Positions 1 through 38,852 of a stretch of 38,852 bases of DNA are shown piece by piece. This stretch comes from a virus. Under the pieces are notes generated by a model. That model ran no database searches. It saw nothing but the letters and a program-made list of their open reading frames with translations, and was not told the DNA's origin. A program made the position numbers and the translations under genes. The first letter of the stretch is position 1. Every line of letters begins with the position of its first letter. The stretch is taken from the IMG/VR virus record IMGVR_UViG_3300037847_000388, positions 1 through 38,852 of that record, one strand, 5' to 3'.

Positions 1-82
1 CGCCAGTGTCCTGACCGTTGTACACATCGTGCTTGGTGACGTTTGAGAAGTTCACCACACCTTCGATAACTTGACTTGCCAT
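1..82 (-). CDS. ssb: Single-stranded DNA-binding protein, N-terminal fragment (gp2.5-like)
   Basis: The window edge cuts this gene. Only the first 27 codons are present, beginning MASQVIEGVVNFSNVTKHDV, and they match the intact SSB at 37875-38249 except for Ala instead of Ser at residue 2. The start ATG is preceded by GAGGATT at Shine-Dalgarno distance. It is a second, partial copy of the gene that opens the replication arm, so it says more about contig ends or genome circularity than about a second functional SSB. Confidence 0.85.
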   Translation of the reverse strand, partial: MASQVIEGVVNFSNVTKHDVYNGQDTG

Positions 83-100
83 TGAGATAATCCTCGTTGT

Positions 101-124
101 TAAAAAAGAGTTCCCGCAGGAACA
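101..124 (-). terminator. Hairpin plus T-tract in SSB leader (terminator or attenuator), left copy
   Basis: Read on the minus strand, GTTCC-TGCG-GGAAC forms a perfect 5-bp stem, followed by TCTTTTTT. It lies between the stop of the 53-aa gene and the SSB start, just downstream of a sigma70-like promoter. The right copy (38272-38298) has a different loop and a T-A to C-G compensatory pair but the same architecture. This supports a selected structure that ends upstream transcripts or attenuates SSB expression. Confidence 0.6.
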
Positions 125-125
125 C

Positions 126-287
126 CTATAGTATCTCACGTTCTGGGCCTCGTGTCAAACCCTTTTTACGTGATTGGTACTTTTTGGCATCTTTCTTCCT
201 GTCCTTGTGTGCGCCTCCTTTGTTGTGATCGTGCTTGGCTACAGGATTCCACCGTCCTCCTGTAGTAACTCCTGTAGTATTACTCAT
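126..287 (-). CDS. Small basic protein of unknown function (53 aa), left copy
   Basis: Fifty-three codons starting ATG with AAAGGA nine bases upstream. The product is rich in Lys, Arg, His and Gly, with a central NPVAKHDHNKGG and KDRKKDAKK stretch that resembles tiny basic proteins common in marine podoviruses. I do not know their function. The right copy at 38301-38462 encodes the same protein with mostly silent changes over the first 44 codons, which is good evidence of translation and purifying selection. The last codons overlap a promoter for SSB. A nucleic-acid-binding role would fit the charge but is only a guess. Confidence 0.75.
   Translation of the reverse strand: MSNTTGVTTGGRWNPVAKHDHNKGGAHKDRKKDAKKYQSRKKGLTRGPEREIL
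130..158 (-). promoter_or_regulatory. Sigma70-like promoter for SSB/replication arm, left copy
   Basis: The minus strand shows TTGACA, a 17-base spacer, then GATACT. The -35 is perfect and the -10 matches 4 of 6. It sits inside the 3' end of the 53-aa gene and faces SSB. In the right copy the same hexamers and spacing are kept although the overlapping amino acids changed, which supports function at the DNA level. Confidence 0.6.
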
Positions 288-312
288 TAGTTTATTCCTT
301 TAGTTTATATCT

Positions 313-543
313 TTAGTAGTCCTTAATACTACTTAAGATGTTATCATAGTTTTCCTGTAATTGCAACACCTCATCTTGTGAAATATTACCGTCAATAGGT
401 ATTGACTCCATGTTCTCTAGCTCCCAATGGGTAGCGATAGAGACTGTCAGACATTCTGTACACATATCGTAGTGCACACCGTTTGCATCTTTCTTCAGTA
501 TCTCCAAATCATCTAGGATAACGTCACACGCCTTACACCTCAT
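313..543 (-). CDS. Zinc-ribbon protein of unknown function (76 aa), left copy
   Basis: A 76-residue protein with CxxC pairs at Cys3/Cys6 and Cys28/Cys31, spaced as in a small zinc ribbon, followed by an acidic helical tail. GGGAGG lies upstream of the ATG. The right copy at 38487-38717 has all four cysteines and differs at only about six residues, mostly conservative. Zinc binding is inferred from the cysteines. Similar ribbons in phage early regions may bind nucleic acid or host transcription proteins, but nothing here shows which. Confidence 0.8.
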   Translation of the reverse strand: MRCKACDVILDDLEILKKDANGVHYDMCTECLTVSIATHWELENMESIPIDGNISQDEVLQLQENYDNILSSIKDY

Positions 544-673
544 CGTAACCTCCCTGCCCGTATTTCTCTGGGTCCTTTCTGGTAACCAAAATGATGGCGT
601 TGACTACGCAGAGAAACAGACCTACCGCCCACAGCCCACACCACAACAAAAACAGACCAAGCAAAAAACTCAT
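533..673 (-). CDS. Tiny membrane protein (46 aa), present only in left copy
   Basis: Forty-six codons. The first 30 residues are almost wholly hydrophobic (FLLGLFLLWCGLWAVGLFL region) and form one transmembrane helix, followed by a short charged tail. The start overlaps the stop of the upstream gene as ATGA, and its own end overlaps the zinc-ribbon start by 11 bases, so it looks translationally coupled. GAAGGA lies ahead of the ATG. In the right-hand copy this ORF is missing and the two flanking genes abut directly. Function unknown. Confidence 0.55.
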   Translation of the reverse strand: MSFLLGLFLLWCGLWAVGLFLCVVNAIILVTRKDPEKYGQGGYDEV

Positions 674-873
674 AGCACATCCTTCATGTTTTCAGTTTCG
701 GGCCAGTTGAACACACCCTCGTACGCCTCTACCAGTTCTGGGTAGGTCATGGCGTCATACCGTTTACGTATCTGGTCCTTTACCATCCTGATTACCGTAG
801 GGAAATCTAGGAAGTTTATCTCGTATTCCGTCAATTCTCTGACCATGATCTCAACATCGTACGCATCGTTCAT
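670..873 (-). CDS. Hypothetical early protein (67 aa)
   Basis: I start it at the ATG at 873, preceded by AGGAGG, rather than at an in-frame ATG 16 codons upstream, because that start overlaps the previous stop as ATGA. The product is a small, probably helical protein. The partial gene at 38714-38852 is a distant homologue sharing the YE, DF, TV, IR and YxAM positions, so this locus holds diverged alleles. No known domain recognised. Confidence 0.65.
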   Translation of the reverse strand: MNDAYDVEIMVRELTEYEINFLDFPTVIRMVKDQIRKRYDAMTYPELVEAYEGVFNWPETENMKDVL

Positions 874-1343
874 ACTGCCTCCTGTCCGTACCAGCGCATA
901 GGGATGCCACGTGCGTCCCAATCGTCTGCCTTGTAATTGTAGTACACCTGATAGCCTAGCACAGCGTCATCACGTTTGCACTCATCTGGCATACACTGTG
1001 GTGGATCTGTGAAGTCACCTGTGGGTATCCCGTTAGGAAGCGCCATGAGCGCGTCTGAGTGCTTTTGCATTGTTGCGTGTACCTTACCATAGCGTTTTGT
1101 GTACTCGTGTCCTAGGGCCAGAAGATGCCTTCTGAGCCATCTGTAGTTTTGACTGCTAGCCCTAGCCCACACTGCACTAGGGTGGTTCTTATGTGTTGAT
1201 TTGTACGCTACCTGCCCCCCGTCAATTTCGTTATGTGCTGTTGACAGTAGCTGTGCTGTCTCCAGTATCATTTTGACCACGTGACGATCACACTGTAGCT
1301 CTGCGGCTTCTCGCGGGTCACGTGACAGGTAAAATATATTCAT
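870..1343 (-). CDS. Pyrimidine-dimer DNA glycosylase-like protein
   Basis: The start at 1343 gives MNIFYLSRDPREAAELQCDR, with the preceding stop two bases upstream. The order of motifs (N-terminal MNIFYL, CDRHVVKMILETAQLLSTAH, THKNHPSAVW, and PPQCMPDEC near the C-terminus) matches a protein family frequent in phages and related to pyrimidine-dimer DNA glycosylases (endonuclease V type). The family would repair UV dimers by base excision, useful in surface water. The assignment rests on recalled sequence pattern, not on confirmed catalytic residues. Its end overlaps the next gene as ATGA in the leftward early operon. Confidence 0.55.
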   Translation of the reverse strand: MNIFYLSRDPREAAELQCDRHVVKMILETAQLLSTAHNEIDGGQVAYKSTHKNHPSAVWARASSQNYRWLRRHLLALGHEYTKRYGKVHATMQKHSDALMALPNGIPTGDFTDPPQCMPDECKRDDAVLGYQVYYNYKADDWDARGIPMRWYGQEAV

Positions 1344-1345
1344 AG

Positions 1346-1588
1346 TTAATCCCCGTGGTCTGTCCAATGGTAGTCAGCGCCTGCTAACACCTCGTCCTGT
1401 ATAATAGCATCAAAGTAATCGTAGTTCCACCCTTCGTACAAATCTTTTTCACCTACTGTGATCTTGTCAATGGTCACTAGATCCTGATGATCGTCGGAGT
1501 CTAGCGTCCAGTGTATCACTACGTCAAGTGTCGCCCACTCAGCGTCTACCTGTACCTCTGTCTGGTGCTGTCCGTATCGTCTGCTCAT
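1346..1588 (-). CDS. Hypothetical acidic protein (80 aa)
   Basis: An 80-residue acidic protein with alternating hydrophobic stretches (TLDVVIHWTL, LVTIDKITVG) that suggest a small beta-rich fold. AGGAGG lies upstream of the ATG, inside a direct repeat of ACACTAG that flanks the ribosome binding site. It is two bases from the downstream glycosylase-like gene and its start overlaps the tiny upstream ORF. I do not recognise the family. Confidence 0.6.
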   Translation of the reverse strand: MSRRYGQHQTEVQVDAEWATLDVVIHWTLDSDDHQDLVTIDKITVGEKDLYEGWNYDYFDAIIQDEVLAGADYHWTDHGD

Positions 1589-1671
1589 TGTCTAGTGTCC
1601 TCCTCTAGTGTTAGCCATAGCCAGATTATAGCACAACCAATCCCCCATATCCACAGCACGTCAGTCTCCAT
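1585..1671 (-). CDS. Tiny membrane peptide (28 aa)
   Basis: Twenty-eight codons, METDVLWIWG followed by GCAIIWLWLTL, then a charged EEDTRQ tail: one short transmembrane helix. It overlaps both neighbours. Its ATG lies inside the last codons of the gene ending at 1661, and its TGA shares bases with the ATG at 1588. Nothing but ORF structure, hydrophobicity and packing supports it, but three other similar ORFs sit at gene joints in this window. Confidence 0.4.
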   Translation of the reverse strand: METDVLWIWGIGCAIIWLWLTLEEDTRQ

Positions 1672-1876
1672 CCTTCCACCCCTTGTATTCGCTCAAAACC
1701 TCTAGCTTTACGATTACACAGTCCATATCACTGTGCACACGGATGTGCTCTAGCATCCGATCCTTCGCTTCCCATTCATCTTGCCAGCACCCATCTTCGT
1801 ACCAGTTCCCTGTGTTCTCGCTCCTGTAGTACAGGGCGAATTTGGACATTTCTGGCAAAGCTGTTCGGTTACTCAT
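1661..1876 (-). CDS. Hypothetical protein (71 aa)
   Basis: A 71-residue protein with a Trp- and Tyr-rich first half (FALYYRSENTGNWY) and a helical, charged second half. GGGAGGG precedes the ATG. It is the downstream partner of a 40-codon gene and upstream of the 28-aa membrane ORF, within the same leftward early operon. Family not recognised. Confidence 0.6.
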   Translation of the reverse strand: MSNRTALPEMSKFALYYRSENTGNWYEDGCWQDEWEAKDRMLEHIRVHSDMDCVIVKLEVLSEYKGWKDGD

Positions 1877-1879
1877 TAG

Positions 1880-2002
1880 TTAATACCCTCCCGTGCATTG
1901 TATTTCTAGTGTCGTACAGTCAGCTTCAAAAGTTATCCCGCGTTCTACTAATCCCGCGCAAACGTCTAAAAACTCTGTCATATCATAACAAGATATTGTC
2001 AT
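1880..2002 (-). CDS. Small conserved-looking phage protein (40 aa)
   Basis: Forty codons, with FLDVCAGLVERGITFEAD in the middle and an IQCTGGY end. The pattern 'helix, ERG(I/V)TFEAD, strand, TGGY' recalls tiny proteins in other marine podovirus early regions. GGGAGG lies eight bases before the ATG, and the start overlaps the preceding stop as TAATG. Function unknown. Confidence 0.55.
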   Translation of the reverse strand: MTISCYDMTEFLDVCAGLVERGITFEADCTTLEIQCTGGY

Positions 2003-2355
2003 TAGTCAAACCTCCCGATTTTTGTCTCGCCTGTGTCGTTATCGCGAATCGCTGTGATCGCGTAAGGGTAGCAGTACATGGTAAATCTGTCAAGGTACGA
2101 TATTGTGGCGTACGGTTGCAAGTCCGGGTCCTCTGGACTCTGGTACGTGCCACAGTCTGCCACAGTGCCACCAAACGGATACTGAAACCCGCCGTACCCA
2201 TAAACCTCGTCCATAGCCTCCGACAGCGAGTCTAACGTGTGATCCTCCCCTAGTGCCTGTGTTGCGTGGATAAAAAACTCTGGCAGTATGCCTAAGTACT
2301 CCCGTGTCACTTCTGGGTAGTGGCTATGGTTCCAAAATACATTGTAGTCTTTCAT
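2002..2355 (-). CDS. Hypothetical early protein (117 aa)
   Basis: A 117-residue acidic, aromatic-rich protein containing REYLGILPEFF, YGYGGFQYPFGGTV and YAITAIRDNDTGE segments. I have the impression of a small family limited to marine phages, without assigned function. GAGGAG precedes the ATG. Its TAA shares one base with the next ATG, consistent with coupled translation in the leftward operon. Confidence 0.6.
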   Translation of the reverse strand: MKDYNVFWNHSHYPEVTREYLGILPEFFIHATQALGEDHTLDSLSEAMDEVYGYGGFQYPFGGTVADCGTYQSPEDPDLQPYATISYLDRFTMYCYPYAITAIRDNDTGETKIGRFD

Positions 2356-2359
2356 GCTT

Positions 2360-2770
2360 TTACACTCCTCTAGTTTGTCTCACGTATCCTTGTGTATACG
2401 CAAAAACTTTCGCTTTATCGTCACGGACCAGCAGATCCGCAAAGTCTGACCCAGTATAGTCACTGTCTGGGTCCTGTCTATAGTAAAAATTACCAGACTT
2501 GTATGGGTTGTAAGTGATTTCCGTTTCTGGTAGATGCCTGTCGTACTTCGGCATCTGGGGCCAGTCCATTAGATAACCCACTAACCCAGCGTGTACGTTC
2601 TTACGCTTCTCACGTAGGACGCGCTCACGGCCCTTCTGTGACACTCTAGGCTGTACGTCACGCAAGGGTACGTAGAACGTGCGAGCGATCACGCGGCCCT
2701 TTTCTGGACCCTCTAGCGCCTTCACGGACCACAGTTTCTTGTGTAAGTTGAAATATACAAATACCTTCAT
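2360..2770 (-). CDS. Hypothetical early protein, MKVFVYFNLHKK type (136 aa)
   Basis: A 136-residue basic protein starting MKVFVYFNLHKKLWSVKALE, with a conserved-looking VLREKRKNVHAGLVG core and a Tyr-rich C-terminal half. Proteins with this N-terminus recur in podovirus early regions, but I know no function. The ribosome site GAGGGTGA overlaps the upstream gene's stop. The charge would permit nucleic-acid binding, which is inference only. Confidence 0.65.
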   Translation of the reverse strand: MKVFVYFNLHKKLWSVKALEGPEKGRVIARTFYVPLRDVQPRVSQKGRERVLREKRKNVHAGLVGYLMDWPQMPKYDRHLPETEITYNPYKSGNFYYRQDPDSDYTGSDFADLLVRDDKAKVFAYTQGYVRQTRGV

Positions 2771-2774
2771 TGTC

Positions 2775-3419
2775 TCACCCTCTGGCGATCATATCGCCCT
2801 GTCGCTTTACCATACTGCGCCCGTGTCCTATGTAGCAGACTACAGACACGCTCTTATCCCAACAAGCACGGCACTTGTCGCACTTGCCCTGTCTTGTGTA
2901 TGCCTCGCATATTACCGCGTCACTGGGTACTGTGTCAACCGTGGCAATCGTGCTAGTGGTGGCACCCTGTACCGTCTCGCCTGTGATGCTGTCGCTAGAC
3001 AAGCGTACCACTACGTTAGGCAGTGCCATGAGCCTAGCAAGAACCGTGCCAAACTTGCTGAACTTGTGCATCCGTGTCGGTATCCAGTGCTTGACCCATG
3101 GCGTACGTTCGCACACGTCTAGGATCTTGTGCGCTAGACGGATGTCGTACATATCGCCAGAGTCGAACCATCGGAAATACCGATCATTGTCAAGCTCTGC
3201 CACCATGTCGTCTGCCCATGCGTCACGCTTCCAGTCCTCGCGGTTGTGCTCGCGTGGTGCACGTACGTTCTTGAAACGGTAGTTTCCCGTGGTGGCATAG
3301 CATCCGCTACAGGCAGGCACAAGTGTACCGTCTGGATTCCTAGACGCAGGACACGTGTCTAGCGCCTGCAGTGACCATGACCGGCATGGCATCTTGCTTG
3401 CCTTCGATAGTTTTAACAT
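2775..3419 (-). CDS. Gp88/DUF7227-like cysteine-rich protein (214 aa)
   Basis: The N-terminal part has cysteines at 12, 23, 37 and 40 (CSGCYA), then an N-rich and W-rich region, the motif RWFDSGDMYD, a segment RTPWVKHWIPTRMHKF, and a C-terminal CDKCRAC cluster. This order matches phage proteins of the Gp88/DUF7227 kind, whose SGD and TR motifs sit in what may be a TIM-barrel-like fold with a metal or Fe-S site. Biochemical function is not established to my knowledge. It is the largest gene of the left early arm. Its start overlaps a 19-codon ORF as TAATG. Confidence 0.65.
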   Translation of the reverse strand: MLKLSKASKMPCRSWSLQALDTCPASRNPDGTLVPACSGCYATTGNYRFKNVRAPREHNREDWKRDAWADDMVAELDNDRYFRWFDSGDMYDIRLAHKILDVCERTPWVKHWIPTRMHKFSKFGTVLARLMALPNVVVRLSSDSITGETVQGATTSTIATVDTVPSDAVICEAYTRQGKCDKCRACWDKSVSVVCYIGHGRSMVKRQGDMIARG

Positions 3420-3478
3420 TATGTGCTCCCGTTGGTGCGTTGGTTTACCAGTGAACCCAGAGCGTACCCTAGGCTCAC
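3419..3478 (-). CDS. Possible 19-codon leader peptide
   Basis: A GTG-started ORF of 19 codons (VSLGYALGSLVNQRTNGST) fills the space between the flanking genes and ends in TAATG overlapping the downstream start. A strong AAGGAGGG lies about 12 bases upstream and serves no other evident start. It could be a coupling leader for the cysteine protein. Support is only positional. Confidence 0.3.
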   Translation of the reverse strand: MSLGYALGSLVNQRTNGST

Positions 3479-3495
3479 CAGTAACTCAACCCTCC

Positions 3496-3711
3496 TTATA
3501 GTCCTAGTGCTTTGTCTCGTGCTTTCCAGTATTCCAGATCACCCGCGTTCTGTACGTGCTCCGGCATCTCGTGGAACATGTGGTCAATACCAAGCTCGCG
3601 CAGTGCATCGTATGCTTGCCACCGGCGCTCGCTGTTGTCGTCTCGTACTGCCTGCTCGACGTTGAAGATCAATCGTGAGATGGCGTACTGCTGTGCTTTG
3701 TTTATGTACAT
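3496..3711 (-). CDS. First gene of left early arm, hypothetical (71 aa)
   Basis: A 71-residue, probably all-helical protein, MYINKAQQYAISRLIFNVEQ onward, with a Trp/His-containing second half. AGGAG lies nine bases before the ATG, and the upstream leader is an unusual C/A-only stretch (about 3722-3757 on the minus strand). It is the promoter-proximal gene of the leftward arm, next to the control region. Function unknown. Confidence 0.6.
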   Translation of the reverse strand: MYINKAQQYAISRLIFNVEQAVRDDNSERRWQAYDALRELGIDHMFHEMPEHVQNAGDLEYWKARDKALGL

Positions 3712-3787
3712 AGTGTTGTGCTCCTGTTGTGTTGTGTTGCTGTGTTGTCGATGGGGTAACTATGAGGCATCCAGAGACAGAACACAA

Positions 3788-4079
3788 GTGTAAATATTAC
3801 ACAGAAATCCCAGGCCCGAAACTGTTGACAGACTTCCGTGATCTGTGGTACTGGCAATGTCAATACCATAGTTTGGCCCGTGTTGTCACGTAAATATTAC
3901 CATTGACAGCTCAGCCCGTTGTGTGCTTGCGGTTGGCCTGAGGCACCTACACTGGCACACACACTCTGTCAACGTAAATATTTCACTTGTATTCGTGTGT
4001 TGTCCGTGGTAGGACTTGGGGCCTCTGGCTTACCACAATGCACAACCCGTGTCAACCCTTGGGGCCATGTGAATATTAC
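3788..4079. repeat. Four GTAAATATTAC-type dyads at 84-100 bp spacing
   Basis: GTAAATATTAC occurs at 3790-3800 (extended to the perfect 6-3-6 dyad GTGTAAATATTACAC at 3788-3802) and at 3890-3900. One-mismatch copies are GTAAATATTTC at 3974-3984 and GTGAATATTAC at 4069-4079. Each is a GTAA-ATA-TTAC palindrome or close to it. Copies two and three are directly preceded by TGTCA. Regular spacing in otherwise GC-richer DNA suggests protein binding sites, either regulator operators or origin iterons. Confidence 0.65.
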
Positions 4080-4128
4080 CCGTGTTTATCCTTGCGCTGT
4101 GGTGTGGCTTGTGTTAGACTCGGGGTGG

Positions 4129-4146
4129 CCTGTGTTTCGACACGGG
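4129..4146. other. Seven-pair hairpin with TTCG loop beside G-runs
   Basis: CCTGTGT-TTCG-ACACGGG can form seven pairs including one G.T wobble. It is followed by GGGG-A-GGGGG. No T-tract follows on either strand, so it is not an ordinary intrinsic terminator. It may be a structural element of the control region. Confidence 0.4.
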
Positions 4147-4195
4147 GGGAGGGGGATTGACTTGTGTTATGTTGTGGTGTAGCCACTCAGGTTTG

Positions 4196-4268
4196 CAAGA
4201 GGGTAAAATTAGGTAAAAACCCTGTAAAAATAACATAATTTATACCTTAGCTAACCTCTTGTTTTACC
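4196..4268. repeat. AT-rich block with GGTAAAA repeats and inverted arms
   Basis: GGTAAAA occurs at 4202-4208 and 4212-4218, with GTAAAA at 4224-4229 and the reverse complement TTTTACC at 4262-4268. CAAGAGG (4196-4202) is matched by CCTCTTG (4255-4261). The central part is nearly pure A/T. A further GGTAAAA at 4340-4346 overlaps the -10 of the rightward promoter, so the word may be an operator. The AT-rich core could also ease strand opening. Confidence 0.5.
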
Positions 4269-4318
4269 TCGTGTTTCCACGGGGGCGGGACTACAGTTAA
4301 AAATAGTACAAAAAAGAC

Positions 4319-4347
4319 TTGACTTTTGAGTAAAAGTATGGTAAAAT
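4319..4347 (+). promoter_or_regulatory. Rightward sigma70 promoter for virion arm
   Basis: TTGACT, a 17-base spacer and TAAAAT each match the consensus at 5 of 6 positions. It lies about 140 bases before the terminase small-subunit gene and points at it. A GGTAAAA word overlaps the -10. Confidence 0.7.
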
Positions 4348-4409
4348 AATAGGCAGATACTAGGATGTATTTAGTAACGCAGGAGTTGGGCTAAGTTATC
4401 TACTTAACC

Positions 4410-4462
4410 GTTCGTATAGATCCCCTCTTCTGTTGCTTCCTAGGCAGGGGACTCATGCGAAC
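4410..4462 (+). promoter_or_regulatory. Structured 5' leader ahead of terminase genes
   Basis: GTTCGTA (4410-4416) pairs with TGCGAAC (4456-4462) and CCCCT (4422-4426) with AGGGG (4446-4450), separated by a partly paired 5x5 internal loop. The result is a long bulged stem in the leader RNA. It resembles phage RNase III processing stems in form. As DNA it lies beside the terminase genes and could equally mark a packaging site. Confidence 0.45.
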
Positions 4463-4488
4463 TTGAGTAAACACAAGGATAATGGATA

Positions 4489-4881
4489 ATGTCTGAAGAG
4501 ACACCCAAGAAAAGAGGCAGAGGAAGGCCACGCAAAGGTGAAATTGTAGAAAAAACAGCAGGCTCCAGAGGCAAAGTAGGCAGGCCTAAGGGTGATGCTT
4601 CTATAATTAACGAGTACAAGGCTAGAATGTTAGCCTCACCTAAGTCAGCTAAGGTACTAGAGACTATATTTGAGGCCGCTCTGGACCACGATCACAAGAA
4701 TCAAGCGGCGGCATGGAAGCTGGTAATGGACAGAATACTACCTGTAGGTGCTTTTGAGAAGGAGGTCACCAAAGATGGAAGCAGAAGTGCAATCCAGATT
4801 AATATCACTGGGGTTGGAGGCGCAACAGTTGCTGATGGCTATCCAGAGAGTAGCACAATCGAAGGCGAACTCGTGGATTGA
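4489..4881 (+). CDS. Terminase small subunit-like protein with AT-hooks (130 aa)
   Basis: The N-terminus has two AT-hook-like motifs, KRGRGRPRKG and GKVGRPKGD, then a helical core (INEYKARMLASPKSAKVLET to MDRILPVGAFEKE) of the type seen in podovirus small terminases. These bind DNA and present it to the large subunit for packaging. AAGGAT precedes the ATG. It is first in the rightward arm, and the large terminase follows about 1.9 kb later. The assignment rests on context, size and AT-hooks. The C-terminal tail is acidic and overlaps another ORF. Confidence 0.6.
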   Translation: MSEETPKKRGRGRPRKGEIVEKTAGSRGKVGRPKGDASIINEYKARMLASPKSAKVLETIFEAALDHDHKNQAAAWKLVMDRILPVGAFEKEVTKDGSRSAIQINITGVGGATVADGYPESSTIEGELVD

Positions 4882-4939
4882 TGACGCTGAGTCACAGTCT
4901 GAGCTTCTTTTTGCGTATCTGAGGTCTAGAGTTAATTGA
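4775..4939 (+). CDS. Out-of-frame overlapping small protein (54 aa)
   Basis: It begins inside the small-terminase gene in another frame. AAGGAGG lies nine bases before its ATG, which is the best ribosome site in the area. The product, MEAEVQSRLISLGLEAQQLL onward, is amphipathic and helical. It ends in TTGA shared with the TTG start of the peptidase gene. The strong ribosome site and coupling argue for expression. Function unknown; it may belong to packaging or to the lysis gene that follows. Confidence 0.55.
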   Translation: MEAEVQSRLISLGLEAQQLLMAIQRVAQSKANSWIDDAESQSELLFAYLRSRVN

Positions 4940-5277
4940 AATACTTTACCAAAGAAGAGTTTAACTGCCAACATACTGGTGAAAACCGTATGGAAGATGA
5001 GTTTTTACAGAAACTTGACGAACTTAGGGGTTTCTGCGGTTTTCCTTTCGTTATCACCAGCGGCTACAGAAGCCCTAGCCATCCGATAGAGGCCAGAAAA
5101 GAGATACCGGGAACTCACGCGCAAGGCATAGCGGCAGATATCAAAATAACCAACTCTGCCCACCGGTATTCGATAATAAAAGCGGCCTTAGAGCACGGTT
5201 TTACTGGCATAGGGGTCGCTGGTGACTTTATACACGTAGATACACGGGGTACAGCCCCTGTGATTTGGACGTACTGA
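4936..5277 (+). CDS. M15-family zinc peptidase endolysin
   Basis: A 113-residue Peptidase_M15_3-type protein. It has a conserved YFTKEEFNCQHTG start, SGYRS at 42-46, H61 and D68 in HAQGIAADIK, and H100 in HVDTR. H61, D68 and H100 are the expected zinc ligands. Such enzymes cut L-Ala-D-Glu or D-Ala bonds of peptidoglycan for lysis. The conserved first residues require a TTG start (TTGA overlap with the previous gene) rather than the internal Met19. No signal peptide is seen, so it needs a holin, and candidates lie at 17427 and 18915. Confidence 0.85.
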   Translation: MKYFTKEEFNCQHTGENRMEDEFLQKLDELRGFCGFPFVITSGYRSPSHPIEARKEIPGTHAQGIAADIKITNSAHRYSIIKAALEHGFTGIGVAGDFIHVDTRGTAPVIWTY

Positions 5278-5636
5278 TGTTACATACTAAGAATGTCACT
5301 ATTACTGCATCCGCTACACCCACAGATGTGGTTGCAGACATCCCCACAGGGTTCGTAGCCTTTATCAACTACATCATGTTACACAACAGAGGCGGGGCAA
5401 CTAACGCCTGCACTCTGTACCTCGATAATTCTTCTGAAAGTTCTCAAATTTACCTCCTAAACGCTAAAAACGTGGATGACGGTGAAGTGGTCGAGTTTCA
5501 CGAGGGACAATTTGTACTGTACGAAGGGGACAGCGTAATCGCTTCTATAGCAGACGCAGGAAGCGTTGACGTTGCCTGTACCTTTGATATTGTTGAGGCT
5601 TCCTCTATCTTAAGAAACTTTAACAGGGTGTCGTGA
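5277..5636 (+). CDS. Probable virion accessory protein, beta-rich (119 aa)
   Basis: The ATG at 5277 shares a base with the preceding stop (TGATG). The product alternates short hydrophobic strands with Thr, Asp and Asn-rich turns (NVTITASATPTDVVADIPTG, CTLYLDN, VVEFHEGQFVLYEGDSV), typical of small jelly-roll or immunoglobulin-like virion decoration proteins. I do not recognise the family. Head decoration or tail completion is inferred from fold impression and position. Confidence 0.5.
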   Translation: MLHTKNVTITASATPTDVVADIPTGFVAFINYIMLHNRGGATNACTLYLDNSSESSQIYLLNAKNVDDGEVVEFHEGQFVLYEGDSVIASIADAGSVDVACTFDIVEASSILRNFNRVS

Positions 5637-5866
5637 TGATTACAATAGTTGGTGCTGATTGGTGTCCTGCGTGTCGTAGGGCTAAGAAAACAGCCAAAGA
5701 GCACAACATGGAGTACAAATACGTACACATACCTCCGGGTCAAGAAGGATGGGATATGGTAGAGGCCCTGACAGGCAAGCGATCAATCCCCCAGATATTT
5801 TACCACTTTGGTGGTTCTAAAGAGTTTAAAGAAGCCCTCAACAGCGTAGGAGAACTTACACAATGA
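5636..5866 (+). CDS. Glutaredoxin-like protein (CPAC)
   Basis: A 76-residue thioredoxin-fold protein with WCPAC at residues 9-13 (catalytic Cys10 and Cys13) and a cis-proline in RSIPQIF. It reduces disulfides with a dithiol active site, and a natural client is the ribonucleotide reductase at 30198-32063, whose C-terminal CxxxxC pair must be re-reduced each cycle. I start at the ATG at 5636 (TGATG overlap) instead of the GTG three bases earlier. Its place among virion genes, far from the reductase, is unusual. Confidence 0.85.
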   Translation: MITIVGADWCPACRRAKKTAKEHNMEYKYVHIPPGQEGWDMVEALTGKRSIPQIFYHFGGSKEFKEALNSVGELTQ

Positions 5867-6288
5867 AATCAGTAAACGAAATGGTTATCGGTTTTGGTCT
5901 TGCGGTTTTTTTCTCACTGGTAGCTATGTCAGCGTACGGAGAGACTGTTATTAATTACGATGACGGATCTACGTATACTTTGAGCGGTAAAGAAGAAATT
6001 TACGTATCTTCACAGCCTCTGTGGGAGCACCGCACCCTAAACAACGGTAATCTCGTACAGATTACAAAACAGAAGCCGTGGGCAAAGCGCGATTACGTTC
6101 CGACCCCTGTAGACGCTATGCAACCGGGATCACACGAGTGGTGCCAAGCGTACGTCCCGTGGGCAGAAGGTTTGACGTTTGATATGATTACGTGGCAACG
6201 TGCTTGCGACACTAACAACGATGGCAAGTATGGCTGTGGTGACACTCAGTTTGACGACTCAGACGATTCTGGGGTTTGTACGGAATAA
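5863..6288 (+). CDS. Secreted protein of unknown function (141 aa)
   Basis: The N-terminus has a hydrophobic segment (MVIGFGLAVFFSLVAMSAYG) with a likely signal-peptidase site near AYG-ET, so export to the periplasm is expected. The mature part has WCQAYVPWAEG and DTNNDGKYGCGD, the latter resembling a calcium-binding DxNxDG loop, plus four cysteines. Its start overlaps the glutaredoxin stop as ATGA. It could act in lysis or in changing the host envelope. I do not recognise a family function. Confidence 0.6.
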   Translation: MKSVNEMVIGFGLAVFFSLVAMSAYGETVINYDDGSTYTLSGKEEIYVSSQPLWEHRTLNNGNLVQITKQKPWAKRDYVPTPVDAMQPGSHEWCQAYVPWAEGLTFDMITWQRACDTNNDGKYGCGDTQFDDSDDSGVCTE

Positions 6289-6378
6289 GTGGACGTATTT
6301 TTTCTAGGCTGTCTAATGATGCTCCCTATGATAACCGGGGGCATCACTTTTTACTATAGCTGGAAAGTAAGTGGCTGA
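6289..6378 (+). CDS. Tiny membrane peptide (29 aa)
   Basis: GTG-started ORF of 29 codons immediately after the preceding stop (FFLGCLMMLPMITGGITFYY core, one membrane helix). It ends eight bases inside the terminase large-subunit gene. Support is hydrophobicity and perfect packing between genes. It is one of four such ORFs in this window. Confidence 0.4.
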   Translation: MDVFFLGCLMMLPMITGGITFYYSWKVSG

Positions 6379-7621
6379 CTTAAACGTACAACTGTTGCCT
6401 TGGCAACAAGAGGTCTACTCTGATCCTACTAGGTTCAAGGTAGTTGCGGCAGGACGGAGAACAGGGAAGTCCCGTCTTGCGGCTTGGTTACTAATAATCA
6501 ATGCACTACAGGCCGACAAAGGTCAAGTTTTTTACGTTGCGCCCACTCAGGGTCAGGCCCGTGACATTATGTGGCAGACCCTTCTGGAGCTAGGACACCC
6601 TGTGATTGTAGGTTCACATATTAATAACCTACAGATCAAGCTGGTCAACGGGGCCACCATTAGTCTCAAGGGAGCCGACAGGCCGGAGACAATGCGTGGT
6701 GTGTCCTTGAAGTTTCTTGTGATGGACGAATACGCAGATATGAAGCCTGACGTATGGGAGCAAATCCTCCGTCCAGCACTAGCTGACCAAAAAGGTTCAG
6801 CGCTGTTCATCGGTACGCCTATGGGCAGAAACCATTTCTATGAACTGTACAAGTACGCGGAGTTAGGCGACGATGAGACTTACAGGGGCTGGCATTTCAC
6901 CAGCTACGATAACCCGCTGTTGGACGCCTCTGAAATCGACATGGCGAAGAAATCAATGTCGAGTTACGCCTTCCGTCAAGAGTTCATGGCCTCATTTGAA
7001 GCCAGAGGCTCAGAGATGTTCAGAGAAGATTGGGTCAAGTTTGGGGACGAGCAAGACGAGGGCGACTACTACATAGCGGTTGACTTAGCTGGTTTTGAAG
7101 AAGTAAACAAGAAACGAACTAAGAATAGTAGGCTTGATGAAACCGCAATCGCTGTTGTTAAAGTTAGTCCTAATGGTTGGTACGTTGATAATATTATACA
7201 TGGGCGGTGGAGCCTTGACGAGACTGCCACCAAGATATTTCAGGCCGTTAGAGACTACCGACCCATTAGCGTTGGTATTGAGCGAGGAATCGCAAAGCAA
7301 GCAGTGATGAGTCCTCTGATGGACCTACAGAAGCGCTACGGGACTTTCTTTAGAGTCGAAGAGCTAACCCACGGTAACAAGAAAAAGACTGACAGGGTTA
7401 TGTGGGCGCTACAGGGGCGCTTTGAAAACGGTTACGTAACACTTAAGAAAGGAGATTGGAACAACAGGTTTTTAGACCAGCTATTCCAGTTTCCAGATCC
7501 GTTGACCCACGATGACTTGGTTGACGCTTTGGCGTACGTAGACCAGCTAGCGCAGGTTGCGTACCACTACGATTTTGAAATTGACAATCACGAAGTACTA
7601 GACGTTGTAGCAGGATACTAA
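6371..7621 (+). CDS. terL: Terminase large subunit
   Basis: A 416-residue packaging motor. The ATPase domain shows Walker A GRRTGKS at 28-34 and Walker B FLVMDEY with D119/E120, with a coupling-type FIGTP motif at 147-151. The nuclease domain begins at AVDLAG (D238) and ends in an aspartate-rich DDLVDALAYVDQL near 385-397. It translocates DNA into proheads and cuts concatemers. The start is GTG at 6371, inside the tiny upstream ORF. Its stop overlaps the next tiny ORF as TAATG. Confidence 0.95.
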   Translation: MADLNVQLLPWQQEVYSDPTRFKVVAAGRRTGKSRLAAWLLIINALQADKGQVFYVAPTQGQARDIMWQTLLELGHPVIVGSHINNLQIKLVNGATISLKGADRPETMRGVSLKFLVMDEYADMKPDVWEQILRPALADQKGSALFIGTPMGRNHFYELYKYAELGDDETYRGWHFTSYDNPLLDASEIDMAKKSMSSYAFRQEFMASFEARGSEMFREDWVKFGDEQDEGDYYIAVDLAGFEEVNKKRTKNSRLDETAIAVVKVSPNGWYVDNIIHGRWSLDETATKIFQAVRDYRPISVGIERGIAKQAVMSPLMDLQKRYGTFFRVEELTHGNKKKTDRVMWALQGRFENGYVTLKKGDWNNRFLDQLFQFPDPLTHDDLVDALAYVDQLAQVAYHYDFEIDNHEVLDVVAGY

Positions 7622-7710
7622 TGGTTTTTAGAAAATTTAATACGTACGGAATCTACGCAATCTCTGCCGCGGTGTGTTTTACACTAGGTTACTGCGTGGC
7701 GCTTATCTAA
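7621..7710 (+). CDS. Tiny membrane peptide (29 aa)
   Basis: Twenty-nine codons starting in the terminase stop (TAATG) and ending ten bases before the portal start. Basic N-terminus (MVFRKF), then IYAISAAVCFTLGYCVALI, a single membrane helix with positive-inside polarity. It is the same kind of interstitial ORF as those at 533, 1585 and 6289. Function unknown. Confidence 0.45.
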   Translation: MVFRKFNTYGIYAISAAVCFTLGYCVALI

Positions 7711-7720
7711 GGAAATTACT

Positions 7721-9778
7721 ATGGCAGAAGACATCTTAAGTCTAGACCCGCTTATGATTGAAGAATCTATAGAAGAGTGGGTAATGACCAAATGCGAAAG
7801 CTGGCGGGATCACTATGAATCTAACTATGAACAGAAGTTCGAAGAATACTATCGGCTATGGAGAGGTCAATGGGACCCTGCTGACTCAGAAAGAGCATCA
7901 GAACGTTCTCGTATTATCTCTCCTGCGCTTCAGCAGGCTGTAGAATCAAGCGTAGCAGAACTTGAGGAAGCCACGTTTGGGCGAGGAAAGTGGTTTGATA
8001 TTGCAGACGATGTAAACGACCAAGAACGCACAGACGTTCAGTACCTCCGTAAAAAGCTGACAGAAGACTTTGAAAAGTGCAAGATCCGTAAGGCAGTTGC
8101 AGAGTGTCTTATTAACTCAGCGGTGTTTGGTGTCGGCATTGGCGAAATCGTGCTAGAAGAAGTAAAAGAGATGGCACCATCAACACAGCCAATTATGGAC
8201 GGACAGTTGCAGGCTGTGGGCGTAAACATTACTGACAGAGTTGTGGTCACGCTAAAGCCTGTAATGCCTCAAAACTTTTTGATTGATCCAGTGGCTACGT
8301 CTATAGAAGACGCTATGGGCGTTGCTATTGACGAGTTTGTGTCTAAGCACTCTGTAGAACTGCTACAGGAGCAGGGCGTATACAAAAATGCCTATATTGA
8401 AACAGCGGCTCCTGATACTGACCTAGAGCCTGACCAAGACCTGACAATGTACCATGATGACAAGGTACGTCTCACGAAGTACTACGGCCTTGTTCCTCGA
8501 CAAATGCTTGAAGCTGAAGGGGCAGATGTTGATTCTGACTCTCTGTATGTAGAAGCAGTCGTAGTTATTGCTAACGGCGGTGTCTTGCTAAAAGCTGAAG
8601 CCAACCCGTACATGATGGGTGACCGCCCTGTGGTAGCGTTTCCGTGGGACGTAGTTCCGGGCCGCTTCTGGGGCCGTGGTATTTGCGAAAAAGGCTACAA
8701 CAGCCAGAAGGCTCTGGACACAGAGTTACGCGCACGTATCGACGCCTTGTCCCTCACGATTCACCCCATGCTCGCTATCGACGCTACTAGGTTGCCACGG
8801 GGCGCTAAACCTGAGGTACGTCCGGGCAAGATGATTCTAACTAACGGAGATCCACGTGAAGTACTACAGCCGTTCAATTTTGGGCAAGTTGGTCAGATTA
8901 CTTTTGCACAAGCTCAAGCGCTTCAACAGATGGTTCAGCAGGCTACCGGAGCGGTTGACTCAGCCGGAATCGCTGGAAACGTCAATGGTGAAGCTACTGC
9001 CGCTGGTATTTCTATGTCTCTTGGCGCTATTATCAAACGCCATAAGCGCACCCTGATTAACTTCCAGCAGTCGTTCCTGTTGCCGTTTGTGACTAAAGCG
9101 GCACACAGGTATATGCAGTTTGACCCTGATAACTATCCTGTGGCTGACTACAAGTTCAACGCTACGTCTACGCTAGGTATCATTGCCCGCGAGTACGAAG
9201 TAAGCCAGCTTGTACAACTCTTGCAGACCATGAAGCAAGATAGCCCAGCTTATCCGGTACTGATCCAGAGCATTATTGAAAACATGAACCTCAGTAACCG
9301 CGAAGACTTGATTGCCTCACTGCAAAAAGCGCAGGAGCCAGATCCTCAAGCACAACAGATGGCTCAGATGGCACAGCAGGCTCAACTTGAGTTCCAGCAG
9401 AGTCAAACAGCGGCCCTGCAAGGACAGGCGGCAGAGTCTCAAGCACGTGCGGCTAAGTACATGATTGACACTGAGCTTGCACCAGCAGAGCTAGAGATTG
9501 ACAAGATTAACGCAATCACACGTAATCTGAAGGACGGTGATGCAGACGATAGAGAGTTTGAGAAGCGTCTAAAGATTGCAGAAGTTGCACTTAAAGAAAA
9601 GGCCCTAAATAACAAAGGAGAACCTACTCGTGCTAATGACACAAACCGAAATGAACAGCTTTCTAGACCAAATCAACAAAGCGTTCAGCGCCCAGTTCAG
9701 CCGATTAGACCAGTTGGAGAGCAGGCTCGTGGCCCTAGAGGACCAAATGTCGGCCCAGCCCCAGAAGGAGGAGCCTAA
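7721..9778 (+). CDS. Portal (head-tail connector) protein
   Basis: A 685-residue portal of podovirus type. It follows the large terminase and precedes scaffold and capsid. Recognisable parts are an N-terminal YYRLWRGQWD region, the SRIISPALQQAVESSVAELE stretch, a VPGRFWGRGICEKGYNSQK segment and a long Gln/Ala-rich helical C-terminus with a proline-rich tail. Twelve copies would form the ring through which DNA passes. AAGGAA precedes the ATG. Its 3' 149 bases also encode an overlapping ORF in another frame. Confidence 0.9.
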   Translation: MAEDILSLDPLMIEESIEEWVMTKCESWRDHYESNYEQKFEEYYRLWRGQWDPADSERASERSRIISPALQQAVESSVAELEEATFGRGKWFDIADDVNDQERTDVQYLRKKLTEDFEKCKIRKAVAECLINSAVFGVGIGEIVLEEVKEMAPSTQPIMDGQLQAVGVNITDRVVVTLKPVMPQNFLIDPVATSIEDAMGVAIDEFVSKHSVELLQEQGVYKNAYIETAAPDTDLEPDQDLTMYHDDKVRLTKYYGLVPRQMLEAEGADVDSDSLYVEAVVVIANGGVLLKAEANPYMMGDRPVVAFPWDVVPGRFWGRGICEKGYNSQKALDTELRARIDALSLTIHPMLAIDATRLPRGAKPEVRPGKMILTNGDPREVLQPFNFGQVGQITFAQAQALQQMVQQATGAVDSAGIAGNVNGEATAAGISMSLGAIIKRHKRTLINFQQSFLLPFVTKAAHRYMQFDPDNYPVADYKFNATSTLGIIAREYEVSQLVQLLQTMKQDSPAYPVLIQSIIENMNLSNREDLIASLQKAQEPDPQAQQMAQMAQQAQLEFQQSQTAALQGQAAESQARAAKYMIDTELAPAELEIDKINAITRNLKDGDADDREFEKRLKIAEVALKEKALNNKGEPTRANDTNRNEQLSRPNQQSVQRPVQPIRPVGEQARGPRGPNVGPAPEGGA

Positions 9779-9851
9779 TGCCGAAGGAAAAAGACCCAAA
9801 GCTAAAGCGAGCCGGAGTAAGCGGGTACAACAAGCCAAAGAGGACTCCTAA
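9630..9851 (+). CDS. Overlapping coiled-coil protein (73 aa)
   Basis: It starts at GTG 9630, nine bases after AAGGAG, and runs out of frame through the end of portal and the beginning of the next gene. The product has a leucine-heptad segment (LDQINKAFSAQFSRLDQLES and onward to LEDQM) followed by a Lys/Arg/Ala-rich tail. The strong ribosome site supports real expression. Small coiled-coil proteins after portal occur in related phages, but their function is not known to me. Confidence 0.55.
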   Translation: MLMTQTEMNSFLDQINKAFSAQFSRLDQLESRLVALEDQMSAQPQKEEPNAEGKRPKAKASRSKRVQQAKEDS

Positions 9852-10044
9852 TCACCCAACCAAGAAATACATCGTAGTAGCCAAGGAAGGCGACAAAACT
9901 AAAACTATTCGTTTTGGTGACGCGAAGATGAAGATCAAGAAAGATCAGCCAGCGCGTCGAAAGTCGTTCAGGGCTAGACACAAGTGCGACACAAGCAAAC
10001 CTAGTAAACTAACCGCAAGATATTGGTCTTGCAAAAACTGGTAA
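9778..10044 (+). CDS. Basic conserved protein, DUF5872-like (88 aa)
   Basis: A highly basic 88-residue protein beginning MPKEKDPKLKRAGVSGYNKP. It has YIVVAKEGDKTKTIRFGDAK in the middle and RKSFRARHKCD with YWSCKNW at the end. This layout is widespread in marine phages (DUF5872-like) without a settled function. It may be a virion DNA-binding or head protein. Its ATG shares a base with the portal stop (TAATG). Confidence 0.65.
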   Translation: MPKEKDPKLKRAGVSGYNKPKRTPNHPTKKYIVVAKEGDKTKTIRFGDAKMKIKKDQPARRKSFRARHKCDTSKPSKLTARYWSCKNW

Positions 10045-10054
10045 GGAGAGCGCT

Positions 10055-10168
10055 ATGCCAATGGTAGGAAACAAAAAGTATCCATATACAGCAAAGGGCA
10101 AGGCTAAAGCCAAAGCCGCCGCTAAAAAATCAGGCAAAAAAGTCAAAACGGCTAAAAAGAGGTACTAA
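10055..10168 (+). CDS. Small Lys/Ala-rich protein (37 aa)
   Basis: AAGGAGAG precedes an ATG giving MPMVGNKKYPYTAKGKAKAK and a tail of Lys and Ala. The MPMVGxKKYPYT start is a pattern I associate with small proteins near phage portal genes. Too short for domain assignment. The charge suggests DNA or capsid interior contact. Confidence 0.6.
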   Translation: MPMVGNKKYPYTAKGKAKAKAAAKKSGKKVKTAKKRY

Positions 10169-10321
10169 ATGGCTAAACGAGGGCTGTACGCCAATATCCA
10201 CGCCAAGCGTAAGCGCATCAAGGCTGGGTCAGGCGAAACGATGCGAAAAGCAGGCACTAAAGGCGCTCCTAAGGCCTCTGACTTTAAAAAAGCAGCAAAA
10301 ACTGCCAAAAAACGCAAATAG
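10169..10321 (+). CDS. Small basic protein, MAKRGLYANIHAKRKRI type (50 aa)
   Basis: Fifty codons, starting directly after the previous stop. The sequence MAKRGLYANIHAKRKRIKAG with a GETMRKAGTKGAP centre is a recurring tiny phage protein placed next to structural genes. Strongly basic; likely packaged or DNA-associated, by inference. Its stop ends four bases before a consensus promoter. Confidence 0.65.
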   Translation: MAKRGLYANIHAKRKRIKAGSGETMRKAGTKGAPKASDFKKAAKTAKKRK

Positions 10322-10324
10322 TGC

Positions 10325-10353
10325 TTGACAAACGCTTAAAAGTATGATATAAT
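10325..10353 (+). promoter_or_regulatory. Perfect-consensus sigma70 promoter before capsid genes
   Basis: TTGACA, a 17-base spacer and TATAAT: both hexamers match the consensus at every base with ideal spacing. It directs transcription into the small gene at 10408, then scaffold and capsid, which are needed in large amounts. Confidence 0.9.
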
Positions 10354-10358
10354 ATATA

Positions 10359-10374
10359 GTGTACTAAGGTACAC
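10359..10374 (+). promoter_or_regulatory. Dyad at the transcription start (operator or 5' hairpin)
   Basis: GTGTAC-TAAG-GTACAC is a perfect 6-bp inverted repeat located at about +1 of the consensus promoter. As DNA it is placed like a repressor operator. As RNA it would make a hairpin at the extreme 5' end that could stabilise the capsid mRNA. Confidence 0.6.
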
Positions 10375-10407
10375 CTTATTAATCAGAGATAACCTAAGAG
10401 GCCTCAA

Positions 10408-10662
10408 GTGGATAAAGAAGCAGAACAGTACTACGACAATTACTTTAGTCTTTTCCGTCAGCAGGGCTGGAAACAGCTTATGAATGACTTTGGGCAAAAC
10501 GCTGGACAAATTAACAGCGTAGAAGCAACTAAAGATGCTGACGATATGCAGTTTCGTAAAGGACAACTCAACGTTATTGGGTACTTGCTTAATATGGAAA
10601 GTATTATGAATACTAACTATGAGCAAGCCAGCGAAGAGCCTGAAACAGAAGAAGATGATTAA
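10408..10662 (+). CDS. Hypothetical pre-capsid protein (84 aa)
   Basis: It starts at GTG 10408, seven bases after AAGAGG. It is an acidic helical protein with YYDNYFSLFRQQGWKQLMND and FRKGQLNVIGYLLNMES segments and an all-acidic C-terminus. The WKQL...FRKGQL arrangement recurs in marine podoviruses ahead of scaffold genes, without known function. First gene behind the consensus promoter. Confidence 0.65.
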   Translation: MDKEAEQYYDNYFSLFRQQGWKQLMNDFGQNAGQINSVEATKDADDMQFRKGQLNVIGYLLNMESIMNTNYEQASEEPETEEDD

Positions 10663-10879
10663 AGTATTTGAATTTCGTTGTACAAACGGACACACCTTTG
10701 AAGAATTTGTAGAATCAGGCGTCACATCCAGTAGGTGCGGGTGTGGCGCTAACGCTACAAAAATCGTATCAGCAACTCAGCATATCCTAGATGGATCTTC
10801 AGGGGACTTCCCCGGTAGACACATGAAGTGGGTACGAGAACACGAGCAAGCTGGACGAAAAAACCGGGAATCTCAGTAG
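10655..10879 (+). CDS. Zinc-ribbon protein, FmdB-like (74 aa)
   Basis: The start at 10655 gives MIKVFEFRCTNGHTFEEFVE and overlaps the previous stop by eight bases. Cys9, His13 and the later CGC at about 28-30 suggest a one-sided zinc ribbon like FmdB-type regulators. The C-terminal part (HILDGSSGDFPGRHMKWVRE) matches phage homologues by pattern. Zinc coordination looks incomplete relative to a four-cysteine ribbon. Function unknown. Confidence 0.6.
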   Translation: MIKVFEFRCTNGHTFEEFVESGVTSSRCGCGANATKIVSATQHILDGSSGDFPGRHMKWVREHEQAGRKNRESQ

Positions 10880-10932
10880 AGGCAACTCCTATTTATTCTC
10901 CATAACCTAATAATAGGCGGGGTAAGTTTACA

Positions 10933-11733
10933 ATGTCACGAGCGACACTTATTGATGAGCGTCCAGAAGAAGAACAAGAGGCAACGGACCAACTCGACAC
11001 ACAGGACACAATAGAGACTCCTCAAGAAGAGGAACAACCTCAAGAACCTGATATTCCAGAAAAGTACCGTGGTAAGTCTGTAGAAGAACTTGTACAGATG
11101 CACCAAGAGCTTGAGAAATTTTCAGGCAAGCAGAGTACGGAAGTTGGCGAGCTTAGGTCAGTTGTTGATAGTTACATCCAGACACAACTCTCAGAGCAAC
11201 AAGCACCTCAACCACAGCAACAAGACGATGAAGATGATGTAGATTTCTTTGTCGATCCTAAAACCGCTGTTAGTCGAGCTATAGACAATCACCCTAAAAT
11301 AAAAGAAGCACAGCAGTATACTGCCCAAGCTAAAATGCAGGCGGCACTGTCACAACTTCAGCAGAAACACCCTGATATGGAATCCATCCTAAAGGATGCT
11401 AAATTCGCAGAGTGGATTAAAGGGTCAAAAGTCAGAACAAAGTTGTTTGTAGAAGCTGACCAAAACTACGATTTTGAATCCGCTGACGAACTGTTCTCCC
11501 TCTGGAAAGAGAGAAACCAAGTAGTCCAACAAACCGCACAAGCGGAAAAGGCGGCACGTAAAAGCGCAGTAAAGACAGCAAGCACAGGCAACGCTCGCGG
11601 AACAGCAGAAGGGTCACGTAAGAAGGTTTATCGTCGCGCTGACATTATTAAACTTATGAAGAGCGACCCAGAGCGTTACCACGCTTTGTCAGACGAACTG
11701 TTAAAAGCATACGCAGAGGGTCGTGTTCGATAG
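10933..11733 (+). CDS. Capsid assembly scaffolding protein
   Basis: A 266-residue, very acidic and Gln/Glu-rich protein without globular signature in its first 100 residues, then helical. It ends in VYRRADIIKLMKSDPERYHA followed by LKAYAEGRVR, the capsid-binding C-terminal pattern of T7-like scaffolds. Position immediately before the major capsid gene fits. It would template prohead assembly and leave before DNA filling. Confidence 0.85.
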   Translation: MSRATLIDERPEEEQEATDQLDTQDTIETPQEEEQPQEPDIPEKYRGKSVEELVQMHQELEKFSGKQSTEVGELRSVVDSYIQTQLSEQQAPQPQQQDDEDDVDFFVDPKTAVSRAIDNHPKIKEAQQYTAQAKMQAALSQLQQKHPDMESILKDAKFAEWIKGSKVRTKLFVEADQNYDFESADELFSLWKERNQVVQQTAQAEKAARKSAVKTASTGNARGTAEGSRKKVYRRADIIKLMKSDPERYHALSDELLKAYAEGRVR

Positions 11734-11750
11734 CCTAAAGGAGAATTACA

Positions 11751-12749
11751 ATGGCTAATGAAACCTCTGGTGCCTATTTTACAGCTAATGCTGTAGTAGA
11801 CAAAACTGCGGCAGATGTCTTTGTCCCCGAAATTTGGTCGGACGAGATTATTGCCGCTTATCAAAAGAACCTGAAGATGGCCCCTCTCGTCAAGCGTATG
11901 TCTATGACGGGCAAGAAGGGTGACCGTATTCACGTACCTAAGCCTATCCGTGGTACTGCTAATGCTAAGGCAGAAGCAACTGCGGTAACGATTCAGGCCA
12001 ACCTTGAGACTGAACTGACTATCGACGTTGATCGTCATTTTGAGTACTCACGTTTGATCGAAGATATCGTAGAAGTACAGGCGCTGTCCTCTCTGCGTCA
12101 GTTCTACACTGAAGATGCTGGCTACCAGCTTGCTCTTAAGGTAGACACTGATTTGATGAACGTTGCTACTGGTTTTGGTGATGGTACTCGTACCGCCTCC
12201 CCCACCACTAACGGCGCTTCATGGGTCAACAGCAACAGCTACTACGCTGACAACGGTGCTGACATTGCAACTTATGCGGCTGACACTGTTTTGCCTGCTG
12301 ACCAAATCGAAGACAACCACATCCGCGGCCTCATCAAGTTGATGGATGACGCTAACGTGCCTATGGACAACCGTGTTTTGGTTATCCCGCCTGCGGCTCG
12401 TAAGCAGATCATGGGCATTGACCGATACGTGTCTTCTGACTTTGTAGGTGGTCGTGGTGTTGAGTCCGGCTTGATCGGTAACCTGTACGGTGTTGATATC
12501 TACGTATCAAGCAACTGTCCGGTTCTTGAGACTGCCGCAGAAAACACTGCATCTGGCGCTACCGCAGATGTACGTGGTTGTCTGTTCTTCCACAAGGACG
12601 CTATTGTTCTTGCAGAGCAGATGGCTGTACGTTCTCAGACTCAGTACAAACAGGAATACCTGTCTACGCTGTTTACGTCTGACACTCTGTATGGCGTTGA
12701 AACTTATCGTCCGGAAGCAGGATTTATCCTCGCTGTCGCAGACGCCTAA
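11751..12749 (+). CDS. Major capsid protein (HK97-fold, T7-like)
   Basis: A 332-residue protein preceded by AAAGGAGA and followed by a strong terminator. The N-terminal VFVPEIWSDEIIAAYQKNLK, the KKGDRIHVPKPI strand and the C-terminal VYGVETYRPEAGF-like end are typical of podovirus major capsid proteins. About 415 copies would form a T=7 head. It is served by the perfect promoter at 10325 and probably the most expressed gene. Confidence 0.92.
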   Translation: MANETSGAYFTANAVVDKTAADVFVPEIWSDEIIAAYQKNLKMAPLVKRMSMTGKKGDRIHVPKPIRGTANAKAEATAVTIQANLETELTIDVDRHFEYSRLIEDIVEVQALSSLRQFYTEDAGYQLALKVDTDLMNVATGFGDGTRTASPTTNGASWVNSNSYYADNGADIATYAADTVLPADQIEDNHIRGLIKLMDDANVPMDNRVLVIPPAARKQIMGIDRYVSSDFVGGRGVESGLIGNLYGVDIYVSSNCPVLETAAENTASGATADVRGCLFFHKDAIVLAEQMAVRSQTQYKQEYLSTLFTSDTLYGVETYRPEAGFILAVADA

Positions 12750-12758
12750 GTTTTACAC

Positions 12759-12786
12759 AGGGGGTCGCAATGGCCCCCTTTTCCTT
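12759..12786 (+). terminator. Intrinsic terminator after capsid gene
   Basis: AGGGGGTC-GCAAT-GGCCCCCT forms an 8-bp stem with one G.T pair and a 5-base loop, followed by TTTTCCTT. It lies ten bases after the capsid stop and is a textbook Rho-independent terminator that would set capsid expression apart from the fibre genes. Confidence 0.9.
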
Positions 12787-12802
12787 TACATAAGGGTTTT
12801 CT

Positions 12803-15574
12803 ATGCCGATACACCGTTGGGGTGATTATACTCCCTCTGGACATTTAGGCCGTATTTTGGATGACGAGACTCCGCAACTTGGAGGCACGTTAGACGCTAA
12901 CGGCAACACTATTGACATGGGCGCGAACACTATCACCGATACTAAAGTCGGACAGTGGGATACGGCCTATGGCTGGGGAGATCACGGTGCGGCTGGATAT
13001 TTAACCAGCTACACAGTCACTGAATCTGATGTAACGGCACATCAAGCGGCTTTGAGCATAACTGAGTCGCAGATTAGCGATCTGGGAACGTACCTAACCG
13101 CAGAGTCAGACACACTGGACTCAGTGACAGGCCGTGGCGCTACCACAACTAACGCAATTACAGTAGGCAATCTTACTTCCACAGGCATCGACGATAACGC
13201 CACAAGCACTGCGATTACGATTGATTCAAGTCAGAGCGTAGGTATTGGCACAAGTCCAAAATACTCTTTAGACACAACAAAAGCTATATACTCCGGACTC
13301 AGTACCTATACCGGTACTAATTATGGGGATATTCCCGGCTATCTTTATTTAAATGGAGACACTAGCGGTTACGGCGTTGTCGGTGCTATTAACAGCACTC
13401 AAAAATTTCTTTTGAGCGGAGGATCAAATACTGTAGGCTTTTTGACCTACGACACTACTGGGCTTTATATTCAGTCGGACGAAGCTAGGGCAGACTTTGG
13501 GGTTACGCAAGGCGAAATAGCATTTAAAACAGGAGCCTCTTTTATAGAGCGCATGAGTATATCATCTGGTGGAACCGTCACTATAAGCAATGGATCAGGA
13601 TCAGGCAGTAACGGAAACCTCACATTAACGGCCAGCGCTTCAGGAAACGAAGGCGGTCAGATAAACTTTAACACCGTTAGCTCCGGCACCTATAGCATCG
13701 ACACCCACACCGACAATATGCGGTTCCTTAACGGGACAACAAGTGGTGACTATTTTTGGTACAAAAACAGCAACGCGGCAATAGGCATGACGCTTACGGG
13801 TGCTGGCGACTTAGAGATTGCTGGCGGGTTAGAGGTTGGTGGGGCTTCTATCGGCACAAGAGCTAACTCCATATCTGTAGTCGGAGATAACAATAGCTCT
13901 ACGATTGCGTCAAAAGTATCAGCCCATGACACCGTTTTCAGCGTACTGCCATGGTCATCGTCAATCACCTACCTCGGCACTGGCACATATTACGATGACG
14001 GTTCATGGATACACGCCTCTGACAACACCACAAACTCATTGTTGGCGTTGTCTGGTACTGGAGTCCATTGGTACGCAAGCAGTGGCAGTACAGCAAACTT
14101 TGACGTAGCCAGTAATGTGCCGCTGTGGAACTCCACGGGCCAGTGGGATGGTGACATTAACACCACCTACGACATTAATACTGGAGCTATTGCCAGCGGC
14201 AAGGTAACAGTTACCACTTCTGAGCAGAATGGCGTTGAGGTAGACAGTAGCTTTACGTCCTCCTACTTATATTTTAACGGTCCCGTAGGAAACACTTGGT
14301 ACGGGCAGAACGCTTCTGGTGAAGCGGCGATATGGTCATCAGGCAGTGTTGAGGCACTAACCTTAGATTCCTCTGGGAATGCTTCGTTTTACGGGGCTTT
14401 ACAAATACCAGACGCCAACACAAAGATAAGCGAAGGCGCTAACAACTCCCTGCGATTTTCGACAAACAGCGGCTACGTTGACGTTGGTCCAATGAACACT
14501 AGCCACTGTCACTTTCAAACAGACAGAGGCTCATTTTACTTTAACAAGCTAACGTACATAGACGGGAGCGGTCTTAGGGGCTACGATACTAACACAGACT
14601 GCCGGTTCCCTATATATTACGATCTAAACGATACCGCGTATTACAGCGACCCTGCTAGCACAAGTCGGCTAAACGTATCGTATAATAACGAAACATCTCA
14701 CTCAGCCGCTCACGGCAGGGGCGTCAGGTTCTGGAATAACGATAGCTACAAGATCTATATGTCTGCTATCTCTAACTCAACTTGGGGCGGTGACGTAGCG
14801 GGATCTAACGCTTCTGACTACGCTATGTATTTCAGAATGTCTAGTGGCACTAACCGTGGGTTTATTTTTAGAAACAACACGACAAACGTAGCTAAGATTG
14901 ACGGGAACGGAGTCTTAAGTGCATCAGGGGTGTTTGGTACATCCACTTACCTTGATGTTAAATATAACGCTTCAGGGGCCGGTGGAGTACGTCTGTATGA
15001 TTCTGACAGTACTCTACAAGGATACTGGTATGGTAACGGTAGTGGAGAGCATGGATTCTTAGACAACGATGGCGCGTGGGCGGTCAGGATACGTACCAGC
15101 ACAAACCCTTTACAACTACGGACTAATAACAACAACGAATTGATGGTATACACCTCTTATGTCCGTGCTGTTGGCTCTTGTCGTTCTCCTATCTTTTATG
15201 ACATGAACAACACGAGCTACTACGCTCACCTAGATAGCACAGGAGACTCTATACGGGCCGCTGGTGACATTGTAGCGTACTACTCAGACGAACGCTTAAA
15301 GAACATAGAAGGGCCTATAGAGAACGCGCTGGACAAGGTATCGACACTCAACGGTTTCTACTACAGGGGCAACGAGAAGGCACAAAAGCTGGGCTATGAT
15401 GATAAGCTAAAGGTGGGCTTGTCAGCACAAGAAGTACAGAAGGTACTGCCAGAAGTAATCAAGAGTTGTCCTGCTGACAATCAGTACATGACACTAGATT
15501 ACTCCAAAGTCGTACCGCTGTTAGTTGAGGCAATCAAAGAACTCAAGTCTGAAATAGAGGAACTTAAAAAGTGA
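12803..15574 (+). CDS. Large tail fibre with S74 intramolecular chaperone
   Basis: A 923-residue receptor-binding candidate. The N-terminus (HRWGDYTPSGHLGRILDDET) is a fibre attachment type, followed by repetitive Ser/Thr/Asn/Gly-rich beta structure. Two related motifs appear at residues 600 (CRFPIYYDLNDTAYY) and 793 (CRSPIFYDMNNTSYY). The C-terminal 96 residues are a Peptidase_S74 chaperone. YYSDERLKNIEG carries the self-cleaving Ser828, followed by GLSAQEVQKVLPEV and a coiled coil. The chaperone folds the trimer and is released by autocleavage. Confidence 0.88.
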   Translation: MPIHRWGDYTPSGHLGRILDDETPQLGGTLDANGNTIDMGANTITDTKVGQWDTAYGWGDHGAAGYLTSYTVTESDVTAHQAALSITESQISDLGTYLTAESDTLDSVTGRGATTTNAITVGNLTSTGIDDNATSTAITIDSSQSVGIGTSPKYSLDTTKAIYSGLSTYTGTNYGDIPGYLYLNGDTSGYGVVGAINSTQKFLLSGGSNTVGFLTYDTTGLYIQSDEARADFGVTQGEIAFKTGASFIERMSISSGGTVTISNGSGSGSNGNLTLTASASGNEGGQINFNTVSSGTYSIDTHTDNMRFLNGTTSGDYFWYKNSNAAIGMTLTGAGDLEIAGGLEVGGASIGTRANSISVVGDNNSSTIASKVSAHDTVFSVLPWSSSITYLGTGTYYDDGSWIHASDNTTNSLLALSGTGVHWYASSGSTANFDVASNVPLWNSTGQWDGDINTTYDINTGAIASGKVTVTTSEQNGVEVDSSFTSSYLYFNGPVGNTWYGQNASGEAAIWSSGSVEALTLDSSGNASFYGALQIPDANTKISEGANNSLRFSTNSGYVDVGPMNTSHCHFQTDRGSFYFNKLTYIDGSGLRGYDTNTDCRFPIYYDLNDTAYYSDPASTSRLNVSYNNETSHSAAHGRGVRFWNNDSYKIYMSAISNSTWGGDVAGSNASDYAMYFRMSSGTNRGFIFRNNTTNVAKIDGNGVLSASGVFGTSTYLDVKYNASGAGGVRLYDSDSTLQGYWYGNGSGEHGFLDNDGAWAVRIRTSTNPLQLRTNNNNELMVYTSYVRAVGSCRSPIFYDMNNTSYYAHLDSTGDSIRAAGDIVAYYSDERLKNIEGPIENALDKVSTLNGFYYRGNEKAQKLGYDDKLKVGLSAQEVQKVLPEVIKSCPADNQYMTLDYSKVVPLLVEAIKELKSEIEELKK

Positions 15575-15906
15575 ACTATACTTGGTCAATAGTGGGTTTG
15601 ACACGTAAGAACGAAACAAACCATCCTAACACTGTGGTCAACGTCCGTTGGCGTAAGACAGGAACAGACGCTGATGGTAACGTAGGTTACTTTGAGGGTG
15701 CTACCCCGTTTTCTTTGGACCCAGACGGAGACGGTGTGTTTATTCCCTACGAGGATTTGACAGAAGAGTTGTTGTTAAGCTGGGTACAGCCTGTAGTGGT
15801 CAACGACTACGAAGAGCACGTTAATGGGCGCATTGCGTTTATGATCGAAGATGAATTAAGACAGCAGGGAGAAGTTGAAAAAGACTCCTTGCCTTGGGTT
15901 GGCTAA
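15571..15906 (+). CDS. Fibre-associated protein, DUF7936-like (111 aa)
   Basis: It starts at GTG overlapping the fibre stop. The YTWSIVGLTRKN start, RKTGTDADGNVGYFEGATPF centre and NDYEEHVNGRIAFMIED end form a pattern often found next to phage tail fibre genes. A role as fibre adaptor or chaperone is inferred from neighbours only. Confidence 0.6.
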   Translation: MNYTWSIVGLTRKNETNHPNTVVNVRWRKTGTDADGNVGYFEGATPFSLDPDGDGVFIPYEDLTEELLLSWVQPVVVNDYEEHVNGRIAFMIEDELRQQGEVEKDSLPWVG

Positions 15907-16775
15907 TGCCAGTACCAACGACTGACGTAGGGTTGTCTGACATTGCCGCTGAGTTTGGCGGTTCGACACCTCATGCTTTGTCTGAGTACCGTGGATACGG
16001 AACGGCACCGGCTACTGGAGCTATTGCGTTTTCTGATTTGGCAGGCGCGTCTGCTGGACCTTCATTTGTAGGGTCGCAATTAATGACGCCTAGTGTTGTT
16101 AATGCTTATAGCGGGTACACTCATTGGACTACATCAAATGGTCCGCGCCCCGGAGGAGTTTCTGGTATTCAAAACGGAGACCTGTGTGTTTTGCTTGTTA
16201 AACTAGGACAAATCCAACAACACTCGTACCTCCCTAATCTTTCAAATGTGCCGTCGTCAAACGGAAGCTATACTAGTCTTTCGTATATTACTACTAGCAA
16301 CGGTTATTACAACAGAGTGCTAGCGTACTGGACATACGACTCTTCAAAGTCTTCACAAAGAGTTGGACACAACTTTACGTCTTACTACACTGGCTGGGGA
16401 GTAAGCGGAGTGTTGATGGTGTTTCGCGGTGTTACAACCCATTACGGGTACGGCGTTTTAACGAAGGCTTGGAATGGAACTTATGCTAGCCGAACGCCAG
16501 ATCCGCCCAACGTAACTGCCTCACAACAGTGTTCTCTGTGGTTGTCCCTTATGGCAAAGTGGGACGGAGGTTACAATAATACCGGCGATACGATTACGTC
16601 CGGTCAAGTTAGTTCTGGGTACACGTTCATTAACCAAGATCGTATGAACCAAAGTCAGCACTCATCAGGTGTCGCTGGGGGTTACAAAATTGTTAATGCA
16701 ACAACAGAAGATCCCGGCGGTTGGGGAAACTATAACGACTATTATAACATAGGAATAACACTAGGGTTTGCATAA
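15906..16775 (+). CDS. Putative tail adhesin (289 aa)
   Basis: The start at 15906 overlaps the previous stop as TAATG. The N-terminus LSDIAAEFGGSTPHALSEYR and FSDLAGAS is a motif found at the beginning of many phage adhesins. The rest is Gly/Ser/Tyr/Asn-rich beta structure lacking catalytic motifs. It probably sits at the distal tail or fibre tip and binds the host surface. Confidence 0.6.
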   Translation: MPVPTTDVGLSDIAAEFGGSTPHALSEYRGYGTAPATGAIAFSDLAGASAGPSFVGSQLMTPSVVNAYSGYTHWTTSNGPRPGGVSGIQNGDLCVLLVKLGQIQQHSYLPNLSNVPSSNGSYTSLSYITTSNGYYNRVLAYWTYDSSKSSQRVGHNFTSYYTGWGVSGVLMVFRGVTTHYGYGVLTKAWNGTYASRTPDPPNVTASQQCSLWLSLMAKWDGGYNNTGDTITSGQVSSGYTFINQDRMNQSQHSSGVAGGYKIVNATTEDPGGWGNYNDYYNIGITLGFA

Positions 16776-16960
16776 TGAGTGATCCAGATCCAATAGAAAA
16801 CTCAAAAACAGTTCTTGTGTTGTTTAATCCGTCAGATTCTGTTGCGACTATTATTTTAACGCAAAACGGAGAATCTACAACCACAACGGTAGATGCTGTT
16901 GAAGGAGACTTTAAGCAAACAATGGCTAACATTAACGCGGCAACAGAAGCTCTTGAATAA
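16775..16960 (+). CDS. Hypothetical small protein of fibre block (61 aa)
   Basis: A 61-residue acidic, Thr-rich protein with a TVLVLFNPSDSVATIILTQN beta hairpin-like first half and a helical end. It overlaps neighbours by one base at both ends, so it is a coupled member of the fibre block. Family not recognised. Confidence 0.55.
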   Translation: MSDPDPIENSKTVLVLFNPSDSVATIILTQNGESTTTTVDAVEGDFKQTMANINAATEALE

Positions 16961-17430
16961 TGGACCCGCTGTCAATGATAGCTATGGCGTCTACTACCTT
17001 CAAGGGTATCCAGACGCTAGTAAACAAGGGCGCAGAGATAGAAGCTGTGGCTCAAAAGCTGGGCGCGTGGTACGGATATGCCGCTGATATTAAAAACGCT
17101 GAACAGGAAGCAGAAAAGCCCGGAATATTTAAAAAGTTGTTCGATGGTAACACGGTTGAACAACAGGCGCTAAACAGCGTCATAGCAAAGAAAAAGCTAG
17201 AAGAGCAAGAGAAACAAATTAGGGAGCTAATCGTCTGGTCTTACGGTGTCGAGACTTATCAAGAGATGATAATGTTGAGACGCAAGATTAAAGCACAGCG
17301 AGAGCAAGCAATATACAAGCAACGCAGAAGGCGACGAATGTTACTAGATTCTTTGGCGATAGCCGCTGGAGTTGCCTTTTCAGCCGGTGTTATTTACGGC
17401 ACTATAATTTTTATTCAAGGTGCGCCATGA
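16960..17430 (+). CDS. Coiled-coil protein with C-terminal membrane anchor (156 aa)
   Basis: The N-terminus MDPLSMIAMASTTFKGIQTL and the central KPGIFKKLFDGNTVEQQAL are familiar from a marine podovirus family of unknown function. Then come a long charged helix, a KQRRRRR cluster and a C-terminal hydrophobic helix (LAIAAGVAFSAGVIYGTIIF). Its stop overlaps the holin start as ATGA, pointing to a membrane or lysis role, but the C-terminal anchor is the reverse of a classical inner-membrane spanin. Confidence 0.6.
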   Translation: MDPLSMIAMASTTFKGIQTLVNKGAEIEAVAQKLGAWYGYAADIKNAEQEAEKPGIFKKLFDGNTVEQQALNSVIAKKKLEEQEKQIRELIVWSYGVETYQEMIMLRRKIKAQREQAIYKQRRRRRMLLDSLAIAAGVAFSAGVIYGTIIFIQGAP

Positions 17431-17600
17431 TGGATGATGATGGGATGAAAGAAGTAATGGATACAATTTCTGTAGCAACCGGTGTTGGCGCTTTGGCTGG
17501 TATACTGCCTGCTCTGGCGGCTTTAGTGACGATTGTGTGGACAGGAATCCGAATCTGGGAGACAGATACAGTACAACATTTGAGAGGGAAGTCCAAATGA
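17427..17600 (+). CDS. Holin, small class II-like (57 aa)
   Basis: Fifty-seven codons coupled to the preceding gene (ATGA). An acidic N-terminus (MMDDDGMKEVMDTIS) is followed by VGALAGILPALAALVTIVW, a hydrophobic stretch, then IRIWETDTVQHLRGK. This pattern is typical of small holins in T7-like marine phages. It would open the inner membrane for the M15 endolysin encoded at 4936. Two ATG codons in tandem at 17427 and 17430 may give two products, as in dual-start holins, but that is speculative. The stop overlaps the next start as ATGA. Confidence 0.75.
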   Translation: MMDDDGMKEVMDTISVATGVGALAGILPALAALVTIVWTGIRIWETDTVQHLRGKSK

Positions 17601-18913
17601 GTAATTACACGAAAACTACCGACTTTGCCGCTAAGGATACTCTACCCAGCGGAAACACGGGAAAAATCGTACGCGGAACTGAGTTTGAAACAGAGTTTGA
17701 TAATATTTCTACGGCGATTGCCACTAAAGCAGACTTAGCTAGTCCCTCGTTTAGCGGGACGATTAACGTAACGTCAGCATCTTTTAATGATGGTTCTGTA
17801 ACCATTACTGGATTTCTAGACGAAGACGATATGGCTACTAACAGCGCTAGTCATGTGCCTACTCAACAGTCCGTAAAAGCGTATGTAGATTCTTCCACAT
17901 CTGGTATAGTCACTGACGGTGGGACTCAAACACTGACAAACAAAACGCTGACTTCTCCTGTTATTAACACAAGTGTATCCGGCACTGCTGTTTTAGATGA
18001 CGATACTTTTGCTACGGCTAGCGACACAACACTAGCTACTTCTGAGTCAATTAAGGCATACGTAGATTCTAGTGCAGGAGACGCTGGTCTTACGGGCCTG
18101 ACAGACAACGCTACAACATCACTAATAGAACTTAGCAACTTAGATCATGTTTTGTTTAACGGCGGCGGTGACGTTATTTTTTACGACTCAAGTGGAGTAG
18201 CGATAACTACCTATTACGACACTTCTGCTGAAAAATGGATAAACTTTGCCTCTAGGGGGATTGATGACCAAGCCGCCAGCCAAGTTGTATATATAAACTC
18301 AAACAACGATGTTGGCGTAGGCCAATCTAGTCCTACAGCAAGACTCCACGTTAAAGACTCTAGTGGCGGTGGAGTCCCTGTGGTTATCGAAGATACTGGA
18401 GAGTCAGAAAATTACATTCGTTTTGTAAGCCTGAACACAACTAACGGACCTTTAGTCGGCGGTCATGTTAATGACTTTGTAGTGGGAGTCGAAAGCCAAG
18501 AAAAACTACGAATTACTAACTCAGACGTAGAATTTGATGACGCTGGTACGGTCAGGATGAGCAAAACACTCCTTGGTCAGTACTTAGGCACAGGAACATA
18601 CGACACTAGCCCTATTAACGTCACTACAGCGTCCGTAGGCGGAACAACGTACAATGTGGTAAAGTTTGGTGGCTCAAACAATAATGCAGAAATTGGTGAA
18701 ATCAAGTGGAAGTCATACAACGCGAATGCCGGAGCAACACTTCTTTGCCAAGGAGGAAACACCGTAATAGAACTTAGAGGCCAATCTGATAATACTAATA
18801 TTGAAACAATTATTAACGGAGGCCTTAATCTTCCTGATTTACCTACGTCATCTTCCGGCCTATCTTCAGGCGATGTGTGGAACGATAGCGGAACACTTAA
18901 GATAGTTACTTAA
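17597..18913 (+). CDS. Second tail fibre protein (438 aa)
   Basis: I use the ATG at 17597, which overlaps the holin stop, not an in-frame ATG 20 codons earlier. The N-terminus (SNYTKTTDFAAKDTLPSGN) is a standard fibre start. Repeats of the type 'DDDxxAT...QSVKAYVDSS' occur twice (near 80-110 and 140-170), and GGTQTLTNKTLTSPVI separates them. The C-terminus LPTSSSGLSSGDVWNDSGTL is a common fibre end. No enzymatic motif is seen. It may form a second receptor-binding set. Confidence 0.8.
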   Translation: MSNYTKTTDFAAKDTLPSGNTGKIVRGTEFETEFDNISTAIATKADLASPSFSGTINVTSASFNDGSVTITGFLDEDDMATNSASHVPTQQSVKAYVDSSTSGIVTDGGTQTLTNKTLTSPVINTSVSGTAVLDDDTFATASDTTLATSESIKAYVDSSAGDAGLTGLTDNATTSLIELSNLDHVLFNGGGDVIFYDSSGVAITTYYDTSAEKWINFASRGIDDQAASQVVYINSNNDVGVGQSSPTARLHVKDSSGGGVPVVIEDTGESENYIRFVSLNTTNGPLVGGHVNDFVVGVESQEKLRITNSDVEFDDAGTVRMSKTLLGQYLGTGTYDTSPINVTTASVGGTTYNVVKFGGSNNNAEIGEIKWKSYNANAGATLLCQGGNTVIELRGQSDNTNIETIINGGLNLPDLPTSSSGLSSGDVWNDSGTLKIVT

Positions 18914-18914
18914 T

Positions 18915-19292
18915 ATGTTACAAGCACTTATAGGACCAATCGCAGGACTCGCTAAGACTTGGCTGAGTAATCGCCACGAGCAGTCACAAGCGAAACACGT
19001 GGCTAAGATGCAAGTCATACAAAACACTGCATCTTGGGAACAACACATGGCGCAGGCTAGTGCTAACTCGTGGAAAGACGAGTGGTTCACAGTAGTCTTG
19101 AGTGCGCCTGTGCTAGCAATTATGTGGGGCGTAGGGATGAATGACCTTGATATTATAGAGCGCGTAGGAATGGCGTTTGAGGAGCTAAGTAGACTTCCAG
19201 ATTGGTACTCCTATCTTCTTTATGTAGCCGTGACAGCTAGTTTTGGCATACGTGGTGCTGACAAGCTCATGCAAATGAAGGGTGGTAAGTGA
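18915..19292 (+). CDS. Second holin-like protein, GTA_holin_3TM type (125 aa)
   Basis: A 125-residue protein with a hydrophobic N-terminus (ALIGPIAGLAKTWL), a charged middle with SWKDEWFTVVLSAPVLAIMW, and a last membrane helix ending in ASFGIRGADKL. The 'W-KDE-W...P' and 'G-RG-DK' signature fits the 3-TM holin family first described from gene transfer agents. It is the second holin candidate within 1.5 kb, and the pair could be holin and antiholin. Its stop overlaps the next start as TGATG. Confidence 0.7.
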   Translation: MLQALIGPIAGLAKTWLSNRHEQSQAKHVAKMQVIQNTASWEQHMAQASANSWKDEWFTVVLSAPVLAIMWGVGMNDLDIIERVGMAFEELSRLPDWYSYLLYVAVTASFGIRGADKLMQMKGGK

Positions 19293-22200
19293 TGCCTACT
19301 CAAGAATTAGATAAGACAGTTCTACATAATCTAATTACCCGTGGAGATATTAACATTGCGGGTGTAGACACTGTTGAATACGAAGGTCGAGATATACCGT
19401 TAGAGATTATTTATGGTGCTTTGCCTGAAGGGGCTAATTATTGGGTAGCCGAAGATTTAAACGGTGATGGGCTTCTGGAAGTTTTTGCCGCTAGTACAAG
19501 CGAAAGCGGCGAAGAGACTATTTATAACGTTTACGACATTAACCCTAAAGGGAATGTGGTAAGCACAGACTATCAAGATTACCAAGCAAATATACAGGCG
19601 GCGGCGTCTGGATACGGCGTTGAAATTACGTGCTTAGTTGATGGTTGTTCAATTTCCATAATACCTGATTATGGTTTTTGGATGACTATTAGAGATGCTT
19701 TTAAGTCAATAACAACTTTTCCTGAGTCGAGCGACGAACAAGAGTTGGCTGAAGCACAGATGTTTCAGTTTTTTACTCGCAAGTTGGAAGAGGCTTCTAA
19801 CGGCGATATTGATAAAGCAACCTTTTTAAGTGACCTTGAAAACAGCGGATATCCTTTTAATGACGCCTTTATGCGGCGTTTTGAGAAACAGTTTGAAAAC
19901 GCGCAGTACAATGGCTTTTTAAACCGCATTGGCGCACTTTTTGAGGAAGGTGACGGACAAGCAATACAAGATTTCTTTGACAAGTACGAGAACTCAGGTA
20001 TTGCTGACAACTCGTTTGTAATAGAAAACTCGTTTAGCCTGATGAACCCACAGAACGTCCTAGACAGGATGATTCTTGGCGATGGTGATTGGGGCGTCAC
20101 AATTCAAATGTGTACGTCTACAGTCACAACTAACTGTGTTGACCCAAAAGCCATTAACGATATATGGGAAGATTTTGGTAGACACATACAGGTAATTTTT
20201 AAAGGGCTTGAGATTCCGGGCTTACCTGAGTGGTTGCCTTTGCCGGGAATTATGCGTCTTCCAACTATCGGGGAAATATGGGACAAAGTTACTGGTCCTT
20301 TTACTGACGCCGCTAGAGAACAGCTAAAAGACTGTATGTCCAAAGACGATGACGGTGACGGAGTAAACAACACCGCGTCTTACTGCATGGAAAACAGAGA
20401 CATCATAGGCATTATCACTAAAGGCCTAGAGGATGGCGCTACTGAAATAATTGATGCTACAACAGAAGCAGTAGGAGGAATAGTAGACAAAGCCCTAGAG
20501 GGTATTGACTGTGTTTTAAACCCAGTAGACTGCGCCAGTAAGATTAAAGATGTTCTTGAAGGCGTCCTTGGAGGCGCTGATCCAACTCAGCCGGGGCTTC
20601 CACCTTGGATGCGAGCTATCATCATCGGCTCTCAGTACGGAGATGAAGTACTCAAAGAGTTGGAAAAGATATTTGATTCAGACATCGATGGTGACGGTGT
20701 AATTGGAATTACAACCGAACAGGTAACGTGTTGGGATGGATCTGTAGTAGACAAAGAAGAGGACTGTCCTGAGGATACCAGAGTTGATTGTTGGGACGGG
20801 TCTAAAGCTGATTCTTTAGAGCAGTGTCCCGTAGATACTAGAGATGGAGCCACTGTAGAAGAGTGTAATCAACTTGGTAGAGTACACGTTCCAGATGCTT
20901 CTAACCAAACAAAAGGATCGTGTGGGGGCTGTAAAGACGATATAAACACTGTTCCAGAAAACGAAAACGATCCTATGAGTCCTTGTGTGGCTCCAGAAAA
21001 CCCTGACCCCAACGAAGGAGATCCGTGTAATACAGGCGCTCCTCTGAACGCAGAAGGTACTATAGGTCCCGCACCTGATTACGAGTGCGAGCCAAATGAA
21101 AATGCTACCTGTACTGACCCAGAAACAGGCAAAGAAGGGGTCATAAAAAACGGGCAGTGCGTTGTTGAGACAGTTACTCCAGAAATTGATTGTACTCAAC
21201 CTAGGCCTTCAGGACCTGTTACTTTTGACTTAATTGACGCTCAAGACCGATGGGATGCAAAATGTAAAGACACTCATTGCCCTAGTGGGGTTCCGATAGA
21301 TGCACACGTAGATAGCGACTGTAGTAAACCACTAAAAGAAGTTGGAACAAATCCGGGGGACGCTTGCGATTTAGCAGAAGCTGGTTATTCAAGCGGTGGC
21401 GTTGGTGTTATTGACGCAAACGGAGACTGCAAAAGAGTTGGACAGGCGTGTAACAGACAGTCTTACGGTTTCGGTCCCTCAGACAACTGCTCCACAGGAC
21501 TAGGGTTCAACACAGCGCAGGGTGTTATCGACTCTAACGGAGACTGTGTTTGTAACGAAGCCTGTGATGATCCAAACAGAGAAGTAAGCCGAACAACAGG
21601 AGCTTGTTTAGACACCTGTAAATTTGGTTGGAAAAAAGACGCAGAAGGTAACTGCACAGTAGAAGACACTGGCGTTGATGAATGTACAGACCCTAACAGA
21701 AACACTAACGATGATGGGTCTTGTGCCGATACCTGTACTGACGGTAGTCCTGCTCCAGCATCAGGCCTTTGTCCAGCACCAGTAGAGGAGTGTGTAACAC
21801 CTGATGGAACGGCTACAGGGGCTATAGCTCCAGACTGCACAGAGTGTCCGACAGGACAAGATTTTGATACGAATGGCATCTGTGTAGACATTGATATTAC
21901 AGAAAATTGTGAAAACGGAGCTACAAATTATCCTGACTGTGACCAGTGTCCTAAAGGTCAAATATTAAACACACAGGGTATTTGTGTTACTACTGTTGAT
22001 GCTACTTGTGATGAACAAAACAGAGTCACAAACGATAACGGAACCTGTGGCGAATGTAAGGCAGGGTTCACGTTTGACACAGACCAAGACTTGTGTATAG
22101 CAGACGGAGGAGAAGATGTGTGCGCTAACGGGGCTACAGACTTCCCTGCTTGTACTACGTGTCCTGAGGGTCAATCTATGGACGAAGAAGGTATCTGTTC

Positions 22201-22390
22201 CGGTGTGACTCCTCCTCCCGAAACAGGCGGTGGTGGTCCCAGTGGCGGTAGCCTTGGTGGAGGCGGTGGCGGCATGATGACCGGAATCTCTGGTTACATG
22301 GGTGATCCTCAGTTGCTGTCTCGCACAGAGTTCCCAATTACAGACTATTTGGCAGGCCTGTTTGAAAACATTAGAGGCAATCAAGCATGA
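19292..22390 (+). CDS. Giant cysteine-rich putative spike protein (1032 aa)
   Basis: The first 450 residues are acidic and mixed, with calcium-type DLNGDG and DDDGDG motifs. From about residue 480 the protein becomes extremely Cys-rich: I count 46 cysteines between 20729 and 22202. They lie in CWDGS/DCP units followed by EGF-like units of the form C-NGAT-(Y/F)P-C-x2-C-P-x-G-Q-...-GIC. A Gly-rich linker and the motif SRTEFPITDYLAGLF close it. No signal peptide. It lies between holin and tail tube genes, so a virion surface stalk or adhesin is inferred. Disulfide versus metal binding is open. Confidence 0.7.
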   Translation: MPTQELDKTVLHNLITRGDINIAGVDTVEYEGRDIPLEIIYGALPEGANYWVAEDLNGDGLLEVFAASTSESGEETIYNVYDINPKGNVVSTDYQDYQANIQAAASGYGVEITCLVDGCSISIIPDYGFWMTIRDAFKSITTFPESSDEQELAEAQMFQFFTRKLEEASNGDIDKATFLSDLENSGYPFNDAFMRRFEKQFENAQYNGFLNRIGALFEEGDGQAIQDFFDKYENSGIADNSFVIENSFSLMNPQNVLDRMILGDGDWGVTIQMCTSTVTTNCVDPKAINDIWEDFGRHIQVIFKGLEIPGLPEWLPLPGIMRLPTIGEIWDKVTGPFTDAAREQLKDCMSKDDDGDGVNNTASYCMENRDIIGIITKGLEDGATEIIDATTEAVGGIVDKALEGIDCVLNPVDCASKIKDVLEGVLGGADPTQPGLPPWMRAIIIGSQYGDEVLKELEKIFDSDIDGDGVIGITTEQVTCWDGSVVDKEEDCPEDTRVDCWDGSKADSLEQCPVDTRDGATVEECNQLGRVHVPDASNQTKGSCGGCKDDINTVPENENDPMSPCVAPENPDPNEGDPCNTGAPLNAEGTIGPAPDYECEPNENATCTDPETGKEGVIKNGQCVVETVTPEIDCTQPRPSGPVTFDLIDAQDRWDAKCKDTHCPSGVPIDAHVDSDCSKPLKEVGTNPGDACDLAEAGYSSGGVGVIDANGDCKRVGQACNRQSYGFGPSDNCSTGLGFNTAQGVIDSNGDCVCNEACDDPNREVSRTTGACLDTCKFGWKKDAEGNCTVEDTGVDECTDPNRNTNDDGSCADTCTDGSPAPASGLCPAPVEECVTPDGTATGAIAPDCTECPTGQDFDTNGICVDIDITENCENGATNYPDCDQCPKGQILNTQGICVTTVDATCDEQNRVTNDNGTCGECKAGFTFDTDQDLCIADGGEDVCANGATDFPACTTCPEGQSMDEEGICSGVTPPPETGGGGPSGGSLGGGGGGMMTGISGYMGDPQLLSRTEFPITDYLAGLFENIRGNQA

Positions 22391-23046
22391 CATATTTAAA
22401 TTTAGTAAACGGCGTGTTGAGACGCTTGCGGGAGGACGAAGTATCAACAGTCCAAGACAACGCCTATAGTAAGCTGGTAGGCGACTTGGTAAACGATGCC
22501 AAAGAAATGGTTGAGTCAGCTTGGGATTGGTCAGCACTTAGGACTAACTCTGGCACTCTCTTAACAATCTCAACTGTCGCTGACGATTTTACGTACTCAC
22601 TGGTAGGAAGCGGGGACAAAGGTAAAATCCTCAGTTTGATTAACGACACTTCAAACATACAGATGGAGTACCGTCCTGCTACTTGGTTTGATAATAAATT
22701 CTTAATTCAAACACCAGTATTAGGAACACCTGAGTACTTTACGTACAACGGCGTAGATACTAACGGGGATGCTCAAATAGACGTTTACCCGAAGCCGGAT
22801 GGTGCGTACTCTCTGAAAGCAAGGATCGTCATAAGAAAAACTGCTTTGAGTGCTGATGGGGATGTTCTCGCTATACCTAGCCAACCTGTGTTGCACCTTG
22901 CTCTGGCTCTTGCGGCTAGAGAGCGGGGAGAAACAGGGGGACAATCAGCGCCTGAGTACTTTGCACTAGCCGACAAGTATCTGTCTGATGCTATTGCTTT
23001 AGATGCTCAGAAACACCCAGAAGACGTAATATGGTATACTCCGTAG
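22387..23046 (+). CDS. Tail tubular protein A (gp11-like)
   Basis: A 219-residue T7 gp11-type adaptor. YLNLVNGVLRRLREDEV at the start, a VNDAKEMVESAWDWSALR helix and a C-terminal LHLALALAARERGE helix are typical. It forms the ring linking portal and nozzle. The start overlaps the previous stop as ATGA. The tail tube B gene follows after 10 bases. Confidence 0.88.
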   Translation: MTYLNLVNGVLRRLREDEVSTVQDNAYSKLVGDLVNDAKEMVESAWDWSALRTNSGTLLTISTVADDFTYSLVGSGDKGKILSLINDTSNIQMEYRPATWFDNKFLIQTPVLGTPEYFTYNGVDTNGDAQIDVYPKPDGAYSLKARIVIRKTALSADGDVLAIPSQPVLHLALALAARERGETGGQSAPEYFALADKYLSDAIALDAQKHPEDVIWYTP

Positions 23047-23056
23047 GAGATAACTA

Positions 23057-24580
23057 ATGGCACAGCCTCTACAAAGCATTAATCTAATTGCTCCGGGTTT
23101 TAAGGGCGTAAACACGGAAGATTCTCCTATTGCCCAAGATCAGTCTTTTGCTGATGTTGCAGACAACGCTGTAATCGACAAGAGGGGACGTATCGCCGCA
23201 CGTAAGGGAATTGCTCTGATAACCTCTTCAGGCGCTTCAGAGCTAGGCACTGACTACATCCACAGGATTCACCAGTTCTTTGATGATGGAGGTAACGAAG
23301 AAGTATTCAGCGCAACCAACAACAAGATTTTAAAAGGCACTACGACACTCACTGATGCGACCCCAGCAGGCTACACGCCTACAGGAAACAACTGGAAAAT
23401 TGTAAACTTCAACGGCAAGGCTTATTTTTTCCAGAATAACCACGAGCCTCTTGTGTACGACAATGCAAACGGACTACGTACATTCGGTACAGCCACAGGA
23501 ACAACCACTCCGTCTTATTTGTACGGCAGTGAGGCTATATCTGCTTACGGAAGGCTGTGGACTGTTGGTGGCTCAGACACACAAACAATCTACTGGTCGG
23601 ATCTTCTGATTGGTACAGATTTTACTGGAGGCTCTAGCGGTTCCATAAACGTATCTAAAGTATGGCCTGACGGTGCAGATGAGGTAGTTGCTCTAGCGGC
23701 CCACAACAACTTCTTGTTAGTTTTTGGTAAGCACAGTATTTTAGCCTACGCAAACGCCTTTAGTCCTGCAACTATGGTTTTAGCAGACACAGTGGCTGGT
23801 GTGGGGTGTATCGACAGAAACTCCGTACAACACATAGGCACAGACGTTTTGTTTTTATCAGCATCAGGCCTCAGAAGTTTTGGTAGGGCTATACAAGAAA
23901 AGTCTCTTCCAATATCTGACTTAAGTGCTAACATTAAAACAGAGCTAATAGAAGCCATACAACTTTTGACTGAGCCTGCTCAATCAGTATACAGTGCTGA
24001 AAACTCGTTTTATCTTTTGTCGTTCCCAGAGAACAACACAACGTATTGTTTTGATCTCAAGGGAACTTTAGAAAACGGAGCCTACAGGGTAACAAAGTGG
24101 GTATCTGCTCCTTTCAAATCTTTTGCTGTACAGCGGGACGGTACGTTGTTGGTCGGCACAGGCAGTGGAATAGGTCAATACACCGGATACAGTGACTTGA
24201 CCAATAGCTACCGCTTTAGGTACTACAGCCCCGGACTGACTTTTGGTGATCCATCAAAAATAAAAATTCTGAAAAAACTTAGACCTACTGTAGTAGGTGG
24301 AGATAGCGCCAGTGTTTTTGTAAAGTGGGGGTACGACTTTAGTACCTCGTACAACACAAAAGAGTTTGGCGTAGGTAATCAAGTGCCTTACTACTACAAT
24401 ACGTCAGAAACAGAATTTAATATAGCTGAGTTTACTGGAGGCGTTATAACAACTAGGCCTCCAATTAACGCCTCAGGCAACGGATCAGTAATTACTGTAG
24501 GACTTGAGGCAGATATCAACGGTTTTCCGTTCTCTGTGCAAGAGATAAACGTATTGGCACTTATAGGTAGAATAGTATGA
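23057..24580 (+). CDS. Tail tubular protein B / nozzle-like (507 aa)
   Basis: A 507-residue beta-rich protein. The N-terminal INLIAPGFKGVNTEDSPIAQ and DNAVIDKRGRIAARKG motifs are typical of podovirus nozzle proteins, followed by a propeller-like series of short beta repeats (WSDLLIGTDF, LLVFGKHSILAY). At 507 aa it is shorter than T7 gp12 (about 790). It closes the tail and contacts fibres. TAGGAGA precedes the ATG. Confidence 0.8.
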   Translation: MAQPLQSINLIAPGFKGVNTEDSPIAQDQSFADVADNAVIDKRGRIAARKGIALITSSGASELGTDYIHRIHQFFDDGGNEEVFSATNNKILKGTTTLTDATPAGYTPTGNNWKIVNFNGKAYFFQNNHEPLVYDNANGLRTFGTATGTTTPSYLYGSEAISAYGRLWTVGGSDTQTIYWSDLLIGTDFTGGSSGSINVSKVWPDGADEVVALAAHNNFLLVFGKHSILAYANAFSPATMVLADTVAGVGCIDRNSVQHIGTDVLFLSASGLRSFGRAIQEKSLPISDLSANIKTELIEAIQLLTEPAQSVYSAENSFYLLSFPENNTTYCFDLKGTLENGAYRVTKWVSAPFKSFAVQRDGTLLVGTGSGIGQYTGYSDLTNSYRFRYYSPGLTFGDPSKIKILKKLRPTVVGGDSASVFVKWGYDFSTSYNTKEFGVGNQVPYYYNTSETEFNIAEFTGGVITTRPPINASGNGSVITVGLEADINGFPFSVQEINVLALIGRIV

Positions 24581-24611
24581 AAATTAATAACGTTCTTTTG
24601 GAGGAACAGCA

Positions 24612-25367
24612 ATGAGTTTAATTGATGACTTACTTGGCTGGCTGACTCCTGATAAAATTACATCTTTTTACGATCAGGATCTGCCGGATATTACAGCACC
24701 AGACGTATCCTTTAAACCATTTACGGTTACAGGAGGCTTTGGCTCAATAACGGGAGGACCTGATGGTACTACCTATGATTTATCACCAGAGCAACAGGCG
24801 ATGGCTGACAAGTTATTTAGCGGTGCTACAGACTTTTTCACGGCGGCACAGCAAGACCCAGCGGAACGTGAGCAGGCTGTGTATAATCGTATGTTGGCGG
24901 CAATGGCTCCTGACGAACAACGTCAAAGGCTGGATATGGAAGAGCGTATGCTTGCCCAAGGTCGAGGCGGCGTAACTACTGCAAGATACGGGGGAACGCC
25001 TGAACAACTTGCAATGGAAAAGGCCATTCAAGAAAGCAGAAACCAAGCGATGCTGGGCGCAATGCAACAGGCGCAAGCAGAGCAGATGCAACAGGCGTCC
25101 CTTGGAAGTCAGTTCCTACAGCAGAGCTACGCACCACAAGCGGCAATGCTGTCAGCCTTTAGTCCTGCACTGAACGTTGCGAGCATGGCTGACGTAGCGC
25201 GTAGACAGCAAGGTGAGCTTGATCTAGAGGCGGCAATGTCTAGAGCTAATCTGCTTCTTGGTCAGCAACAAGGACAAGCAGGGCTGTACGCTGGTTTGTA
25301 CGGTAACATATTAAGCGGTCTTGGCGGCTTACTCAGCGCTGAAGACCCTTGGTGGAAATTCTGGTAG
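24612..25367 (+). CDS. Internal virion (ejection) protein 1 (251 aa)
   Basis: A 251-residue, Gln/Ala/Met-rich helical protein. It has an early DLLGWLTPDKITSFY segment and ends in GLGGLLSAEDPWWKFW, a hydrophobic aromatic tail. GGAGG precedes the ATG. The position after tail tube B matches the T7 internal core proteins gp14-gp16, which leave the head first and form a channel through the envelope. Sequence alone does not prove homology. Confidence 0.6.
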   Translation: MSLIDDLLGWLTPDKITSFYDQDLPDITAPDVSFKPFTVTGGFGSITGGPDGTTYDLSPEQQAMADKLFSGATDFFTAAQQDPAEREQAVYNRMLAAMAPDEQRQRLDMEERMLAQGRGGVTTARYGGTPEQLAMEKAIQESRNQAMLGAMQQAQAEQMQQASLGSQFLQQSYAPQAAMLSAFSPALNVASMADVARRQQGELDLEAAMSRANLLLGQQQGQAGLYAGLYGNILSGLGGLLSAEDPWWKFW

Positions 25368-25378
25368 GAGAACGTAAG

Positions 25379-26599
25379 ATGGCTAGTATGTCTGGAATGG
25401 CACAACAAATGGCCCAGAGCGGCCTGCAAATGGGTCAAGCGCTTGGTAGAGGCTACTCTGATTTGGCTGGTGGTTTTAGCGGCATGATGCAAACACGGGC
25501 TGACCGTAAGCGTCGAGAGGAAATTGAGAGGGAAGCACAAGAACTTCTCAAGCAACACGCTAACAACCCGCAAATGCTAAACCAAATTAGTCAGGAGTAC
25601 GCAGTAAAGGGCGATGATCCACTGTCTCAAGTTTTTGCTAACGCGGCAAAAGCGGCTATGACCAAAGAAACCGCAGGAAGACAACAGGGTATGCAAGGTG
25701 GTTTGATGTACATAACCCAAGCGGCTTCTCGTGGTGTTCCTCTGGAGCAGTTACAAGAGGGCGTAAGGTCTATCTTGAACCAAGGCGGTACTCAAGCTCA
25801 GATTATGCAGGCTTATAAAGCAGGCACTGATATGCGTAAGGGTACTGAAGGCAAGCTGACCACGGTCCCCGCAGGAAGTGCGGTAGTACGTCAGACTCCT
25901 GAGGGCGTTGAGGAAGTTTACAGAGCACCGTTTAAGCCTCAGGAAGCTCCTAAAACTAATTTCAAGTACATGGAACGTAAAGACGGATCAATTATGGTTC
26001 TAGCTGACGGGCAAGTTTTGCAGACCATACCGCCTCCCGAAAAAGCAGGGAACCAATCGTCAGCCATGAACGTGATTACTAAGTCTGTTTATATGCAGAG
26101 TGAGATTGCTAAATTAGCGGATGTTGACGCTTTCTGGGAAGCTGGGGTGGTGGGCAAGGCCTTAGCTACAACTTGGGCTGGCTCTGATGCTTATGATCGT
26201 GATAGAGACATTATGAACATCAAGGCAAACCTAGGTTTTGAGCAGATCAACGAAATGAAGCGTTTAGCCCAAGAGTCTGGAGCGTCAGGTACTGGTCTAG
26301 GCCAGATTTCAAACATTGAATTTATGTCTTTGCAGTCTACAGTAGACGCTTTAGATGTTGGTATGTCTGCTGAAGCTCAGATAGAAGCGCTCCAGAATAT
26401 TGACAGACACCTCAAGGTTATTCAGAAGCTAGCGTCCGGTGTTGCAACGCAAGACGCTATCGAATGGAACCGCCCAGAGTACAAAGTCGCTGGCTACCAT
26501 AAGGACCAAAAGACGGGCAAAGTCTTCTACGCGCCTGATGGGAAAGACGGTGATGTTTACGAACTTGTAAACGGAAGTTTTACTAAGATAAGGGGATAA
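25379..26599 (+). CDS. Internal virion (ejection) protein 2 (406 aa)
   Basis: The start at 25379, after TAGGAGA, gives MASMSGMAQQMAQSGLQMGQ. The first 120 residues are Met/Gln/Ala-rich helix, then a beta-rich middle (GKLTTVPAGSAVVRQTPEGV) and a helical end (EAQIEALQNIDRHLKVIQ). The composition and place between two other core proteins suggest an ejectosome part. No lytic transglycosylase motif seen. Confidence 0.6.
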   Translation: MASMSGMAQQMAQSGLQMGQALGRGYSDLAGGFSGMMQTRADRKRREEIEREAQELLKQHANNPQMLNQISQEYAVKGDDPLSQVFANAAKAAMTKETAGRQQGMQGGLMYITQAASRGVPLEQLQEGVRSILNQGGTQAQIMQAYKAGTDMRKGTEGKLTTVPAGSAVVRQTPEGVEEVYRAPFKPQEAPKTNFKYMERKDGSIMVLADGQVLQTIPPPEKAGNQSSAMNVITKSVYMQSEIAKLADVDAFWEAGVVGKALATTWAGSDAYDRDRDIMNIKANLGFEQINEMKRLAQESGASGTGLGQISNIEFMSLQSTVDALDVGMSAEAQIEALQNIDRHLKVIQKLASGVATQDAIEWNRPEYKVAGYHKDQKTGKVFYAPDGKDGDVYELVNGSFTKIRG

Positions 26600-26601
26600 A
26601 C

Positions 26602-28335
26602 ATGGCATCAGAAAGTTCACTAGATGCTTTTGAACGTGCCTTTGGTTCTCCTCCTGAGGGAGAGCCGTTGGTCACTCCTGAGGAAGAAAAAGAGCAGGGC
26701 GTTGACTCGCTTACGGCATTTAACCGGGCGTTTGAAACTTCAGCAGTTTCTCTAGATAACACGGAAAGTTTGAAGTCAGAAGATGAGTCATTTTTTGACA
26801 GGGTTTTCGGACTGCCTTACGAGCGAGCAGTACAGAGAAGTGCGGCTACAATGGAGCGCGTGGCGGCTACTGCTAAAGCAGGGAGTCCTGAGGGTATTGC
26901 GGCGGCTATGGCAGACCCAGAGGTTTTGCGTCAGCAGTATCAGCAGTCTACCACCCTACCTTCTGTGTTATTTCAGACTGTAGCTAACCCTATCTCGTTG
27001 GCCTTTGACTCAGCATCTAACGCAATCATTGCAGGAGCAGAGGGCCTTGTGTCTCTCTTGCCTAATGAAAGTCAAGAGTGGGCTATGGATCAAATAAACT
27101 CGCTACTGAATACCAAGGAAGGTCAGTTGGTTATGAACGCGGCGGCTGAAGGTTACGAAGAGTACCAGAAGTTTAAGGAAACTAATCCTGACATTGCGGC
27201 AAATTTTGAATCGGCTTTTGACATATTTGGTGGCGTACCAAAGACGGTTGTTTATCCGGCAACACGCGAGCTTACGCCTCTCCGTCTTGACCGCGTAGGT
27301 TTGCGTAGAGAAACAGCACCACTCCGGGGCATCGACAAAGACCTGTATAACATTGCCTTTAACACAGGCAAGAAGACGCCAGAGCAGACTAAGCTGACTA
27401 CTGATCCTTCAGGATTGTCTGGAAGGACAGAGGTTCTAGCAACAGAGGACCAGCTAAAGGTTGTAGACTTGTTGAAGACAGCAGGCGTCCGTGGCGATTT
27501 GCCCATGCAGTCTAATCTCAACAAGATAAATGGTTACGTTGATAAAATGGATGACCGTTTGATTGCGATGGCTAGAAGACAACGGAAGCCTATCGGAGTT
27601 GGTGACATATCAGCTAGAGTGCGGGAAAACGCTACAAAGGTGATGCAGGAAAACCCATCACTTTTTGAAAGCAAGGCGGCTAGGAAAGAGTTTGCAAAGC
27701 GGTACAAAGATTTTATAGCTCAGTTAGACAACCAAGGAAACTCTGTAGAGGGCGTTATTGCCGCAAGGAGAGCTTTCGACAGACAGTTGGAGCGACTTGG
27801 GATTGACGTAGGTAGTGATAAGTTAAACGCGGCTAATCTGAGCGGTAGGGCTGTGCGTAACGCTGTGAACGAAGCAATATATGCGGTCATGCCGGAAGCT
27901 GAAGAAATCTTCTCAAGAATGTCCTCACTCATTCCTGTAATCGACACTGTTACGGTTAAGGCCAGTCAGTCTGCATCGACTAGTCTTGGTAGATATGTCC
28001 AAGAGCTAGGATTAGACAAGCTAGTGGGAGACACTGCAACCAGTAAAGTAATCAACGCAGGGTACACTATGGGAGTCGGCGTTGCTCTTTCTCCTTATGT
28101 TCTTATCAAACGACAGCTTAAGAAAACAGCACCAGCAAACGCAAGAGCCAAAGTTGGCTACGTTTTGCAGGACATTAAGAGAGAAATACAAAAGGGCATG
28201 AAGCGTCTGGAAGACCCCAAAACTAAAAAGAACCTCTTGAAGCAACAGGCCACTGTGTACGCCGGTTTAGAAGCCGCCGCACGTGTCATCATTGCTGAAC
28301 TGGAAGCAGAGGAAGAGAATGTCAACACGTACTAG
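26602..28335 (+). CDS. Internal virion protein 3 with FxRxF repeats (577 aa)
   Basis: The acidic N-terminus holds three short repeats, FERAF at 10-14, FNRAF at 40-44 and FDRVF at 65-69, in disordered Glu/Ser/Pro-rich sequence. A large helical body follows, with a hydrophobic segment (AGYTMGVGVALSPYVLI region) near 490-510. The repeats look like short linear binding motifs, perhaps for docking to the core or portal. Its end overlaps the next gene by 17 bases. Function is inferred from position and size. Confidence 0.6.
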   Translation: MASESSLDAFERAFGSPPEGEPLVTPEEEKEQGVDSLTAFNRAFETSAVSLDNTESLKSEDESFFDRVFGLPYERAVQRSAATMERVAATAKAGSPEGIAAAMADPEVLRQQYQQSTTLPSVLFQTVANPISLAFDSASNAIIAGAEGLVSLLPNESQEWAMDQINSLLNTKEGQLVMNAAAEGYEEYQKFKETNPDIAANFESAFDIFGGVPKTVVYPATRELTPLRLDRVGLRRETAPLRGIDKDLYNIAFNTGKKTPEQTKLTTDPSGLSGRTEVLATEDQLKVVDLLKTAGVRGDLPMQSNLNKINGYVDKMDDRLIAMARRQRKPIGVGDISARVRENATKVMQENPSLFESKAARKEFAKRYKDFIAQLDNQGNSVEGVIAARRAFDRQLERLGIDVGSDKLNAANLSGRAVRNAVNEAIYAVMPEAEEIFSRMSSLIPVIDTVTVKASQSASTSLGRYVQELGLDKLVGDTATSKVINAGYTMGVGVALSPYVLIKRQLKKTAPANARAKVGYVLQDIKREIQKGMKRLEDPKTKKNLLKQQATVYAGLEAAARVIIAELEAEEENVNTY

Positions 28336-30037
28336 AAATTGGGAACAGGTAGTCTCTGAAAACTACGACTCTTTCTACGAGCTACGAAGGCAGTTACGTC
28401 AGCAGTCTAGAGAGAAAGAGCGAGAGTACTCAAGTGACGCTGTGCAGGCCACTATGGATGGTCTTGCGTACATAGATGAGCAAATGCTCAGGCCCGTCCG
28501 TAGTGCTGTAGGCGCTAGTGCAGAAGAGTTTGTGTCTGGTGATATATCTTATTCTAGGCCCAGCGTAACTGGTGTAAACTTTAGTAACCCGTCAGAACAG
28601 TTGCCTGATGAGGTAATGAAGAAAGAATCGGTAAACGCGCTGTTAGACACAGTACTACACCCGACAAACCTCGTAGGCGCTGGGCTATTGACAGGAGGCA
28701 CAAAAGCTGTTAATAAGCTGACAGGGGCGCTCTCTGGTAGAGGCATGGTTCCATCGTCTCCAGCTAATTACATACCTAATTTCTACGGTGCTAAAGACAT
28801 ACCAGAGGGGACAGCCCCAAGTATGTTTGACGAAACTGTATTTAAAAACAGAGATAGAATAGCGAGAGTCGTTTCCCCTGTCCCGAAAGTAGGTCCTAGA
28901 ATTGCTGGTAAACTGCTAGAGGCAAAAAACCCTGAAGAAATAATGAAAGGGAGAGCAAGAACCACCGACTTTACAAAGTGGATGGCGCAGGGAGCGGCTA
29001 GAGCACAGGATAACTTACTGAGCCCTGAGGCTAGAGCACTCTACAGAGACACAGGAATCAACAGGTCTTTCAGAGATGATACTAGAGCGTTGCTACAGGA
29101 CGCTGAAGCTATGTCAGGGTCTAGCCGAAGACCTGAAGCCAAGGCCATTGCCCAAGGTCAGTTTAACTACTTGGTTGGTGAGCAAGCTGGTAGACAGGGA
29201 GCTAGAGGAGAGGCGCTAGAAGAGATACGTAGACGTAGTTACTTGACAGAGGCTGTCCCCTTTGAGCAGGGGTCTTACAGTGACTTAGTTATGAGCAAGA
29301 AACTCAGCGGCACAGTAGAGGACGCCAAGGGTCAATCAAGAAAGCTCACGCCACGCAAGGCTGATCTGGACTTCATTGAAGAGCACATGGGTAACGTGTG
29401 GAGAGGGAGGGGCGACGAAAAGCTCAAGGACGCCTCTACGCCCAAGCTGGTCATCAAGAAACCGACAGGGAAGTACACAGGCAACCATAAGTTTGACTTC
29501 CAGCAAAAGAGCGGAGTGTTCCAGCTTATGAAGAAAATCTTTGGTGATAACAAGAATCCAACCAAGGAAGAGTTCTACGATCTACTACAAAAACACGCGG
29601 GTGACAAGGTAAAAATTCACCCTGATTCTGGATCTAAAAATGGCTATTGGGTCACTGGATCTTTTGAGGGTACTGCAATTACTGAAGGCGGTGTAAACTT
29701 TATCGCCAAGGTACAGCCCAACGGTAGGATCATGGCTGTGGTATCAGATGAGCACAATTTCTTAGAAAAGACACCTGTGGTTGGTGCCGCAGTAGAAGAG
29801 GCGTTACCCAACAGAATCGTAGCCGCTACCCCGCCCATGTTCTTTGACGCAAAGTCAGGGGCAAAAACAAAGGCCGCTCAAGCGGAGACAGGAGAGCAGA
29901 AGTACAGGGAAGTGCTAGAGGGGATCGCTACTGCGAAACCACGGAAAGAAGTACTAAGAGCAGAACAGGCTAGGCAGGCGGGTGCTGGTATGCTGGTTGG
30001 ACGTATGGCAACAGGAGGCCAAGATGAAGAAAGGTAA
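28319..30037 (+). CDS. Internal virion protein 4 (572 aa)
   Basis: I start at the ATG at 28319, after GAGGAAGAGA, giving MSTRTRNWEQVVSENYDSFY. The body is charged and helical with a Gly-rich hydrophobic stretch (VLHPTNLVGAGLLTGGT) and basic segments rich in Lys and Arg. Two mixed alpha/beta segments around 370-510 (FEGTAITEGGVNFIAKVQPN) might be a small domain I cannot name. Probably a DNA-ejection protein, as its neighbours. It overlaps the following gene by 14 bases. Confidence 0.55.
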   Translation: MSTRTRNWEQVVSENYDSFYELRRQLRQQSREKEREYSSDAVQATMDGLAYIDEQMLRPVRSAVGASAEEFVSGDISYSRPSVTGVNFSNPSEQLPDEVMKKESVNALLDTVLHPTNLVGAGLLTGGTKAVNKLTGALSGRGMVPSSPANYIPNFYGAKDIPEGTAPSMFDETVFKNRDRIARVVSPVPKVGPRIAGKLLEAKNPEEIMKGRARTTDFTKWMAQGAARAQDNLLSPEARALYRDTGINRSFRDDTRALLQDAEAMSGSSRRPEAKAIAQGQFNYLVGEQAGRQGARGEALEEIRRRSYLTEAVPFEQGSYSDLVMSKKLSGTVEDAKGQSRKLTPRKADLDFIEEHMGNVWRGRGDEKLKDASTPKLVIKKPTGKYTGNHKFDFQQKSGVFQLMKKIFGDNKNPTKEEFYDLLQKHAGDKVKIHPDSGSKNGYWVTGSFEGTAITEGGVNFIAKVQPNGRIMAVVSDEHNFLEKTPVVGAAVEEALPNRIVAATPPMFFDAKSGAKTKAAQAETGEQKYREVLEGIATAKPRKEVLRAEQARQAGAGMLVGRMATGGQDEER

Positions 30038-30203
30038 AGACCACACAGTAGAGTACACATCTATCGACTACCATAGTATGTGCCAAAAGTCAAAGTCTCG
30101 TGTTAAAGAAATGCAAGCACGAGGAATACCTACGTCCCATGATCCCAAAAAGAAACCAGAGGACGTAGGTAAGAGGGAAGGTTACTCTATATTTTTCCTA
30201 TAG
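30024..30203 (+). CDS. Last rightward gene, small basic protein (59 aa)
   Basis: The ATG at 30024 follows AGGAGG. The product is a 59-residue basic protein with KKGKDHTVEYTSIDYHSMCQ at the start and an FFL end. Its Leu codon and stop form CTATAG together with the Leu codon and stop of the convergent reductase gene. Function unknown. Confidence 0.6.
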   Translation: MKKGKDHTVEYTSIDYHSMCQKSKSRVKEMQARGIPTSHDPKKKPEDVGKREGYSIFFL

Positions 30204-32063
30204 TTCACAGTTGTTCCCTGTGCAGGCCAGTTGCTGTGATCCTTCGGTCATATCGCTGGCCTCTTCTATATCCCACGATATTTCTGTCGGGAAGTCCTTA
30301 GCAAGCTGGTTGTACGTTTTCTTGTCCACAGGCTCATACGGGGCCTGCTGGTACGTGTGGTCTGAGTAGGGCAAGAAAGATATACCACTTACCTTGTCAA
30401 ACTTATTGTACAGCCACTGCCCCACTTCAAGAAACTCATCGTCCCTGTAGTAGCAAGTCATGGACGGTTTGTGCTCACACCAGTAGTCCTGATATATCTC
30501 CCATAGCTCTAACTGCTCCATAGCACCCATCTCTGAGGCTGTCACAGCGCCCTCAGGAGACGCGATAGGGAAGCTGAATACCCTAGTACTAGGTGACATG
30601 AGATCGTCCTCTACAGGGACACCAGCGGCCTCTAGGACGGAGCAAAGTGGGTCACGAGCGTCAGCACGGACTCGTCTAACATATTGACTGCTGTAGCGAG
30701 GGTGAATACCACTAGCAGAATCGACCAACTGACTAACAGTACCTGAAGGCTTAACAGCAGTGATTGCAGAAGAAGTGTTGATGCCCAGCTTTTTAGCCCA
30801 TTCTTTGTTTGTAGCAATAGCCTCATTACGCATCTCCGTAAGCCACTTCTTGAGTTTGGCATTGTCTTGTCTCCCAGATAGCAACGGATGGTCCATGATA
30901 CCTGTGAGGCTTACTCCCAGCAGTGCCTCTTCTTCTGTGTTTGTCTTCCAGATGTTCCTCAAATATCTGAAGTCGGTAAGGGTAGCCTGTAAACTCCCAA
31001 GGATAGTCGCAATCCGAACCTTTCGTTTGAGGCTAGCGAGTGTATCTTGTGGCCTAACGACAACCTCTGAAAGATTGCAGAACTGGTAGGGTCTGAGGAT
31101 GATTTCGCTACATGGATTAGTTCCGAAATCGTAGGTAGCATCTCTTCTGCCATTTCGTTCAGCTTGTTTTTGACTTGCGACTCTGCTAAAGACACCTCGC
31201 TCGCCGGATCTGGATTCATATAAGCTGGTCCACTCATTTAAAAATGCCTCAAAGTCTGGTTTCTCTGTGTAACACGCAGAATTGTTAGCTAGTCCACGTT
31301 GCGGCTCATCTACCCACCATTGTCCGTGCTTGCATCGTCGTAGCCTGTCATCGGTGAGATTGCTGAGTGAGATAAGGGCTGATCTTCGGACTCCTCCGAC
31401 GACGACGATTTGAGCAATCTTACAGCAAAGATCGTGACACTCAATGGAGCTAAGTTTTCGTCCAGAAGCCTGCCGAAACAAGTCCACTGTGAATCGGAAC
31501 AACTCGACGAGAGGTTCAGGGCCGCTTGCACGACCTCCGAAAGTTTTGAGCGGGGAACCTGAAGGTCGTACTCGACTAACGTCCCATCGGGGAACTTGAC
31601 CTGAATACAGCAGTGATACCAACTCCCTAAACGATTTCGCCCATCCGATCTTCGAATCTGCAACATTGATAACTGTATCGGTTTCATGGAAGTCCTCCGC
31701 TACCTCCGGTAGTTTAGTAATATACTGTCGCTCCACACTGAAGCCCACGCCTGTGCCGCATAAAAGGACGTACATCAGTTCGTCAAAGGCCTTGGGGTGG
31801 TCTATGGGGAGGTAGCTACAGTTAAACCCTGCTACGTTGTCGCGCTCTAGCGCCTCCCCTGCGGTCATCAACGCCCTCATGCTGGGCATTACGTCCAAGC
31901 TATGTATAGCGTTGTAAACCTCTTGTCGGTCCTTAGCTGGGAGGTCATCTCCCCAGAAGTTTACGTAGCGCCTAACTGTCTCTTCCCAAGTCTCCCGCCG
32001 CTTTTCTTCGGGTAGGTATCTAGCGTACCTTGACTTGTGGATGTATTGCTGGTATGCGTCCAT
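30198..32063 (-). CDS. nrdJ: Class II (B12-dependent) ribonucleotide reductase, monomeric type
   Basis: A 621-residue adenosylcobalamin-dependent ribonucleoside triphosphate reductase. NPCSE at 316-320 carries the thiyl Cys318 and Glu320. Cys82 (GFNCSY) and Cys329 (QFCNLS) are the active-site disulfide. C614-x4-C619 at the C-terminus is the redox shuttle. It is shorter than the Lactobacillus enzyme (about 740). It makes dNTPs without oxygen or a second subunit but needs host B12, and the phage glutaredoxin may reduce it. Last gene of the replication arm. The start overlaps the upstream stop as TAATG. Confidence 0.92.
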   Translation of the reverse strand: MDAYQQYIHKSRYARYLPEEKRRETWEETVRRYVNFWGDDLPAKDRQEVYNAIHSLDVMPSMRALMTAGEALERDNVAGFNCSYLPIDHPKAFDELMYVLLCGTGVGFSVERQYITKLPEVAEDFHETDTVINVADSKIGWAKSFRELVSLLYSGQVPRWDVSRVRPSGSPLKTFGGRASGPEPLVELFRFTVDLFRQASGRKLSSIECHDLCCKIAQIVVVGGVRRSALISLSNLTDDRLRRCKHGQWWVDEPQRGLANNSACYTEKPDFEAFLNEWTSLYESRSGERGVFSRVASQKQAERNGRRDATYDFGTNPCSEIILRPYQFCNLSEVVVRPQDTLASLKRKVRIATILGSLQATLTDFRYLRNIWKTNTEEEALLGVSLTGIMDHPLLSGRQDNAKLKKWLTEMRNEAIATNKEWAKKLGINTSSAITAVKPSGTVSQLVDSASGIHPRYSSQYVRRVRADARDPLCSVLEAAGVPVEDDLMSPSTRVFSFPIASPEGAVTASEMGAMEQLELWEIYQDYWCEHKPSMTCYYRDDEFLEVGQWLYNKFDKVSGISFLPYSDHTYQQAPYEPVDKKTYNQLAKDFPTEISWDIEEASDMTEGSQQLACTGNNCEL

Positions 32064-32248
32064 TAGCTCTCCTCTTTTTCTCTTGATATGCAGTGTGTTG
32101 TTTTAACAGGAACTACTATACAATAACGATAGGGCTGTCGAGTGCACTCTTGTCTTTCTGTTTCTATTGTTTTCCACTTAAGGCAACGCCCCTCATCTTG
32201 AGTCGCGCACCCGGATAAAAAACAAAAGACTAACAAAAAAAACCTCAT
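32063..32248 (-). CDS. Small lipoprotein (61 aa)
   Basis: The N-terminus RFFLLVFCFLSGC ends in a lipobox (LSGC, lipid on Cys14), followed by a polar domain with five further cysteines. It should be an outer-membrane or periplasm-facing lipoprotein. In phages such proteins are outer spanins or superinfection-exclusion factors. No partner inner spanin is next to it, so either remains a guess. It lies between a small conserved gene and the reductase. Confidence 0.6.
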   Translation of the reverse strand: MRFFLLVFCFLSGCATQDEGRCLKWKTIETERQECTRQPYRYCIVVPVKTTHCISREKEES

Positions 32249-32506
32249 CTACCCAGTAACTCCCAATGTTTCATTAAGTATTGCATGAGCCGCCATGTGT
32301 AATAACATGAACACCCCGTCTGGGTACTGCTCGTTGGACGCTACTTCAAACATCTCACCGTCTTCGTACATAATGACAGCCACCTTTACTTTCCTGCCCT
32401 GCTCCTCGTGGTCTAGCGCTTTGATAGCAAACTTAGACAGAAACTCTGATGACGGTATGCTGGCAGTTCCCTCTTTCTTTCCAAAGTTACCCTCTACCAC
32501 TTTCAT
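32249..32506 (-). CDS. Hypothetical replication-arm protein (85 aa)
   Basis: The start at 32506, after AAGGAGG, gives MKVVEGNFGKKEGTASIPSS and avoids a long unconserved N-terminal extension. The helix-strand pattern, with FAIKALDHEEQGRKVKVAVI and a C-terminal HMAAHAILNE helix, suggests a compact alpha/beta protein. Start and stop are tightly coupled with both neighbours. Family not recognised. Confidence 0.6.
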   Translation of the reverse strand: MKVVEGNFGKKEGTASIPSSEFLSKFAIKALDHEEQGRKVKVAVIMYEDGEMFEVASNEQYPDGVFMLLHMAAHAILNETLGVTG

Positions 32507-32835
32507 AAAGCAACCTCCTTGATGAGCCACTCCAGATAGACACGGGCTTTGCGTAAGTCCTCTACCCCGTTCTTGTACTCGTACCTCCAAAGGTACTTCA
32601 GGCAGTTGCCCTTGAGATAGCCCTTGTACTCCTGTGGGTGCATGGACGCCTTGATTGCTTCAATGGCTTCGATAGCTCCCTTGTTGTAGTGATCGGGCTG
32701 TGTGACGGGGTTGTGTTTATCCTGAGGATGAAACAGTTTTCCTGTAGCTGTCTTACTGGCTTTGTTCCACTCCTCTGGTGTAGCATCATCTATAGATTTG
32801 TAATCAGTCCACTCGTTTTCGCCGCTACTCCGCAT
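32503..32835 (-). CDS. DUF3310 protein (T7 gp1.7-type nucleotide kinase relative)
   Basis: A 110-residue protein whose second half, PVTQPDHYNKGAIEAIEAIK then GNCLKYLWRYEYKNGVEDLR, is the DUF3310 signature (HY, GN-KY-WRY, DL-KA). T7 gp1.7, a small nucleotide kinase, belongs to this family by common annotation. A nucleotide metabolism role fits the neighbouring reductase. It overlaps the next gene as ATGA and the preceding one by 11 bases. Confidence 0.75.
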   Translation of the reverse strand: MRSSGENEWTDYKSIDDATPEEWNKASKTATGKLFHPQDKHNPVTQPDHYNKGAIEAIEAIKASMHPQEYKGYLKGNCLKYLWRYEYKNGVEDLRKARVYLEWLIKEVAL

Positions 32836-32998
32836 ACTCTTCCTCTAACTCCTCGTGAAACTCATCAATCTTCCTAAGTAGTTTGTCTTCAAACCTGTCC
32901 AGTATATCTTCAGCAGAAATATGTAGGGCTTCCAGAAGATCGTCAGGATCATATAACCGCAACAACCGTTCCTTAATTTCTTCTAGTGTCAGAGACAT
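32825..32998 (-). CDS. Small acidic helical protein (57 aa)
   Basis: Fifty-seven codons, MSLTLEEIKERLLRLYDPDD onward, with LEALHISAEDILDRFEDKLL in the middle and an all-acidic end. This is a recognisable tiny family next to endonuclease I genes in marine podoviruses. Function unknown. It overlaps endonuclease I by 26 bases and the DUF3310 gene by 11. Confidence 0.65.
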   Translation of the reverse strand: MSLTLEEIKERLLRLYDPDDLLEALHISAEDILDRFEDKLLRKIDEFHEELEEEYAE

Positions 32999-33383
32999 AA
33001 TCAACCAACTCCTTAAGTGTATCTATATTATACCATAAAATCTCGTGTTTGTCACACCATTCAGCCATAGTATTTTTGGTACTTTTACTTACTTTCTGAT
33101 TAGGCTTCATCAGTACAAATATGAGTTCTTCGTTCTCCGCGAGGCAGTTATTGATCGCTCTATACTTTTGCGTGTCTCCTGCGCGAAAATATCCTTTGCA
33201 CTCAATGTAGTAGACTCGTCCGTTGAGTTTGTACATGAAGTCTGGGGTGTACTTTCGTTCGATCCTGTACGGGAGTTGGCACGGTTCGTAGCTAAAGCCA
33301 AATGGTTGTAACTGCGTTGCGACATCTTTTTCAAACTCCGATCTAAAGTTACCTAGTTTCGATTTCCGTGACCTTCGGCTCAT
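32973..33383 (-). CDS. Endonuclease I, Holliday-junction resolvase (T7 gp3-like)
   Basis: A 136-residue PD-(D/E)xK nuclease of phage endonuclease I type. Glu16 or Glu18 in SEFE, Asp48 in YTPDF, Glu61 and Lys63 in YIECKGYF correspond to T7 Glu20, Asp55, Glu65 and Lys67. It cleaves four-way and branched DNA, resolving recombination and debranching concatemers before packaging. Its start lies inside the exonuclease gene (35-base overlap). Confidence 0.88.
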   Translation of the reverse strand: MSRRSRKSKLGNFRSEFEKDVATQLQPFGFSYEPCQLPYRIERKYTPDFMYKLNGRVYYIECKGYFRAGDTQKYRAINNCLAENEELIFVLMKPNQKVSKSTKNTMAEWCDKHEILWYNIDTLKELVDYVSDTRRN

Positions 33384-34209
33384 TGACCACCTCTGTTAAG
33401 TATCTGGGACCACTTGAGTACAGGAATGTTCTTACTCCGGGCCAGCAAATGTGCTTGTAAGGACAATACGAACAACCGACTGCGAGCTTTTGATTTCCAC
33501 TTTTGCCATCTGGTACGACTTCGTGGCAGTGCTCTGGTGCCTCCGGTTGCTCTACGAGCTTTTTTACGCGATTGATGTGCTCCTCTATGTCGTATGAAAT
33601 CTTGTCGTACACGGGAGCCTGAGTGTCCTCAGAGTCGTACATCAGGTACGTCAGGTGTCCGTTCTGTTTGTCCATTGCTAGCCACCCGAATTTAGTTTCT
33701 CCTTCGGAATGTGCATACCCTTTAATTTGAGCAACGTATCCAAACGGATCATCAAAAGCGAGACTTCCGTCTTTGAATTTCTTAAACCCAAAGCTCGACA
33801 CAGACTTAACATCAGTGACAACACCATCAATTTTACAGTCCATAGACCCCGTAATACCAGCGACTTCACATTGCTTTTGCTCATCAGTAACCTCGTGTCC
33901 TGAGACTCTAGTTAAGAACAGAAGCATCTCTTCGATCAGATGCCCGTACATAAACTTGACGTACGTATTAGGAGTCATCTCCTCCTGCACATCAGGGTTG
34001 TTCACCACGTTCCACAGGTAACGATCATCACGCCCGATGTTAGACATTCGTAGCTTTCGTCCGTCACGTTTCTCTGTGAACAGATTTGTCATTAGCCGCT
34101 TGCAGTTCTCACCAAAGCGGTCAATCTCGTCGTACAGATCGACACCCTCTGCTGGTTCCTTATCGGCAACCGCTTTATAGATATCGTCTACCAGTGAGTA
34201 TATGTTCAT
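33349..34209 (-). CDS. Cas4/RecB-like PD-(D/E)xK exonuclease
   Basis: A 286-residue nuclease. His90 with Glu93/Glu94, Asp124 (SMDCKID), Asp133-x-Lys135 (VTDVKS) and the RecB Q161-x3-Y165 motif form the active site. Cys36 and the late GCSYCPYKHIC cluster could hold a 4Fe-4S cluster as in Cas4 and AddB. It probably replaces T7 gp6 exonuclease in host DNA breakdown and recombination. The start overlaps the endonuclease VII stop as ATGA. Confidence 0.82.
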   Translation of the reverse strand: MNIYSLVDDIYKAVADKEPAEGVDLYDEIDRFGENCKRLMTNLFTEKRDGRKLRMSNIGRDDRYLWNVVNNPDVQEEMTPNTYVKFMYGHLIEEMLLFLTRVSGHEVTDEQKQCEVAGITGSMDCKIDGVVTDVKSVSSFGFKKFKDGSLAFDDPFGYVAQIKGYAHSEGETKFGWLAMDKQNGHLTYLMYDSEDTQAPVYDKISYDIEEHINRVKKLVEQPEAPEHCHEVVPDGKSGNQKLAVGCSYCPYKHICWPGVRTFLYSSGPRYLTEVVNEPKVTEIETR

Positions 34210-34622
34210 AGGTCTTGTCCAGTTAAGTAATTGATAGCCGCATTCAGCTTATCAGGGTCATCATCAAAGCCGCCTAGCGCCCTGTTACACTTGTGGCACA
34301 ACCAGCCTCTAAACGTCTCTTTCTCGTGGTCATGGTCTAGCACCCACGATCCGTTCTTTGTGTTCCCTCGTCCTTTAACATCCTCCTCAGAGCCTTTGCA
34401 GATAGGGCAGTGATAGCCCTCCTGCGGCATCCCATGTTTCTCTCTGAGATGTTTACGTATTTTCTGCATCTCGTTGTTACACTTGCGGCACTCAGCCCTG
34501 AGGTAGTTACCTCCAGAAGCCATGTTGAAAGAGTCCAGTGGTAAGTACTGGTCACACTTTGAACACACCTTCCCATGTCCTGCGCCTAGATCATCATTCT
34601 CGAAAAAGCAAAGCTGATCCAT
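34206..34622 (-). CDS. Recombination endonuclease VII-like protein
   Basis: A 138-residue protein starting at 34622 in the polymerase stop (TGATG). An N-terminal ribbon with C20/C23 and C45/C48 precedes an Endonuclease_7 (His-Me finger) domain: C72/C75, WVLDHDHE with H97 and H99, FRGWLCHKCNRALGGF with C109/C112 and Asn113. T4 endonuclease VII resolves Holliday junctions, and this could also nick host DNA. It is the second resolvase beside endonuclease I. Confidence 0.85.
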   Translation of the reverse strand: MDQLCFFENDDLGAGHGKVCSKCDQYLPLDSFNMASGGNYLRAECRKCNNEMQKIRKHLREKHGMPQEGYHCPICKGSEEDVKGRGNTKNGSWVLDHDHEKETFRGWLCHKCNRALGGFDDDPDKLNAAINYLTGQDL

Positions 34623-36268
34623 CAGTGTGTCTCCGACCACGTTGATCCGACTTTGTATTCTCCGTCGAGTGGGCATCGGAGTTCAAAAGAAATGCCTGCC
34701 GCCTTAATGCACTCGACTGCGAGCCAGCCAAACTTCTCTGCTTGTTCAGTAGCCACCTCCGACTGTATCTCGTCATGTACGTTCCCCACAAACTTGTAGT
34801 CAATCCCGTGCTGAGTAGCATAGTCATCAAGAAGGATTAAAGCCTTCTTCATAACTATTGCACCAGCCGCCTGTAGCAATGTGTTCAGTGCACTATGCTC
34901 TGATCGAACCCAGAGCTTTCGTCCGTCGAGTCCTTTGAGGTAACCCTTCCTAGACGCCTGTCCAACTCGCTCTCGTAGAGTTTCAAGAGAAGGTGTATTT
35001 CGTAGAAAGCGTGACCTAAGCGCATACCCATCTCTTGCAGTTCCTCCGACGATACTTCCAATTTTGGCGTCCCCTGCTCCGTAGAGGAAAGCGTAGATGA
35101 AAGTCTTTGCCTGAGGTCTTGTTGCAAGTCCAGTAGCAATTTGATTTCTGGTGTGAATATCGTCTCTAAGCAAGACATTTGTAAACTCCTCGTCGCCCAT
35201 GTAGTGAGCGAGCATCCGTAGTTCTAGACCACTGGCGTCAACACCGACCAGCTTCCGTCCTTCTGGTACAATCCAACAGTCCCGGCACTCCTTGCCGTAC
35301 TCAGAGTTCACTGACGGAACCTGAGCCATGTTGGGAGTCTGGTGTGTCATGCGACCAGTGACAGCACCGTTGGTTGTGACCCGACCATGTACACGACTGT
35401 CGTCCTGCACGTGCTCTAGCCATGAGTTTACTTGGGCGTATCGCTTCTGCAATAAGAGGTACTCCAAGACTTGAGCCGCTTCGGGAACATGATCGTTCTC
35501 TTTAAGCGTCTTCTCATCAACAACCGGTTTGCCTGTCGCAGTGAGTTCCGTCCATACTGCGCCCTTAGCTGACAGTCGTTCCGCAACTTGCTGTCGCGAT
35601 CCCACGTTGAATACAGTGACCTTATCTTTGAGCCGTTTGCCTGTCTTCTCTGAATATCGCTCCTCGATGATCGGCGGGAAAAGCGCCTGTAGATCACTTT
35701 CAATGTCATTCATGCGCTCCTTAAATTTGGCACACAGAACGTGACACAGCCTCTGGTCCAGTAACCACCCGTTGCGCTCCTGCTCCTGTATGATCCACTG
35801 TACCTCGTGCTCTAGATCAATGCTGTCCTGAGAGAACCCATCTAGCTCAACCCGTAGCCTGTTGTACACAGCCTCAGTCAACTCTACGTCACGGATGCAG
35901 TAGTCGATCATGGCTGGTGTAAGCTGTGACCAATCCTCGTGATCTCCCTTGGCAAAGCCTAGGATATTGCCCCAGTTCCGCAGAGAGTGACCACCAGATC
36001 GGCTTGGGTCTGCCAGCCGGGACAAGATCAGAGTGTCAGTGACCATGCTCCGGTCAAAAGTAAAATTCCAAAGACGCTCGACCACAGGCACATCAAAACC
36101 AATTCCGTTATGGAATACAAATTTAACCGGCGCTTTACGAGATACATACTCCTTGAAATCTTTTTCATTGCAGATAACCTCACTCTCTAGATTGTGTCGG
36201 CAGACAGCACACCAGATGGTAGTGGCGTCTAGTCCGTCAGTTTCAATGTCACAAAAGACTATGTTCAA
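34622..36268 (-). CDS. polA: DNA polymerase, family A (T7 gp5-like)
   Basis: A 548-residue replicative polymerase with a 3'-5' exonuclease (D7/E9, FD at 58-59, D127) and polymerase motifs A (VGVDASGLELR, D344), B (R384, K388, Y392, Y396-G397) and C (VHDE, H498-E500). Y392 equals E. coli position 762, and tyrosine there is as in T7. It is much shorter than T7 gp5 (704 aa), with no room for the thioredoxin-binding insert. The start is TTG overlapping the helicase stop (TTGA). Confidence 0.95.
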   Translation of the reverse strand: MNIVFCDIETDGLDATTIWCAVCRHNLESEVICNEKDFKEYVSRKAPVKFVFHNGIGFDVPVVERLWNFTFDRSMVTDTLILSRLADPSRSGGHSLRNWGNILGFAKGDHEDWSQLTPAMIDYCIRDVELTEAVYNRLRVELDGFSQDSIDLEHEVQWIIQEQERNGWLLDQRLCHVLCAKFKERMNDIESDLQALFPPIIEERYSEKTGKRLKDKVTVFNVGSRQQVAERLSAKGAVWTELTATGKPVVDEKTLKENDHVPEAAQVLEYLLLQKRYAQVNSWLEHVQDDSRVHGRVTTNGAVTGRMTHQTPNMAQVPSVNSEYGKECRDCWIVPEGRKLVGVDASGLELRMLAHYMGDEEFTNVLLRDDIHTRNQIATGLATRPQAKTFIYAFLYGAGDAKIGSIVGGTARDGYALRSRFLRNTPSLETLRERVGQASRKGYLKGLDGRKLWVRSEHSALNTLLQAAGAIVMKKALILLDDYATQHGIDYKFVGNVHDEIQSEVATEQAEKFGWLAVECIKAAGISFELRCPLDGEYKVGSTWSETH

Positions 36269-37875
36269 AACTCAGTCTCCGGTGGGTTAGGGTTGGCGCA
36301 CTCGTGGATGCGTCCAGTGTGTTTGTCGTACCGTAGCCAGCAAGCGGGTCCAGTTTCACCAGAGTATCGGTTCTTCAGGATACGTACTGTGGTTGTGTTC
36401 CTGAGGTCCTCATCTTGGTTCTGCTGGTCACGCTCCATACCGATGACAATATCGGATAGCTGTGCTATGCTCTGGCTACCACGCAAGTCCTGTAGGCTGA
36501 TGCGCCCTCCGTCCTCGTGTGCTGTGCCTGATGACCGGCGTAGGTGCGACACTAGGAACAGCGTAATGCCTGTCTCTGCCACCAGTGTGCGTAGCTTGGT
36601 CATTATCTCATCAATGGCTTTCCGTTCATCTCCGTTTTCCTGAGAAGAAACCACGATGGACAAGTGGTCAAGTATGATGTATCGGCAGTCGCAAGCCTTT
36701 GCCATGTGCCTGACTCTTGATAGTAACTCATCCGCTGACGTTGACCCCCAGTGATCGAAAAGATAGTACCTTCCAGATCCCATCGTTGCTTCCCAGTGCG
36801 GTCTAAGCTGATCGACAGGTGTGTCCTCTTCCAAGTGTAGCCGTCTAGATGATGCCACCGACATAATTCCCAAAGCTGTTGTTGCAACGTCCTCTTCCAG
36901 TGCAAGTACACCGATGTTGGCGTCTGTGCGTTGGAGCAGATCGTACTCAAGTTCTCTGATAAACTGGGATTTTCCCATACCAGAACCGCTTGTGATAGTG
37001 ACAAGTTCGTAGGGTCTGTGTCCTCTTGTGATTTCATTTAGTCCATCCCACGGGTACGGTATACTTTGCACCTGACGCTTGTTAACCAGCGCCTCCCACG
37101 TGTCAGCACCAGCGATGATACCGTCCGGCCTGTACACTTTGGCGTCCCACCACGCCTGTGTAAACTCCTGCACCCTGTTAGCCATCAGCATTTCACTGGC
37201 ATCCTTTAGGGGCAGTGTGCATATCTTCAGTTTGTTGGGGCTGAACAGGTCCTTAATCTGCTCTACTGCTAGCTCCCCAGCCTTGTCTTGGTCAAAGCAG
37301 ATGACCACGTTATCGTAACCCTCAAGCCACTCTAGCTGTGCCTTGATCTCCTTCGACGCACTGCCAGCGCCTGACCTGAGAGATACCACATCGTACTTCT
37401 GTCCGAACATTTCGTAGACGGACATTGCGTCCAGTTCGCCCTCAGTGATCGTGACGTACTTCCCTTTACCACGGCACTGCTTCTGACCAAACAGACCCAC
37501 GTTAGACATAGAGCCTGACGAAAGAAAGTCTTTGGTCTTGACTACGCGAGACTTTGCGGCTACTAGCTCACCTGTGTCTACGTCATAGTACGGGTAGTAG
37601 TGGCGAGCAATCGTACCGTCCGGTGCGTAGTCCACAGTGACCTGATACTTACTTACGGTCTTTTGGGACAGACGCCTGTCGGTGATCTCTGCTACCACAC
37701 CGGCCATGTTAAGGGTGCTAGGTGATGACACCTGTACCTCCTCTCCTGTTTCACCGTTTACGTGATAGTCACAATCGGCAGAAAAACAGTGGCGGCCCCC
37801 ATTGGAGTATACCGCCACATTGTTCCTACTACCGCACTTGGGACATTCCTCGTGGTGTAGGAATTTAGAGTCCAT
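36265..37875 (-). CDS. Primase-helicase (T7 gp4-like)
   Basis: A 536-residue bifunctional protein. The zinc-binding domain has C11, C14, C30 and C35. The TOPRIM primase domain shows TEGELDA (E145) and FDQDKAG (D195, D197). The helicase has Walker A GSGMGKS at 297-303, Walker B IILDH (D403), and LVSHLRR with His444. It unwinds DNA ahead of the polymerase and lays lagging-strand primers. The start overlaps the SSB stop as TGATG, and the gene order SSB, helicase, polymerase is compact. Confidence 0.95.
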   Translation of the reverse strand: MDSKFLHHEECPKCGSRNNVAVYSNGGRHCFSADCDYHVNGETGEEVQVSSPSTLNMAGVVAEITDRRLSQKTVSKYQVTVDYAPDGTIARHYYPYYDVDTGELVAAKSRVVKTKDFLSSGSMSNVGLFGQKQCRGKGKYVTITEGELDAMSVYEMFGQKYDVVSLRSGAGSASKEIKAQLEWLEGYDNVVICFDQDKAGELAVEQIKDLFSPNKLKICTLPLKDASEMLMANRVQEFTQAWWDAKVYRPDGIIAGADTWEALVNKRQVQSIPYPWDGLNEITRGHRPYELVTITSGSGMGKSQFIRELEYDLLQRTDANIGVLALEEDVATTALGIMSVASSRRLHLEEDTPVDQLRPHWEATMGSGRYYLFDHWGSTSADELLSRVRHMAKACDCRYIILDHLSIVVSSQENGDERKAIDEIMTKLRTLVAETGITLFLVSHLRRSSGTAHEDGGRISLQDLRGSQSIAQLSDIVIGMERDQQNQDEDLRNTTTVRILKNRYSGETGPACWLRYDKHTGRIHECANPNPPETEF

Positions 37876-38249
37876 CAGAAGTCAGCCACCTCCGGTGACA
37901 CCTCTGCTTCCTCTAGCACCTTCACAGCCTCCAGATACGTAGGAGTACCGTGGACGGGGTGTGCTGGACCCGTCTTGTACTTCAGACGCACACGGGAGTT
38001 ATACGGAACCTCACCCATGTACGGATTGCCTTCAGCATCGTACAGACCAATGGTGTACTTGGACTTAAACTTGCGCTGTTTGTTGCCCTCGTAGTCCTTG
38101 ATCTTGACACCCTGTGCCGCCAGTGTTGCCGCATCGTCCTCCGACATTGTGATTGTCATAGAGAACGCGCCAGTGTCCTGACCGTTGTACACATCGTGCT
38201 TGGTGACGTTTGAGAAGTTCACCACACCTTCGATAACTTGACTTGACAT
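37875..38249 (-). CDS. ssb: Single-stranded DNA-binding protein (gp2.5-like)
   Basis: A 124-residue OB-fold protein typical of marine podovirus gp2.5 analogues (VIEGVVNFSNVTKHDVYNG start, RKFKSKYTIGLYD core, GPAHPVHGTPTYLEAVKVLE). It ends in an acidic tail with a terminal phenylalanine (PEVADF), the feature by which T7 gp2.5 contacts polymerase and helicase. It is about half the length of T7 gp2.5. First gene of the replication arm, behind its own promoter and hairpin. Confidence 0.85.
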   Translation of the reverse strand: MSSQVIEGVVNFSNVTKHDVYNGQDTGAFSMTITMSEDDAATLAAQGVKIKDYEGNKQRKFKSKYTIGLYDAEGNPYMGEVPYNSRVRLKYKTGPAHPVHGTPTYLEAVKVLEEAEVSPEVADF

Positions 38250-38271
38250 ATTGGAATAATCTCCGTTGTTG

Positions 38272-38298
38272 AAAAAAGTCCCCCATTACCCAGAGGAC
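38272..38298 (-). terminator. Hairpin plus T-tract in SSB leader, right copy
   Basis: On the minus strand GTCCTC pairs with GGGGAC (six pairs, one G.T) around an eight- or nine-base loop, followed by TTTTTT. It is positionally equal to the hairpin at 101-124 although loop and part of the stem differ, which argues for a conserved terminator or attenuator. Confidence 0.6.
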
Positions 38299-38300
38299 AC

Positions 38301-38462
38301 CTATAGTATCTCACGTTCCTGAGTCTTTGTCAAACCCTTTTTACGTGATTGGTACTTTTTGGCATCTTTCTTTCTGTCCTTGTGTGCGCCTCCTTTGTTG
38401 TGATCGTGTTTGGCTACAGGATTCCACCGTCCTCCTGTAGTAACTCCTGTAGTATTATTCAT
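38301..38462 (-). CDS. Small basic protein of unknown function (53 aa), right copy
   Basis: The same 53-codon gene as at 126-287. The first 44 codons differ by one residue (Ser2 to Asn) and two silent changes. Only residues 46-48 differ otherwise (RGP to KTQ), exactly where the promoter spacer lies. AAAGGA precedes the ATG. Confidence 0.75.
   Translation of the reverse strand: MNNTTGVTTGGRWNPVAKHDHNKGGAHKDRKKDAKKYQSRKKGLTKTQEREIL
38305..38333 (-). promoter_or_regulatory. Sigma70-like promoter for SSB/replication arm, right copy
   Basis: TTGACA, 17 bases, GATACT on the minus strand, as in the left copy but with a largely different spacer. It drives SSB and the replication genes downstream to the reductase. 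Confidence 0.65.
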
Positions 38463-38486
38463 TGGTTTAATCCTTTAGTTAATTCT

Positions 38487-38717
38487 TTAGTAGTCCTTAA
38501 TACTACTTAAGATGTTATCATAGTTCTCCTGTAATTGCAACACTTCATCCTGTGATAAATTACCATCATCAGGTATTGACTCCATGTTCTCTAGCTCCCA
38601 ATGGGTAGTAATAGAGACTGTCAGACAATCTGTACACAGGTCATAGTGTACCCCGTTAGCGTCCTTTTTCAGTACCTCTAGATCGTCCAAGATCACATCA
38701 CACGCCTTACACCTCAT
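38487..38717 (-). CDS. Zinc-ribbon protein of unknown function (76 aa), right copy
   Basis: This copy keeps Cys3, Cys6, Cys28 and Cys31 and differs from the left copy (313-543) at about six residues, such as Ile15 to Val and Met27 to Leu. CGGAGGA precedes the ATG. Here the gene start overlaps the stop of the upstream gene as ATGA, with no membrane ORF between. Confidence 0.8.
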   Translation of the reverse strand: MRCKACDVILDDLEVLKKDANGVHYDLCTDCLTVSITTHWELENMESIPDDGNLSQDEVLQLQENYDNILSSIKDY

Positions 38718-38852
38718 CCGTTGTCCTCCGGTCCAAAGATTTGTCCAAACGCTCTACAGAGTTCTTTGTAGTCCATAGCGCTGTACTTCTCACGTATCGA
38801 CGTACGTGCAATGGCGACCACGGTTGCAAAGTCAATGAACCCTAGCTCGTAT
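38714..38852 (-). CDS. Hypothetical early protein, C-terminal fragment
   Basis: The last 45 codons of a gene cut by the window edge, YELGFIDFATVVAIARTSIR to FGPEDNG. It shares YE, DF, TV, IR, YxAM and EL positions with the gene at 670-873 but is otherwise diverged, so the two ends carry different alleles of one locus. Confidence 0.6.
   Translation of the reverse strand, partial: YELGFIDFATVVAIARTSIREKYSAMDYKELCRAFGQIFGPEDNG

Follow-up and report, generated by a model that had tools for sequence, protein, structure and literature searches.

Phages that combine a T7-like replication module with the absence of an RNA polymerase of their own must start transcription and replication through host factors, and little is known about how this is achieved. 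The primary origin of T7 consists of a promoter followed by an AT-rich block. The locus described here has the same order of elements, in a phage with a T7-like DNA polymerase and primase-helicase and a gp2.5-like SSB; unlike in T7, a phage RNA polymerase gene was not found and the promoters are sigma70-like. In mycobacteriophage L5, the stoperator consensus is a GGTGGMTGTCAAG-like 13-mer, and the stoperator word includes TGTCAA beside a −35. The elements of the present locus are comparable to the 13-bp asymmetric operators and stoperators of L5 (PMC9283540), and two leftward genes of the phage encode L5-gp82-type and GP88-type domains. They differ from the L5 sites, which are spread over the genome, in being confined to one gap, and an L5-type repressor was not recognised. 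In the pR/oriLambda region of phage lambda, the origin is transcriptionally activated, and a convergent promoter, pO, is present (PMC3985674). The present locus is similar in that it is a divergent control region with host-type promoters, predicted transcription through an origin-like block and convergent promoter-like units nearby (PMC3985674). It differs from lambda in its T7-like replication module and in its repeated word, which is unrelated; an O-type initiator and iterons were not seen. A lambda-like layout, in which transcription from a rightward promoter (PR) would drive an adjacent origin, may be the closest working analogy (PMC3985674). The particulars of the array are new, while the kind of system is already known.

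The window, i.e., the whole stretch of 38,852 bases that was analysed, is a single virus record (IMGVR_UViG_3300037847_000388). The coordinates of its features are listed in Table 1. The leftward replication block also encodes a Cas4-type exonuclease, an endonuclease and a ribonucleotide reductase, and more leftward genes lie within 1–3711. A gap of 777 bp (3712–4488) divides the leftward from the rightward gene blocks. No RNA polymerase gene was recognised among the larger ORFs scanned in the window, and the phage is one with a T7-like replication module without a recognisable RNA polymerase gene. The earlier note was correct that no T7-type element matches the gap, and a T7-type promoter system was rejected because a phage single-subunit RNA polymerase was absent among the larger ORFs scanned. 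Neither the gap nor the first rightward gene (4489) had a match in annotated phages, and the terminase matches in cultured relatives were all below 60% identity and mostly partial; the relatives were drawn from IMG/VR. When bacterial genomes were searched for the host, no more than two contigs turned up, both of which may be binning strays; they belong to MAGs of Sphingobacteriales and Verrucomicrobiales.

Table 1 Coordinates of genes, word copies and predicted control elements in the window.
Feature	Position	Strand	Remarks
Structural genes, rightward	4489 to about 30,040	+	
Terminase	6371–7621	+	Structural block
Portal	7721–9778	+	Structural block
Major head protein	11751–12749	+	Structural block
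DNA polymerase, T7-like	34622–36268	−	Replication block
Primase-helicase, T7-like	36265–37875	−	Replication block
gp2.5-like SSB	37875–38249	−	Replication block
PL, predicted outward promoter of the early/replication operon	3759–3787	−	−35 TTGTGT (3787–3782), 17-bp spacer, −10 CATAGT (3764–3759); 2 bp from copy 1; predicted from sequence and equivalents in relatives
Word copy 1, GTAAATATTAC	3790–3800	+	Within 15-bp interrupted palindrome (3788–3802); conserved in relatives
Internal promoter-like unit	3825–3854	+	TTGACA-N18-TACTGG; no −7T
Word copy 2, GTAAATATTAC	3890–3900	+	
Rightward TTGACA	3903–3908	+	2 bp from copy 2
Internal promoter-like unit	3944–3972	−	TTGACA-N17-TAGGTG (TGTCAA on + at 3967–3972); 1 bp from copy 3; no −7T
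Word copy 3, GTAAATATTTC	3974–3984	+	
Internal promoter-like unit	4027–4055	−	TTGACA-N17-TAAGCC (TGTCAA on + at 4050–4055); 13 bp from copy 4; no −7T
Word copy 4, GTGAATATTAC	4069–4079	+	Upstream of PR
PR, predicted outward extended −10 promoter	4092–4120	+	TTGCGC (4092–4097), N17, TGT-TAGACT (4115–4120); 12 bp from copy 4
AT-rich block, 62–69% AT	4195–4350		G-run before it (about 4143–4156); conserved right of both cassette types
Main sigma70-type promoter, structural operon	4319–4347	+	Strong promoter, TTGACT-N17-TAAAAT, extended −10; conserved in 73/104 relatives

The earlier note had described four GTAA-ATA-TTAC dyads in the gap, at 3790, 3890, 3974 and 4069 with a spacing of 84–100 bp. 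The coordinates and spacing are correct (successive copies are 100, 84 and 95 bp apart), but the dyad is exact only in copies 1 and 2; copies 3 and 4 each deviate from it by one base, and thus two of the four copies fall short of a perfect dyad. The extended 15-bp palindrome that was claimed is real; it surrounds copy 1 and reads GTGTAA-ATA-TTACAC, with two perfect 6-bp arms and a 3-nt center. A search for GTRAATATTWC over the whole record, as had been suggested, gave exactly four hits, each of them inside the gap and on the + strand, and none elsewhere. Chance clustering of AT-rich words in intergenic DNA would be in keeping with the non-coding, locally AT-rich character of the gap and with the fairly common mismatched forms of the word. 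With up to two mismatches, the record contains 20 matches versus 9.8 expected, and hence only the near-exact word stands out. However, dinucleotide shuffling of the gap, repeated 3,000 times, never produced even two copies, and over 200 shuffles of the whole window the copies averaged 0.07, with a maximum of 1. The relatives moreover keep the word with fixed orientation and promoter geometry. The shuffle counts and the promoter-unit counts in relatives described below refute chance clustering, which we regard as extremely improbable.

To describe the element across the family, the DNA upstream of the homologue of the 4489 gene was compared in 104 non-redundant relatives including the window. 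At least one copy of the word was present in 60 of the 104 gaps and at least two copies in 37, usually 91–107 bp and sometimes about 165–186 bp apart. The conservation at this locus that the earlier note had asked about was thus found; across 21 genomes, the density of the 12-mer GTRAATANTACC inside the gap is about 187 times that outside it. The family consensus from 116 sites is the asymmetric 14-mer YGTGAATATTACCA, and the copies in the gaps are oriented rightward (+) in 92 cases and leftward (−) in 7, indicating that the element is directional. The dyad symmetry proposed for it is therefore not supported at the level of the family, and the asymmetry and the 92:7 preference do not fit a symmetric (homodimer) operator. 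This bears on a temperate-type switch in which a dimeric repressor would bind the GTAA-ATA-TTAC dyads and shut PL and PR. Such a switch is suggested by the true interrupted dyads of copies 1 and 2, the former extending to 15 bp, and by operators beside outward divergent promoters, which recall the lambda and L5 control regions. We consider it unlikely, because the consensus is asymmetric with a fixed orientation, neither a repressor nor an integrase could be recognised in the scanned set of predicted genes, and the 13-bp stoperator word of the L5 type is no more frequent than expected by chance. Specifically, the L5-type consensus gave 18 matches with up to three mismatches versus 18.1 expected, none of them in the gap, and an L5-type stoperator was rejected. 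The composite of the word and TTGACA was found in 67 stretches of IMG/VR, about 45 of which clearly belong to this phage family; the stretches outside the family nearly all have a single copy, a level given by chance. No description of this word element was found in the literature.

The TGTCA flanks reported for some copies do exist, directly at copies 2 and 3 and 13 bp away at copy 4. They are outward-facing −35 hexamers (TTGACA) and were rejected as part of an operator. In relatives, TTG starts 2–3 or 12–14 bp past the word on the right side, and the distance from the word edge to the −35 on the left side is 1–2 or 12–13 bp. About one helical turn separates the two distance classes. TGnTA was found at N17 or N18 from TTG, and beside the rightmost copy this was the case in 34 of 34 relatives, at a null rate of 1.4–1.7%. 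The rightmost units have T at −7 in 91% (TAGACT, TATCCT and TATCAT), corresponding to an extended −10 sigma70 promoter. PR of the window, beside copy 4, likewise has a TTGACA-like −35, a 17-bp spacer (within the 17 ± 1 bp of this promoter class), TGn, −11A and −7T. The leftmost copies in relatives are accompanied by outward leftward promoters, TTGYRY-N16/17-TACAAT and similar (e.g., TTGCAC-N16-TACAAT), with TACAAT or TAAGAT as the −10 in many of them. In PL of the window, −11A and −7T are present and both hexamers are weak. The array is thus bracketed by one predicted outward promoter per side. A general promoter scan of the window picked neither PL nor PR. The word is directional, confined to the gap and conserved, and it stands at two promoter distances one helical turn apart.

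TGnTA is also present in 43 of 54 inner rightward units and 37 of 67 inner leftward units, and none of them has T at −7 (0/80). This composition resembles the promoter islands of Escherichia coli, in which numerous promoter-like elements overlap over a few hundred bp (PMC3661553). The units here differ in being conserved, phased to a specific word and, for the internal ones, consistently without −7T.

Based on these features, we propose, with a probability of roughly 0.55, that a sequence-specific transcriptional regulator of the divergent promoters, most likely an activator, binds at the four words. The promoter phasing and the fixed orientation argue for such a site. As judged from the spacing, the factor would occupy sites centered near −43 (PL) and −53 (PR). 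When bound on the helix face that touches the host RNA polymerase, it would switch both gene blocks, with PL driving the replication genes and PR the structural genes, and rightward transcription from PR would cross the adjacent AT-rich block, the likely origin. The missing −7T in the internal units is not explained by a simple array of working promoters and counts against binding by such a regulator. The weak PL hexamers of the window, and the failure of the general scan to pick PL or PR, weigh in the same direction.

Some relatives carry a cluster of DnaA boxes in the gap (type B) instead of the word array (type A). Among the 67 gaps that had at most one word, 31 contained a cluster of at least two boxes, compared with none of the 37 that had two or more words (Fisher p = 5e-8, uncorrected for kinship). 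When kinship was controlled, the exclusion was in the expected direction in every informative pair, but the pairs were too few to reach significance (median p 0.125). Neither the word nor a DnaA cluster was found in 27 of the 104 relatives, which also counts against the proposed regulator. The type-B boxes (TGTGNATAA, 2–9 per gap) are arranged in tandem in one orientation, with a spacing of commonly 11, 22 or 29 bp, and the clusters are mostly located at −220 to −520 from the 4489 homologue. In several genomes the cluster comprises all or most DnaA boxes of the record (6 of 6 in G015 and 3 of 5 in G013). Tandem co-oriented boxes with 11 or 22 bp spacing are a feature shared with bacterial and plasmid DnaA-box origins. 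The cluster of TTATNCACA boxes that marks a DnaA-dependent origin is found in type-B relatives but not in the gap of the window, which contains no exact box.

The shared position of the two element types raises the idea that the word is itself a diverged DnaA box. Copy 4 with its neighbouring bases reads, as the reverse complement, ATATTCACA, one base from TTATNCACA; the variant TGTGAATAATACC holds a perfect box, and perfect-box variants occur in L099, L111 and L116. Nevertheless, the conserved ACCA end of the word falls outside the box, GTAAATA in 22% of the copies alters a core base, and the words are spaced 84–107 bp apart versus 11–29 bp in real clusters. One-mismatch boxes in the window are also at chance (32 versus 34.8 expected). 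We therefore find this derivation very doubtful.

Comparison of close relatives showed that near-identical backbones differ only by a cassette of ~270–300 bp. Between L152 (words) and L160 (DnaA boxes), identity is 93–100% on the right flank of the cassette and 27–52% inside it, and the corresponding values for L192 and L088 are at least 90% (left), 84–99% (right) and 39–47% (inside). A tree built from two neighbouring proteins requires no fewer than eight gains or losses of the array on well-supported branches. Near-identical phages with a word array or DnaA boxes in one place constitute a natural experiment. Other repeats also occur at the locus. The L037 gap has GTTGGC words 47 bp apart, and in the L037, L039, L055, L077, L122 and L160 gaps the type-A TTGACA/TGTCAA pairs are replaced by inverted TTGGCA/TGCCAA pairs, which are 47 or 54 bp apart in some relatives. 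A third kind of array, direct repeats of ~22 bp (ACTGGTTAAATTTTGAYCACTT), is present in L236 (1–110; the same genome as L105), L108 and the L014 gap, without the word and without DnaA boxes. From the swaps and the other repeat types, the locus seems to hold exchangeable arrays, and it has the appearance of a control module that can be swapped, situated at a likely replication origin.

Two features point to the locus as an origin, namely the AT-rich block and the DnaA clusters found in relatives, and the module probably also contains a replication origin, as far as can be read from sequence. The earlier note had left the choice between an operator array and a replication origin. The former gains support, as operator sites of a regulator, from the quantised promoter distances and the conservation in relatives; the latter is supported only indirectly, through the DnaA cluster that takes the place of the array in relatives, beside the shared AT-rich block. 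In 10 of 11 genomes, the cumulative GC skew reaches its minimum within the gap or close to it, but this does not discriminate between the readings because divergent transcription alone would give the same skew. The words could also be initiator-binding sites of a phage origin that stand in for DnaA boxes, the promoters being secondary or priming replication. The 2–9 tandem boxes in the place of the array, the AT-rich block and G-run kept beside both cassettes and the skew minimum are in line with this. An initiator gene was not found, and the quantised distance to the −35 hexamers ties the words to promoters. Furthermore, iterons of an origin are direct repeats of ~17–22 bp about one repeat apart, unlike these 14-bp words with their spacing of 84–107 bp. 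Initiator binding is possible, and we rate it clearly below the transcriptional regulator.

In relatives, the DnaA-box cluster replaces the right part of the module, which suggests that the cassettes are alternative ways to control or open one locus. We tentatively suggest that two interchangeable cassettes are in use within a single phage family at one origin/promoter locus, either a DnaA-box cluster or a promoter-coupled directional word array. Its members might then switch between a DnaA-dependent and a DnaA-independent (transcription- or other-factor-driven) start of replication by a swap of ~300 bp that leaves the remaining genome as it was. The locus offers a concrete and testable layout, in which outward promoters form a pair and a directional word is helically phased to them.

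A comparison of gene content in about 20 genomes, several of them incomplete, found no phage gene that tracks the array type. Together with the cassette swaps in near-identical backbones, this makes it probable that the factor comes from the host or is a phage protein shared by all members of the family. Finding it would show which host protein these uncultured phages rely on. The small genes at 126–287 and 670–921, which ORF calling had made look type-A-specific, were rejected as such, since tblastn matches occur in type-B or array-less genomes and are missing in some type-A genomes. The gene at 313–543 (−), near the replication genes, encodes a 76-aa zinc-ribbon protein with an N-terminal C-x2-C...C-x2-C and is present in nearly every relative genome compared. 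It was rejected as the regulator on the basis of no significant family match and a mean pLDDT of 56 in the AlphaFold model.

The ends of the record, 1–544 and 38168–38718, repeat each other with 89% identity and gaps, so that one gene is duplicated in the record (313–543 and 38487–38717). This points to a genome of ~38.1 kb that is circular or terminally redundant, with an assembly drawn from mixed strains. In the structural region, a 1033-aa protein (19289–22390, +) has no PHROGs or Pfam match. Its cluster occurs in few of the relatives compared, and several relatives have a similar-sized protein from another cluster.

The 5′ leader of the 4489 gene contains a conserved RNA hairpin at 4410–4462 (+), GUUCGUAU-AGAU-CCCCU...AGGGG-ACUC-AUGCGAAC, that is homologous in relatives of both cassette types. 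It had no Rfam match within 3400–4700 and may be a structured leader RNA that has so far gone undescribed. Among relatives, both strands of the outer stem vary (UUUACC/GGUAAA and UUCACUU/AAGUGAA), the inner stem CCCCU/AGGGG alternates with CCCUU/AAGGG, and the internal loop AGAU/ACUC is invariant.

Follow-up and report, generated by a model that had tools for sequence, protein, structure and literature searches.

Directly upstream of the tail adaptor gene of the virus analysed here lies an open reading frame for a long, cysteine-crowded protein. The question raised by this locus is what such a protein does for a phage that is built in a reducing cytoplasm, whether its cysteines pair with one another or hold metal, and how, if it belongs to the particle, it is attached.

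The window and its phage group

The window (the whole stretch of DNA analysed, a virus record of 38,852 bases) encodes a terminase, portal, S74 tail fibre, adaptor, nozzle, helical proteins, RNR and DNA polymerase, and its capsid protein is a distant relative of cyanophage and marine podovirus capsids. The adaptor gene had no match among 50,697 phage records; adaptor relatives are encoded on at least 566 IMG/VR contigs. The virus belongs to a marine podovirus-like group that is common and uncultured. About 550 bp at either end of the window (1–544 and 38168–38718) match each other at 89 % identity. This overlap looks diverged, as if the contig had wrapped, across two strains, round a genome that is circular or redundant; despite its classification as linear, the genome is probably near complete. 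Elsewhere, positions 5863–6288 encode a 141-aa protein with a signal-peptide-like N-terminus, four cysteines and a Cys/Asp-rich C-terminus, possibly a secreted cysteine protein of the phage. No thioredoxin was found in the window, and a search for Evr1_Alr gave no match, but neither were its controls matched.

Table 1. Coordinates of the slot gene, the parts of its product and the neighbouring genes in the window
Feature	Position	Strand	Basis
Upstream neighbour, phrog_2524 (E 4e-31), holin-like by inspection	18915..19292	+	No co-variation with tail type
Slot gene, modular Cys-rich protein, 1032 aa, 54 Cys	19292..22390	+	ORF and translation; in-frame relatives
N-terminal module 1, residues 1–110, mixed alpha/beta, DLNGDG loop	19292..19621	+	AF2 and relatives
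N-terminal module 2, residues 101–470, mostly helical	19592..20701	+	Helices in model; relatives
Cys-rich spacer, residues 480–969, 46 Cys	20729..22198	+	Cys positions; even-count rule; model
Gly-rich hinge, residues 979–994	22226..22273	+	Glycine-rich in almost every relative
Conserved C-terminal tail, type I, residues 995–1032, ..GDPQLLSRTEFPITDYLAGLF..	22274..22387	+	Profile of 128 tails
Tail adaptor, SU10_adaptor PF24175 (E 3e-11)	22387..23046	+	ATGA overlap with slot gene
Nozzle-like tail protein	23057..24580	+	PHROG matches including head closure Hc3 and virion structural protein; position after adaptor
'g14', beta type, long helical, proposed docking partner of the tail	24612..25367	+	Co-switching; S74 and phrog_6121 in homologues

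The slot gene and its product

The gene directly before the adaptor, here termed the slot, was taken from about 160 IMG/VR loci, many of them on contigs that are fragments. The slot gene of the window is real: its ATG start codon lies 1–2 bases from the upstream stop, its end and the adaptor start share the sequence ATGA (the same −3 overlap occurs in 126 of about 160 loci), and its reading frame is kept in relatives. The original prediction, a 1032-aa protein with 46 cysteines in about 490 residues, was confirmed to the residue, as exactly 46 of the 54 cysteines fall within the 490 aa of the spacer. At the rate seen in the other ORFs of the window (84/9207, 0.91 %), the chance of at least 46 cysteines in 490 aa is 3e-31. 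The remaining eight form four close pairs in the N-terminal half, within module 2 (114/119, 274/282, 348/365 and 407/414).

The predicted repeats, CWDGS...DCP and NGAT..CxxCPxGQ..GIC, are likewise present. The spacer is made up of two-Cys loops (CWDGS..DCP) and four-Cys units of the form C-x9-14-C-x2-C-x11-12-C, modelled as short beta hairpins. Their description as EGF-like holds as a resemblance only; neither EGF nor other Cys-domain or zinc-domain Pfam models matched the window slot protein, which had no Pfam match at E ≤ 0.01 (weak FG-GAP at 0.4). Searches with the whole slot protein against Pfam, PHROGs, PDB and the 50,697 phage records returned nothing usable, and a fold search against PDB and BFVD gave no significant match. 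The predicted model of the protein is of low confidence (pLDDT 59.7, pTM 0.31). AF2 blocks within residues 11–100 of module 1 mostly reach pLDDT 68–91, and the tail alone is predicted to be disordered (pLDDT mostly 23–31).

Exchangeable modules and spacers

The slot holds a different combination of modules every time, at a position fixed before the tail adaptor gene. Exchangeable N-terminal modules are followed by a variable middle, a Gly hinge and, at the C-terminus, a conserved tail some 45 aa long. The N-terminal modules are common to otherwise unlike slot proteins. Module 1 of the window is also found, at about 50 % identity, on the Cys-free proteins of L059 and L131; module 2 recurs in L083, L113, L001, L002, L080, L082 and L087, with either tail type; and the head of the Cys-rich protein of L003 is carried by the Cys-free proteins of L036 (51 %) and L046 (42 %).

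A rough rule-based sorting of the middles of 101 non-identical complete slot proteins (151–1278 aa) gave 36 that are Cys-rich, 8 with charged EKD repeats, 7 with poly-Asp, 5 with TTG/GT, 3 that are collagen-like and 42 that are other or Gly-rich. The Cys-rich stretch is thus replaceable by Cys-free repeats, which fits a spacer rather than a catalytic or metal site. In Pfam, DUF4214 was matched by 7 of 63 slot proteins, collagen (PF01391) by two and Hint by one. The collagen-bearing variants match tail-fibre PHROGs; the window slot protein showed no match to tail-fibre PHROGs and no fold match to known fibres. At one locus (L073:177-3734) the slot protein has TTG tripeptides running over about 100 residues.

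The conserved C-terminal tail

The Gly-rich hinge suggested originally is found ahead of the tail, and the end pointed out as conserved, TEFPITDYLAGLF, recurs in relatives as [EQ]FPIT[DN][YF]LAG[IL]F. Tails fall into two types. Type I reads GDPQLL....FPITDYLAG[IL]F; type II, the residual class, in which some tails are divergent, reads F.P[FY]..G[IL]SY.P(Q)...P..DY(L/M)A.L..II...(L/M)F. The tail profile, built from 128 tails, matches 159 slot ORFs; away from the slot it matches only upstream tandem slot genes, at about a dozen loci. The search for the motif in other virion proteins proposed in the original prediction covered all other ORFs of the loci: the motif marks slot proteins, single or tandem, and not other virion proteins. 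Searched against the 50,697 phage records, the consensus tails either matched nothing or reached E 2, the level of chance. HMO-2011, CRP-901, HTVC104P, HTVC025P, Pf-WMP3, A-4L and CHP58 were considered as possible cultured relatives, and the tail motif is in none of them.

Tandem slot genes occur at L042, L064, L071, L088, L091, L092, L096, L104, L119, L121, L124, L148 and L171. The downstream copy is mostly short (150–360 aa), and both copies end in the conserved tail. Retention of the tail in tandem copies shows that it is selected, and not simply hitchhiking beside the adaptor.

Cysteines change in pairs

The cysteine count is even in 100 of the 101 slot proteins and takes at least 23 different even values between 0 and 80, a pattern first noticed in a table and tested afterwards, with the first-ATG start rule fixed earlier. 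The sole odd protein (L105:4827-6971) carries an inserted Hint (intein-like) domain; its one cysteine stands at the start of that domain and is likely the catalytic residue. A second apparent exception, L089 (5091–5537), was left out because a frame change in the contig breaks its slot gene. Raw parity of abundant control proteins is an unfair test, since counts are shared among related copies (above 10 Cys, 10 of 12 are even); differences between pairs avoid that. In disjoint related slot pairs with different counts the difference was even in 23 of 23 (about 1e-7 for fair coins), compared with 13 of 143 in other proteins of the same phages given the same treatment, which change by one. An even-count excess is an accepted mark of disulfide bonding (the Mallick method, applied in PMC3177088), and bonds are also inferred where cysteine pairs change in tandem (PMC4498770).

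The original prediction had left disulfides and metal as alternatives, and the balance now favours disulfides. Clusters that bind zinc or a similar metal would suit the very high cysteine density and the CxxC pairs, and metal ligands could likewise be gained two at a time. However, the count is 2 mod 4 in 23 of the 36 Cys-rich slot proteins, which argues against four-Cys metal clusters throughout; only three histidines occur in the 490-aa region of the window; a Pfam zinc-finger match is absent for the window slot protein; and, as described above, Cys-free repeats can take the place of the stretch. We therefore regard metal binding as very improbable; the paired gain and loss of cysteines together with the 2 mod 4 counts point to disulfides.

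Tail type is coupled to g14

Nearest neighbours share the tail type in 58 of 66 cases when defined by g14, the gene following the nozzle, versus 39 of 66 when defined by adaptor and nozzle. Sorted by a simple sequence rule for g14, 18 loci combine tail I with type b, 51 combine tail II with type a and one combines tail II with type b (Fisher 8e-16); this rule was written after viewing the sequences, and the unsupervised nearest-neighbour result preceded it. The single exception, which has the type II tail and a b-type g14, is L073, the locus of the long TTG run. Mapped on the adaptor-plus-nozzle tree, tail type and g14 type show 12 changes apiece and their joint state shows 13; tail and g14 thus switch together about 11–12 times, whereas chance would give about one coincidence (P about 1e-11 for at least 10). 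Likewise, among disjoint pairs with close adaptor and nozzle (78–99.7 % identity), g14 differs in 13 of 14 when the tails differ and in 1 of 28 when they are equal.

Docking on the adaptor or nozzle, considered first for their adjacency, is disfavoured: both genes sit between the slot gene and g14, yet neither tracks tail type. Lineage linkage was rejected as the cause of the coupling because the flanking control genes do not track the tail either. Its type changes at nearly shuffled numbers on the tree of the upstream holin-like gene (14 vs 16.9 changes) and on those of the two genes after g14 (5 vs 6.4 and 5 vs 5.7). The simplest reading of the coupling is selection for a matched pair of tail and g14, and g14 probably encodes, or shares, the docking partner of the tail. 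Co-variation of this kind indicates dependence, not contact; both products could bind a third protein.

By family, g14 is a virion-type protein: it belongs either to the outside of the tail or to the ejection proteins. The model of the window g14 (pLDDT 73.6) has long helices and an FxPFTV beta element near the N-terminus; no PDB match was found for g14 by sequence or fold. An S74 chaperone domain forms the C-terminal end of 7 of 38 g14 homologues (L017, L037, L053, L054, L060, L120 and L151), and these S74-bearing homologues match phrog_6121, a virion structural protein; the window g14 is without the domain. Cysteine is absent from 70 of 71 g14 copies.

A proposed docked virion appendage and its alternatives

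On balance, and with a little better than an even chance of being right, we consider the slot protein to be an elongated, modular virion appendage, in which an exchangeable, disulfide-hardened stalk would be docked by its C-terminus to a virion protein of the tail region. The slot gene lies in the tail module, overlaps the adaptor gene and specifies a tail whose type goes with that of g14. The stalk and anchor suggested originally are well supported, given that the spacer is exchangeable, that conservation of the tail extends to tandem copies and that the tail co-varies with one gene. In such an appendage the N-terminal modules would form the distal, variable part. The Cys-rich stretch would be a stalk of small disulfide-closed loops, for which charged, collagen-like and Gly/Thr-rich spacers could substitute functionally. 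Beyond the Gly hinge, the C-terminal peptide of about 45 residues would dock the protein on the particle, in the tail region. The docking site would most likely be the g14 product, or a complex formed with it, and the two tail types would fit the two g14 types as matched pairs. Because a crude hydropathy scan found no Sec-like N-terminus in the 101 slot proteins (best 12-mer KD 1.7), the disulfides would be expected to form after lysis, in oxic seawater, or late in assembly. From the variability and architecture of the protein we infer a role in adsorption or adhesion, with the N-terminal part exposed.

The main rival, which we judge unlikely, is ejection of the slot protein together with the DNA. 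The protein would be packed inside the particle, docked to an ejection-type g14, and would then pass into the host envelope; there the spacer would span the periplasm, the disulfides would form or matter, and the hydrophobic Gly-zipper heads of some variants would enter the membrane. T7-like phages keep their ejection proteins after the nozzle, where g14 is located, and the long helices of the g14 model suit such a protein. Some g14 homologues match phrog_4287, 'DNA ejection protein', but the match overlaps their S74 part, and S74 is typical of external fibres. Similarly, hydrophobic 19-mers (KD >1.6) are present in 18 of the 101 slot proteins, but the window protein has none (best 1.19). Long acidic, collagen-like and (TTG)n spacers, in proteins of up to 1278 aa in total, would also be odd cargo for the capsid lumen.

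Two further explanations place the protein outside the virion or on its head. It is rather improbable that the slot encodes an accessory protein, for example an adhesin, exclusion factor or matrix protein, which lysis would release or leave in place and whose gene came to lie between lysis-type and tail genes by chance. The adjoining holin-like gene and the high variability of the slot, typical of accessory genes, would agree with this, as would L025, where an M15-type peptidase-like protein occupies the slot instead. However, the ATGA coupling to the adaptor holds in most loci, it is the structural-type gene g14, rather than the holin-like gene, with which the tail switches, and the slot proteins are without signal peptides. 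A capsid decoration, a Hoc-like whisker anchored in the head by its C-terminus, seems highly doubtful to us. Its polarity would be that of T4 Hoc and tandem slot copies would accord with it, but the coupled gene, g14, follows the nozzle in the tail/ejection block.

These marine podoviruses might, in a broader and more tentative reading that we hold to be possible but not probable, have a plug-in stalk system. One slot would accept many unrelated heads and spacers, two docking peptides would match two forms of a second virion protein, and the strict pairing of cysteines would reflect maturation in oxic seawater and not in the cell; it would amount to a natural C-terminally docked display. Matched docking tails and g14 genes, kept together by recombination in common marine phages, would explain quick swaps of surface parts. 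The locus also makes directly testable how a phage employs dozens of disulfides when its assembly takes place in a reducing cytoplasm, and the parity of cysteine differences between related pairs provides a sequence-only flag for disulfide proteins in uncultured viruses.

Comparison with known systems

T4 Hoc has a C-terminal anchor and protruding N-terminal domains, and the same C-terminal anchoring with protruding N-terminal modules is proposed for the slot protein. It differs in that the slot anchor is not a folded domain but a short, peptide-like tail and is linked to a gene after the nozzle, not to the capsid. The T7/P22-type ejection proteins resemble g14 in position after the nozzle and in helical character, whereas both the slot protein and g14 are without a sequence or fold match in PDB. 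Phage tail fibres with collagen repeats and S74 domains have counterparts in the PF01391 repeats of some slot proteins and the S74 domains of g14 homologues; however, the polarity of the slot protein is reversed, with a conserved C-terminus and a variable N-terminus, and the slot protein itself is without S74.

Cysteine richness was originally regarded as unusual for a dsDNA phage, which stands, although there is a precedent: Agrobacterium phage Milano, a tailed dsDNA phage, has Cys-rich structural proteins (2.1–2.4 %) that are disulfide-bonded, which adds stability (PMC10811340, PMC10491603). The likeness would be that of a tailed dsDNA phage with disulfide-rich structural proteins. In contrast to Milano, relatives of the slot protein can be Cys-free, the partner g14 is without cysteines, and no sequence relation to the slot protein was found among phage records. 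The reported Milano bonds largely cross-link many conserved core proteins, whereas here the cysteines are gathered in one variable stalk (5.2 % in the window slot protein).
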